Shown piece after piece: positions 1 through 64,000 of a DNA stretch of 64,000 nucleotides. Source of the stretch: Echinarachnius parma (lineage: Eukaryota; Echinodermata; Echinoidea; Clypeasteroida; Echinarachniidae); assembly GCA_037951105.1 (NCBI GenBank), contig JBAMJV010002944.1, positions 185,500-249,499 of the forward strand, given 5' to 3'. Within the stretch, counting starts at the first letter, position 1; every line of letters begins with the position of its first letter. Under the pieces are notes generated by a model that was not told the origin of the DNA, searched no databases, and worked only from the letters and a program-made list of their open reading frames with translations. The translations under genes and the position numbers were made by a program.

Positions 1-1516
1 ATAAAACAAAATAACAAGATCTTAACTCGTTTTGTATCTTTCAATCAACCAGAACAACTTGCTTTATTAGAATATTTTTTTAAAAGAATCAACAGGGACA
101 TAAGGTAAAAGTGACACAATGAACTTTTGAAAAGTTTGTTTTCTTTCTTTCTACAGTCATATTTACACCATTTGAATTCAGAATATGTAAGTACTAATGA
201 TAAACAAACAAGAGAAACTTTATACTTATGGCATGATTCCAATATGACATAAACATGTTCACTAATTTAAATACATTTTACAAAAAAAAAGTTATATAAT
301 CAGAGTAAGAAAAATAATACAGGACAAAATTATTAAGAATATTTGTTTTTCACATGTAACGACGCTAGTATCAAAGGTTCATAATTCATGTCAAGTCCAT
401 GATACAGTTTTAACAAGTTAAATATTTCACAACTCTAATGAAAAACTGGACATAAAGCACTTTGCAACTGTTTATATAGTAAATTTTAAAATACATGTAG
501 TTTCATTATCTTCAAATATGACACATTTTCAAAGTTAATTTTCTTCCTCACAAGCATAATACAGTTCTGTACTTAACATGAAAAAAGAGAACTTACAAAG
601 CATGTAAAATTAATAGACGTATGAAACAAATGTTGGCAATTCAGAAAACAAATTTAGAAAAATAATGATAAGTTACAGCTACGATCTTACCATTTGTTTG
701 GAGACTGTAGACCACCGCGAGACATTCTTCGAAGTTTCCAAGCAATCATCTGATCTCCAGTACTTTCGCAGCATCACACATTTATATATGCAACATTATG
801 ATTTCCCTGCCTTTTTTGCATTTTCATTTACTTTTAATACTCATATAAGATTATACATATTACACGTTTCTTCATTTCAACTAAAGGTACATATTAATTA
901 CATCTCAAAATGGGGTGTGAGAACTCTTTTGTCATAGCAAGCAAATCAGTACATACCGATACGGTTTAAATTATTACTTTTTCATCATTTTTTTATATAA
1001 ACAAACATGAGCAATAACAACAAGTTTCAACTACAAATAAATGTCATATTAAACATAACAGGGCAGCATGTAGTACATGATTTTTCATTTTCAAATGCAA
1101 AGAAAATATTATACTCATTGGCATAAAAAAATTGATTTCATACACAACAAATAACAGTTAATATGCGGAGAATAGATCCATGGAAAACTTGTTTTTCAAA
1201 CATACAAGATTGTCAAAATAAGCATAAATAGTTCAATGCAACGATGAAGGTGAATACGTTTCAGTCTATCTTCAAACATATACTAATAGCAAAGATTAAA
1301 TATCGATTTTAAAAGTTTTCCCATTTTTTGCAAATAATTTGTTAAAACAACGGACATGTAATAAATCATTCAAAATATATGCACGGTTTATAATATATGA
1401 AAGGTCAATTCAATGTCACATAATTTAAAGACAGAAAATAGTATACGTTTTTTCTTTTGCAAATATAAAACATAACTGGAATATTCATTTATCAATTTAA
1501 TTTAACAACAATTCAC
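1..1516. other. AT-rich non-coding stretch with one exon-like island
   Basis: Strongly AT-rich sequence without a supported gene. The only exon-like piece is on the minus strand at about 691-764: it has more GC than its surroundings and ends in a good donor (AAATG followed by gtaaga, splice at 690/691). It could be a small non-coding or coding exon of the FUBP transcript, or of a gene lying to the left, but I see no convincing acceptor and no known protein motif. Everything else here is featureless. Confidence 0.35.
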
Positions 1517-1583
1517 CTTCGGTTACTCCACATGGCCAGACCAGCTCTCTCCCCAAGTTGTGAAGCAACCTTTAAATTAAAGC

Positions 1584-1598
1584 TCACTGCACCTCCTT
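1584..1598 (-). CDS. Candidate terminal coding exon of the FUBP-like gene
   Basis: After exon 20 (phase 0, ...QTPPQ) the protein needs only a short end, as in vertebrate family members. Here a strong pyrimidine tract and acceptor (ccttttactttag) precede codons K-E-V-Q and a TGA, in the right phase. The exon could extend to 1517, where a donor-like GAAG/gtgaat stands, so the remainder would be 3' UTR. Other acceptor-like sites near 2405 (reading VTNVFGPN...) and near 2873 (reading LQPSQMEMN...) would also give short ends. The choice between them cannot be made from sequence alone. Confidence 0.3.
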   Translation of the reverse strand, partial: KEVQ

Positions 1599-2470
1599 CT
1601 AAAGTAAAAGGAAAAAACTTATCACAAAAAAATAATATATATAATAAATGCAGAAAAAATATACATACTGAGCATGTCATTCACTTTTACCCTTTGTATA
1701 AGATATCTCTGTTGCAAAGTAACCGTTTTTTTTTTTTCATTTTCAAACAATAAATCATGTACATTGATGCCCGTGATATTTACCAACACCCCATGAGAAA
1801 AATAGACAAAAAAATAATGGTACAACACTTTTAAGCCTAGAGATACGAGAACAAATGGTTTGCATATATACAAAACTACTTCATTTAATACACGTCACAC
1901 CGAAATAAGTATAAAGCTAATGGGAAAAAATCATTAGCTCTCGAGTACCATATATAAAGAGCTTATGTCATACATACAACCTACAGTTAAAACACTTATA
2001 AAACACATTTCCAAATATGGTAATTACTCAAATAACTTTCATTAACTAGTCTTACTTACCCTCAAAGTGGAAAAAGTGGGGACCATTACATCGTAACATC
2101 GACCAATATTTACAATTTTTATGTTACTAGCAAGACAAAGAGAATCTAACCGTCTAAAACCTAAGACTATGGAAATGTGTTTGAGCACAGAAAAAAAAAA
2201 ACTAACAGCAAGAAATATATATCGTTTTGTTGATGAATCTCAATCTAATTATATCAGCAATGCATACAATTACATAAGGGCGAAGTGACGGTGATATCGT
2301 GGTGTGTGTTCATTCATTCATTCATTCATATAACTGCTTCACTGACCCTGTGAATATACAAGAACATGAAAGAAAATGGATTGCAAAAGAGATTAGGCCC
2401 AAAGACGTTTGTCACCTGTAAATAAAAGCTTGTTAGCACATTCATGTATTTTTTATTATGAAGTAACAAA

Positions 2471-2840
2471 TTTTATTTTATTTAAAGAAATGGCGGAGCC
2501 ACTCAAATGTAGAACATTTACAATATACACTACATATTGTGGAATTTTGTTTTAAATATCTAATCAATTATTAACTAACTTCATCCTAGAGACCTTCACA
2601 CATAAATAAATTCATACATTTCTTTCATTCTCCTTCTACAAAACAAAAAATTTTACTTGAAGAAATGGCGGAGCCACTCAAATGTATAACATATTTACAA
2701 TATATACTACATATTGTGGAATTTTATATAAAATCAAGTATTAACTAACTTCATCCTAGAGACCTTCACACAGAAATAAATTAATGTTTCTTTAAATACT
2801 GTTCATACATTTCTTTCATTATCCTACAACAACAAAAAAT
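2471..2840. repeat. Tandem duplication, about 180 bp x 2
   Basis: Two head-to-tail copies, each starting near the words aatggcggagccactcaaat (about 2488 and 2663) and running through a shared stretch about an attaactaacttcatcctag block to ttctttcattctcc. The copies differ by small indels. They sit in otherwise AT-rich non-coding DNA left of the last placed FUBP exon. No coding signal. Confidence 0.8.
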
Positions 2841-3839
2841 GGTTTCAATATTCATTTCCATCTGGCTGGGCTGCAGCTAATCCACATACTGATAGTCGGG
2901 CTTAAAATTTCATTCACAAGTAAAACAATCTCATTAAGGAAAAAGAAAAGAATCACATACACGCACACACATAACACATTCAAACAATCATACATTTAAA
3001 ATATAGGATATCCAGGACTACCACATTGAAACAATCGTATATTGAAAATATTTGTAGGAAATTCATGAATATTCTGCAATGGGAACACACCACCCTACCT
3101 CCAACCACATGAAAACTAAACAATTAAGAATCAAGATGTTATTTGGTAAATATTACGGATCCTAGGTTTTGATCAAAATTTTCCCAGAATTCTCAATTTT
3201 TTTATGACAATTCATATTTCATTGTTAAAGGGAATGTCATTAACACCACCTGATTAAAAACCACATTTTTTGTATTCCTTCTGTAATAAGAAAATGCATG
3301 TGCCTAAACCAAACACATACATGGAAGACCAATTGTTTAAAAACAAAATAATCACTTTTTAAATAAATTTATCCCATATATTGTTACAAAAGAATGTAGA
3401 TTATCAAGGAAAATCAAGAAAACGATGAATAGGGCACCTCAGCAAAAATATATACAAATACAAGTTCTTTAAATAAGTTTGGTTTAGTCAAGCTTTGTTG
3501 TAGGTCAATAGTCAAAGTCCAGTCTGTATGACAATAGGTCACTCTCAAATACGGTCAAAAGATGCATTCAATTGCGAGTATGAGTTCCAGATTCTTTGTG
3601 TTTTTTCCATGGGGGTTGTTGTTCACTTTGTTATGGTAGCAAGTGTTTTATGGTGTAGTTGAAAGATTTTGAATAATGCAAGTGTGGAATAAGGTGAAAT
3701 AATAGTGTGACATCTGGATAGAAAATGAATAGGTAGTGCGTTATTTATTTTTAACTCAAGTTTCTCTTTTATTTCAGTCTGTCAATGTCAGTAGGATAAA
3801 TTTTCATAAGACAATCATAAATGATTTGATATCATACTC

Positions 3840-4177
3840 CGGGCTCGACACTAACATTGCCCCCGGGGCCAGTAAAATTTTACTTCGGGCAGGGAAAATG
3901 TATCCAAGTTATATTTGGGTGGCTCAAATGGGCAAGCTTTTAAAATTGACCGACAGAATGAGAAAATATGATATGTACCATGCCCAGCCTCACCCATAAT
4001 GGCAGTTTTTATTGTCAGTGTTAAGGGAGTAAAAATTTGAATGGTTGACAGTTAAGTTTACAAATGAAATGTGTGATACTTAGATCCAGTAAATTGTTCC
4101 TTCTGTCCACAAAATGATTAATTGCTGGTAACTTTATTTTACTGGCCCACTAGCCAAAAATGTTAGTCTGGAGCCCT
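3840..4177. mobile_element. hAT-like MITE, GGGCTCGACAC family
   Basis: Starts GGGCTCGACACTAACATT and ends in the imperfect inverted form AATGTTAGTCTGGAGCCC. Both ends carry the family's characteristic 'ggggccagtaaaatttta' / 'ttttactggccca' words. Better preserved relatives at 25726-26050 and 35269-35611 have 7-bp target duplications. No transposase. Confidence 0.7.
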
Positions 4178-4258
4178 GATAAAATGCAAGGGGAGTCCAA
4201 CCCTCCAAATCAGCCGACCAAAATTCTGAGATAAAAAGAACTTTCCGTTGATCTTGTC

Positions 4259-4615
4259 TAAAGGGATCTAGTAACTATGGGGACATATGCAAACAGATGT
4301 AGGATTGATAAATGTGTATTTACGTGATCTGAAATGTCCACCGAGTAATGTGTGAAAATTCCATGGTTAATGAATTTCATATCATGAAATATTAATGAGC
4401 GAAAATGCAAGGTGCCATTTGCAAACTCTTTGCAATAACTTTGTACACATTTGAAACAATCCCAGGGAGACTTTCAAATTCAAACGACAAAGACATTTTG
4501 AAAAAATAACTTGTTCCATAATGGTAATATGAATACGAGGTATGTACAAAGAGCTAATGAAGTGTTACAAGTTTTAAGTAAGTTGTGTTGATTTTATCGT
4601 TACTAGATCCCTTTA
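4259..4615. mobile_element. MITE with TAAAGGGATCTAGTAAC ends
   Basis: Terminal inverted repeat TAAAGGGATCTAGTAAC at the left and GTTACTAGATCCCTTTA at the right, 357 bp apart end to end, no coding capacity. The same terminal word reappears at 24195 in a FUBP intron (only one end recognised there), so this is a dispersed family. Confidence 0.75.
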
Positions 4616-7600
4616 ACAATAAACCTGATGTCCATAGTCAGGATACAAATGCAGATTTTATCACAAATTCCAGCAGAAAAGAGAGGCCTGCTTCAAAGGA
4701 GGGTTGGAATACCCTCCAGTAAAGCATCAACATGGAAAAAGTCATAACTTTCAAAATGATTTCATGTATACTGACAGAACGCAAGGAAATATTCATAATT
4801 TTTAGCATTTCACATAAAGAAATGGTAAAAGTATCTTGCAAAATTGTAATTCCAATAAATTACACAAATTCAGCAGGACAACAGAACTTTAAATGAAGAA
4901 TTTGGATACCAATGCACTAAAAAAAAAAAGGGCAAAATTCAACATTTTGAAAAATGTATTGGGGAATTTCATTGGGAGCAAGTCATTAAAATATAACATA
5001 AATCTAAGTAGCATCACGATTGGTTTTAAATCAAATTAAGGGTTCACATTTAATCCAGATCTGAATTCTTAAGTTGGGGTCTTGGGGACTGTTTGAACAT
5101 GGTCACTTAAATCTGGCTCCCTGGTTCAAATAAAGAGATTTGAATCAATTACATAATTAGAGAACTAACCGAAAACATAATACAAAAATATATTAGAGAG
5201 AGGAAGAGATAGAGATGCAAGTGTTGTAATATTTCATGATTGCACCCAGATAATTTAAAACAGTTTTGTATTTCATGGGCAAATTAATGTACTAATATAG
5301 AACTAGTACAAAATATGCACTTCATAGTTTTTAAACGATTGCTTAAATTCAAGGACAAAGGCATCCGCATGCACATATCGTTTCGCTAAAATGTAAGATC
5401 GAGAATTAGTCGTCTAGTTCCAAGATTTTGGGACAATTCATGGCTCAAGTGGATTTTTTATTAATCATTATTCTATACTAAATAAATTGCATATTTAATT
5501 GACAATGAAGCACACACAAAAAAAGCTCAAATATGACTCCTGTCTCAAATCATATTCATGTATCAATATTCAATATCATCTAATATATCTAAGATATGCA
5601 ACATGTATTTTAGTTTGTTATAAAAGAGTGGTATATATTGTAAGGGAAATAATACTGATATTAAATAGCATTTTAATTGTAAAAAATCAGTAAAGAATGG
5701 AATTTCATGTCATACAGAAAATCATAATTGTCATTGCAATATGATCATGATTCTTTACGTCAGTTCATAAAACATTATGGACAACGGAATAATGGCAGAT
5801 TTCATACCAAAAAAAATAAGAACTGGTAAATCTGACAAGAAAATTGTTCAGCATTCAATGATCTGTATTCTTAGCATATTATTTGGGCAATTTCATTTAA
5901 TATATCGATTGGAACATTCAATAAGTCAATTGAACATGATATAATTTTGAATATTTCTTCAGGATACATATACCCACCGACTGAGACGGGACAATAACAT
6001 TGTTCTGCATTCAGAGATCTCTGCGAATTTGGGAAATTTAAATCAGTATATCGATAGGAACATTCAATAAGTCAATTGAACATGTCATATTTGTTTTATT
6101 TGTTCAGGATACATATACCCACCGACCGAGACGGGACGACCGAACTCCGGACAAGATTTGAAGGGAAAGGCCTGTATGGAAAACTCCACAATTTATAAAA
6201 GAAAGCCACATTTTCTTTTTCAAAAATACTTCAAAATCAAATTAAATCTCATAAAATGGACGGAGGTATCAAAATAGCATCATTCATGAAATAACAATTT
6301 CACATATATGCAAGACAAAGATAATCATCAAGGGAGCATTATCAAAATAGCATAATGAAATAAAGTAATCATGTTCAATTTAAAATGTAATAAATATGTT
6401 GCATATATAGTGAATGTTTATTGAAGCATGTTATATGAATGGACACTTGTTTAGAATCAGTTTCAGAAGATGCAATGGTATTTAGTGTTAGTATCCCACG
6501 AATAAGTGTAAAAAGTTTCATTTTTTATAATAAATTATACTTTGTAACGTATTCATAAATTTGATAAAGTAGAGAGTAGTTGTGTAATTGTGACTTTATG
6601 ACATTTCTAATCGCACAAAAATGTTCTGAAAATTGTAATATGACATTTTTCTAACATGAAAATATATTAATGAGAGTACATCTTCAAAATATGTAATACT
6701 GAAATATTATAGATAGGAATTATCAATTATGCGGTCAGTAGGAAATTCCCACAAGAAAGGGGACTTAAAGAGGTTATTATCCAAGAGAAAGATGTCACAA
6801 AGGACAGACATAAAAGTACTATAAAGAAAATTGCATAAATACTAGTGCCGTGTTATTCTGTTTATTTCACTAAACGTTCAAATGTAAACAAATATTAAAA
6901 ACATTTTAACGTTATAATTTAGTAGACTTTATGACTCGGCACTAATAAATACAAAGCTCACTTCTGTGCTACGAATGTTACATACAGAGTCATGTTTTGT
7001 TTTTGTTTTCTTCCAAATATACTTAAAAATCAAATTAAATCTCTGAAATGGAGCATCATTAAAAACAAAAAATTTAAATATCAATTGTAGAGCACCCTTG
7101 AATATTCAGGTTGGTGAGATTTGAACAATGTGCATGCTAGCAAGTTTTACATTAGGTAACAATTCAAATAAATTATTTACCTAATTCCTTATATCAACAA
7201 ATGACAACAGTGCAAATTTAGTTTTCAACAATTTATCAATTATATGGCTAACTAATTTTCATTTGAATGTCTACAATAAATAAAAGCATACATGTAGCTC
7301 ATTTACTCATATAGATAACAAGTCATTTTATCAAAATTTGAATGTTGGGTCATGGAATTAATCTGACATGCATAAATCATCTTGCACTATAGCCATATAA
7401 TCAGAAGTGGTCAAAAGTTAAAATTCTCATGCATTTATTGGCTTTTCAATATTTCATTAGGTCAAGCCATATTAACTGTAACGTGAACTTTGAGTGTAAC
7501 AATAAATTATTTTTTAGAACAGATTAAATTCTCTATTAAAATAAATATGAGCAATACATCAGAAATAGAGTTTGTTCTAACATTCATTTATTATGAAAAT

Positions 7601-8352
7601 AAAAAATATATTTGTTTAAATTTTAACTTTGACTTACATTTTTAAAATAAGACTTGATATTGATTTAATCAGGCAGTTAATGTTCAAATCTTACCTTTGC
7701 AGAATCATCCTTTAAACGTGAAAGGGGAATCCTTCAACAATTTTGCAACCACTATGCAAATAGAGCAATACATTTCAGAGCTTACTTGAAGTCACTAATA
7801 CATAAATGCATCAAAGCTGTAAATATTATTTAGTGTTTCATTGCATTACAAACTGCAATGATATGCAAGTCATCTGGTAAATTTCCTTGTATAAAATAGG
7901 CATCATAAATAAATAAATAAATAGTCAAAGGATGACAAGTCAATGGCAATATAATTGCAGTCAATGGTATAAAGAAGGAAATCAATAAAGTATGTCATTC
8001 TGATAAATTAAAGCACATCATGGAAGATCTCCGAGGTGAAATCCCATGAAAAAGCAAGCATATCAATTGAAATGTTCCGATAAATAAAATGATCCGACAT
8101 CAACATATGAAAAATATAAACAAATATGGACATCCCTGCTCCTTTCCCCCAAAAAATATTTTTCTTCAGCATCTAAATTGTTTTCGATGAAAACCAAAAC
8201 TTGAATCTAGAGGACAGCCTATCCGCATACTCAGTTAAGATCACAGAACAAAAATGCATCTTTTATAATCATTCACACATGACATGCTACAATATCTTTC
8301 CTCAGAACACGCCAAGTAATCAACATTATCTCTCTCTCTCCCCTTTTCTCAT
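4616..8352. other. AT-rich non-coding stretch
   Basis: No gene recognised on either strand. Apart from the duplication at 5890-6140 it holds only short A/T-rich microsatellites (for example aaataaataaataaatag near 7906). It could be 3' UTR, intron before an unplaced last exon, or intergenic DNA of the FUBP gene. Confidence 0.5.
5890..6140. repeat. Local direct duplication, about 100 bp x 2
   Basis: The string from tatatcgattggaacattca to ggatacatatacccaccgac and gagacgggac occurs at about 5902-5994 and again at about 6052-6138, with about 60 bp between. The conserved GC-containing tail stands out in AT-rich surroundings. Function unknown; no coding frame is conserved. Confidence 0.75.
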
Positions 8353-8358
8353 AGCATG

Positions 8359-8685
8359 CAGAGCTGCCAACCTCTAGAACATGAAATCAGTACTCTCAAG
8401 GCTCAAAATCAGTAATTTGGGGAAGAAATCAGTAATTTCCTATGCGGCTCTATGTTAGTGAAACGGTTACACGACGGTTAACCGACCGTCATCGGCAAAA
8501 ACGTTTAGCAGAACGGGTAACCGGAATTTTTTTTTTTTAAATGGCACGTTGAACCCTGTTAATCTATTGCTAAAGTGTATTTATTATTTTTTTTTCCCGT
8601 AATTTTTAAGCGGCATTCCGTACTCCCGTAATGGTTGTCAATTTCCGTACCAATTACGGAAAATCCGAACTAGTTGGCAGCTCTG
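8359..8685. mobile_element. MITE with CAGAGCTGCCAAC inverted ends
   Basis: Left end CAGAGCTGCCAAC, right end GTTGGCAGCTCTG, exact inverted repeats of 13 bp. The element is flanked by the direct repeat AGCATG (8353-8358 and 8686-8691). The CAG start is hAT-like, but the visible target duplication is 6 bp rather than the usual 8. The inside repeats 'aatcagta' and 'ccgtaat' words and has no coding capacity. Confidence 0.8.
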
Positions 8686-9004
8686 AGCATGGAACCTGTT
8701 CCTCAATGCAAACCCAATTTTGTTACTCCAACCCTAATCCTACACACATCAAACATTACAATATTTATTTTTTACTTATATCAAGCACTATCATTAATTA
8801 ATTTGTATTTGCATAGTGAGGAATCAGATCTTGTAGAATTAACTTGTTAAATAAATATATATAAATGCAATTAAGTAATGATCCTTGTCAACTCATGTAC
8901 TGAAGCAGCTAGATCTGACAATTCAGATTAAGGTTTGATTTTCAAAATTTGAATGTCACCAAATACAACTTCCCCTTCAAATTCTGAACAATTTGACTTT
9001 GGTA

Positions 9005-9223
9005 TATAGAGTACCGAAGTGTGACGTCAGAGCTATTCATTGCCATGGGTGATGGTTCTAAACAATGTCAGGCAAGCAATGAATTGGTTGATCTAGCGGT
9101 TGCTAAGAAGGCATTCGTCCAGCTCCAACCCACTGCCACAGGCCAGTATGAAAGGAAAAGTTGTTTAGAACCATTACTATGCCATAACAAAAGCATGTGA
9201 CGTCACTACTTCGGTACTCTATA
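9005..9223. mobile_element. MITE with TATAGAGTACCGAAGT ends
   Basis: About 25 bp of inverted terminal repeat: TATAGAGTACCGAAGT followed by GTGACGTCA at the left, TGACGTCAC followed by ACTTCGGTACTCTATA at the right, 219 bp overall. Two inner arms (gatggttctaaacaa and ttgtttagaaccat) are also inverted. Likely a TA-targeting family; no transposase. Confidence 0.8.
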
Positions 9224-9310
9224 GCATGCATTGCATTCTCTGAAGACTCTAGCCAGAGTATTTACATGATAAGTATTGGGCCCCGATGAAGAAAGGACTC
9301 GCAATCGATT

Positions 9311-9422
9311 GTAAAGTTGTAATTGCAAGTTAGAAAAGTTGTGCATTTGAAACAATCAGATATGCGCATTTAGTCACGTGATCGGATTTACAATTAATCG
9401 CAACTTTTACAATCGATTGTAT
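9311..9422. repeat. Short inverted-repeat element
   Basis: caatcgattgtaaagttg at the left is matched by caacttttacaatcgattg at the right, so the 112-bp segment can fold back. No target duplication was recognised. It lies 160 bp left of FUBP exon 20. Confidence 0.55.
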
Positions 9423-9585
9423 CTATCTGCAACAGATAGCCCAGGTCAATACAATACAATTGCTGACAAGGATCAGACTTATTGTGTTAACATGACAAGA
9501 TTTCTTTTGTTTATATTTTAAGATTGTATTTTAAAAATCTTTAGTCATGTTTAGTCCCACACATGCATTTTTATGTCCGACTTAC

Positions 9586-9713
9586 CTGTGGGGGTGTCTG
9601 GCCCTGGCCCTGCTGGTTCATGTACATAGCCTGCTGGTGCTGGAAGTAGTCCATCCACTGCTTAGAGTAGTCCTGGACGCCTTGCTGACCGGCTGCAGCT
9701 GCCTGACCACCGG
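9586..9713 (-). CDS. FUBP1: FUBP exon 20: Tyr/Gln-rich C-terminal motif
   Basis: Acceptor ccctacag, donor CCACAG/gtaagt. Enters in phase 1, leaves in phase 0. Encodes [10 protein letters not shown], then [20 protein letters not shown] and a Gln/Gly tail ending QTPPQ. The D-Y-x3-W-x2-Y pattern matches the last aromatic motif of vertebrate FUBPs, which lies near the C-terminus, so only a few codons should follow. Confidence 0.92.
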
Positions 9714-12700
9714 CTGTAGGGTGGGGAAGAGGGGGTCACAGTCATTGCATGTAATCCCACACACGTCTTTTTATGTCATTATTATCCAATGTCAGAATTG
9801 TGTGTAGCTTAGTCCCACACACGTCTTTTCATGTCATTATCATATAGTCCCATAAATGTCTATCCTCAACAATAAATATGCATGTAGTCCTGTAAATGTC
9901 TCTAAATTTCAATACTGGATGTAGTCCCACACATGTCTATCCGTGTCAATACTGGATAAAGAGAGTCCCATACATGTCTATCCACTTCAATATTGGATGT
10001 AGTCCCATACATGTCTATCCATGTCAATACTGGATATAGAGAGTCCCATACATGTCTATCCACTTCAATATTGGATGTAGTCCCATACATGTATATCCAT
10101 GTCAATACTGGATATAGAAAGTCCCATACATGTCTATCCATGTCAATACTGGATATAGAGAGTCCAATACATGTCTATCCACTTCAATATTGGATGTAGT
10201 CCCATACATGTCTATCCATGTCAATACTGGATATAGAGAGTCCAATACATGTCTATCCACTTCAATATTGGATGTAGTCCCACACATTCTATCCATGTCA
10301 ATACTGGATATACAGAGTCCCATACATGTCTATCCGTGTCAATACTGGATATAGAGAGTCCAATACATGTCTATCCACTTCAATATTGGATGTAGTACCA
10401 TACATGTCTATCCGTGTCAATACAAGATATATTCCCATAAATGTCTAGATCGAGCTAGTCCCATATGTGTCTACATCACTACTGCATGTATGTCTATCCG
10501 TGTCAATACAGGATATATTCCCATAAATGTCTAGATCGAGCTAGTCCCATATGTGTCTACATCAATACTGCATGTGGTCCCATACACGCACATCCATAAT
10601 TATTGCACATGGTCCCACATGATCCATGTAAATATGTTTATCAATTACATGTAACAATAATAATACAATGACGATAGTGATAACAATAATACAAATAACA
10701 ATAATAATAATAATAGCCACTTGTCGTGACTTTTCATGTTTGATCTCTTCATGAAAATGATGTTGAATGCTTGGTTCGAGTATTCAACCTCATTCACATG
10801 GATCATAATTACATATAGAAGTCTTTCAAAATGTCTACCTTTCAGCAACATTAGAAACTTAACAAGGTTGGACAATTGAGATTGTACAATTAATTCAAAA
10901 ACTAAATCCAGGAAATGCTGAATATATCAAATTTAATACATTTTAATTTCAGACATTCTGTTGTTAATCACTATTCCTAGAAACAGAATTCATCTCAAGA
11001 ATCAAATTCAACAAGTTTTATTGTCATATTCGCCCAACCAAATGTATCTTGAGACCTAATAAGAAAAAACAGACGGAGCAATAAAATCAAAGATCCTTCA
11101 GTCACTGGTAACAGCAACTCTGAGGTAATGGTCGGGCAACCTTTAGGAAGAAGACAAAGCACACAAGAATCAATCCATAAATTTGCAAAGCATGACAAGA
11201 TCAAGATGTGAATGATTTTTTTTAAAGCATTGGTTTTCTTCTACTTTCTTTGCAATTCAAACAACAGAAATCATTTCATAGAATAAGGCAAAGGGGGGTT
11301 GAAGATATATAAAAGAACACTTGTATCTTAGTTAATGGTATGAGTTGTATTATAGCACACGTGAAAATGAACTTGTTGGAGTTCTGGGAGTTGTACTATC
11401 ATCTGTGGGAATTTGAATATGAATGTTGTGTACAATATTCTTCCAGGAAATTTTCATCCCATAATCCTGAATCTCTGCTAGCTTAGATGCCAACTAGTCC
11501 TCTGTTGGATGGTAAGACATAGTTCACTTTAAAGTCATTCCAACTTCAAATTTTCGGAAGTGAGCACAGGGCAGCACCATGTCTCCAGAACCAGGGGGTG
11601 TTTCACAAAGGTTCAAAGTTGAACTCAACTCCAAGTTGGACCTAAATATAATGAAACCATTTGTTTCTATTTGATATTATCTAGGAACCTTGAAGTTATT
11701 GATATAAATTTTTGTTGAAAGTTTTAAATATTTGTTTTATTCCAAGGCTACAAACAGCGTTCCATAATTGTTAGGTCCAACTTACGAGTTAAGTTCAACT
11801 TGGGATCTTTGTGAAACACCCCACAGGTAGAATTGCGCGTGAGCACCACACTAGCCCAACTCTTCAGCCAATGCTTGAAACGAGAACAGGCCTGCTTGCC
11901 TGGGACCACTCAAAATCAGGTCGGCCACCAAAACTTCATCAATGCTAAGTTTTACTGGGCCACAAGTAAAATAGGTTAAATTCTAGCATTGCTTCAGTGT
12001 ATGTACGATACAGAGCGCGAAGAGTGCGTATATGGCATGGCCTCCCCATTCTCTCTGTCAAAGGCGCCCCTCTGGCTTGATGATAGTCTCTTTCAGGGTT
12101 GGACCAATGTCATTCCGCATTACATCTCTGAGCACTATCAGGGAAAATTTGTTAATCAAGATGAAAAGGCCTGCCTTGGTTAAAAACAGATCAGGTCTTT
12201 GTGGTGTTGATTAGAACATCAATTTCCACTGTAGAGCACAAGAATGTACTTTGGAATGCAATTAGGAGAATACTAGACGAGTTCACTATTCAAGTTTCAT
12301 GCACATCCTACTAACAAGGATAGTTCCTAGCAACACGAAAGCGTGCCAGAGTTTTGTCAAATGTAGCAAGCCATGAATACATGTGTGCAATGTAGAATCT
12401 AAGTATTTTTTTTTTCCTATTAAAAATAACTTTCTCCAATGTTATTAAACTGATCTGTTGGCCTAACCCTAATTAACAATTTGTCTTCTTAGTCGTCATC
12501 TAAGCCCTAGTATCAGCCACGTGCCTGGTCGGCAACTAAGCTAGCAAGATTTCAAGACTATGGACCCAGGTGTTCATATTCGTGTGAGTAGAGTTGATTC
12601 GTATCTGAAGATTGATGAAAAGGAGGGGACTACATTCTCTTTTTCTTCTCGAAAGCTTCTTCCTTAAAGTTGCCCATGACCTAACAATCCCCTCCGAGCT

Positions 12701-15700
12701 GTTTTCCACCGAGAGTTTGAATGAATCCTTGGTGCAAATTTTCAGTACCTTGAGCTTGTGCTCGGTAGTAGTCGGCCCACTGGCGAAGATGGTCTTGGTT
12801 CCCGCCCTGAGCATTGGCTATTGGAGCAGCACGGCAACAAACAAACAAATAAAAGAAGAGGAAAGTCAAAAGAATTAATGACGACACCAGCTATTGGCTT
12901 GTATTGTAGTGTCTGCAGTGAAAAAAAAAATGTATGGATGTCTTTTCAAGAACTCTTTCACGGTTTTTGTTGGCTTGTACTATTACGTCTGAAAGGGGGA
13001 AAAATATTTAAAATATGTGATATTGGCTGGTATGGCTGTATTGTATGGTATAGATGGTGGAATTGTTGAAGCAGTGAGTAGATCAGTTTCTGTATGTGTG
13101 ATGATGCGAAAAGCAAATATAAGCTTCTTTTTTGGGGGTAAATGCTTGACAATTCCAACAATAAAAATTGTGAGTTTGTATGTTAAATGTGCAATGAATT
13201 GTTGTCAGGCCTACTATCAAACTCTACTCACGGCAAATCAGAGTAGTGTTAGCGAATCCCGACATTTGATCTCGGCATCGTTAACGCCCCCGTGGCAACA
13301 TGGATTTATCAGCACAGGGACAATTAGATGCCACTTTCCACACACCACACACACAACCATTGTTAATTTACCAAAAACTTACCCTGCTTCTGCTTACTTC
13401 CAGCGCCAACTTGGTTATGTAAGTAGGTCTAAATCTAGTTGGTCCAACTCCTGTTGGTCTTACTCCAATCGGTCTATGTCTCATTTGGTCTCGTACATGA
13501 TGCCTGCCTAAATCTAACCCGAGACACCCTATCCTAAACCCAACCTGAAATCCAAAATGCTAAACCTAACCAAGACCCCAACCGAGATCCCCAATCATAA
13601 CCCAACCTGATACCCCAAACTTAGTCTGAACCTGACCGAAACACCCAAACCGTAAACCTAACCGAGACCCCCAATCATAACCCAACCCGATACAGATACC
13701 CCAAACTCTAAACCTGACCAAAACCCCCAGACAATGCAGGAATTATTTTTTTATTTTAGGGGGCTACTTTTCCAATCTGATGGATATCCAGAAAATGTTC
13801 ACATTTCACAATTCACATTTCACAATTTTCACATTTTAGGGGCTACCTACTGATTTCAGGGGGCTATTTTGAAAGTACGGGGGCAAAATCGCCCTCAGCC
13901 CCTGTATATTTCCTACCCTGCCCCCAAACCCTAAACCTAACGGAGACCCCCAATCATAACCCAACCCGATACAGAACCCCCAAACCCTAAACCTAACATG
14001 AGACCCCCAATCATAAACATAAGCGAGGCCCCCCTAATCTTTGTTCCCTTAATTATGGTTGTGCTACTACACAAAAATAATACACAGACCAAATGAATGA
14101 TGACCAAGTGATAGTTATGTTGATGTACAGGTTGGTGTGCTGATAAATGATCAGCTGATTGTGTAAGGTATGAAGAGTGCAGTATGTAAAATGGTCAGCC
14201 TGATGTCATGGCTATGATGTTGTGCAGGGTAATTGTGAAGGGTAATAATGTGTTGGGTATCGTCTGTACGCTAGCTAGCCGAGTACTGGTGTTCAGTATT
14301 GTGTAGACTGCATGGTTGCAAATGTAAGGTGTTTCAAAGTGTAAGGCATATCATGGAGTTAGTGGTTCATGGCTAACCTTGGCCCAGTCTGGCGTCGGTA
14401 GCCCAAGGTTTCGTCTTAATGGTGGTTAATATTGTGTAGACTGCAAGGTTGCAAATGTAATGTGTTTCATGGTGTAAGGTGTATCACGGTGTAAAGCGTT
14501 TCATGGCTTATATTGGCCACGCTGGCTGGTGTCGATACCCCGGGGTGTCATCGTGCTAGGTGTAGTCTAAACAAACTGGACTGCAGGATTGCAAATGTAA
14601 GGCATTCATGGTGTAAGGCATATCATGGTGTAAAGCGTTTTGTGGCTTACCTTGGCCCTGGCTGGCGTCAGCAGCCTGGGGTGCCGTAGTGCTAGGTGTA
14701 GTCTGTACGGAGCTAGCGGGCTGGCTTGTGGCTGCCTGCTGCTGAGCGGCTGCCTGCTGGTAGTATTGGTAGTATGCGGCATATGCGTTGGAGTCGGGAT
14801 AGGCTGCGGAGTCGGGGGCTTGCTGTGCGGGCTGCTGCTGTTGGGGCTGCTGTGGTTGTTGCTATGTCAGGAGAGAAGGAAAATATCATCATTAATCCTG
14901 CTTTGATCGGTAAAAAATAGAGTAGGGTGCAACTATCACACTTAATGGTATACTAGAGTCGGGATAGCCCGTGTAATCGATTGCTTGCTGTGCGGGCTGT
15001 TGCCATGTCAGGAAAGAAGGAAAAGGTATTAGGATTTTGAGGTTGGCAATATTGTTCTGATTGATCATACAAGCTACACAGTTAAATCTGTCAACGGAGA
15101 CCATGAAACAATAAATAAAATGCATTTTTGATTTCATCAAGATTACAGTGGTGGGTTCTTAATTCTGTACAGGTGATCCCTAGAGCAGGTTAGACTATAC
15201 GCAGGGCTCGACACTAACACTTGCCTGGGGCAAGTACATTTAATAGTTGATCTAATTTGATTGCCCGATTGGCCAACCAAGATTTTGGTTCAACTATGAG
15301 AGAAAATGTCATTTGATTCCTCATGTATATCTCATCAAGACACACATTTAAACATTTATGCTTATACTGGCAAGTAGGAAAAGAAGTTTGTGTGGAGGCT
15401 TGCTGTAAGTTGTTTGAAATGTTGCTCTACTAACCTGGGGTTGCTGCCACTGGTTGTAGGCATTCCACCCCTGCTGGCCGTTGTAGCCTTGCTGCTGCCC
15501 ATTGTAGCCTTGCACAGGGGCCTGTTGCGGACTGCTGAGAAACCAAAAACAAAGAGGATGTCAAGAATAGTTTCATAAAGTTGTATTTCAGGTAAGATCA
15601 CCTTGAAGGATTTCAAGCAACCAAAAAAATACTTTTTTTTTCACGAGGGCGATTTTGAAAATTTTGAGGGAAAAAAACGCCCTCGTGAAATTATTCACGA

Positions 15701-18700
15701 GGGCTATTTTGGGGCTCACGGGGGCTCTTTTTTTTTTTACATCGTTTTCACTGCTCAAGGGTCTAATAAATGATTATCATGATGTGATCTATCTGATTAT
15801 GTCATGTTTGATACGTTTCTGGCGCTTTCTGATCATGCAAAAAGATGTTTAAAAAAAAAAATAATAATTTTCGCCCCCGTGCCGTGGCTCACGGGGGCGA
15901 TTTTAAAGGTATCGGGGGCGAATCGCCCTTTGCCACCGTGTATTTTTTTGGTTGATTTCAAGAAATTACTGTTGAAACCTCAGTCAATGGACATCACAAA
16001 AAGAGATGTCATTATAATGTACACTTGTTTTATCTTTACATATGGGCAATTCCACGGTAACGGAAGGACATTCCGACGCAATTTTTGAAATTTAATCAAA
16101 TAATTCCAGGATCCTGCTTATGATTCATCATTGTAAATAACATTTCTGAGACTCTTGGTGGGACACCTTTGATTTCCTATTTTTTTTTTTTTTTGTTACA
16201 TTACGTTTATTAGATATGGACACTAATGAGGCCGGTAACGGAAGGACGGCAAAATGGACATGGATTTTGAAGTTCTTTAGTTATGATCCAATCTCTGTGA
16301 AGTTTCAAATGCTATCATGTTATATTGGCTCATAGTCCATTCCCTAATGTTCAAAGAGTATTACAACATTTATTTGAACAAAATATGTCTATTGGTATAT
16401 TAATTACAAGAAGTTAATTGCTTCACTTCTGACACTGTTCGGTAACGGAAGGACAGAGTTTTTGATTCATTAAAAATATACTTTAGGGCTCTCAAAAAAC
16501 TGAAATTTTAATGTGAACACATATTGTGATATTCAATCATCCAATTTGGTACCTTAAAACAGAAAAATAATAGAAAGGAATGCAAAAAACGAAGAAAATC
16601 TAGAAATAGGCACTGTGTAGTCACATGTGTATGGGTTAATGTATGGTGTCTGTTTCTCCTATCAGGAGACGCCCAATATTTTTTTTAATCATGTAAACTG
16701 AAAGATATCATTATGTGATCATGATTGATGAAAAAATAATCCAGAAAAAATAAACAAGATCAGAAATAATCCTCATTTGATTTTTCCACTTTTGGCTCAT
16801 TTGGAGTGGAATTGCCCATATGTGAAGCCCACTTGAATGAAAGCAAAATATTATTACTCCCCAACAACTTAAGAACCTTGCAACTACCTCGAAATGCCTA
16901 TTTTGTCAGGTGTTTTTAGGAATCTCTTTTAACTAATGTACTACCTGTCTTTGGGAATGTGCGCAGGATTCATGGAGTTCAGGATTTGGGTTTTAATAAT
17001 CAACAGCTACATGTAGTAATGCTTGAATGTGAATGATCTTTTCAATGCCCATAATAATAATATGAACATTAATATAGTGCTGCTATTATAAATATATACT
17101 CTACTGCGCTTAAATTATTATTATTACCCATGGCCATGAGCCACTTGGAAGGGATGCTCCCCAGGGAGTGGAGATGGAGCACACAATGTGTGCTGGCTGA
17201 CATTGTATCCTATGACAGGGGTAATAATAGCGCTAGGCGCTTAGAGGTGATATTGTATCATATAATTAAGCACTATATTTAAAATCAAACCCATTAAAAC
17301 CATTATTTGAGTGTTTTTGTCAACTTACCCGGGGCCTGGTCCTCCGTTGAATCCTCCCCTAGGTCCTCCACCCTGTGGGCCTCCAGGTCCACCTGGGGGA
17401 CCACCTGGGCCTGGACCCTATTATGGAGAAAGTCAGAAAGGATAAAGAAATTATGATTTAATGTGATTTTCTTAGGTCATTTGTCTTTATAAAGAACCTG
17501 CTACGTTCAAATGCTCGATTCCATTTGACTAGCATGAATTTCCTTAAATCAACATTCTACGTACAAAATTCCATTTGACTAGCATGAATTTCCTTAAATC
17601 AACATTATCAATTAATTCTATTGAATCAAATTAAATCTAATCAAATTAGAAATGAGCACTAGTATAGGATGAAAATTATACAGCAGCATCTTACTCTTCA
17701 AAAGAAATTATTGTCTTTTCCAAACCATAGGTTTTTACTTGTAGAAGATTTAAACACGGGAATACATTCAATACCAAAACCAAGGAGAGAGGACATTCTC
17801 TTCTAAAGCGTGCCCACAACTTGGCATGCATGACAAAACAAACTAGATGGATCTTCGACTGCGCGCAGTCGAAAATGATGCCTCCGCCATTACGCAATTT
17901 ATTTATATCAAGCCCAAATCAACATGTACACTGAATTAATTCTGTCAACTCAATTTTTGACATATCACAATTATGAGCTATAAGTGACCTTGACCTTTGC
18001 AATCATGACCCCAAAATCTAATGACTACAATTGTTCCCTAAGATACATTCAGGTATCAAGTTGGATTGAAATCTGATATTCAGTTCTTGAGATTTCCAAT
18101 CTCAAGCTACTTTTACATATAATGAGCCCTGTGACCTTTGACCTCATGACCCCCAAAATCTAATCAGTTCATTGGCCCCCCAAGATAAATACATGTACCA
18201 AGTTTGGTCAGAATCTGTCAAACCCTTCTTGAGATAACGCGATCACGAGCTATTTTTGCATATATAATGAGCTCTGTGACCTTTGACCTTTGACCTCATG
18301 ACCCCAAAATCTAATCAGATCATCGGCCCTTCAAGATACATACATGTACCAAGTTTGGTCAGAATCTGTCAATCCCTTCTTGAGATAACGCGATCACGAG
18401 CTATTTTTGCATGTATAATGAGCTGTGACCTTTGACCTCATGACCCCAAAATCTAATCAGATCATTGGCCCCCCAAGATACATACATGTACCAAGTTTGG
18501 TCAGAATCCGTCAATCCGTTCTTGAGATAACGCGATCACGAGCTATTTTTGCATATATAATGAGCTCTGTGACCTTTGACCTTTGACCTCATGACCCCAA
18601 AATCTAATCAGATCATCGGCCCTTCAAGATACATACATGTACCAAGTTTGGTCAGAATCTGTCAATCCCTTCTTGAGATAACGCGATCACGAGCTATTTT

Positions 18701-21700
18701 TGCATATATAATGAGCTCTGTGACCTTTGACCTTTGACCTCATGACCCCAAAATCTAATCAGATCATTAGCCCCCCAAGATACATACATGACCCAAGTTT
18801 GGTGAAAATCCGTCAATCGGTTCTTGAGATAACGCGATCACGAGCTATTTTTGCATATATAATGAGCTCTGTGACCTTTGACCTTTGACCTCATGACCCC
18901 AAAATCTAATCAGATCATTGGCACCCCAAGATACATACATGACCCAAGTTTGGTGAAAATCCGTCAATCGGTTCTTGAGATAACGCGATCACGAGAACGG
19001 GACGTACGTACGTACGGACGTACGGACGGACGTACGTACGGACGGACGGACAACCCGAAAACATAATGCCTCCGGCTACTTCGTTGCGGAGGCATAAAAA
19101 ATTATGTTTAATTTGCATAGAGCATCGGTTCTTTTAGGCATGCATGCCAAGTCATGGGCACGCTTTGGTAGAGAATGCCGGAGAGTGATTATCGTGTCTT
19201 GATAATATCTTTGATTATCTCGATTATATCACAAACACTCCTGAAACATGATACACGCGTGACAGGAAAATTTAAATTTCTTTTTCGGGGGCTACTCTGC
19301 TTGCCTGCATGAAAATAGCACCCCAAAATTTGTTTTGCATTGAAAGCAATGCAAATTAAGGGAGGGGGGGGGGCTCTATTTGGGGGCTAAATCGCCCAGA
19401 GCCCCCAAGTATTTTTTCACTGCACAAATCAACAAAAGAAGACGTCAAACTTCATATCTACAAACTCACCCCGTTGACTTTCTCTTCTATGAGGCTCCTG
19501 GCGTACTCCACCTGATCAGGGTCCCCGGCGATGAGGAACATCTTCTGTCCTGGTGGATGTTGTCCCTGGCTGATCTCAACGAATGCCCCTGACTGCTGGT
19601 TGATCCCCCGGATGGTCTCCCCACCTGATTCATCCAATCATCCATCAAAACCCCACCATTTTTGTATATTTTTCATTTCAGATCAATATATATATATATT
19701 TTTTTTTTTGTCCATCGTCGGATAAAATTGTGTTTTCAAAATGTATTTTATATACAAAAAAAAATTGTTTGGGGTTATCAATTTTCAGACATTTTAGTGT
19801 TAATTATTAAAAAGTCATTTTTACAATTTTATTTTCAAATAATTTTGGTGATGGTGCATTTTGACAGAATCCCAAGATTGCGTTCATAGGATAGCACATA
19901 CATTGCATGTATGAAATTGCAAGCAAAATGGAATAGGCAAGAGGAAAAGACACAAACATCAAATACAAGTTAGTAGATGCTCAATACGTAAAATCATGGT
20001 AAGGAACAAGGTTAAAGATATGAAAACAGGAGGTTAAATTAATTTAAATAAGTAAAATATAACAATGCAAAATTTTTAATTTTAAAAGAGAATAAGCCTT
20101 GAAAACTTGAAATTCAAAGACGGTCATTATTTTATAACTACAAATTTGTACACACTATTTTTGTCTAGATATATAAAAAAAAAAACGCTCTTATAAAATT
20201 GACAAACACTGTACCTCTTCCAATGACAAGCCCGCACTTGCCCGCAGGGACAGGGTGCTCCATGGGTTGTCCCCCACCTCGCGGTGGTCCTCCCATGCCG
20301 CCTGGTCCTCCACTAAAGTCACCCCCTCTGCCGCCGCCGCCACCACGGCCGAAGGGAGATCCGCCACCACCCCTACCACGCCCCCTTCCTCGTCCACCTC
20401 CCATCCATTGACCTCCCATTCCACCCCCTGAGCCCTCCATACCAATGTCCTGCAGAGAAACAGAAATACAACCTTATTGATCATCATCATTGTAATCAGT
20501 ACCATTATCACCGTTATTATAATTACAATTATTATCATTATCGATGTAATCATTATCATTATTATAATCTTCATCATTAATTAATATGATAGTCATTATT
20601 AACATTATGATCATCATCTGCAACAAAGTTTTCTGCCACTTTCTGAGACTACTTTAAATCTTGCTTCCTTTCATTTTCAGTGGTCAGAATGTCTGTGAAA
20701 AAAATACTTAATAAGCAGTAATAAGTTGAATTATGAAGATAAGATATGTAAGGAGATGGACAAACATCATTCATACATGCAGCAATAACAAATGTAGCAA
20801 GGCCTCTATGTCTTAACCACAGTAGTCAAGTTGAGACATGGATGAAAGCGGTCCTGGCATAAGTTACTCATTGCTGTAGCATCAAGAATACACCCTGCAC
20901 CCACGAAGAACAGATAGGTGCAGGGCTCTAGCATGATGCATATTAACTGGTGGCCACACCAGGGAAAAAAATTACAAAATAATCTTTTGGGGGCTACTTT
21001 TCAAGCTTGCATGCATGAAAATTAAACTCTAAAAATCTGTTTTGCATTAGACACTTTGCAAATTGATGGGGGCTCATTTATGATTTTCAGGGGCTCTTTT
21101 TGACATTTTGGGGTGAATTCGCCCTCGAGCGCCCTGGGCCACTCACACACACACACAAAAAAACATGTCCGTTATATAATGATCGCCTAATCAGCCGAGT
21201 AAAATCTGGATTTAATTATTTTCCAAGGGATGACATTTCGTCGACCACGAAAGCTAACTGCAGTGGCTCTGAGCCAGCCTTTCTCGCCGTCTTACCCTAG
21301 CATGGGCGATGAGATCGTTGACCATAGAAACAGCCATCTGAATGCTCTCATGGGATCCTGTGATCAGTGCAGTCCTCTCAGGGGCATCACGGTCACCTGA
21401 AAACGGGGGGAAAAACAAACGAGTTTCAGAGATTATATTAATTACTTTTTTCTTTTTTTCTATGCCAATTCCTTTTAGGCGAGTATTTTTGTCCAATTTA
21501 TTTAATTCATATGTAATGTAAATAAAGCTAATTGTCAAACAATGTGACTGGCTATAGCAAAACCCTGCACTTGTTGGTAAAAATCAAAATGTAGAAAGGC
21601 CCCTTCGCAAGCTTTTATGTTTTGTTCTAACAAATTGGTCAATAATTGGCGTTTTACAATTTTACAATCATAAGTCATTTACACACATGTGAACTTAAAA

Positions 21701-24700
21701 TGCCAATTTCTTCAAAACATGAACTACCGACAAAAGTGCAGGGTTTTGCTATAGCTGGTCACATATTCTCTTAACAACAAACATTGTAGCCAAGCCTCTA
21801 TGCCTCAACCACAATAATCAAGATGAGACATGGATTAAAGAGGTCCAGGCATGAATTAAGTTTCTGTAGCATCAAGAGTACACCCTGCACCCACGAAGAA
21901 CAGATAGGTGCAGGGCTCTAGCATGATGCAACAACACTATCCTCATGGCCTAGTCCTACTGCAATGTTTCTCTTTCCATTCCCTATCCGTTCGACATCCG
22001 GAGGGTACTAGCAGATACTGGCAAGGAAACCTAATGATGTGGACCAAGTTCGGAATAGACTAGTAGGATACTTTGAATTAGGCTCCGTTTCCCATGTCTG
22101 CTTGTTCTGTTCAACTGTAGCCAATACGTTGCTAGATACTGACCATTCGCCACATTTTGGTCGGATATCAAACAGGAGTAGAAACGGTGCAGTAGGACTA
22201 GGCCATTACTGATACAACCTTTACACGTTTTGAAAGCCCATGTACTTAACCCGTTCAGGACGGACTGATTTTGCTACAACATGTATTTTCCATAGACCCA
22301 AGCCAGAATATTTTCAGGACCAGTCCTGAAAGGGTTAATATTTTAAGCTTCCACCGAACAGTCCTAATTTGTACACACCCGACACGACTTTCATGACACT
22401 ACTCTAAACTTGCCGTTTGACAAATTACTGCCAATCAGGCTCAATTTGACAATTTGGGTTTGCAAATGGCTGAAAGAAGTTTTAATGCATGTATGCATGG
22501 TACACTGCCTCTTGCTCAAAACCATCATCTCCTTTCTATGTATATCCTGCCCCCACGAAAAACAGATATTAGCATGATGCAATAACCGGGCTCATATTCA
22601 TATAAGCTCACTAGCTTCATGCTAAGTATTTTGCATATTATGGCAAGTTAATAAACACATGATCATTTAGTTGCCATTTTGCATATTATGGATAGTTAAT
22701 AAACACATGATCATTTAGTTGCTAACTAGGGTTAACTTAGTGGGTACCCGAGGCTAAACCAGCTAATGCTAGTTGGGGACCAGGAAAGTGTTGCTCACTT
22801 GATCGTTTCATTTGAAATAGACTTGGCATGGAACTAAGCTAGCGGTTTTATTATATGAGGGCAGGGCTCTACACTTTAACCTTTTAGCTTGTGGCCCGGT
22901 CAGGTAAGCAAGCTTTCCGTAATTAGATGGTTCTATACAAACAATTTACTGGCAGCAAGTGAAGTTTAGTAACACTTATTTTGAAAGACCAAATATCTCA
23001 CCAGGTTTGAACTGGACGCGTGCCTTTGACTCCTCCTGTATCTTCCTGATCATGTTGCCACTACTACCAATCACCATGCCGACCGCATGCTTCGGTACAG
23101 TCACCTCCTAAAAGGGGGGGAAATGAAATGACAGGTTGAAATGAAGACAATTTTGGAGGGAAAATACAAAAATGGAGCATGCATTGTGTCTCCACACTTA
23201 CAGATTATCATGTGTTGGGATGCTACACTGCGGGTTGCCATTTTGAACTAAGACTAGTTTGAACGCACTTCTTTACTCTTGAGGCGGCATGCATTCTGCA
23301 CCATGTGCAAGTCGTTAGCAATATGGAAGCCACGTGTCTGATTTATGAATCCAAACTTCCTTTAAGATTTATGATCTCTTACGACCAAAGTCTAATTGTC
23401 ATGCCAACCATCTCTCATTGAGGGAAAGTATAGTCCGTTGAGGAAGATAAGGGCGCTAGGTCACTTTTTATACAAGTTTATAATCATATCTAAATTTGGG
23501 GAGCCTTATAGAGATAAAATTTAGCCCATTATTTTATTTTTGTCAAAAATAAACATACAATAACAAATTATCTGTAAATCTGACATCAGTATCACAGAGT
23601 ATCTAAGGCTCCGCCCAACAAGATGGTAAGCCAAACTCAATTAAGTAATACTACAAAAAAATAAAGAAAACTTGATCACTCACATGATACATGATGGAAG
23701 GTTGACATTTACTTTTCTCTGTAATACAACTTTTTCTGTGACTACATTTTCCCCCCTTTTATATAGGATTTGCTTACCTCTGATGGCCCGCCACTTCGGC
23801 TGTTGTAGTAGTTGTCCTGAAATTTAACCAAAAAGGGAAGCGAATGCAATAAAAGATCTGCATCTTATGAAACAAAGGGCAAAATATATCATTACGATGT
23901 GAAATCAAGTTATTATTTTTCATGCAGTACCATCTTCAAGTCCACTTCATTTGTATACCATCTATTTGAATTCTCAACAAAGGGCCTCAACAAAAAATTT
24001 TGGTTTTGTATCAGTGTCGCAACATGCTAACACCAATCATAAACCAATGACTGGAGATTCCTTAGATTGATTTGGTAACATTTGACCATGTCAGAGAAAA
24101 GCTGTTAATACATGTTCTCAGCACTGTATCAAATAACTGTCGATGTTCTTGTTGTCTTCATTATTATTATGGGGAAGCAATATGTAGATTAAAGGGATCT
24201 AGTAACTTTGTTGACAAACTTATGTACATTTCCCAATGGGTATGCTGCTATCCTGCAATTGTTGTTTTGTGCGGCAAGCAATTCTGGCGATTGCATGTTG
24301 ACTGGCAAAGTGAATTGTTATGGCTGGAATGCAATGCAATGCACTGCACGTACTGTGCAATGCATGCCTGTATGCACATGTGTACGTATGCTTGCACACA
24401 CTACAGTACTTCCGAGTACCACACATCCCCATATGGGGTACGGTAGGGGACCCCATGTACATGTACACACATGGTCTGCAATGTATAGTAGCTCACCAGC
24501 TAGCATGCAAGCACATGTTGTCGCGATCTGCACCAGTTCTCAGAATTGCGCCGCCGAGAAAGAGATTGCTGTTAGCAAATATTTTGCGCGCGCTATTTTG
24601 GGGTGATTTTTTCACTGATTTCCTTTGTTTTTTATTCCAAGTTTCGGCGATGTTTGTAAAGTCAAATTTCCATATTTAGATTTTGCAATCTTAGTGTCCC

Positions 24701-27700
24701 GATCGGGCCACTAAAATCAAGCAATTGTGATTTTTGGTGGCCCGACAGATTTTTGGTGGCCCGGGCCATTGGGCCTATGCTAATTTTGAGCGTTGTTTTA
24801 CATTTCCGAACAGGCAAGTAGAAAAACAAAATTTAGTGTGGAGGTTTGCCTATTTAGAGCAACACCAGTTAAAAACTGGACCAACTCCATGCTAAATTGT
24901 GTATGCACTTCACAGGTCTGATGAGGACTTTCCAATAACATTAAGGATGAATTAAATTTGAATACATTAAGAAATGCTGTTAGTTTACTAACCTCCTTCA
25001 TTTGGAAGCTATCTCCCTATGGAAGATCAAATGGGATTAAAATGTCAACACATGAAAAACTCACGCTTCACAAATTCACAATACACTTATTTGACTTTAG
25101 CTCAGGATAACATGTTACAACAAAATATATTTTAAATAAGATGTTCAATTGTTCACACAGTCATGGTACGCGTCTCTTGCAGTTACACTTTCTACATTCA
25201 AGTAGCTGCTACATGTACAATAGCTAAAGGCCCGGTCACATATCACCGGATAGCGTAAACAGATGCCCGAACGAAATGACATTGAATGGGGAATGGGGAA
25301 AGTGAATCTTTGATGTCATGAAAGATACCTTGTCCAATAGACCGCTTCTGTAATGTATGCAAATAATATGCGTATGACATCAGGGAGTTGGCAAGCTTAA
25401 CAAAAGTAACTAGGTCCGGCAAGCTCCGGAAAACTTAGCTTGCCGGACCTAGTTACTATTGTTAATCTTGCCAACGTCTTGCGTCATACGCATATTATTT
25501 GCATACATTACAGAAGCGGTCTATTGGAAGCTTTCATATCATTGGTGAACACTATTCCCTCTTCTTCCTCGAGAAAACAAACAAATTAAGTAAATAGTAA
25601 GGATCAATGCAACCCTAAATGCTCTCAAAAGAGCATAATGGAGCAGTTCTGTACTTCTGTATCATGTCAATGACTCTCATTAGGGTCAAGCCATGATTAG
25701 GCTATTCATTTATTGATCCATTACACAGGGCTCCACACTCACCTTGTCAGGCCAGTGAAATAGTTTCTTCCCCTATTCCGGTTGCCCGAAAGAAAATTAA
25801 CTGGCCCCAAAATTGTATTTCATGAGTACCGGTAAGCTTTTTACTATTGTCTCTCTTTCCTAATCACACCTGTGATTACAGATGAAGCATGACATAAAAG
25901 AGAACAAGATTTTTTTCATTTTGTCAATGTAGGGTTGAAAATCTGCTTGCCTGATCGGGCCACCAAAATATGACTTTTATACATTTTGCTGGCCCCAAGT
26001 GCAATTTCACTGGCCCCGGGCCAGCGGGCCAGTGCGAGTGTCGAGCCTTGCATTACAGCTAATGCTGTTATCCGATCCAGGAACGATCCGATTTCCCGGC
26101 GATAATCGCTTCCGAGCCGGATCCGATCCGGATCCGGGAAATACATTTTCTCGGTTGAAAATATCGTAAAAGAATTTGCCAACCCATTTTCTCCAGTAAT
26201 AATTGAAAATGTGTATGTTAGACAGTCCATTAAAGGACCTAAAGAATACAACGTACTTTGGCACTTATTCCATAGTTGATGACTTGTAAAATAGGTCTGC
26301 CGAAAAAAAATCCATGAAAATAAACACAGTAGTGATTTAAGACTAATTTTCTGATGCCAAATCTCATTTAGCAGCCAGTTTACGCCCCACCCACATTTAG
26401 GGTCCAGAATCGGCAGCGTGATTGACATGTGATTGACAATTCATTGGCTTACGTCATGACGCGTCATCTACAGATTTTAGTTGATTAGTCCGTACTTTAG
26501 ATGACGTCACAAAGACCTGTAACCTCTTCAGTTAACCTCACGAACGTTCTTTGGAAATTTATCGATATATTCATTGCAGTTTTTTCATTGTTTTGGGGGT
26601 AATTTTTTATTCTGTTCAGCTTTCAAATGCCATGTTATCATGTAAGTAGACTACCAAAATTGTGTTGATCACAAAAAGGCTAATTTATAGCCACTTTTTG
26701 AAGGCAGTGGCTCACCAGCAAGATCGTACAAATTTACATGTGATGTTTCCCTGTGACTGGCGGGCCGAGTTTCTGTGAATGTGTGGCGCGATGCTGAACA
26801 AACGATCGATTTCTAGGCCCAATTCACTTCGGAAAAAATACTTTTCTTGCGAAACTTAGTTAATTCTGAATAGTCTGTAACTATTTTTCTGTAAAGATTG
26901 ATATGTACATGCCTCAAAGCGTCAATATTGTTAATATTATTGGCATATAAAACAAGAAAGATAAGTCTACAACGCTGCATATTTTTTCAGAGCAAATTGC
27001 AATATTATTTTTTTCCGAGATCCGAGACGATCCGAGAATCCCGTTAGCGATTTTGAATTCTACCGATCCGATAACGAGCCGGGATTTTTTCTTTACCTAA
27101 CAGCTTTAATTACAGCTGTACAATAAATGGGGCAAAAGATGCTGCTCGTAAGTATCACCATGTTGCACCATGTAAGAAAGTGACTTTGATAAATTCATCC
27201 AGAAAAAATTAAATGAAATTAGCCTCAGGCCACCAAAATTTTACAATGCTAAGTTTAATTGCCAGAATGGGCAACCAAATATAACAGTTTAAATTTATAT
27301 TTCTGTTAGTGTTTTTCTTTGTTTGGGACCCCCAGATTCAGATTTCGGGCCAATCTGCCCGACTTGGCGACATGAATTTCTAGCATTGGATTATGGTAGG
27401 GTTAATTTGGGAGATTAATACTTACCCCACCACCAACGCTGTTCCTCGCGTTCTCCATCACCTCCAGAATCAATCTCTTGGCATTCTGTGAGGGGGGAAC
27501 AAAATACAGTGAAACCTCATTATTATGAGCATCTTTGGCGTATTGAATTCAGCTCCTTATATCACATATTTCAATGTATCAGACTATCAGGGGGGTTAAT
27601 AACAAAATACATCTAGAACCTAGACCAGAGAAATTACCTCACTTTATTGGGTACTTTAAATAGCAGGGCTTGTTATAAATAAGTTCCACGGTATTGAGTT

Positions 27701-30700
27701 GATATCAGAAACAATGTCAAAGAACTTATCTTGAAATAATTTTTCTACAGTCAAACCTTTACCTGTCTATAAAGACCCCCAAGGGAGACATGTGGTCTTT
27801 ATGGACAGGTTCATTTACATGTAAATTGCATTTAACCCTAATCCCATGGGTTATTTTGGGGACTAGAGTCCATTAGGGAGGGGGGCCATTTTGCCCCCCC
27901 CCCCCCTCCTAATTTGCATATTTATGAATATTACTGTTAAACAGTCGCTTACAAAGATGCAACATGTGTTAATTTGATTTAATCATGTCCTAATATGTAT
28001 TTAAGATTTGTTAACTTACTTGGACTCGATTTGCATAATTAAGATATTTACCTAATTTGCATATTCCCCAAATTCCTGTAAAATTGTATAGATTCTGATC
28101 CAGGAACGGCAAATTAATGAGTGATACCTCTTTTATAGGGTGTTAAGGGATGACAAAACCATTTCTGATACTTATTTACACCAATCACCATGGCAACTCT
28201 GTTATTTTTACCAAATACCCTCAATTTGCCTTAAATATTGATTTCCCTACATTAAACGAAAGGGAACAAATTGTCCCATACGTAACTGTCCCAAACGTAA
28301 CACGTCTTTACCAAAATCAATAAGAGCCTGCAAGAAAACCGTTATTCGTAATGAAATGAAACTTTGCCTCAATCAACTGAGTATTGTACCCTCTACCACA
28401 CTGAATTACTTGTCCTCTAAATTACTTTCACAGAGTTTTCAACTTGAAATTTTTTTTTTTTAATCTCATTTCTTCTGGTCCCATACGTAACGCGATATAT
28501 TTTATTTTATAAAATATTACCAAAGGGTATTATGGGAAATATTTTGTGATATCCATCAGATTGAAAAAGTAGCCCCCTAAAATTAAAAATCAATTCTTTC
28601 CTTGTTACTAAATGCACTCACCTCAACCTTGCTGGCATCTCCAGTGATTCTCAGAGGTTTGTCCATGCCCGTATTGACTGGCCCTTCTTGGATCATCACC
28701 ATCCTCACGCCAGCTTGCTCCTGCGTCACAAAACAAACAAAATGTTTTCAAGTTTGTTAATTTCCAATATAAAATTTACGCTACAATGCAATACAAAGTT
28801 AAACATAGAGATATATACCAGCAATACCACATTGTTCTTCACATTTAAAAGTCTTTAATTTCCACCAAAAATGTACACAACTGTGCAATACCAAGTGACA
28901 CACAAACATTTTCTCGATAGATGAATTACTATACTCCCCAAGAAGAATATAAAGACGCAACACACTTGAGGACTAACGGATCTTTGCAGTGATGCGAGTA
29001 CAAAACAAAACATACAAATGTGTATCTAGACTTCGACCTGAATAGAGCATAAGTGGCCCCACTCAGTCTAATGGCTAGAATCTTGATCTTCCTCTGAGCA
29101 AATGCCAGTGAAAACAATATGGAGTGTTTCCCTGAGGTAAGTTACAGAGGTACATGTAGTAGTTTAAAGCCAAATAACAGTTTTGGGAAAGTTACCGAAA
29201 ACATCTATATTGGCCAAACTAATTGATCAATATTGTTGAACAAGTATTTAAAAAGGGCTTGTGTGGTAAAATCTGAACCTAAGCATCGTTAAATACAGAA
29301 ATATCGGAAGAAATCCAATGGCCGCCCATGAAAAGTATAAATCCACCGCCCATGAAAAGTAAAAATTCCTGTTCGCGCTGGGCTGGAGATATAGACAAGC
29401 CTGCATACCGGATACCACGTGGTCTTTTGCACGTAGCGTATGCGCGATTCTGCGTTGGCGATATATCGATTTGCGGCAAATAAGTTTTATAATTTTGCAA
29501 ATAAATAGGAAATCAGTGTTACTGTGCTCTGGTTCATAACTTTATGAACCAGTGCACTATTAATCGTGGATCTTTATGTTACGGGGCCCTGCTCTCCCAC
29601 CAATAACTAATTGCCAAATTTAGCCAAATTTAACAGTGATCAACTTCCATGGTCATATTACTTGAGTTTTCTATGTAACAAGCGTATACTGTACCTGCAG
29701 GTTTCTGATGGTCTCGCCTCCCTTCCCGATGACCAGACCCACTTTGGTGGGTGGGATCGGCATGTCAAAGGTCACATTGCCCTCGGCCTCATTCTGAGTG
29801 GCTTTGGTTATGATATCGTCAATCTTCCTCTTTGCCGACCTAAGACACAGATCAGAAAGAAAGGGAAATACATTACCTCCGCCTATAGCTTCATGTGATC
29901 TAGGATCTAAATTGGGAACATGTTAAATAATGCAGATCAGCAGAGTTTAGAGATACCTTACCCTCTTATAACTAGGTTATGTTACTGCTACAAGATGTTT
30001 ATATTCTTTTGTGTTTTAACCCTCATATAACAAGGTGATTTGCATGGGCCCAAGCCTCTCGTTATAATGAGGTGAAACTGTATTTATTTCCTCGTTTGAT
30101 ATATGAATGAAGAAATGAATGAATTTTAATATAGAATACTTACGCAATAGACTCTGGGGTTCCGGTGAGTGTTACCGTCCTCGTCACCTTATCTGTGCTC
30201 TCTGCAAAAGGGAAGAAACAAAATGTACAAAAGCAAAAAATGAAAGTAAAATTAATCTTTCTATGAAAATCACATATTACACACTACAGTTAAGAATTGT
30301 TTATGCATATATGTCTCAAAAGAGAAGAGGGTATGTTCATGTTTTTGTATGTCATACAGACTGAACTATGATTTTCTAGGCATGTACAATTTAGACAATT
30401 GAAATATATGGAAGAACTTAGTAAATTAGTCATCCTTTTGTAATCAGGTTGTGTCTTACTTTTTAACTAATAAGTCTCAACTTTAAACCAATGTATACTA
30501 GGCATGATCATGTAGTTGTTTTACTTTGGAGGAAGGAAATATACGGGGGCTGAGGACCATTTTGCCCCCAAATTTTCAAAACTGCCCCCTGAAATCAGTT
30601 AGTAGCCCCTGACATTTCGATTTAGGGTATTATGTGAAAAATTTCATCAGATTGGAAAAGTAGCCCACTAAAATAAAAAATTAATTTCTGCATTGTTGGA

Positions 30701-33700
30701 GTACACGTGCACTGCATCTACATTGCTAGTAATAATACTTACTCTTTATTTATGGACCAGTAGGGCAAATGGAGAAGACTTTTCCAAATATAGTGATTTA
30801 GTGAACCAAAACCTGAATCTAGAGGCCCCAAATAAAGTATTTTTTTAAAAACATTACAGGGACAAAATTAAAATTGTATTTTCGAGACCACTTTTCAACA
30901 GAAATTAACACTCAGAAAAAAACTTGTAGAACTCAATGTCAAATTAAGGCAGCTCCATTGCCATTTCAGGGGCTAAATCGCCCAGAGCCCCCATGTATGT
31001 TTTCACTCCATTACAAATTCTTTTGTTTGGTTGACCGTTGCCCACTGGGTGTGATAAATTGGCCATTACCATAATTTTGGTGACCCAAAGCAAAGTTTTA
31101 GAGGACCTGTGGCGAATGCTTACTTTGAGCAGTGACAAACAACTGGAAAACACATTCCCTGTGTATTCTTTTTTCCCGATGTGAAAACTTAACCTCTTGC
31201 CCGTGCATATATAACTCACATGCAAGCAAGCAAACATATAAATTAATATGGCTTTACAAAAACTACTTAATTTATTACCCCCCCCCCCCCCCCCCCCCCC
31301 CATTTTTAAAACAAATTAAAATTCTACCTGAATATGAATACTATTAAAGTAAGTAATTTTGTAAAGTTATGAGAGAACATGTCAGGTCATTACATTTCAT
31401 CATTGTACAGGTGGATATTCATACAGCTATCAGAGCTGAATTGATTGAATACAAAGCATATGGTTAGTCTGTCTTTTACATCTGTGACGGTTGAATAAAA
31501 GACCTGAATATTACTACCACTATTTATGCAAGCTATATTGTAAATTTTGAAAGAACATGACATTTCATTTCATCATTGTACAGATTGATGTTCATACAGC
31601 TATCAGAGCTGAATTGATTGAATACAAACACCATATTGTAGTTATTCTGTCTTTTATGTCTGCCAAAGTTGAATAAAAGACCATGGAAAATAAACCAGAA
31701 GAGGATTCTGTTGTTGTGGGTACCTGCAGCAATCTGTATATTGCATCCAGTCTGCACTTGAAGCGTTGAGACCTGCTGACCACCCCGACCAATGACTGTT
31801 GGAAAAGACAGAATAGAAAAATTAGGGTTTATTCAACTTACCCACAAGCAGTAGAACTGTTGATTAAGACATTTATAAATCAAAAGAAAATTCAGAGAAA
31901 TCATCGCTAAACAGAAATAGCAGTTTACTAATTATACCATAAACGAAAAGAAATTAAGAAATTGGGTAGCAAATGGAAATACGAACTAGAAATGTTGCCA
32001 TACAGTGTGTCCAGGTAGACATCTTTTGGAATGTCACTGAAAATAATCACAAATTAACACATGTGTGCAATGACATATATTTTCAATAAGCGAAGCCATA
32101 ACCATTTTATAACAAAGCTGCTTTATGTACAAGTATGCAATACCTCTATGGCTATGAGCTTACAATATGTAAAGGGTGCAAAAACCTAAATGGGTCTTTA
32201 ATACTCACCAAGGCCAACCATCTTGTCTGGAACATGGCATTCCTCAGACCCAGCGCCTCCCCTGAAAGAGATAACGAGATTGAATGTCAGTTTTCATGGC
32301 AAACAATATAAATAAAAGATAACATTTATATAACACATTTCATGGTACAGTGGAACCTGATTATTAAGAGATATGAACCTCTGATACCACAAAACCCTCT
32401 CATAACAAGATCTCACAAGATATGCTGAACCTTTGATCAGTTACATTTAACCACGGAAAGCCTTTAGTTGCTAAATAAATTACATTTCCTTTTAATCAAT
32501 GCAGGAATTAATTTGTAATTTTAGGGGGCTACTTTTATTCCAATCTGATGGATATTCAGAAAATGTTCACACAATACCCATCGAGATGGTAATTTTAGGG
32601 GCTACCTACTCATTTCATTTCAGGGGGCTATTTTGAAAATCCTCAGCCCCTGTATCCTTTTTCTTTCTTTCCATTTACATGACAACAAAATTGTTTTTAC
32701 CAACTTTACTGTCAAACTTACATCATGTTGCCCACTGGTGCAGCTCTGGGCATCCCACTCATTGATGAGTTGAAAGCTTGAAGAGAAGGTGACAATATAA
32801 GAGTTCAACAATAGCACAACTATATTTAGGATCATTGAAATAACGGTACAACTTCAATTCCATCACAACTTACTGAATTATTTTTCATTTATAAAATGTT
32901 GATTACAAACACTTCCACCACCAAATCTTCAGGGTAAGTGTATCTTTTGTATTCAAGTGTTCATTGATAGTGGGGTGGTAGAGAACATGCATGTCAAAAA
33001 GTTCAGTAGATGGGGCTAACAATTAGCATTGGCCCCTTGGCATGGGGCCATCAAAACTAAACCCTTTCCATTGTTGGCCCATTTGGGCAGGTAAATCGGG
33101 CCTGTTCACCTTTTGCAGGTCCAAGACCGGATTTGTGTGGGTTCAAAATTTCAAACAAATAAAAACAATTTAACATTCTGTTATTTTCTTTTGCTAGGTG
33201 GGCAAGTTTATTATTGGTATTTGTGATTTGACACAAAACATTTAATAATGCCTAAAAAACCATGCAAAACTAGAATGCCCATGTGCAAAGGGGATTCTTA
33301 ATTGGGATCTTAACGAGACTTACAAAATAAAAACAGATTTGTTTACAACCAAAGCGTTTAAATAAATGAATAAAACAAACAAACTTACAAAACCATGGTC
33401 CATATTCATAAAACCGCACTAGCTTAGTTGCAACCCAAGTCTATTTTAGATGAGTTTTCTCACGTCACCAGCTAAGCATATTGGCAACAAATAATACCTT
33501 GTTGCATACTCGGTTATATCATCTAAAATAGCCTTAGAATGCAACTAAGCTAGTCCGGCTTTATGAATGTGGGATCAGGCCTTAGCCTCGAAGTTGGTAC
33601 TCACTATCAAATGGTGGGTACTCACTATCAAAGTCTCCGTCGTTCTGCATGGCTAAGTTTTTAGCTGCGGGCTCCGAGTCTGAATTTGAGTCTTCGAGTG

Positions 33701-36700
33701 GGCGTTTGATTCCGCTGGGATCTCCTGCACTCTGTGCTCCTAGTCCTGTGGGAAGTCCGCTAAGCTCAGACGAACTTGAACCTGAATTTAGGCCTATTGC
33801 GCTAGTACCGCCAATCTTAGCAGCAATCTGTGGACAAGATGAATCAAAGGAGAGCACACTTATAATCGGGTACATGCGTAAATCATGGCTCGACACTCGC
33901 ACTGGCTTGGGGCCAGTGAAAATGTATTCAAGTCATATTTTGGTGGCCCGATCGGGCAACCAGATTTTCAACCCTACATTGACAAAATTAGAGAAATCTT
34001 GTTTTCTTCCATGTCATGCATGCTACATCTATAATCACAGTTTTGATCAGGAAAGAGTAATATTTTGAATCGATAGTTATTAGCAACAACAACTTTTATT
34101 AACATTGAACAGATTTTGAATGACAGATGATCGCGATGGCCGCCGATGCGCACGGCGCTTGCGATACACATGTACGCGCGGTAATAGCATATTCATGTGT
34201 ATCGCATGGCGCCGTTCGCATCGGTGGCCATCGCGATCATCTGTCGGTCGAAATCTGTTCGGAGTCGCGCTAACACACGGAGAGAAGTCGAGGAGGCGCA
34301 TAAATCACTGATTTTTAGCGGAATGGAGGGAAAAATCATAATTTTAAATCACCGGACAGTTGGATCACATATTGGATGATGAATCAGTGGTAAGTACCGT
34401 ATCATATGTATAATTTTAAGCACAATTAGCCTGCACAAAAAATTTTCATTTTCGGTAAGGTATGAGCTGGATCTTGAACGCTAGCGCTTCGCACTAGCGT
34501 TCTCTAGAGTTAGTATTAACGGAGAATAATAATAACATGTTCAGCAAACATTTTCCATCATTTCACGAAGAAAATAAGTGTCCTGGGGCGTTATACGCGC
34601 GTTTTGCCGCGCACCAGTGGCAGCGCGCATGTCAATGACATTCCCAGGCAAAACATTCACCTTCGGTAATGCAACACAAAATTTTGCGTCGGGAAGAGGC
34701 TTCTTTTTTGGAAGGGTAGTTGATTTGAAGAAAAATCGGTAAATTCTTGAAGATATTTTACATCAAATGTGTTCTTTATGGGTTTATGCAGCTGCTCGTA
34801 TAATTTCCACTTTGTTGATTTTATGCATCTAATGTTTGTTTTGGTCCGTCAAACTAAAAGTATCCGGTAATAGGACACGATACCATATAGTAGGCATCGT
34901 CATTCGGCGTTACATGGCGCGCGCCATGGACCATATTTTTGTACACGTAGTTTGCGCGATATTTGGCTGTGGGCAATGCAACTTCGTTATTGCAAGGGTG
35001 GAGGGATATACTATTTTTCCTAATGTAATGCGGTCTTACAGCTGACTGAACCACGTATTATGCATGTGAAGTATACACAAGAGCTACTAGTAACAATCAT
35101 AGATCCGGTTCGTGTTTTGAATCAAGAAACTCGATCAATTTCGACATCGGTAAGTCATTTTTTGCCGCATTTTCGCAGTGAACTTTGCTGAAATCTCGAA
35201 TTTTAGAGCAATCCGAAGTATTTCGCAATTTGGAAAATTGTATTTTTGGAAAATTCAGATGCTTTTACCAGGCCTCCACCCTCACCTTTTTTGTCAGTGG
35301 CCCGGTCGGGCCAATAAAATAATTTCTTCTCCCTTTCTGGTGGCCCAAAAGAAAAATTTACTGGCCCGAAAATTGTATTTCATGAGTAAACTTTTTACTA
35401 TACAAAATATCACTCTTTACTAATCAAACATGTGTGAACAGATGAAGCATGACATGGAAGAAAACAAGATTTGCCAAATTTTGTAAATGATGGGTTGAAA
35501 ATCTGCTTGCCCGATCGGGCCACCAAAATATTACTTTTATACATTTTTGCTGGCCCGAAGTGCAATTTCACTGGCCCCGGGCCAGCGGGCCAGTGCGAGT
35601 GTCGAGCCCTGCTTTTACAATATATTCTCGGAAGTTTTTTCTGCCTCAAGCAGTCTCACATATTCATTTTATCGCACAAACTGGGGGTTGTGGGGCCATG
35701 ATTTGGTGATTTTAGCCCTCGTTCGCCGCTGCGATATGCCGCCGCGTGTGCTGCATGCCGCGCGATCGGGTATTAAAATTGCGAGCGACAGCGGTGGGGC
35801 GCGCACGCGAAAACGTAAGCTCCCAGCACAGCGCGCCATAAAACGAATGGCGAAAATGGTGACACAACAAATGGTTTAAATACCATATTTTGGCCAAATA
35901 TCAGTTTGTTTTTTTTATTTCAAAGGGCATAATGATTTACATTAGGCATACCTGTACTTATGTGTAAAATACTGGCATTCTCTTACTTTAGTCCACCTAA
36001 ACCCCTGGCATCCGATTTTCCCTGGATCTTGTCCCGTTTTCACAGTCTGACGTAGTCTGATTTTTCTAGACCGTCTCACTCTCACGGCCGGCCGACGACA
36101 CGCATAATAATTCGTGCCACTCTCCGATCATAATGAATTCAATTATTCATGCAGTTTATTTCGTCTGGATGGTTTTTAGAATTATTCGGACAAAATAAAC
36201 TCAGTCGCATTATTATTTTAGTTTATTTCGTCAGAGGATTTTAGGAAGATTTAATCAATTGCTTACCTCATACCTGTCTTATTTTACTTAGTCCACCCCT
36301 AATTAACAAAATAGGCCTCTAATTAACCTTTTATATCCATTTACCCCGGTTTTCCCTTCTCTTCAAGACCACTCTGCCACTTTTAGACAGTAGGCTATTG
36401 ATAACCCTATCATCGGAGCAAAAAATAATGAATCCGTCTCTCTATTAACTAATCCACTTTCGCTCCACCCCCTATGAGAATTTTGTACAGGTGTGTAGTT
36501 AATTTCCCATAGGGCAACCCTCGAAATTAACTTTTTTTGCTGGTGGCCCGGTCGGGCCAGTAAAATTAGTATTTTTCCAATTTTGGTGGCCCGAAACCAA
36601 AATAAGGAAAATCAAAAGTAAAATTAAAACAATAACCATATTCATAGTTTCAGGGTACTGGGCAATGTTTAGCCTCATTTGTTATTCCAATGCTCGAAAT

Positions 36701-39333
36701 TATCTTTTTTTCTGGTGGCCCGAAAATAAAATTTACAAACAAAGAAAAACAATGGTCATGACTACTTGGTCATTAATTGGTAAATTATGGAAGTTATGTG
36801 TTAAAATTACCACCATCATTAAAGAAATCCATCACTGAATAAACAAAACAAAAGCTAGAATCGAGCAGTTTCATCTAAGAGTCATCAACTGATGAAACTA
36901 AGCTCTTTTCCATGTACGATTTTGTTATTTTATGGTCCATAAAATCTCCAACACAAAAAAACACACATGGGACTGAGCATAGCTAAAATAACTTTTCAAA
37001 TCGGGAAATGAAATCACTTAAATCTTTGTTATTTTACAAGCTAAAATAATTCCAAGTAGTCACAAGTCTCTACCTTGTAAAAATGATTCCTTCTAATACC
37101 TTCAAAAATATGAATAATGATCCGAAAGATAAAATTATTCCCCTTTATTGACGGTATCGCGGACGGTATCGCAAAGCAATATGAATGAATGTGAAAAGTT
37201 AGACATGTGTTTTGATAGGTCTTAGTATGCACAAATACTCCCTCTGTGGATTGGTTGTTCTATGTTTATATTCTACATGTTGCAAAGGCTTCCAGGGGGT
37301 GTGTGGGAAATTAAGAAAACAGCATAAGCATGCTTTTACTTTTAGTCATTACACACCTCTGGAAGTTGTTTAATTTTACCATGATTTATCATGCAAGAAG
37401 TAGATAATTCAAGGGAGAGTGTTCATATGAGGAAATAGCACATATTTGTAGGCATAAATAAGGATTAATTCAACTAGCGCAAGTGCGCTTGCGACTTTTT
37501 ATGTCCGTCCTTTTCATTTCTTGCAAATATTTAAATCACAATTAAAGTGTTTTTAAGAGGTGTCAAACTTGAGATTCATATTCCTTGATGTTGTCTTCTT
37601 ATGGTTTAAACATTTGGTGGCCCGATCGGGCCACCAAACTTTGGCATTTTCATGTTTTTACTGGCCCGACCGCAACTTTTACTGGCCCCGGGCCATCGGG
37701 CCTACGCCAATTTCGAGCGTTGCATAGGGGGTGGCAGCAACGTGGATTATATATAGAGCGACGATGAAATGTTTGCAACAAGATTACACGTGCGCGCATC
37801 AATCTTGTTGCGAACATTTCATCGTCGTTCTATATATAATCCACGTTGCTGCCACCCCCTATGCCTATGGGATATTAACTACACACCAGGGGCGTCGATC
37901 ACGGGGGGGGGATGGGGGGGGGATATATCCCCCCCAATATTTGAGGTGGGGGGGATGGCCTGTATTATCATCCACCCCCCAATATTTGGGAGGGTAAAAA
38001 AAAAAAAAAAAGTATACTGGCGCATGTAATTGTGGAAGAGGCTACCATAAGCAAAACAAGAAGTGCGATCCGCCCTTTGGTTTTCTGCAAACTTGATTTC
38101 ATTAATTGTGTTTATCTATAACACGGTAACTCGGAAACAAGTTTATAAAATGTGAAATTGATGCCTTAGGTATGCTCCAGATTGCACAATTTCAAGCCCC
38201 AAAATGCAAAAGCTTCTAATCCTACCGTGGGAGGGGGACACCCCCCTCCCACACCCACCCCCAGGTGCGGATCTACGGGGGGGGGGGGGGGGGGGGGGGG
38301 GTTAGGGGGTTTAAACCCCCCCCCCCCCCTTGGGCTGCCAAGTGAAAATGTGATGCGCATAGACAAACGCCATCTTGGGTTTAAACCTCCCCCCCCCCCC
38401 CCCCCCCCCCCCGGCTGCCAAGTGAAAATGTGATGTGCATAGAAAAACGCCATCATTGTGTCCAGACCCACACAGTATCCGTATCGTCATTGGGTCAACC
38501 CTTAGCAAAATAGCACCAAAAAAATCGCCTCGCCGCTACGCGGCTCGGACTTCGCGGCTCGTGGACGATGCTCTGCATCGTCATTGGGTCAAACCCCCCC
38601 TTAGGCTTAGCAAAATAGCCAAAAAAATAGCCTTCCTCAAATTCTCTCATTGATTAAACATTCTTTCCAGATTCATGAGATTCGACAAAATTAATCTGTT
38701 CCTACGGTTTCACTGCATAATCGATGACCAATCCCTTCAAATTTCAGTGCTTCACTCGAACAGCACATCTCGTCACGTCATATGTCAGCATCACAGTCAC
38801 ATGTAGGCCTACAGGCACAGCTACACACCCAAGCACAATCAATTTCACTCAAACCAGTTCATTTTACAACTCGTAATCGTATTCCGTAAGCTTTCAAAAA
38901 AGTCAAGAAACTATCCCTTTTTTACCATGTTCAAACTCATTTAATATACACATTTTCTTGGAGATGGTATACATTCAAATTATTTATTGTAGAAAACATG
39001 AGTTACAACAAATTTCAGGTAATCATGAGTGCACAAAAGCAATTCTTATGAACCATCCTCAAATTAATGTTGGCATTGTCAGATTGTCACTGAATTGCAT
39101 GCACTGAGCTGCGCACGCGGCCGCGTCTTGCATTTCTTGCATTACAAAGGCTACATGAATTTTGTGTGTGTGCAAACTGCATTGACAAAATAGTGAAGAC
39201 AGTCGCATGCTTTCAACTAAAAAGGCATGAAAATAATATTTACCGCTCTCGCCCTTTGTACGGCGTCAGCAAAGGCTGCGTTCCCGTCCAGAGTTGTGGA
39301 TGTTTGAGGCGTTGCGGATGTATAATCGGTCAT
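9586..39333 (-). CDS. FUBP1: Far upstream element-binding protein (FUBP/KHSRP-like), 20 placed exons
   Basis: Single-stranded nucleic-acid-binding protein of the FUBP family; vertebrate relatives act in the nucleus on MYC transcription, splicing and AU-rich mRNA decay. Translating 20 exons with GT..AG borders and matching phases gives about 697 residues (family 570-711), without a last short exon. Order: N-terminal helix [18 protein letters not shown] (residues 20-37, the helix that contacts FIR/PUF60 in human FUBP1); KH1 128-190 (GRGG loop); KH2 205-275 (GKGG); KH3 300-368 (GSSG); Gly/Arg-rich linker 372-430; KH4 434-500 (GRGG); Gly/Pro-rich then Gln/Tyr-rich tail with [16 protein letters not shown] and [10 protein letters not shown], matching the Tyr-rich activation motifs. 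Invertebrates usually have one gene equivalent to vertebrate FUBP1, FUBP3 and KHSRP, so the symbol marks the family. The tandem donor in exon 2 and NAGNAG acceptor in exon 17 suggest isoforms. The terminal exon is unresolved. Confidence 0.93.
9840..10440. repeat. Minisatellite, 39-bp half units alternating as about 78 bp
   Basis: Repeats of 'agtcccatacatgtctatcc' followed alternately by 'atgtcaatactggatataga' and 'acttcaatattggatgt'. About a dozen half units are visible. Because the half unit is a multiple of three, several long frames stay open on both strands; these are artefacts. It lies in FUBP intron 19, starting about 130 bp from exon 20. Confidence 0.9.
10421..10620. repeat. Second minisatellite, about 85-bp unit x 2
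   Basis: Two near-identical copies of 'gtctatccgtgtcaata' followed by 'gatatattcccataaatgtc', 'agatcgagctagtcccatat' and 'gtgtctacatca'. It continues directly from the 39-bp array, with which it shares the 'tagtcccata' and 'gtctatcc' words, so it is probably a diverged higher-order form. Confidence 0.8.
10621..11593. other. Intron 19 interior without recognised feature
   Basis: AT-rich intronic sequence with ATA/ACA-type simple repeats (about 10650-10710). No exon-like segment with matching phase was found on the minus strand, and no transposon ends were recognised. Confidence 0.5.
11595..11822. mobile_element. Foldback MITE with GGGGTGTTTCACAAAG ends
   Basis: Left GGGGTGTTTCACAAAG, right CTTTGTGAAACACCCC, exact 16-bp inverted ends with further inner matches (ttgaactcaactccaagttg versus cgagttaagttcaactt). 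228 bp, non-coding. The target duplication is unclear. Confidence 0.8.
12749..12817 (-). CDS. FUBP1: FUBP exon 19: [11 protein letters not shown] motif
   Basis: Acceptor ctccaatag, donor CTCAAG/gtactg, phase 1 to phase 1. Encodes [13 protein letters not shown] followed by [10 protein letters not shown], the W-x2-YY aromatic repeat of the FUBP tail (vertebrate WEEYYKKQ / WAEYYRQQ). An overlapping open frame reading [10 protein letters not shown] is a shadow of this exon. Confidence 0.9.
13500..14050. repeat. Degenerate CCTAAACC/CCCAACC-type tandem array, interrupted
   Basis: Diverged units built from 'aaacctaaccgagaccccca', 'atcataacccaacc' and 'gatacccc', about 50 bp each. They are split by a copy of the CAGGAA..-type MITE at 13731-13916. 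The unit resembles plant telomere wording but is irregular and internal, so I treat it as an intronic minisatellite. Confidence 0.75.
13734..13916. mobile_element. MITE of the 'gggggctactttt' family
   Basis: Begins gcaggaattattttt and ends gtatatttcctac, with inner blocks ggggctacttttccaat, aggggctacctactgatttc and gggggctattttgaaa, then ccctcagcccctgta. Copies of the same block order occur at 30538-30705 (inverted) and 32504-32662. Fragments lie near 15650, 15880, 19290, 21000, 28560 and 30960. No coding capacity. Confidence 0.7.
14230..14640. repeat. About 130-bp repeats carrying decayed copies of the exon 18 donor end
   Basis: Three diverged direct repeats (around 14250-14380, 14380-14510, 14510-14640), each with 'gactgcaaggttgcaaatgt' and 'ggtgtaaggcatatcatgg' words. 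At least two of them repeat the 3' end of FUBP exon 18 with its donor side: ggctaaccttggcccagtct at 14371 and ggcttatattggccacgctg at 14505, against ggcttaccttggccctggct at 14644. The donor is altered in these copies, so they look like dead partial exon duplicates in intron 18. Confidence 0.75.
14651..14861 (-). CDS. FUBP1: FUBP exon 18: Gln-rich tail with YYQYYQQ
   Basis: Acceptor tgacatag, donor GCCAAG/gtaagc, enters phase 0 and leaves phase 1. Encodes a Gln/Pro run, then [20 protein letters not shown] and a Ser/Thr/Ala-rich stretch ending ADASQGQ. Both ends of the exon are copied in decayed form in the flanking introns. Confidence 0.9.
14935..15020 (-). pseudogene. Decayed partial copy of FUBP exon 18 (acceptor end)
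   Basis: About 75 bp left of 15020 match exon 18's 5' end and its upstream intron: 'gagtcgggatag', 'gcttgctgtgcgggctg' and 'atgtcaggaaagaaggaaaa' stand in the same order as at 14806-14882. The copy still reads [17 protein letters not shown] on the minus strand, but the acceptor AG of the real exon (acatag) is acatgg here, so normal use as an exon is unlikely. Confidence 0.7.
15204..15300. mobile_element. Truncated GGGCTCGACAC-family hAT-like MITE
   Basis: Begins CAGGGCTCGACACTAACACT and continues tgcctggggcaagtacattt and gattgcccgattggccaacc, the family's left half. No matching right end was found. Confidence 0.6.
15435..15534 (-). CDS. FUBP1: FUBP exon 17: Gln/Gly/Tyr repeat region, NAGNAG acceptor
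   Basis: Donor CCCCAG/gttagt; enters phase 2, leaves phase 0. Encodes [20 protein letters not shown], then [13 protein letters not shown]. The acceptor reads ctcagcag: using either AG keeps the frame and adds or removes one serine (exon end 15534 or 15531). Imperfect GYNGQQ repeats are visible. Confidence 0.88.
16044..16817. mobile_element. Non-autonomous element with GGGCAATTCCAC ends
   Basis: Exact 12-bp inverted ends GGGCAATTCCAC / GTGGAATTGCCC, flanked by ATAT on both sides (16040-16043, 16818-16821). The word GGTAACGGAAGGACA or a close form occurs three times inside (about 16056, 16231 and 16441), spaced 175-210 bp. AT-rich otherwise and without a coding frame. It lies in FUBP intron 16. 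Confidence 0.75.
17329..17417 (-). CDS. FUBP1: FUBP exon 16: Gly/Pro-rich segment after KH4
   Basis: Acceptor ccataatag, donor CCCCGG/gtaagt, phase 0 to phase 2. Encodes [20 protein letters not shown] followed by GGFNGGPGP. This is the flexible Gly/Pro linker that follows KH4 in FUBP proteins. Confidence 0.9.
17518..17610. repeat. Tandem duplication, about 45 bp x 2
   Basis: The words attccatttgactagcatga and atttccttaaatcaacatt are repeated head to tail in FUBP intron 15. Short, recent-looking, non-coding. Confidence 0.8.
17790..19190. mobile_element. Foldback element enclosing an array-bearing element
   Basis: Outer inverted arms: acattctcttctaaagcgtg, cccacaacttggcatgcatg (17793-17835) are matched inverted by gcatgcatgccaagtcatgg, gcacgctttggtagagaatg (19138-19180). 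Between them lies a second unit whose edges carry ATGCCTCCGC (17879) and GCGGAGGCAT (19084-19093) in inverted form, and which holds the tandem array listed separately. No transposase. It sits in FUBP intron 15. Confidence 0.65.
17975..19006. repeat. Tandem array, about 149-bp unit x 7
   Basis: Seven head-to-tail units each start near 'gtgacctttgacctcatgac' and include 'aaaatctaatcagatcattg', 'caagtttggtcagaatc', 'cttgagataacgcgatcacg' and 'agctatttttgcatatataa'. The first unit is the most diverged and the inner ones are nearly alike. The last ends in a GGACGTACGTACG-type simple repeat (about 18997-19050). Arrays with this wording are widespread in marine invertebrate genomes. Confidence 0.9.
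19470..19624 (-). CDS. FUBP1: FUBP exon 15: second part of KH4
   Basis: Acceptor tgaatcag, donor AACGGG/gtgagt, phase 1 to phase 0. Completes the GRGG loop (exon 14 gives GR plus the first base of G447) and encodes [20 protein letters not shown] and [20 protein letters not shown]. This is the beta-2/beta-3 and last helix of a type I KH fold. Confidence 0.93.
20215..20449 (-). CDS. FUBP1: FUBP exon 14: Gly/Arg-rich linker and start of KH4
   Basis: Acceptor ctctgcag, donor GAAGAG/gtacag, phase 0 to phase 1. Encodes a Gly-rich linker with RGG-like boxes ([26 protein letters not shown]), then [14 protein letters not shown], the first strand and loop of KH4. The linker between KH3 and KH4 is long in all FUBPs; the RGG boxes are typical RNA-contact or arginine-methylation sites. 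Confidence 0.93.
20785..20945. repeat. Intronic direct repeat, copy 1 (flanks exon 13)
   Basis: About 155 bp, from 'gtagcaaggcctctatg' to 'gtgcagggctctagcatgat', repeated in the same direction at 21778-21930 with roughly 85 % identity by eye. A short third remnant is near 22545-22582. The pair flanks FUBP exon 13. Confidence 0.8.
21296..21396 (-). CDS. FUBP1: FUBP exon 13: second part of KH3
   Basis: Acceptor cgttttcag, donor GCTAGG/gtaaga, phase 1 to phase 0. Encodes [20 protein letters not shown] followed by [13 protein letters not shown], matching the KH3 C-terminal half of vertebrate FUBP1. Confidence 0.93.
21540..21768. mobile_element. MITE with GCTATAGCAAAACCCTGCAC ends
   Basis: tgtgactggctatagcaaaa, ccctgcacttgttgg at the left matches, inverted, ccgacaaaagtgcagggttt, tgctatagctggtcacat at the right; about 229 bp, non-coding. 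It lies in FUBP intron 12. Confidence 0.75.
21778..21930. repeat. Intronic direct repeat, copy 2 (flanks exon 13)
   Basis: Second copy of the 155-bp repeat at 20785-20945: 'gtagccaagcctctatgcct', then 'cctgcacccacgaagaacag' and 'gtgcagggctctagcatgat'. Same orientation. Confidence 0.8.
22591..22859. mobile_element. MITE with CTCATATTCAT ends
   Basis: Left ctcatattcatataagctca, ctagctt; right aagctagcggttttattata, tgag, imperfectly inverted. An inner about 50-bp word (ttgcatattatgg ... catgatcatttagttg) is tandemly doubled. Related to the element at 33399-33574. Confidence 0.6.
23002..23107 (-). CDS. FUBP1: FUBP exon 12: first part of KH3 (GSSG loop)
   Basis: Acceptor ccttttag, donor AAACCTG/gtgaga, phase 0 to phase 1. 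Encodes [20 protein letters not shown], then [15 protein letters not shown]. Framework residues match KH3 of FUBP1 (VGIVIGRNGEMIKKIQ), but the GXXG loop is GSSG without the usual Arg/Lys. Confidence 0.92.
23108..23777. other. FUBP intron 11, no recognised element
   Basis: Intronic sequence of average composition. I saw no inverted-repeat ends, array or exon-like segment. Confidence 0.5.
23778..23816 (-). CDS. FUBP1: FUBP exon 11: short linker between KH2 and KH3
   Basis: 39-nt exon, acceptor aaatttcag, donor TCAGAG/gtaagc, phase 0 on both sides. Encodes [13 protein letters not shown]. Being a multiple of three it could be skipped without a frame change. Confidence 0.85.
24993..25016 (-). CDS. 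FUBP1: FUBP exon 10: 24-nt microexon
   Basis: Acceptor ttccatag, donor AAGGAG/gttagt, phase 0 on both sides. Encodes GDSFQMKE, placed between the end of KH2 and the DNYYNS linker. Support is the exact splice borders, conserved phase and position; the sequence is too short for a family match. Confidence 0.7.
25334..25527. mobile_element. Near-perfect palindromic foldback MITE
   Basis: Begins CCAATAGACCGCTTCTG and ends in its inverse; arms of about 92 bp run almost to the centre (gtccggcaagct / agcttgccggac), giving a near-complete hairpin. A second member with an insertion is at 40812-41376. Non-coding; lies in FUBP intron 9. Confidence 0.9.
25726..26050. mobile_element. hAT-like MITE with 7-bp target duplication
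   Basis: Starts CAGGGCTCCACACTCACC and ends GTGCGAGTGTCGAGCCTTG; flanked by CATTACA at 25719-25725 and 26051-26057. 325 bp. Inside are 'gttgcccgaaagaaaa' and 'gatcgggccaccaaaata' blocks shared with 35269-35611. Ends beginning CAGGG and an about 8-bp duplication fit the hAT superfamily. No transposase. Confidence 0.85.
26061..27108. mobile_element. hAT-like non-autonomous element with 9-bp target duplication
   Basis: Starts aatgctgttatccgatcc and ends taacagcttta, inner ends inverted (GCTGTTA / TAACAGC). It is flanked by ATTACAGCT at 26052-26060 and 27109-27117. Near both ends it carries 'gatccgat/gatccgag' repeats (26090-26140 and 27015-27080). 1,048 bp without a recognisable transposase. 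It landed one base inside the target duplication of the neighbouring MITE. Confidence 0.8.
27426..27485 (-). CDS. FUBP1: FUBP exon 9: last helix of KH2
   Basis: Acceptor cctcacag, donor GGTGGG/gtaagt, phase 0 on both sides. Encodes [20 protein letters not shown], closing KH2. Confidence 0.92.
27486..28621. other. FUBP intron 8
   Basis: No full element recognised. Contains a C-run near 27893-27907, the repeated word 'gtcccatacgtaac' / 'gtcccaaacgtaac' (28272-28495), and a fragment of the 'gggggctactttt' MITE at about 28540-28600. Confidence 0.5.
28622..28720 (-). CDS. FUBP1: FUBP exon 8: middle of KH2
   Basis: Acceptor gtgacgcag, donor GTTGAG/gtgagt, phase 0 on both sides. Encodes [20 protein letters not shown] and [13 protein letters not shown], matching FUBP KH2 (AGVKMVMIQDGPQNTGADKP in vertebrates). 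Confidence 0.95.
29163..29515. mobile_element. Dispersed repeat shared with 42906-43399
   Basis: Shares the sequence 'cctaagcatcgttaaataca', 'gaaatatcggaagaaatcc' and the following 'ccaccgcc', 'gagatat', 'gacaagc' and 'cgtagcgtat' blocks with the upstream copy at 42906-43399, where inverted ends with CCAGTTTTGG can be seen. No coding capacity. Confidence 0.65.
29695..29839 (-). CDS. FUBP1: FUBP exon 7: end of KH1 and start of KH2
   Basis: Acceptor gtgtcttag, donor CTGCAG/gtacag, phase 2 to phase 0. Encodes the last KH1 helix ([20 protein letters not shown]), a short linker, then [17 protein letters not shown] with the KH2 GKGG loop at residues 215-218. Confidence 0.95.
30144..30201 (-). CDS. 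FUBP1: FUBP exon 6: KH1 beta strand
   Basis: Acceptor ccttttgcag, donor ATTGC/gtaagt, phase 1 to phase 2. Encodes [20 protein letters not shown], the KH1 region just before the last helix. Confidence 0.93.
30538..30705. mobile_element. MITE of the 'gggggctactttt' family, inverted copy
   Basis: From atatacgggggctgaggacc through cccccaaattttcaaaac and agtagcccctgaca to ttaatttctgc, the reverse complement of the block order at 13734-13916. In FUBP intron 5. Confidence 0.7.
31278..31301. repeat. Poly-C run of 24
   Basis: Uninterrupted C tract, the longest in the FUBP introns. On the gene's own (minus) strand it is poly-G. One of several such tracts in the window. Confidence 0.95.
31372..31682. 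repeat. Direct duplication in FUBP intron 5
   Basis: 'acatttcatcattgtacagg', 'tgatattcatacagctatca', 'gagctgaattgattgaatac' and 'gttgaataaaagacc' occur at 31391-31505 and again at 31563-31682 in the same order. Non-coding, adjacent to exon 5. Confidence 0.75.
31724..31795 (-). CDS. FUBP1: FUBP exon 5: KH1 GRGG loop
   Basis: Acceptor ttccaacag, donor GCTGCAG/gtaccc, phase 1 to phase 1. Encodes [20 protein letters not shown] followed by QIAA, the KH1 helix-loop-helix with its GRGG loop. Confidence 0.95.
32209..32261 (-). CDS. FUBP1: FUBP exon 4: lead-in to KH1
   Basis: Acceptor tctctttcag, donor GGCCTTG/gtgagt, phase 2 to phase 1. Encodes [17 protein letters not shown]; the V-PDKMVG word is the conserved first strand of FUBP KH1 (VPDKMVGFIIGRGG). 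Confidence 0.95.
32504..32662. mobile_element. MITE of the 'gggggctactttt' family
   Basis: atgcaggaattaatttgtaa, ttttagggggctacttttat, tccaatctgatggatattca, tttcagggggctattttgaa and ctcagcccctgta in the same order as at 13734. In FUBP intron 3. Confidence 0.7.
32722..32776 (-). CDS. FUBP1: FUBP exon 3: N-terminal linker
   Basis: Acceptor tctcttcaag, donor AACATGAT/gtaagt, phase 1 to phase 2. Encodes [18 protein letters not shown], a low-complexity linker before KH1. Assigned by splice borders and phase; the sequence itself is not conserved. Confidence 0.8.
33399..33574. mobile_element. Foldback MITE 30 bp from exon 2
   Basis: tccatattcataaaaccgca, ctagcttagttgca at the left; tgcaactaagctagtccggc, tttatgaatgtggga at the right, nearly exact inverse. 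176 bp, related to 22591-22859. Its right edge is only 30 bp from the distal donor of FUBP exon 2. Confidence 0.85.
33605..33827 (-). CDS. FUBP1: FUBP exon 2 with tandem in-frame donors
   Basis: Acceptor cttgtccacag, phase 0. Encodes [16 protein letters not shown], a Ser/Gly stretch, then [20 protein letters not shown] and AMQNDGDFD. The GIKRPLED word matches the KRPLED nuclear-localisation region of vertebrate FUBPs. Two identical donors (TTTGATA/gtgagtacc) lie 21 bp apart: stopping at 33626 or at 33605 leaves the same phase (1), the longer form adding SEYPPFD. Confidence 0.9.
33888..34068. mobile_element. Truncated GGGCTCGACAC-family MITE, inverted copy
   Basis: tggctcgacactcgcactgg, ttggggccagtgaaaatgta and ggtggcccgatcgggcaacc are the reverse complement of the right half of 25726-26050. 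The other end is missing. In FUBP intron 1. Confidence 0.7.
34122..34245. repeat. CpG-rich hairpin palindrome, about 51-bp arms
   Basis: Left arm 34122-34172 and right arm 34194-34245 are inverted copies with a few mismatches (gacagatgatcgcgatggcc ... gcgatacacatg); loop 21 bp. Rich in GATCGCGAT and CpG in an AT-rich intron. Confidence 0.9.
34249..35268. other. FUBP intron 1 interior
   Basis: No gene recognised. A CpG-rich area (34440-34640) contains a short hairpin, gaacgctagcg / cgctagcgttc style, at 34477-34503. AT-rich otherwise. Confidence 0.45.
35269..35611. mobile_element. hAT-like MITE with 7-bp target duplication
   Basis: Starts CAGGCCTCCACCCTCACC, ends GTGCGAGTGTCGAGCCCTG, flanked by CTTTTAC at 35262-35268 and 35612-35618. 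It shares 'gatcgggccaccaaaata' and 'ccccgggccagcgggccagt' with 25726-26050. 343 bp, no transposase. In FUBP intron 1. Confidence 0.88.
35612..36489. other. FUBP intron 1, no recognised element
   Basis: Includes a CpG-rich patch at 35720-35850 (cgccgctgcgatatgccgcc and onward) with no reading frame that resembles a known protein. The remainder is AT-rich. Confidence 0.45.
36515..37722. mobile_element. Longer hAT-like element inserted in a palindrome
   Basis: Starts CAACCCTCGAAATTAAC and ends with the inverse form CAATTTCGAGCGTTG, flanked by CATAGGG at 36508-36514 and 37723-37729. Near both ends it carries the 'ggtggcccggtcgggcca' words of the smaller hAT-like family, so it is a longer relative. 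1,208 bp, AT-rich inside, no transposase frame recognised. Confidence 0.8.
37723..37863. repeat. Hairpin palindrome with 63-bp arms
   Basis: Arms 37723-37785 and 37801-37863 match at about 61 of 63 positions; loop 15 bp (acacgtgcgcgcatc). The words outside it, gtgtgtagttaatttcccat (36492) and atgggatattaactacacac (37865), are also inverted, so the hairpin is the middle of a wider palindrome split by the element at 36515-37722. Confidence 0.92.
37890..38560. repeat. G/C-homopolymer-rich repeat region
   Basis: Runs of G and C include 25 G at 38277-38301 and about 24 C at 38389-38412. An approximately 90-bp direct repeat 'ctgccaagtgaaaatgtgat' ... 'aacgccatc' lies at about 38335-38375 and 38413-38455, with C-runs between. 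Proline- or glycine-rich frames here are homopolymer artefacts. Confidence 0.85.
39244..39333 (-). CDS. FUBP1: FUBP exon 1: start codon and N-terminal helix
   Basis: The ATG at 39331-39333 begins [20 protein letters not shown], then [10 protein letters not shown]; donor GAGAGCG/gtaaat, phase 0. With exon 2 (IAAKIGG) it gives the conserved FUBP word F-x-DA-x-QRAR-x-IAAKIGG, which justifies both the start and a first intron of 5.4 kb. Confidence 0.95.
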
Positions 39334-39362
39334 CTTTCAGCCCAGAAAAGTGGATAGTCTGA

Positions 39363-39375
39363 ACCAAGATGGCCC
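39363..39375. promoter_or_regulatory. YY1-like motif upstream of FUBP start
   Basis: accaagatggccc, about 30 bp upstream of the start codon, contains the AAGATGGC core bound by YY1 in many animal housekeeping promoters, usually near the transcription start. No TATA box was seen. Motif match only. Confidence 0.3.
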
Positions 39376-39605
39376 CTCAAAGTTCATCTCCCAATCAGAT
39401 CAATATGCATGCATAAAATTAAAAGTGCATGATGAGATATAGTGACCAACGAACGTTGAGGGCGTAAACACATCTAGGCCAGGAACGTCAACTCGAATTA
39501 TTTTTTGTGACCACTTGAAGGGCGCCCCGGTTGGCAGGGTACCATAGAGTAACTATAATAATTATAAAGACTAGAGAGGAAACTCGGCCAAAAGTTCGTC
39601 AAATT

Positions 39606-40583
39606 AGAAGCGATTTATATTATTTGTAGGGGATATATTAGATGAAAATGGAATTATGCCAATGTCAGTTTTAAAAGAAAAATTACAATATTTGGACGGT
39701 AGACTGTTTTCAGAATATGGAAAGTGTTGTTTTGTTATAAATAATGTATGGTCAATACATTTGCGAAATAATGATATAGATGCATTTACAACAGTTGTGT
39801 CCGACACAGTAAATGAGAATGAAAATAATTATATTTTTGAAAATACAAATATATCTCCTAAAATTAAATCAAGAATTGTTTACCAACAATTACGTACAGT
39901 CGAAGTTTCAAGAGCCGTTCAATATTGGACAGAATTGATGATTTTAGATGATTTAGTTGATTGGAATCATATGGGGGTTTAAACTTAAGCAAATACAAGA
40001 TAATACATTGATTCAATTTAATTTTAATTTCATGTATAATATTTTGATCACACCAGATAATATGTACAAATGGAACATTAAAGAATGTAATGAATGTCCG
40101 TTTTGTTCTCAACTTGGTTCATCGATTCACATGTTCTTTTATTGTAGAAGCATAATTCCGTTTTGGAGATATCTAGAAAATGTTATAAAACAATATTTGT
40201 ACGATAATAGTTTTGTTATAAATCCAAAAATTACTATTATAGGATATGATTTTAAGAATTTACTTAGTTGACTTGTCATTAAATTATGCGTTACTTTCAA
40301 TATATAGATTAATAATTACTTATGAAAATGGAAGAAGAATTAAAGAAAATGATTTTATTCATACTTTTCGTTTAATTATAGAAAAAAGACACCAAATTGA
40401 AAAGAATAAACAAAAACAACGCTTATTTGTAGATCTCCATGATTGGAATCGATTTATTAGTTACTTGTGAATGATATTTTATATCTGTTCTGTTTGTAAT
40501 TATATAATGATTTGTGATATTATTTTGAAATAAAGAAGACCCGATTGTGGTTCCAAAAAAAAGAAGAAAAAGAAGCGATTTAT
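39606..40583 (+). mobile_element. 5'-truncated LINE with 13-bp target duplication
   Basis: Flanked by AGAAGCGATTTAT at 39606-39618 and 40571-40583; body 39619-40570 with an A-rich tail. It encodes the C-terminal end of a LINE reverse transcriptase protein: ENGIMPMSVLKEKLQYL, ...WGFKLKQIQDNTLIQFNFN..., and a zinc-binding region ECPFCSQLGSSIHMFFYC as in L1/Tx1-type elements. The frame changes near 39975 and near 40255, so the copy is dead. It lies about 270 bp upstream of the FUBP start codon. Confidence 0.88.
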
Positions 40584-40811
40584 CTAGGTCTTGAATATTC
40601 ATGAGGCGCCGGATGATCCCATTTAATGCTATTTCTCACGTAAAAGTATTTGAAGTGTTTTGAAACTGTACAGCAGCGAAATTCTACTGAGCATGCACAG
40701 TTTAACTTGCGCGCTGTATTTATATTATTTGCATATTTACGCATATCATTATTATTCATGAGATGTTTTTTCTCTCATATTAAAGACAAAAATCCTACTG
40801 TTATGGGGCCA

Positions 40812-41376
40812 ATAGACCGCTTCTGTAATGTATGCAAATAATATGCGTATGACGTCAGACTCCCCGTTGGCAAGCTTAACAATTAGCGTCTTTTCGCACG
40901 GCGACGCATGTTTGTTTAGAACGTAATCTTAGCGGGGGGTCGCACCCAGAGCGAGAATTTCCGCGTAGCGTCCAAACCTACAACGGTATTCGGATGAATT
41001 AGCGTCCGGCGTAGAGCGACGGGGACAGTCCATACTTCAATGGGTCACCCAGAGGTCAGTGCATGGTCAGCCAATCAGCGCGCCTGTTCTCTCGAGCAAG
41101 GACACGTTCCCATCGTATCGATGCACGTTCCCCGTGTTCTTCACTGCGAAACTGCAAATAGATCGCGACGGTAGCCAGAGTACGGAGACGGTCACAGGTA
41201 ATTTAAATCCCCCGTCCTAGCACTTGCGTCGCAGAGCGAAAAGACGCTAATAGTAACTAGGTCCGGCAAGCTCCGGCAAACCTAGCTTGCCGGACCTAGT
41301 TACTATTGTTAAGCTTGCCAACGGGGAGTCTTACGTCATACGCATATTATTTGCATACATTACAGAAGCGGTCTAT
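40812..41376. mobile_element. Palindromic foldback MITE, second copy, interrupted
   Basis: Same element as 25334-25527: left ATAGACCGCTTCTGTAATG, right its inverse, inner arms gtccggcaagct / agcttgccggac. It is split by the GC-rich element at 40884-41249; without that insertion the length would be about 199 bp, as in the intact copy. Confidence 0.9.
40884..41249. mobile_element. GC-rich TIR element inside the foldback MITE
   Basis: Starts TAGCGTCTTTTCGC and ends GCGAAAAGACGCTA, with a further inverted word GCGACGCA / TGCGTCGC. It sits inside the palindrome with a 2-3 bp duplication (AT or AAT). About 366 bp, clearly richer in GC than its surroundings, no coding frame. Confidence 0.85.
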
Positions 41377-42219
41377 AATTGTGTATATGGGGGTGTAAGT
41401 TGGCATGCTAAACTGTTTTATATTTGGTGGAAGTTGTTCTTATGGATTAGGCTAAAATGGGACATTCTTTATAAATATGATTCTGAAGGAAGTACAAAGA
41501 CTATTGAAGCCATATATATATATTTTTTAAATATATATACTTTCATTCCGTCCAATTTTTATCCGCCAAACGCTTTTCATTTTTGAATAAATTAGCATAA
41601 ATTAGTGAGAAAAAATAAATAAAGAAAAACAAAGAAAATTATTCAAACTCTATCTCCTCTCATGTTTATCACTGGATTAAAGCCAAATTTGGCAGGTATG
41701 TTATTTAACTATATCTCCATCATTATGATGAAAGGAATTTTGAAAATATGCATAATATTTGGTTAATTAATTTATTATGCTATCAAAAAAAGCCATCATC
41801 ATATTGTGCAATGGTATGAGCCCAACATCCTGTCCAATTTTTAGCCAAATTGAATGATAAATAGTGAAGTTTTTAGAAAATATGTGTGAAAAATGACATT
41901 TTACAGAAAATGCATGTAAAGATATGTAAACCATTATCCATTGACACGTGTACACTAACGATATGCAAATATGATGTTTGAATGCATTTATAGTTATTTC
42001 TCAGGGCTTGTCATGCTGGATTTATGTTGAGAAGACCATCAAGATATGGTATAGTCCTAGCTAAAAAAAAAAATTTAAAAATCCAATTTTGTTGTGTTTA
42101 CCAGTACTACCCCCTTAAATTAAAACAGGACATTAAAATCTATGGACATATATATGTGTAAGGTCATATTGTACAACGATTCACCATGAGGTAAATGGTT
42201 TTGACATTGAAGACAACCT

Positions 42220-42800
42220 CTTTGGGGGAAGCGTTTCACTTTGCCCCGTTCCGTGTTTCACTTTGCCCCGTTCCGTGTTTCACTTTGCCCCTGAGGTCCG
42301 GGGCAAAATGGATTTTTAATATTTTGTTCAAGTTCATAGCATTTAATAAAACTGATGATTTGAGAAACATTGATAGTGTCATTTGTTAGTGGTAGTCCTA
42401 AGGTAAAAGTATAAACCAAATGTTTTGCTTTACTTTGCTTTGTAATCCTGTTCTGGTTGTTCCAATTTTGTTGGTCCACTTTGCCCCGGGTTCCCCTACA
42501 TGCTTTACAAAGACCCTCTATTTTCACGATTTCAAGTACACGAACAAAAAACTAGACCCCTGCGAAGTTTTGTACATCTCGCGAACATCGTCGTGCATGC
42601 AAATAAACCTTGTAGCCATCGCCATCACAAAAAACATACCTAAATTTCAAATTTCGCGAACATCGTCATAAACAAAAATTGTCGCGTACATCATCTTGAA
42701 AAAAGACCCTATTTATGGAATTTCGCGTACATCGTCATGAACAAAAAAACAAACTATTTGTCCATTTCCGCGTGCAAGTAAAGATCGCGTTCACATGCGA
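42220..42800. repeat. Short repeats with CTTTGCCCC and TCGCGAACATCGTC motifs
   Basis: 'gtttcactttgccccgttcc' is repeated three times at 42233-42290, with an inverted ggggcaaa word at 42301 and another ctttgccccgg at 42479. Then a weak minisatellite: tcgcgaacatcgtcgtgcat, tttcgcgaacatcgtcataa, gtcgcgtacatcatcttgaa and tttcgcgtacatcgtcatga at 42579, 42653, 42683 and 42720. No protein is supported. Confidence 0.6.
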
Positions 42801-42905
42801 AAAAGACCCCTTTTCACTCGAAATTGTGAACGATCATGCGTGTCCACGGCCAATGTGTAGTGACACCACCGGGATTCGGCTACTTTCCCGAAACTGGACT
42901 TGGGC

Positions 42906-43399
42906 TTTAAAGATGAATTCCAGTTTTGGGAAAGAAGCCGAATACATCTATATTGATCATTATTGTTGAATAAGTATTGAAATAGGGCTTGTGCGTTAAA
43001 ATCGGAACCTAAGCATCGTTAAATACAGAAATATCGGAAGAAATCCAATATCCGCCTGTGAAATTTATAAATCCACCGCCAGTTCGGACCTGTCCACGCC
43101 GCTAGCGCTGGGGGAGATATCGACAAGCTGGAGACAAGCCCGTAAAAACGAACACCTCGTGTACTCGCACGTGGTCATTGTACGTAGCGTATATGGGCGA
43201 TTCCGGAGTTGGCGATCTCTATCTGCAGCTAGCAGATCAAGTTATAATTTTGCAAATATATCAATTAGTAGGCGGTTTCTTGGCAAAATTTGGATAATCC
43301 TATATTAGTACAATTCTATTCTTTCACATTATTGGTAATAAGAGCTTCCATTTCATTTTTTTGAGAGGGGGGCGTTTCCAAAACTGGCCTTTACCTTTA
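42906..43399. mobile_element. MITE with TTAAAG..CCAGTTTTGG ends
   Basis: Left taaagatgaattccagtttt, right ccaaaactggcctttaccttt, imperfectly inverted. The interior matches 29163-29515. The LTR element that starts at 43434 landed just beyond its right edge. Confidence 0.6.
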
Positions 43400-43433
43400 A
43401 GAGTTGCAACTCTTAATAATTGCAAAATGTGTG

Positions 43434-43677
43434 TGAAAAGTATTAGACCCAATAACAGAAACAGTACTCTGGAAAGTATTATAATAGTAGCAAGACTTTA
43501 ATTGATGCAAACACGTTGGTAGCTGCACTCAGACTGAAGAACATTAATGCAACACGTGGTGTACTGGACTCTACCAGCCCACTGGAATGTGGCACAAACA
43601 CATCAAACAGCAGGAGGTCAAACACTGACCTCTGCAACTGACCAAGCTGAGCAGTGTCAGCTGTTGAGTACATTACA
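43434..43677 (-). repeat. LTR of element B (3' LTR on its own strand)
   Basis: 244 bp, nearly identical to 59354-59597. Bounded by the GTGTG target duplication on the outside and by the purine tract on the inside. Confidence 0.92.
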
Positions 43678-45397
43678 TCTCCTCCCCCCTTATATACAAT
43701 GTAGGTTACATCTTACTATGGTCCCATACAATACTAATACAGTCAACATGTTAATTGTGGTTTTACACTTCTAGCAAAATTACTATTAATACAAAACTAC
43801 TGTACAACTCCAACTCCAACTCCATCTCCAACTAAACTACTGTACAACTCCAACTCCAACTCCATCTCCAACTCTTCCCCCTATATTTCCATGGCACAAC
43901 TTATATAACAATAATTATGATCATTATTGTATCTTGTTTTCTTTTCTTTCTTTTTTTTAATCATTATTATTTACGTATAATGTTGTTTTATTTCTAACCA
44001 AAAAAAAATCAACAGCTGCTACATTCTACATTCATAACCCAGGTACATTATATGGGTATACTAAACATTACATCTGGCCGCCAACAGAACAACAGCGAAG
44101 TATTTTACCAAAAGAAAACAAAAATAAGGAACCAACAAACTAACATGGATCCCAATAAAGAACCGTTGTGCTGGGCATATAATCAAAGTCATCAAAGTGC
44201 AAGAAAACGAGAAAGAATTTAATTTTACGGAAACAAAATACATCATAGCAAGATGCAATCAACCCCGTTTCCCACGCTATCTTCCAAATTTTCTTTTAAC
44301 GACTTTATTTTACCATGACAATTTAGCTATGTCTACCTCAACACGTCCCTCCTGAAAGAGAGCATTTATAACAAATAAATGAACTCAAAATGCTCCTGGC
44401 CATATAAAACAGGTCAGACGTTGTAAGTATTCTATCAAATCAATATACATGGTGCAACATGTTTCACTAACTCCATTATTATAACAAAATACATACATTT
44501 TAGCCTTAGAACTTCAATATCCTTAGTTGTCTCGCCAGGACCACGCATCATTTCTCACAAGAAAAATACACATAACATTATTTGGGTATAAGACATGTTT
44601 AACAAACAGGATCGATTAGAAAATATGTTCCATTGCTAACAAACATTTCCATGAGCTCTCATCTATCGATCCTGACTAGAACATGAATCTTTATAACTTG
44701 AATGACGTCACCCTTTAAATAAAATCGTAACTTTTCTTGCTCTTAAAAGCATTTTCACTGAATTTTACTGCAAAAACTATGTTCAAATCCTAATTGTATC
44801 ATAAAAACCCTACTCATGTAATCATGAAAAACACAAGAGATGAGTCAAAGATGCAAAACCTTACATTTTTAACAATTTATGCACTACATCAATTACCCGT
44901 AATCGGATACTGCCTTCTGCACCTATATCGATACTGTTTATAACATGTGCACATTTCAAATAATGCCTGCAAGACAATGTTTAAAACAAAACAAAATACA
45001 TATTTCTGATTATTACGATACCTTGTGATTTGTTTTTCTTTTCAAACAAACCTTTTCTTAAAAATCACAAAAATACATACATGCAATCTTTCCAACAAAT
45101 CAAATGTCTAGTGCCAAACATGCTTCTGGCATCACAATTCACATGCTTTCTTTTACAAAATCAACAATATTTTTCCCGCACGAGCTTCCCCACTAACTGT
45201 GTAATATATGTCACTACATGAAGGTACATCAATCTTTTTCTTACAACATACAAAGAACCAATTTCTTAAATGCAATGCAAGACTGACAAAAATGTAAAAC
45301 AACATTGTTTCTTTTCCATAACAACTGCTAACCCATTAATCTAATGATCAAACCCAGCCTGTAAACGACAAGAAACAACAAATAATCATTATGTATG

Positions 45398-46802
45398 TGT
45401 CGTGGTAATTTTGTACCGTAATATATATTTATAGGATGGAACACTTGAATATATATTTCTGTAATATTTTATCGTAATGTTATATCATTTTAGTTCTGTA
45501 CTCAGTATAATGTTGGTAGGCAATATAGAAGAAAGCCAAGTTGGTCAGTTTATGAGTCTACCCTTTTCTTTCATACCCACCCCTCTATTGATCCTCCCTG
45601 CATCGCCCCTATTCATGCCCCCCCCCATAAACCCGCCTTGTACCAAGCTGCTGGGCAGCCCTATTCAAACACTCCCCCAGCCCCAAGCCCAACTCAGGAC
45701 AAGTTCAATGCCCTCTTTGTTCTGCGTTATATCCTCTTCTTTTATGTCATCTTTCTTAGTTACATCAAGTTTGTTTGGTGTTAACTAACAACTTGAATCT
45801 TGCTTTTAGAGAAAAGGTATAAATATGAGGTGTTAGAAATATCATTCCCTGTAAAAGTAACCGTGTTGTGAAGTTGGATCCTGGACCAGTGGACCCGAAA
45901 GCCATTTTGTTAGTGTAGTGCTGGTGGAAGCTGTCCTTGCATTGCTGATTATAAGGTGAATACTATATATTTTATATAAGTTTGTATTTGATTATGTACA
46001 TTAGGTGTAAGAGAGTGTGAGCTTCTTATTTAATTTATGTTGGAGTCTATATTGAATGTATATGTAGGTGTTCAATTCAATTATCAGTGATAGATGGTCA
46101 TGTTCAGCGAGATTCTCCTTTGATTTGTAGATGTATTTTGCACTTGTTATAATTATAGATTTACAGTGAGATTATTCTTCATTTAAGTTCATAATATAGT
46201 TTAGCTTTCAGCGTAGTATTATTGTGAGAGTTGACAGTGAATACGAGTAAATATTTGTTCTGAACCATCTTAGTTATCACGGTTATAAAGTGTTTGTAAT
46301 TAAAGTTTACTTAGTTATTTGGTAATTGTTTCATATTGCACGGGTATGTAGTTGCGGGATGTAATTGACACTTTGATTTAGTTAAATGTGTTGATTCATT
46401 ATATGTTTTTGTTCTTTTGTTTCACAGGTGTTGATGGTTACGCTGTAATCTGTATAAAACTGTGTTGTGTCAGGTTTTAGTTTGCTTTTTAAGGTTTCAG
46501 TTTTATGTCCTTTAAGTTTTCCGTTTTCGGTCAGGTTTTAGGTCTTAGTCGTTAGTTTTTGGTTTCAAGATAAAGTTTTAGTTTTTATCGTTTTGGCTTT
46601 TGGGTTTTCTCTTTTAGTTTTCGTTTATGTTTTGGCGTTTTATATTTGGAATTTAATAAAGAGTTTAAAGTTAAGTTATTGTCTTCAGTGTCTTCCTTTC
46701 CATAGTCTTCTAGTAAACGAACCAGGGATAGATTTGTTAGGTTTTGATATGATTTATTGATTAATTTATTTTAATACCTGCGGACCAGTTTCGCAGGTCA
46801 CA
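45398..46802 (+). repeat. 5' LTR of element A
   Basis: 1,405 bp, starts TGTCGTGGTAATTTTG and ends CGCAGGTCACA. It contains a TATAAATATGAGG-like promoter word near 45819 and an AATAAAGAG polyadenylation-type word near 46656. Confidence 0.93.
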
Positions 46803-46923
46803 TAATTTTGGTGCCGAAACCGGGGAGGACTGAAAAGAAACACTGTTGTAAATTAAAATAATAACTCGCCAAATTGGGATAACTTGAATAAATTGAATAG
46901 GCCAAAAAGGGAATATTTTTAAT

Positions 46924-48138
46924 ATGATAAGCCTGACACAGCATAGCAAGGTTACAGGAATCAACATGGAGACGCCCATCCCACTGAACTTGTCAACTCC
47001 CATCGGAGGTGAGACGTGCTCACCGCTGAGAGCAGGAACGACAACCATCGGACCAGCACCCGAGTGGGACCGGTATAGGGCAGCTACACCTCTTCAACTT
47101 GCAGGGTTAGACCCCATGCCGTCAATGGCAGAGCTAGCATTGAGCAGTGGACCACGATACGTGACATCGCACCAGGTGAAGCCAGTATCTACATTCAGCG
47201 GCAAGGGAGGACTTAAGGTGGAGGATTGGGTCAGGGACATGAAGTATGTACTTGAGTCAAAAGGTCCAATGCCTCCACATGTGCAGTTTAACGAGATCGT
47301 TCGACACACTGGAGGACGGGCTCGTGACCTCATCCTGAACTTGGAGCTGGATAGCGACCGATGCCTTACGCCGGCTGCAGCCTTTCGGGAACTGTTGGAG
47401 GAGTATGGCGACGCAGACTACACTACATCACCGATGGCAAGTTTCTACGCACGGGTCCAGCACTCCAACGAGACAGCAACCGAGTACGCTGTCGCTCTTG
47501 AGACAAAGCTGCGGGTCGCAAAGGACAGAGGAGAGAGAGCAGCGATGGTCGAGCAAGCGGCACGTGACAGCATGCTGTGCATCCAGTTCATGCACGGTCT
47601 ACGGGATCTAGGAGTGAAGGCTCGACTTGCACCGATGCGGCCTCGGGAGATGACGTTCCGCGACTTGAGGAGAGAGCTGCGCGTCATCGAGGAGGAGGAA
47701 CGTCATAACTCAGCCCAGGTCTACAGGCAGGAGGTGCGACAGGCAGAGCTGAAACAAGCAGAGCTGAGACATACCGCCCCACCCGAGAACCGAGCAATCG
47801 ATGAGCTGACACGAGCCATGCATCAGCTGGTCACGACCCAGCAACAGCAGATGGAGTCGGTGAACATGGCCATGGATTCAGTGAACAGGGCCATGGAGGA
47901 GAATCGCCAGAGGATAGCTGCATTCGAGAGCCAGCTTCAGCGACCCAGAGGCCCCTTCGAGAGCCCGCTTCAGCAACCCAGAGGCCCCCATGATGACAGA
48001 GGGATAGGCGCCGGACGAGGAGGAAGGCGACCGCAGGTTAGTGTCTGCTACACATGTGGACAGCCGGGCCACTTTTCAAGATCTTGCCCTAATCATCGGC
48101 AGATGCAAGGTGCCCCATCACAGCAGGCGTTAAACTAG
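46924..48138 (+). CDS. gag: gag region of element A
   Basis: 404-residue frame of the retrotransposon. A capsid-like region (PVSTFSGKGGLKVEDWVRDM onward) is followed by a charged, Gln-rich helical stretch and a CCHC zinc knuckle, CYTCGQPGHFSRSC, near the C-terminus. This is the structural protein of the particle. It ends shortly before pol, as is usual for Ty3/gypsy. Fossil part, not a host gene. Confidence 0.9.
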   Translation: MISLTQHSKVTGINMETPIPLNLSTPIGGETCSPLRAGTTTIGPAPEWDRYRAATPLQLAGLDPMPSMAELALSSGPRYVTSHQVKPVSTFSGKGGLKVEDWVRDMKYVLESKGPMPPHVQFNEIVRHTGGRARDLILNLELDSDRCLTPAAAFRELLEEYGDADYTTSPMASFYARVQHSNETATEYAVALETKLRVAKDRGERAAMVEQAARDSMLCIQFMHGLRDLGVKARLAPMRPREMTFRDLRRELRVIEEEERHNSAQVYRQEVRQAELKQAELRHTAPPENRAIDELTRAMHQLVTTQQQQMESVNMAMDSVNRAMEENRQRIAAFESQLQRPRGPFESPLQQPRGPHDDRGIGAGRGGRRPQVSVCYTCGQPGHFSRSCPNHRQMQGAPSQQALN

Positions 48139-48164
48139 AACGACCCACAGATGGAGGGCATTCT

Positions 48165-51100
48165 GTGGGTTCCCTCAACCAATCCTGCCCTAAGGAAGCT
48201 GAGCTGAGCGAGAGCCAAGTGGAGGAGGACCAGTCCAGAGGTGGAGAGTTGGTGGGCCCAGTAAATAGCGTGGCTATCACTATATGTAATCAGCAGTGCC
48301 ACGCGATATTAGATACAGGCTCACAGGTAACCACCATCACCGCAGACTACGTGAGACATCACCCCGTGCTTCGGAAGAGAGAGATTAAGCAGACCAGTAT
48401 TCAGCTGGAAGGTGCTGGTGGCCAGGCCGTCCCGTATGAAGGTGTCATCCTACTAGACATCGAGTTCCTGGGGACGAGACTGAAGTCGGTTCCTGCCTTG
48501 GTCGTCCCAGCTATTCAGAAGACGGGAAAGATCTCTTGCCTGCTTGGGACTAACGCTCTCCGTGCCTCTCGGGACCAGCTTCACAGCAAACACGGGCGGA
48601 AGTTCATGCACTTCGTGAAGGCTTCTTCAATGCCCTGCTTCGTAGCATTCGAGGCTATGAACGGCGACGGGCTCGACCTGGCAGATCGCTCGGGTCACGT
48701 AGGAGTTGTGCGCTATGAAGGGAGGAAACCACTAGTACTACGCCCCGGTCAGCAGGTAGACGTTGATGCATGGGCCCCAAATTTCACCCGTGGAAGGATC
48801 TTCACGGCCCTGGTCGAAGAGAACGACGAACTGGTGGGCATCAAGACAGAATCAACACTCACAGAAGTCAACGATGGCCGAGTCAAGATAACGCTAACCA
48901 ACCTTTCCAGCGACGAAGTGTTTCTGAGAAGACATAGGCCGCTGGGTAGGATAGAAGTCGCGAACCCGCTGTACCCCGCCAGCGGACAACTTACCTCTAC
49001 GAGTCACGGTGAGAACAATACAGGTCTTGGTGATTCTGCTACACGTGTGAACGTTTTGCGACAGGACGTTGCTGAGCCTGTGGCTGGACTGGAACTGCCA
49101 ACCGAAGGCCTTTCATCGGCAGAGTCCACGTTGCTACGGGAGGTACTTCAACGAAATGCAGATGTTTTCTCCAAGGGACCAGAAGATTTTGGCTGCACAG
49201 ATACCATCGTACACGATATCCCCCTCGTCGACCCCACCCCATTCCGGATGCCATATAGACGGATCTCACCGTCTGATTTCCATGAAGTTAGGGATCATAT
49301 CCAGGAGCTGCAGTCAGCCGGCATCATTAAACAAAGTAAAAGTCCATTTGCATCCCCCATCGTGGTCGTCCGAAAGAAGGACGGGAAGATCCGGCTCTGC
49401 GTCGACTACCGGAAGCTGAATTCCCGCACAGAAAGGGATGCATTCCCCCTCCCCCGCATCGACGAGTCCCTGGACGCACTAGGCAAGGCCAAGTTCTTCA
49501 CTAGCCTCGACCTTATGGCCGGATATTTACAGGTGCATATGGCAAAGGACGACCAACCGAAGACGGCGTTTACAACTCCCATGGGCCTGTTTGAGTACAC
49601 CCGGATGCCATTCGGATTGATGAATGCCCCAGCGACGTTTCAACGGCTGATGACTACTGTGTTCGGAGACATGAATCTGAGTGAGCTGCTCATCTACTTA
49701 GATGATATCATCATCTTCAGTTCTACGCTGGAGGAGCATCTCACCAGATGGGAGCGTGTCTTCGCCCGACTTCGCGAACATGGACTTAAGCTGAAACCGT
49801 CCAAGTGCAACATACTTCGAAAGGAGGTAAAATACCTGGGTCACGTTGTATCAGCGGAGGGAGTTGCGACGGATCCAGAAAAGACGGAGGCTGTCCACGA
49901 CTGGCCTATTCCAAGGACAAAGAAGGAGGTGAGGAGGTTTCTTGGCTTCACTGGTTACTATCGGCGCTTCATGAAGGATTATGCCAAGATAGCGAGGCCA
50001 CTCTTCAAGCTGATTGGCGGTAAGAAAGGAAACGCCAAGAAACCACCATATACCCCGTTTCTTTGGGATAAGGACTGCCAGTCATCATTCGACACACTCC
50101 GGAATTTGATGTTGAATACACCAGTCCTAGCCTACCCAGACTTCACCCTGCCCTTCATCCTCCAAACGGACGCATCAGGTGATGGCTTGGGAGCTGTTCT
50201 TGCCCAGGTACAAGATGGCCGCGAGCGGGTGGTGGCATACGCAAGCCGCTCCCTTACCGTTGGAGAGGCTCGCTATCCAGCTCACAAGCTAGAGTTCAAG
50301 GCACTTCATTGGGCAGCTACGACAAAGTTCCGTGACTACATCTACGGGCGTAGGGTCACGGTAGTCACGGACAGCAATCCACTGACATATGTGCTTAGCA
50401 GTGCTAAGCTGGACGCACACGGTCAACGATGGGTGAATGACCTCTCTCACTGCGACATGGACATCAAGTACAGACCTGGGAAGGCAAATGACAACGCCGA
50501 CAGCTTATCGAGACTCGCGAGCGAAGATGTTAAGGTGATCTTTGATGAGGCAGTCCACGGCAAGCATCATAAGCCAGTAAAACAACCCAACCCCCAGACC
50601 GAGTCGCCATCTCACCAAGACACTGCGTTCAACATGGCGACTCATGCTTCAACGTCGGAGCAAACGGTGGGTCAGGGGTCGACTAAACTTGAAGCAAGAA
50701 TTGGCGCCCAAGATGTAATAGCAGCACAGGAAGCACATGAAGCTCTGCGAAAGGTAGCTGAATGGATATCCCAGGGACAGAGGCCTAGCCGACGGCAGAG
50801 CCGCAAAGAGACGCGGCTAGTAAGGAGACTACTTGGGAAATGGGAGCACCTCGAGCTGAAGGACGGGATGCTGTTGTACCGAGCTAAAAATAGTAAGTCA
50901 GCTGTACCTGTTCTCCCAAGGAAACAGCGGAATCAACTTCTTCGCAGCATTCACGACGAGATGGGACATCCAGGTTATGAGCGGACTCTTCATCTTTTAC
51001 AATCCCGCTGCTTCTGGCCAGGTATAGCTGCCGAGGTGCGATCATATGTACAGCGGTGCAAGCGGTGCACCCTAAGGAAGACACCAGACCCACATGCCAG

Positions 51101-51530
51101 AGCCCCACTAGAGAGCATCAGGTCGACCCGCCCCCTCGAACTGGTATGTCTTGATTTCCTGTCCCTCGAATCGTCTATGGGTGGGATTGAAAATATCCTG
51201 GTGATCACCGACCACTTCACCCGTCACGCCCAAGCATACCCGACCAGAGACCAGACTGCCCTGACCGTCGCTAGAGCCCTGTGGCAGAATTATGCTGTGC
51301 ACTATGGAATCCCTGAGAGAATTCACAGCGACCAGGGTAGATCTTTTGATGCCGCCGTCATCAAAGAGCTGTGCAGTCTGCTGGGCGTCGACAAAAGCAG
51401 GACCACACCCTATCACCCCCAGGGTAATGGTATGACGGAGAGGTTCAATAGAACCCTGCTCGACATGTTGGGGACACTACTACCCGAACAGAAACCGCGA
51501 TGGAAAGACCATGTATCCGCCATGACCTTC
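48165..51530 (+). CDS. pol: pol region of element A (protease, RT, RNase H, integrase)
   Basis: Family landmarks in order: aspartic protease AILDTGSQVTTI, reverse transcriptase with LLIYLDDIIIF, RNase H LQTDASGDGLGAVL, integrase zinc region (HDEMGHPGYERT ... CKRCTLRK) and catalytic core (LDFLSLE, HSDQGRSFDA). The region is interrupted at 51530 by element C. The integrase tail, with GDKVLVANKN and the RYPLR-like end, lies at 55276-55911. Fossil part; not a host gene. Confidence 0.93.
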
Positions 51531-51589
51531 CCAGGTAGCAAGCCAACGTTGGACCAACGTCGGAAACTTGCAAACTCGTTGGAACTCGT

Positions 51590-52985
51590 TGGACGTTGGA
51601 CAATCTCGTTGGATCAACGTTGGACCAACATCGGTAACTCGCAGTGAAAAAGAAGTTGGACAATCTCGTTGGACCAACGTTGGACCAACATCGGTAACTC
51701 GCAGTGAAATGTACGTTGGACAATCTCGTTGGACCAACGTTGGATCAACATCGTTAACTCGCAGTGAAATAGACGTTGGACAATTTCGTTGGACTAACGT
51801 TGGATCAACATCGGTAACTCGCAGTGAAAAAGACGTTGGACAATCTCGTTGGACCAACGTTGGACCAACATCGGTAACTCGCAGTGAAAAAGACGTTGGA
51901 CAATCTTGTTGGACCAACGTTGGATCAACATCGGTAACTCGCAGTGAAAAAGACGTTGGACAATCTCGTTGGACCAACGTTGGACCAACATCGGTAACTC
52001 GCAGTGAAAAAGACGTTGGACAATCTCGTTGGACCAACATTGGACCAACATCGGTAACTCGCAGTGAAATGGACGTTGGACAATCTTGTTGGACCAACGT
52101 TGGACCAACATCGGTAACTCGCAGTGAAAAAGACGTCGGACAATCTCGTTGGACCAACGTTGGACCAACATCGGTAACTCGCAGTGAAATGGACGTTGGA
52201 CAATCTCGTTGGACCAACGTTGGACCAACATCGGTAACTCGCAGTGAAAAAGACGTTGGACAATCTCGTTAGCCCAACGTTAGACCAACATCGGTAACTC
52301 GCAGTGAAATGGACGTTGTACAATCTTGTTGGACCAACGTTGGACCAACATCGGTAACTCGCAGTGAAATGGACGTTGGACAATCTCGTTGGACCAACGT
52401 TGCACCAACATCGGTAACTTGCAGTGAAATAGTCGTTGGACAATCTCGTTGGACCAACGTTGGATCAACATCGGTAACTCGCAGTGAAAAAGACGTTGGA
52501 CAATCTCGTTGGACCAACGTTGGACCAAATCAGTAACTCGCAGTGAAAAAGACGTTGGACAATCTCGTTAGCCCAACGTTGGACCAACATCGGTAATTCG
52601 CAGTGAAATGGACGTTGTACAATCTTGTTGGACCAACGTTGGACCAACATCGGTAACTCGCAGTGAAGAAGACGTTGGACAATCTCGTTGGACCAACGTT
52701 GGACCAACATCGGTAACTCGCAGTGAAATGGACGTTGGACAATCTCGTTGGACCAACGGTGGACCAACATCGGTAACTCGCAGTGAAAAAGACGTTGGAC
52801 AATCTTGTTGGACCAACGTTGGATCAACATCGGTACCTCGCAGTGAAAAAGATGTTGGACAATCTCGTTGGACCAACGTTGGATCAACATCGGTAATTCG
52901 CAGTGAAAAAGACGTTGGACGATCTCGTTGGATCAACATCGGTAACTCACAGTGAAAAAGACGTTGGACAATCTCGTTAGACCAA
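51590..52985. repeat. 60-bp satellite array, about 23 units
   Basis: The unit runs gacgttggacaatctcgttg, gaccaacgttggaccaacat, cggtaactcgcagtgaaaaa, with few differences between copies; variable sites are mainly aaaa/aatgg/aatag before GACG. The centre TTGGACCAACGTTGG is self-complementary. Because 60 is divisible by three, frames on both strands stay open for 100-245 codons (GPTSVTRSEKDVGQSRWTNV and similar); these are not genes. Confidence 0.97.
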
Positions 52986-52995
52986 CAGTAATGAG

Positions 52996-54010
52996 TGGAC
53001 TCAAGTAGAATTACAATCATAAATAGAAGTGCGCCATCCCCGGTGAATTACCATATAGGATCGATATGTATATTATCGGGTGTCAAGAAACCATGTATGA
53101 GTTGGGCCATCGATCTACAAGCAGTTAATAAAGTAAGCTTTCAACTATACTCGTGTGCCTGCTTGTATTATATTACAACATGGTGTCTGAAGTGAAAGTG
53201 ACTGTATGTCTGATTCGATTCGCCATGACCTGTGTTGTAGAAATGCTAATTTGAATCCATTTTGGGAGGCGAGCTTCACGGTTGATGTGTGACCGGATAT
53301 ACCATCCAGAAAACGCTTTATTGAGAACTGTACTGTTCGTTATCAACGGTGCATAGCTAGTAGGAAGAAAGAGCTCCAGAAGAGGCAGAAGCGATACTAT
53401 GACCAGGGTGCCAAGTCGCTGCCGGTGTTGAAGTCTGGAGAACGTGTGTACTACCAAGTGGGAAAAGAATGGAAACCTGGCGTAGTGACAACTCAAGATT
53501 CAACGCCCCGCTCGTACCACATCCAGAGTGAGAAAGGTGGGCGGTATCGCCGGAACAGACATCATCTAAAGAAGCGTCGCGCACCTGAAGGTAACATCCA
53601 TGTTCCAGTAAACGAGGAAACGGAGGTCCCAGAAGCGTGCTGGAGTGAGGTGAAGCCGCCCTCGCAAGAACGTGACAGGCGCTACCCACTTCGACGTCTC
53701 AGACCCCCGGATAGATTAGATTTGTGATAGAGATGAATACCATTTAGGGCAGAATAATCCCTTGGTATCATCTAGGCGTTGGGTAGTCCACCCTGGCACT
53801 AGCACGTTAAACCATTTTGCATTAAGGTAAATGTCGGTCTTACATAGGGGATGACAACCGTACGAAAGGGGCAGAATAATCCCCTGGTTCCATCTTCTGG
53901 GTGTCGGGTAGTCTACCCTGACACTCAAGTTTGTAATTTACCAGTATTTATTATTGTTATGCCAGAGTTACACATGGCATTTCGCCTACTTGTATTATAT
54001 TAAAACACCA
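52996..54010 (+). mobile_element. LTR-element remnant D inside the satellite array
   Basis: 53330-53727 matches the integrase C-terminal end of a Ty3/gypsy element different from A (RRKKELQKRQKRYYDQGAK, SGERVYYQVGKEWKPGVV, then a RRNRHHLKKR and RYPLRRLRPPDR tail). The words tgcttgtattatattacaaca (about 53160-53180) and acttgtattatattaaaaca (about 53988-54007) look like the two LTR ends, the first followed by a TGGTGTCTGAAG primer-site-like word. Most of the element is missing; a broken fossil. The 60-bp array resumes at 54011. Confidence 0.75.
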
Positions 54011-54140
54011 ACGATGGATCAACATCGGTAACTCAAAGTGAAATGGAGGTTGGACAATCTCGTTAGAGCAACGTTGGATCGACATCGCTAACCCACAGTG
54101 AAACGTTCGTTAATCCAACGAGAATCCAACATTTCACATC
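54011..54140. repeat. Resumed, diverged 60-bp satellite units
   Basis: ggatcaacatcggtaactca, gaggttggacaatctcgtt and gacatcgctaacccacagtg are diverged copies of the array unit, showing that remnant D was inserted within the array. Confidence 0.85.
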
Positions 54141-54747
54141 TGTTGTTCACTACATGTAGCTGTTATGTTAGAAAAGGTAATTTTTTTACTCGTAGCACAG
54201 GTGGTCAAAACCCCCTTGCATAATAAAAGGATTTAAAATTAGCTGCTGAAAGCAGGATGTATGCCATCGTTGGATCAACGTTGGTTCAACGTTGGATGAA
54301 CGTTGGTTATTATTCATGAATATTCATGAGTGGTTATCATTGACTGCAAAAAGCATTAATAATCATGTTATTTGATTGTTCAGAATGAATCCAATGTTAT
54401 TATTTACTCATTATTTGAAATATATGTAAGTTATTTATCTACAAAAACATTCTAAAGGTTTGTTTCCATGATGTATTTGTGTAAATTCTTAAAACTTTAT
54501 CCAAACATTCAACTTTATCGAAATACCAACCATCAAACAAATATTAACACAGAAGCTAGGTTATATAAAGCTGAGTGGATGATGTAGATGTAGTGAGTGT
54601 AGGAATAGGAATAGGACTATATGGATAGGAATAGGACTAGGAATAGGGTTAGGGTTAGTCTTAGGTAAAGGGAAAGCTAGGATAGGATGTTCTAGATATC
54701 ACCAATAGGCGTGTCATATGAATATTAATTTAATTTTTTTAGTACGG
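54141..54747. other. AT-rich interior of element C
   Basis: Mostly unique AT-rich sequence, no gene. It holds a short GTTGG cluster (54263-54305) and a small aggaataggaataggacta / agggttagggttag repeat at 54600-54665. Confidence 0.6.
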
Positions 54748-55275
54748 TGAGACGTTGGTCCAATGTTGGACCAACGTTGGACCAACGTTGGATCAACGTT
54801 GGACCAACGTTGGAGAAATGTTGGTGAATTACGCTGGACCAACGTTGGATGCTTGTTGGAGACATGTTGGATGCTTGTTGGAGACATGTTGGATGCTTGT
54901 TGGATGAGTGTTGGAGACATGTTGGATGCTTGTTGGAAATATGGTGGATGCTTGTTGGACACATGTTGCTTTGACGTTGGATCAACGTTTGCGTACGCCC
55001 AACCAACGCTGCTCCAACGTTGGCGAATACAAAATACCAACCTTGGATCAACGTTGGAAAAGCGTTGGTCCAACGTTGACAAATGACAACTTTCCAACGA
55101 TGGACCAACGTTGATCCAACGTTGGTATTTTGTTTTCGCCAACGTTGGAGCAGCGTTGTTTGGGCGTACGCAAGCAACGTTGGTCCAACGTTGCCGGACA
55201 ACGTTGGACCAACGTTGCCGAAAAAATTGGACAACGTTGGTCCAACGTTGGACCAACGTTGGCTTGCTACCTGGG
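54748..55275. repeat. GTTGG-rich right array and palindrome of element C
   Basis: First repeats of ccaacgttggaccaacgttg, then tgttggatgcttgttggaga about five times (54845-54965). A palindrome follows at about 54985-55170: gcgtacgcccaaccaacgct, gctccaacgttggcgaatac is matched by gttttcgccaacgttggagc, agcgttgtttgggcgtacgc. It ends in the right terminal repeat. Confidence 0.88.
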
Positions 55276-55911
55276 TTCGCATACAACGCAACATGCCACT
55301 CTTCGACTGGATTCACGCCTCATTACCTGATGTTCATGAGAGAACCGAGGACCCCAGCTAACTTGGTGCTGGACATGGATGCGGACAGGGATGCGAACCA
55401 AGGACAAGCCGAGTACGTCCAGCAAGTCAGGGAAGGCCTGGAGGATGCGTTCCGCGCTGCTAACACTGCGGCTGACCAGGCAAGGACGAAGCAGAAAAGG
55501 GCGTATGACCGGAAGTCCAAGGGGATAGAATTTAAGGTAGGCGACAAAGTACTTGTCGCAAACAAGAACCTTCGGGGTAGGAGGAAGATCGCGGATAGGT
55601 GGGAGGAGCATCGATACACTGTTATTAATAAGGTCAAGGGTCAGTCTGTGTATGTTGTACGTAGGGACGACAATGATATCGAGCGCACCATTCATAGGAA
55701 CATGCTGACTGCATGCACATTCCTCACAGATGGCTACGATGCCTCAAACGAAGAAGAGGAAGCAGTTAGTGTACATGAGGAGACGGTTTCCAATGACATC
55801 GTCAGTCCCGATATGTCCCTTTCTGAAGCCGACTCTACACCCCGTCCCAAGCCCCAGAGAACTCAATACCCCAAAAGGCGACGTAAGGCCCCTGATCGGT
55901 TTGGACTGTAG
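55276..55911 (+). CDS. pol: 3' part of element A pol (integrase tail)
   Basis: Begins directly after element C. Contains NATCHSSTGFTPHYLMFMRE, then an Arg/Lys-rich helix and GDKVLVANKNLRGRRKIADR with a chromodomain-free end KPQRTQYPKRRRKAPDRF, typical of integrase C-termini in Ty3/gypsy elements. Part of the fossil, separated from the main pol region by the insertion. Confidence 0.85.
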   Translation, partial: FAYNATCHSSTGFTPHYLMFMREPRTPANLVLDMDADRDANQGQAEYVQQVREGLEDAFRAANTAADQARTKQKRAYDRKSKGIEFKVGDKVLVANKNLRGRRKIADRWEEHRYTVINKVKGQSVYVVRRDDNDIERTIHRNMLTACTFLTDGYDASNEEEEAVSVHEETVSNDIVSPDMSLSEADSTPRPKPQRTQYPKRRRKAPDRFGL

Positions 55912-56067
55912 AATAATAGTTAATTTGTCATATATATTGGACTGTAATGCATTGTTGAGGACACCAATATTCAAACTAGTGGTGAATGTCATGGTCAATT
56001 TTTACATTCAGATTATATTTATATTCTTTTCATTGTTGAGGACAACAATGTTTAAACTAGTGGTGAA

Positions 56068-57474
56068 TGTCGTGGTAATTTTGTACCGTAATATATATTT
56101 ATAGGATGGAACACTTGAATATATATTTCTGTAATATTTTATCGTAATGTTATATCATTTTAGTTCTGTACTCAGTATAATGTTGGTAGGCAATATAGAA
56201 GAAAGCCAAGTTGGTCAGTTTATGAGTCTACCCTTTTCTTTCATACCCACCCCTCTATTGATCCTCCCTGCATCGCCCCTATTCATGCCCCCACCCCCAT
56301 AAACCCGCCTTGTACCAAGCTGCTGGGCAGCCCTATTCAAACACTCCCCCAGCCCCAAGCCCAACTCAGGACAAGTTCAATGCCCTCTTTGTTCTGCGTT
56401 ATATCCTCTTCTTTTATGTCATCTTTCTTAGTTACATCAAGTTTGTTTGGTGTTAACTAACAACTTGAATCTTGCTTTTAGAGAAAAGGTATAAATATGA
56501 GGTGTTAGAAATATCATTCCCTGTAAAAGTAACCGTGTTGTGAAGTTGGATCCTGGACCAGTGGACCCGAAAGCCATTTTGTTAGTGTAGTGCTGGTGGA
56601 AGCTGTCCTTGCATTGCTGATTATAAGGTGAATACTATATATTTTATATAAGTTTGTATTTGATTATGTACATTAGGTGTAAGAGAGTGTGAGCTTCTTA
56701 TTTAATTTATGTTGGAGTCTATATTGAATGTATATGTAGGTGTTCAATTCAATTATCAGTGATAGATGGTCATGTTCAGCGAGATTCTCCTTTGATTTGT
56801 AGATGTATTTTGCACTTGTTATAATTATAGATTTACAGTGAGATTATTCTTCATTTAAGTTCATAATATAGTTTAGCTTTCAGCGTAGTATTATTGTGAG
56901 AGTTGACAGTGAATACGAGTAAATATTTGTTCTGAACCATCTTAGTTATCACGGTTATAAAGTGTTTGTAATTAAAGTTTACTTAGTTATTTGGTAATTG
57001 TTTCATATTGCACGGGTATGTAGTTGCGGGATGTAATTGACACTTTGATTTAGTTAAATGTGTTGATTCATTATATGTTTTTGTTCTTTTGTTTCACAGG
57101 TGTTGATGGTTACGCTGTAATCTGTATAAAACTGTGTTGTGTCAGGTTTTAGTTTGCTTTTTAAGGTTTCAGTTTTATGTCCTTTAAGTTTTCCGTTTTC
57201 GGTCAGGTTTTAGGTCTTAGTCGTTAGTTTTTGGTTTCAAGATAAAGTTTTAGTTTTTATCGTTTTGGCTTTTGGGTTTTCTCTTTTAGTTTTCGTTTAT
57301 GTTTTGGCGTTTTATATTTGGAATTTAATAAAGAGTTTAAAGTTAAGTTATTGTCTTCAGTGTCTTCCTTTCCATAGTCTTCTAGTAAACGAACCAGGGA
57401 TAGATTTGTTAGGTTTTGATATGATTTATTGATTAATTTATTTTAATACCTGCGGACCAGTTTCGCAGGTCACA
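56068..57474 (+). repeat. 3' LTR of element A
   Basis: 1,407 bp, apparently identical to 45398-46802 except for a C-tract length difference. Followed by TATG, the target duplication. Confidence 0.93.
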
Positions 57475-57611
57475 TATGCAAACTGTCACAATGTTAATAC
57501 TTTATAATTACAAATGTCTATCTTCGACAAGTCCGTTTTAGTTTGCTTTTCCTTCTTTTATTTTACGAAAGTTCAATGTTCACAGATCGTTTGTCTGGTC
57601 ATCAAGACTAG

Positions 57612-59353
57612 TTATCGTTGTCGCATGATCTCTATCAACCCTCCGGGGTCATACTCACAGAGTATGTGTGGCAACAGCGCTGGCCGAATGGCCCGATTCT
57701 CGGTCAGCTCTATCGAAAAAGCTGCAGCAGGCTGTCCACCAATGTCGCTTTCTTCGAAGCCGCGGTCGGGGCTGGATACACAGTCGTTCCGCCGGTCCTC
57801 GCGAACGCTGGTGTCGACATCGCGCTCGTCATCGCGTGGGCGCGAGTGGTTATTGTCGTCATACACGCGGGACGCGTTCGTCGTTGCTGACGTCGGTTTC
57901 TCGTCGCAGCAGTCGAAGCTGGGTTCGTGGTCGTTCCGTTGGTCTTCGCGAATGCGGGAGTCATCATCGTGAGGTCGCGAGTTGTTCATCATCACAGTCG
58001 GACGTGCGTTGTCATCATAGCGTTTGTCATTCGTGCTGTCTAGCTCACATGGCGGTGTAAACTCGTTCGTCGTTGCGGCAGATCTAGGCATGTCCGTGGT
58101 CACCGACGTCGCCGTGGTCGGTTTCTCTGCTTGTGGTTCAGGTGCAATGCTCGCGTTGCTCGTCATCGTCATCGCCTCGTCAAGGCAGATAGCCAGCACG
58201 TCGTCGCGTGCCTTGCTCTCATCGTGGTCAGCTGCGTTAAGGTTGCAGTGGAGCCTGTTGTGGGCGATGTCATCGTCGAGATCGGCGTGATCTCGGTCGT
58301 AGTCGATCTCTGACTCTTGGTCGTGTTCGTTCTCAGCGAATTGTCCGTTGGCTGGGCCGTAGTCATGGTAGTCGTGATCTGGAGCAGGATGGTGTTCATC
58401 AATACGGTATGTGCGTGTCCCTTTGTCGCAGGTTACTGGCAGTGGTGCGCCGTCATCCGGCGGCTTGTCCTCGTCGTTGAGGGTGGCATTGTCAGGATTG
58501 AGCTTGTTTAGGAGCTCAGGCTCGCTGTCTAGACCGTCTTCGGGGTCTACTGGGGCGTCTGCTTGCCCTGATCGATCGTTTTCGATGTCGTGATCGCTCT
58601 CTGGATCGTCGTCGATGTCGTGATCGCTCTCTGGATCGTCGTCGGGTCCAATGTCTCTCTCGTTGACCGCTTCTTGCTCGTGATCTGTATCGTGATCGGG
58701 GTCGAGGCTTTCTGTGCCGTTCGCTGACACGCTGTCGAGCTGCTCGTCGACTGTCTTTTGAGCTTCTAGTTCAATGGTTCTGTCTGTGTCTATGTCGTGG
58801 TCGTCAGCAGCGTACGTGCTCTGACTCTGAGATGCGTCACTGATCTCCTCTTTGTCGTTGACAGCTCGTGTCGTTGTTGGGATCGTCCTCCAAGTATACC
58901 ACTCTGGCAAATAGTGCACCTCATATTTGATATCCATCTCTCGAGCAGCTCGCGACACCCATATTGGTGAATTTTCTGCCGATTTCACGTTGCAAAGTCT
59001 GTAAGCTGACTGCTCAACTTCCTCCTCCTCTGCCATTTGTGCCTCTGCACAATTCTTGTCGTCATCCAAGTCGTCGACGAAATTTGGGATGGGGATGTGG
59101 TGCTGCCTCACCAGTGTCAACAGCTCTCCAAACGTCTTCTCTCCCGGTTTGCATGGAGCAATCATATAGCGAAGCAGCCCGTATGCTTTCGCCCCCGATG
59201 ACGGTCAACAAAATATTCCCGTTGTTGACCGGAGTCCGTTACCTCGTTTGCTTCAAAAAAGTGCTCTAGTCTGTCAATATATTGGTCCCAAATCTCGTCA
59301 GATACAAACTTGTCCTCCTTCGTGATCAATGCCATTTTACTCCTCGTCGCCAA
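57612..59353 (-). CDS. gag: gag-like region of element B with Asp-rich extension
   Basis: On the minus strand, right after the LTR and primer site, the sequence reads ITKEDKFVSDEIWDQYIDRL and EHFFEANEVTDSGQQREYF, then KPGEKTFGELLTLVRQHHIP: the N-terminal capsid words of Ty3/gypsy gag. It continues in an extended Asp/Glu/His-rich, low-complexity frame (DHDIDTDRTIELEAQ and repeated DDDPESDHDI) instead of the expected zinc knuckle and pol. Broken fossil part of a non-autonomous element, not a host gene. No function is assigned to the acidic part. Confidence 0.75.
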
Positions 59354-59597
59354 TGAAAAGTATTAGACCCAATAACAGAAACAGTACTCTGGAAAGTATT
59401 ATAATAGTAGCAAGACTTTAATTGATGCAAACACGTTGGTAGCTGCACTCAGACTGAAGAACATTAATGCAACACGCGGTGTACTGGACTCTACAGCCCA
59501 CTGGAATGTGGCACAAACACATCAAACAGCAGGAGGTCAAACACTGACCTCTGCAACTGACCAAGCTGGAGCAGTGTCAGCTGTTGAGTACATTACA
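59354..59597 (-). repeat. LTR of element B (5' LTR on its own strand)
   Basis: 244 bp, differs from 43434-43677 at about three positions; followed by GTGTG. Confidence 0.92.
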
Positions 59598-59857
59598 GTG
59601 TGTTCAAACGATGCCACTTTTTGAGAGTTGCAATTCTTAAGAATTAAAACCGGAAGTAGTGTGCGCGCCTTTCTCATTGAGGTCACGCGCACTCACTTGA
59701 CTTGTTTCGGCACGGAAGCATATCTCGGTCATGAGGTCAACCCAAACTACGAGTCTCGAAGCTGATTGTGTTCAGACGGTAAAAAAATAGACTGCGCGAA
59801 ATCATTCTGCGCAAAATCTTAAAAGTAGCCTATCTTGTGGTTATCTTGTGGTTTGGA

Positions 59858-59990
59858 CCCCCCCCCCCCCCCCCCCCCCCACTGAGAGAGTGGTTTCAAC
59901 TTTGAAGGTACTTGGTCTCGGTCTCGAAAATATTGAAAGTACTTGGTCTCGGCTTTGAAATTTATTTACGGACACCCCCCCCCCCCCCCC
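59858..59990. repeat. Poly-C runs
   Basis: 23 C at 59858-59880 and about 14 C ending near 59990, separated by a doubled 'gtacttggtctcgg' word. No gene. Confidence 0.9.
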
Positions 59991-60124
59991 ATAATGGGCT
60001 TCGTAGATTTTCTACGAACGAAACAAAGTAAATAAAAGAAAATAAAACTTTTCACGTGCACGACTGATGATAGGCACTCGCGCTGCGCGCTCGAGCTCGG
60101 CCTTTCGCGGTTAGTAGACTGCCG

Positions 60125-61190
60125 TTTATTAGATAAATTGTTATTATGCAAAAGAAAGCACTGCGTATTATTTTTAATATGCCCCACGCTCTCACACAGA
60201 CTCGCTATTTTTTAGATAATAATATATTACAATTAAGGACTTATATTTATTTCAACTCGGTCAGTTTATGTATAATTATAATAACAATACTTTACCCGCA
60301 ATTTTTGATGAAATGTTTTTAAAAATCAATTAGTTCATAAGTACCCAACACGACATTCGGAGAATTCCATTTGCCCTTATTAAGAAACGCTGTTAGCTCA
60401 AAATACATTTATTTATACTGGTCCCAAATTTTGGAATACTCTCAGTGATTATATTAAAAATGCAACTTCATTTAATTTGTTTAAGAAAAGGATTAAATTA
60501 TTATTATTACAATCTTATAAAACTCCTAGTTAGTCAATAAAAGGTCATCATTTATATGCTGTGTTATTGTTCACTAAAAACTTGCCTTCCATATTCTTTG
60601 ATTTTTTTGTATTGAGCGCTATTATATCACTTATACCTCGTATGCGTGACAGTTCTGGTCTATCCATATCCAACCATCCTTTCTATTCATGTTACCTCTA
60701 TACATGTTACTTTTCACATCTTTTCATTCACTCTTAATCTTATGTATTTGGCATCCTGTGCTATCTTGTGCTATGCACGTTGTGTTGTGTTGTGTCGTAT
60801 TGTTTTGTTCTGCTCGTCGAAGTCTCTGTCGGCCCACATTTTTATTTGTTTTTAGTAATCTTTACTGGAAGCAATTTTCAACTCAAATGTACAATTTATT
60901 GTTTAATTACAAACAAAATACGTTTTAAAGTATAATTTGATTTTATTATGAGTTATGATTTAATTGCTTTATTATTACCCGAGGGGTCCACAATCTACAA
61001 GCATTGCTTTTTAGTGGATCCCTCCATTTCCAAATTATTATTTATCATAATTATATGATTGTAGTTTTCATTGTACAGCTATTTCAATTTATTTTACACA
61101 TGTAAACTTGTATTTTTTGTACAATGCTATGTATTTAAATTTTGTTTGGAAATGAAATAAACTAAACTGAAACTGAAACTGAAACTCACT
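60125..61190 (+). mobile_element. LINE 3' end (CR1/Jockey-like), decayed
   Basis: Reads LQKKALRIIFNMPHALTQTR and NNILQLRTYIYFNSVSL, the conserved C-terminal reverse-transcriptase-side motif of CR1/L2/Jockey-type LINEs. It then decays, with several stops and frame changes by 60,500. The end has AATAAAC and a short (TGAAAC)n microsatellite (61161-61190), the typical tail of such elements. No target duplication was identified. Confidence 0.75.
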
Positions 61191-61194
61191 ATGC

Positions 61195-61900
61195 GTCAAC
61201 AAAAGCATCGGGCGTCCTGAACTTCCTGAGACCGTAACTTCCACCATTGCTCTGCCAACGTCAAAGAAAAGCTAAACTTGGCCATCACCAGACCTCACCT
61301 AGAGTACGCAGTTGCGGCTTGGGATCCCCACACCATTAAAAACATAAAATCGATTGAACGAGTCCAAAGGACAGGCAGCACGCTTTTGTAACCAACACAT
61401 ACGAAATCGATACAAGCGTAACCCAACTTCTCATCTCACTTAAATGGAACACCCTCCAAGACAGGCGTGAAGCACCACCGACTGACGTGCTTTTACAAGA
61501 TGTTATACACGGCCAACTGGACGTAGACTATCACTCCTATGCAAAACCCAAACCTGAGACTGAGGAACCGCCGAGGCCACCCAGAACAGTTTCAGATTCC
61601 ACCCTGCAAAAACAGACGCGTACAAAAACTCCTACTTTCCTCGCACAATTAAAGCCTGGAATGACCTTCATTCGTCTATTGTCACACTAAAAAATGCGGA
61701 CTCCTTCAAAGTAGCTATTCTTCACTCTAAAACAAACTCCTTCTTAGTCCACTCTCCACGCAAGTCCACTCTCCACACGCCTCCAGTTAAATTCCAGATG
61801 GAATATTTTGGAGGGATACCAACCAGAACCAAGAACATGCCAGACAGCACGATGCCTATCGGATATGCATGGAAACTCCCATATCCCTGGAATAGCTAGG
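61195..61900 (+). mobile_element. Second LINE fragment (CR1/Jockey-like)
   Basis: In changing frames it reads KASGVLNFLR, then VKEKLNLAITRPHLEYAVAA, WDPHTIKNIKSIERVQR and KWNTLQDRREA, the classic block at the end of the reverse transcriptase region (x-L-x-RPHLEYA-x-x-WDPH). Then a Lys/Pro-rich tail. The frames change repeatedly, so it is an old dead fragment, separate from the preceding one. Confidence 0.75.
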
Positions 61901-61914
61901 CCTCACTGACCTGG

Positions 61915-61916
61915 CC

Positions 61917-61964
<48 letters not shown>

Positions 61965-62320
61965 ACTCACGTATATTGGGTATACGGGGATGTGCCGCCT
62001 GGGAAGGGTGACTTTTTCAAGAAAGATCCTTAGACATGGGTCCCTTTTCATAAAAAAAATCCTTAGACATGGGTCCCTTTTTTTCATTTCCTCTCTTTTA
62101 TCTGGATGCGAAATTGCAAAAATGTTCAAGCTCGCTACGCTCGCTAAAAGAAAACACACAATTTGCGGGAATACACAGCAAACATGCGACGCCGGCGAAA
62201 AAAATCCATAGACCTATTTACAGCAAAAGGACCTTAGATTTGGGTATGGGTTCGGACGTCTCAGCCGCACACCCCCCGTCCGACTATAATCTGAGTACCA
62301 CCCCCCCCCCCCCCGGGGGC
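61915..62320. mobile_element. Poly-G-edged MITE
   Basis: Left edge CCCCGG and 45 G in total (61919-61963), then TACTC; right edge GAGTACC, 14 C, GGGGG (about 62294-62320): inverted edges around a GGG..GTACTC word. Inside, 'aagaaagatccttagacatg' / 'aaaaaatccttagacatggg' is doubled. About 400 bp, non-coding. Confidence 0.7.
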
Positions 62321-62840
62321 GTATATTTTGTTTACACCACCTGTTGAGCCAGTGTCGCTCAAAGCGCGCCTGTAAGCCAAGACTAGCGCACGCGCCTGCG
62401 CGCGATACAATTTCTATATGCATCAAACGCCTAGGGCACTAGCAAAGACACTACAAGGGGAAGACAACGGCAGTGTTGGAGTCATACTTCTATGGACTGG
62501 ACACTGCGCCGGTTTTGTACAGCGATCAATGAAACGCTGAATTCGTACATGGGGAAGGGCGCCCCCTAGCGTGAGTAGGTAAACTTCTTGTCGTTTTCGC
62601 GCGTAGCCATTGAAAAACACAATAGGGAACAATGGCGAGCAGGTCGAAAATAGCTGTATCTCCATTTTGGAAAGAGGTGTACCTTTGAAACTTTGCATAG
62701 AGATATCATTCTGGTAGTTCTTTAAAATGATACCAAATTTGTTAGGAAGGTTTTGTAGTTTTGAAACAATTAAGAAAATGTTTGCAAAAAATCCCAAAAT
62801 GTACGGTGCCACCCTATTTGGGAGGCGAGTTCATGACACA
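62321..62840. other. No recognised feature
   Basis: Average-composition sequence without inverted ends or a conserved frame. Several short open frames on both strands show no family resemblance. Confidence 0.45.
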
Positions 62841-63060
62841 TTACATTTATTGTTTGTTTGTTTGTTTATTTTATTTAATCACGTATAATAAAATGCCCGG
62901 CTTTCAGCTACAAGCTGTTTTTCAGCAGGGCCGTGAAACATAAGAATACAGAAATACATAAGATACATAAAATAATACAAAATATACATTACAAACAGGT
63001 TATTTAAGAGAAAAAAACACAGAAAAAACAAATTTACAAAGATAGGGGTAATAATAATTT
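62841..63060 (-). mobile_element. Retroposon tail (minus strand) with (TTTG)n
   Basis: Read on the minus strand, a cagcttgtagctgaaagccg word leads to an A-rich tail ending in aaataaacaaacaaacaaac (62841-62870), as in LINE/SINE 3' ends. Family not determined. Confidence 0.4.
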
Positions 63061-63457
63061 ACAAATATTAATCAGAATGAACGAGGAAACCAAAAGGCAT
63101 AAGTATATGTGTATAACAATCATTGAACAGCTAATATGCACATATGGTGAGGAGGGGGCGCAGACAATTCCCACTCCCCTTCCTCAGAATTTTCAAAGAG
63201 ATAATTTATCTCTAATTTTGTTAGCATTTTTTGGAGAAAAAAAAAAATTTGTCAAAATGTTGAATCGTTTCTCGCGAAATTGCATTCAGTCTTAACTTGG
63301 AAATTTCCCTTCGGTGGACATGCAGTGCCCACAAACGACGCATTTTTCATTTGCATTCCCCCAACCCCACCCCCACCCCGGAAAAAACCCTCTGGTAGAC
63401 CTACACTCTCACAGCTGAGAATTTGGGTGGAGGCAAGGGTATGGCCGCACGGCAGCT

Positions 63458-63460
<3 letters not shown>

Positions 63461-63494
<34 letters not shown>
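63461..63494. repeat. Poly-G run of 34
   Basis: Uninterrupted G tract. The glycine- or proline-rich open frames crossing it are artefacts. Confidence 0.95.
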
Positions 63495-63495
<1 letters not shown>

Positions 63496-63629
63496 ATGGG
63501 GTCCCCTAGAAATCTGTTGTTTTGTTCGGGTGTTTTTTTTTTAATAGTTAGTGTGCCACAGCCTATTTCTAGTTCTGAATTTAAAATCTCCATGTGGGAA
63601 AGCTGCCAGAAAGCTGGTCATGTTATTGT

Positions 63630-63800
63630 AGACACATACACACACAAACACATGACACATCAACATACATACATGTAGGCCTACAAACATACAAACACAT
63701 ACACATACTATCACACATACATACACAAATGTATACAAACACACACACAAATGCACAGACATACAAACACGCATACATATACACACACACACCAACAAAA
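63630..63800. repeat. ACA/CATACA microsatellite
   Basis: Imperfect acacacaaacaca and catacatacaca repeats. Cys/Val-rich or Thr/His-rich open frames on both strands come from this low complexity. Confidence 0.9.
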
Positions 63801-64000
63801 TAAACGATGCAATGAGATCTCAGTTTGATCTAAATTTTAATTACACCTTAAATTAAATAACTGCCTTTGTTACCTACAATTTTTAAAAATATCAAAGCTA
63901 ATTTATATTATATAATGGCAAGGATTCATAAAACGTTCTGTTGATTAACTATATATATGGTCATTTTCACAATCAATAGTATAAAAAGTGGTACAAAGGG

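Follow-up and report, generated by a model that had tools for sequence, protein, structure and literature searches.

Within a 64,000-nucleotide stretch of the Echinarachnius parma genome (the window; contig JBAMJV010002944.1, positions 185,500 to 249,499, of assembly GCA_037951105.1), we identified an element that is very probably a DNA transposon of the cut-and-paste type, non-autonomous and mobilised in trans, with a tandem array that arose from its own end and was spread by transposition. The features of the element and of the retrotransposon that it interrupts are collected in Table 1. Many young copies carry inverted CCCAGGTAGC.. ends and 2-bp duplications. In the mechanism that we propose, a transposase acting in trans would move the element. 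The word CCAACGTTGG/CGTTGG, which often recurs every 11 bp, is the predicted binding site of this partner transposase, by analogy with the subterminal repeats of CACTA elements. Tandem duplication of the end carrying the word, by slippage or unequal exchange, would generate units of about 49, 60 or 71 bp, and block duplication and deletion would then lengthen or shorten the arrays. Transposition would spread whole arrays, each jump planting a ready-made mini-satellite, sometimes inside a copy of its own family.

Table 1. Features of the transposable element and of its insertion site (positions in the window).
Feature	Position	Strand	Basis or remarks
Host LTR retrotransposon, target only	45398..57476	+	gag 46924-48138; pol from 48165, interrupted at 51530
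Left target-site duplication (TSD), TT	51528..51529	+	flank read TT|element|TT; uninterrupted site known elsewhere
Whole non-autonomous terminal inverted repeat (TIR) element, 3,746 bp	51530..55275	+	inverted ends, TSD, other copies
Left TIR, 35 bp	51530..51564	+	inverted-arm comparison; local alignment with unit
Degenerate partial unit, overlapping the inner left TIR	51545..51572	+	25 of 28 bases as in the 60-bp unit
60-bp tandem array	51592..52986	+	23.5 copies (TRF); 23 units by segmentation
Retrotransposon-like passenger, about 1 kb, within the array	52987..54007	+	by eye; present in young copies, unmatched in older L023 and L026
144-aa open frame inside the passenger	53293..53724	+	somewhat like the tail of a gypsy integrase (tentative label)
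60-bp array remnant past the passenger	54008..54110	+	unit match 53990-54111, 80%
Middle body, mostly unique; it includes a short array of 11-bp period (54268-54306)	54111..54751	+	tandem-repeat scan, copy comparison
Right subterminal GTTGG repeats, 11-bp period	54752..54959	+	tandem-repeat scan; half-sites 60.8/kb in the last 526 bp
Long palindrome within the right end	54989..55173	.	80-nt arms, 25-nt spacer
Right TIR, 35 bp	55241..55275	-	inverted-arm comparison; local alignment with unit
Right TSD, TT	55276..55277	+	flank read TT|element|TT; uninterrupted site known elsewhere

The first-pass annotation had described a TIR element at this position with a body made mostly of 60-bp repeats, a second GTTGG array and a long palindrome. 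Indeed, the sequence CCCAGGTAGCAAGCC stands exact and inverted at the two ends (51530–51544, forward; 55261–55275, reverse) and has a sole further match in the window, with three mismatches. The inverted arms span 35 nt with 33 of 35 positions complementary (94%), and a TT duplication flanks them. The second array was recovered as 11-bp repeats and the palindrome as two 80-nt arms (54989–55068 and 55094–55173) matching at 91%. The 60-bp array is also present, but it makes up only about 37% of the element and "mostly" was therefore an overstatement. A retrotransposon-like piece inside the array, absent from that annotation, has CCAAC on both sides, which the repetition of the array alone could yield. 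It contains an open frame that we tentatively liken to the tail of a gypsy integrase. The 144-aa frame matched no Pfam family at E 0.001 and none of the PDB sequences at E 1, and showed a weak collinear similarity to the tail of the window's own retrotransposon (E 0.012).

The insertion lies in the host retrotransposon's pol frame, where the integrase core ends. The two long terminal repeats of the host (45398–46804 and 56068–57476) align over 1,409 columns with no mismatches and one 2-base gap, so the earlier description of an arrival inside a very young retrotransposon is right. The uninterrupted 29-base site was found at 24 places elsewhere in the genome (15 exact, 9 with one mismatch), each of which we infer to be a copy of the host retrotransposon. 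The gag protein had 42 relatives, and the six with an organism name all come from echinoderms (Strongylocentrotus twice, Anneissia, Diadema, Antedon and Asterias).

The exact 15-bp end matched the 1.2-Gb genome 1,368 times (702 forward, 666 reverse), and its reversed control had no match. The first 100 of these 1,368 end places formed 39 convergent pairs and left 22 ends unpaired. For the comparison of copies we used 20 stretches, which yielded 22 complete copies of 3,336–4,595 bp including the window element. An exact 2-bp TSD flanks 20 of the 22 (chance of a match, about 0.07 per copy), whereas L010 and L012 have no matching duplication, each being off by one base. Three copies on C202 look like a local tandem duplication because their flanks are common to all three, and counting them as one gives 18 of 20. 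The sequence of the TSD varies between copies. The termini of the copies read are CC..GG, except for one altered end of L032; these copies were picked by the end sequence itself. The genome search for inverted end pairs with short duplications, which the first-pass annotation had proposed, thus returned many copies. In its TIRs, its TSD, its many near-identical copies and the lack of a transposase inside, the family is MITE-like. Among the 22 copies, the longest frames of the window copy, L023 and L026 were array translations or inserts, with no recognisable transposase.

Young copies are mostly 97–99% identical to the body of the window element. Identity drops in single segments, for instance to 92% over the last 358 bp in seven copies that form a second subfamily, and L023 and L026 are older copies without the retrotransposon-like piece. 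A 30-base word from the body matched 534 genome places with up to three mismatches. The family occupies roughly 0.2% of the genome (534–684 copies of about 3.7 kb), a share that leaves out diverged and short relatives.

The order of the units reveals how the arrays are inherited. We cut the left arrays into 462 units, which comprise 111 distinct sequences, 42 of them present in two or more copies. Each copy has 11–35 units (the 13 units of L020a are a short count, as the list breaks at a doubled unit), and the strings are collinear, for example CDLSAOARBEAefFN.PMUiG.a in the window and CDLSAKOR.EB.ne.FNcPMTIJGHa in L011. Among 18 young copies (153 pairs), the longest common subsequence averaged 10.1 units (range, 3–20), as opposed to 4.69 in 200 shuffles of the order (sd 0.08, largest 4.93); this statistic covers 18 of the 22 copies, as the older L023 and L026 and the tandem duplicates L020b and L021c were dropped. 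Some pairs have merely three units in common order. Units of equal length within one copy differ at a mean of 4.19 positions, and units at the same array position in different copies at 0.75, a mean over the first three units only. Blocks also change: one is doubled in L027 and one is missing from L022. Because the order is collinear and differences between copies are smaller than those within a copy, transposition appears to copy the array whole, and block changes, rather than homogenisation inside each copy, appear to edit it. It is possible that transposition itself changes array length. The comparison of arrays between insertions that had been suggested earlier therefore gave a collinear order, 11–35 units and block gains and losses. 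Together with the identity of the bodies of the young copies, the collinear order agrees with the claim that the whole satellite-bearing unit moved recently.

The array also shares sequence with the end next to it. Element bases 16–43 match the 60-bp unit at 25 of 28 positions with a local score of 41, and the maximum in 2,000 mononucleotide shuffles was 22. A score of 41 is also reached at the right end, where 22 of 23 bases match, and the 60-bp array starts within the TIR. The half-sites CGTTGG or CCAACG are concentrated in these parts of the element, with 52.8/kb in the left array and 60.8/kb in the right end, compared to 1.0/kb in the retrotransposon-like piece and 0.11–0.23/kb outside, as measured in the flanking DNA of 15 copies and in the remainder of the window.

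Shorter members of the family are consistent with growth of arrays from the end. We examined ten loci with unpaired or variant ends (L001, L004, L005, L006 and L029–L034). In L001, L030 and L031 the stretch that was read matches long copies. The other seven (L004, L005, L006, L029, L032, L033 and L034) are short relatives of 324–715 bp with one to three mismatches in the other end, and six of them have a matching 2-bp TSD. In five (L004, L005, L006, L032 and L034), TRF detects tandem repeats that start less than 90 bp from the left end and have periods of 49, 60 or 70–71 bp; none of these repeats occurs in L029 or L033. The periods are about 11 bp apart, which is the period of the short motif. 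We read these as arrays that grew repeatedly from one kind of end, though some of them may share common descent. The suggestion of the first-pass annotation that the end itself gave rise to the array thus gains support from both the end-unit match and the related arrays in five of the seven short relatives.

These observations bear on the alternative that a free satellite came first and was captured by a TIR element, which we regard as quite improbable. The authors of a study of Chenopodium CACTA elements propose such a capture for a 171-bp satellite (PMC8978399), and the element described here did take in other DNA, the retrotransposon-like piece. However, the unit and the inner part of the TIR match each other in sequence, and related arrays lie at the same end in the short relatives. 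Furthermore, the 24-base core of the unit has 7,123 genome matches, fewer than the 9,669 expected from elements alone (684 pairs with the mean of 14.1 found in 22 copies), and thus a free reservoir is not needed; the expected number, however, counts all end pairs as long copies, although some belong to short relatives that lack the unit. Eight arrays, all at family ends, account for the first 100 unit places listed. Seven lie between two exact ends, and the eighth (C1) has a single exact end at a distance of about 3 kb, for which the ends listed include no exact partner. No free array was present among these eight arrays from the first 100 of the 7,123 unit places, and a modest fraction of free arrays may accompany those borne by elements. 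The spreading of satellite DNA by the element, as first proposed, agrees with the many further copies that have the ends and with the lack of an end-free array among the matches listed.

Two known types of repeat-bearing elements offer other explanations. In foldback elements (FB/Tetris/sea-urchin TU type) the TIRs are themselves tandem arrays, and in the window element tandem repeats likewise run on from the end and a long palindrome lies near the right end. Foldback elements have TSDs of 8–9 bp, whereas the duplication here is 2 bp. The arms also differ: only one of them bears the 60-bp array, and the inverted repeat spans 35 bp. A foldback origin is very unlikely, even though the TIRs of Tetris contain internal tandem repeats (PMC4079207). 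The window element has inverted repeats at both ends and a 2-bp TSD in 20 of 22 copies, whereas Helitrons are not known to make either TIRs or TSDs. A Helitron/Helentron-type element with central repeats, as in oysters, would have the same outcome, as the oyster study reports dispersed satellite-like arrays on non-autonomous elements (PMC7492417), and yet its probability is close to negligible. A transposon of the cut-and-paste type with an array derived from its own end thus stays our preferred reading.

A full-length relative with a transposase, which the first-pass annotation had advised looking for, was not found among the ends listed and the loci examined. Pfam Transposase_21 had 17 matches in the genome, and one 775-aa EnSpm-type protein had 58. 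The ends (allowing up to three mismatches) and the decamer CCAACGTTGG were absent within roughly 3–4 kb of four EnSpm-type loci (C1014, C207, C436 and C1021), which we rejected as the autonomous partner, and the decamer was absent within 1.5 kb of all 17 Transposase_21 matches. No transposase match lay at an end among those listed; the nearest was about 39 kb away on C4508, the sole contig in common. The 9.9 kb compared between C1014 and C5093 is nearly identical throughout, and thus their own ends were not reached. Long end pairs were also set aside. Those on C1208 and C2021, probably one locus on two contigs because the 10-base flanks are the same and the identity is 99.7%, represent an element of the old type that holds about 5 kb of other repeats. 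The pair on C690 was LINE-like by eye in the frames read from a 3.5-kb sample, and those on C1292 and C3738 are young elements within old ones. ISL2EU was dismissed as a superfamily, since a TSD of varying sequence speaks against it.

The family also inserts into itself. Six complete pairs lay inside another of the 39 pairs (from the first 100 of 1,368 ends), at C147, C271, C291 (two levels), C306 and C342. The probability of at least 6 of 39 being nested is 2e-10 at a genome share of 0.2%, 1e-4 at 2% and 0.012 at 5%. In the three cases read, both inner flanks are element body and the inner TSDs are GT (L019, C147), AT (L024, C271) and TT (L028, C306); at C291 and C342 the nesting is taken from end positions alone. 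A young copy also lies inside an old one, seen from one side each, in L065 and L066, which were chosen for their long pair and are no fair sample. None of five placed nested insertion sites is in the 60-bp array, a result that lends no help to the idea of the array as the exact landing point. Local hopping or shared target regions could make part of the excess, and self-targeting is therefore a lead rather than a result. It is conceivable, if rather unlikely, that the array serves as a landing platform. In this case, the multiplied putative transposase-binding words would favour mobilisation and draw insertions into existing copies, and the family would thereby assemble clusters of nested copies rich in satellite and serve as a nursery of satellite DNA. 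A search on self-insertion with subterminal repeats found nothing in the literature library used.

The origin and spread of dispersed satellite arrays usually have to be deduced from remains that are old and blurred. In this family, many young copies keep the order of the units, and since their bodies are nearly identical, array gain and loss can be followed from one copy to the next. The short relatives may show earlier stages, in which the same end gave units of about 49, 60 and 71 bp, and the self-insertion excess offers a way to test whether a repeated motif is linked to the choice of target.

Several known systems resemble this family. Searches of the same literature library returned nothing for the end and motif strings, nothing for sea-urchin TU elements, and nothing beyond work on Merlin for echinoderm satellites with TIR transposons. 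The TU elements are an echinoderm case with tandem repeats in inverted ends, repeats of about 15 bp and 8-bp TSDs. The Xenopus elements Xmix and miDNA4 are likewise of the MITE type, with a satellite that comes from the TIR or lies inside the element, according to a review (PMC9659126). Its table contains many elements that gave rise to satellites, including EnSpm/CACTA rows for Atenspm/ENSAT1 and Jozin. The family is similar to EnSpm/CACTA elements in that a short motif is repeated subterminally at both ends, in direct and inverted orientation, and some of those elements carry or seed satellites (PMC8978399, PMC9659126). Its 2-bp TSD (20 of 22 copies, 6 of 7 short relatives) also falls within the 2–5 bp of CMCT-type elements, which end in 5'-CA..TG-3' in most cases (PMC12730594). 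In contrast, the ends here are CCCAGG..CCTGGG, and no copy read has a transposase. Tetris of Drosophila virilis is likewise apparently non-autonomous with tandem repeats in its terminal repeats, but its repeats are about 220 bp long, lie in the TIRs and also form kb-size satellite arrays (PMC4079207), whereas no free array occurred here among the matches listed. The Cg_HINE elements of the Pacific oyster differ in being of the Helentron type with arrays as central repeats, and they are not known to have a TIR or TSD like those of our element. Transposons that carry or seed satellites are therefore already known, as in Tetris, Xmix, the oyster Helentrons and the CACTA cases. The present family is set apart by an array that runs on from the TIR in an element with a 2-bp TSD, by a unit order that is readable over many young copies, and by the excess of self-nesting.

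The gypsy-type LTR retrotransposon that hosts the element (45398–57476 in the window) is very young, because its two LTRs align over 1,409 columns without a mismatch and with a single 2-base gap. A genome search recovered the retrotransposon's insertion-site word without interruption at 24 further places. On both sides of the duplicated pair of bases, insertion sites of the element show a weak preference for a palindromic target. Among 20 sites (the window and 19 loci), not turned by element orientation, half carried A at position −5 and none carried T, while T occupied position +3 in 10.

An identical 775-aa EnSpm-type transposase frame is present at six loci in the searched genome (contigs C1014, C5053, C5093, C6328, C7900, and C10366). 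Two of these, C1014 and C5093, were compared and are nearly identical across 9.9 kb, a similarity that would reflect either recent spread or duplicated contigs. Elsewhere in the genome, three element copies lie in series with the same flanks (C202:18781–31029), apparently a local tandem duplication that took in the element.

The window also contains other tandem arrays and pure G runs (see table). By eye, neither array has kinship with the 60-bp array of the element.

Other simple and tandem repeats of the window
Feature	Unit or length	Window position
Tandem array	151-bp units	17984–18995
Tandem array	41/78/119-bp units	9906–10447
Pure G run	25 bases	38277–38301
Pure G run	45 bases	61919–61963
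Pure G run	34 bases	63461–63494

Two older copies of the element contain inserts. In one of them (locus L062), an insert of approximately 5 kb (element bases ~2790–7820) carries its own tandem repeats, of roughly 107 bp as judged from the spacing of self-matches. As judged by eye, the other (L023) harbors a nested element (bases ~1489–2630) with AATAAGCC-like inverted ends and a 164-aa frame that may resemble a SAP-domain protein.
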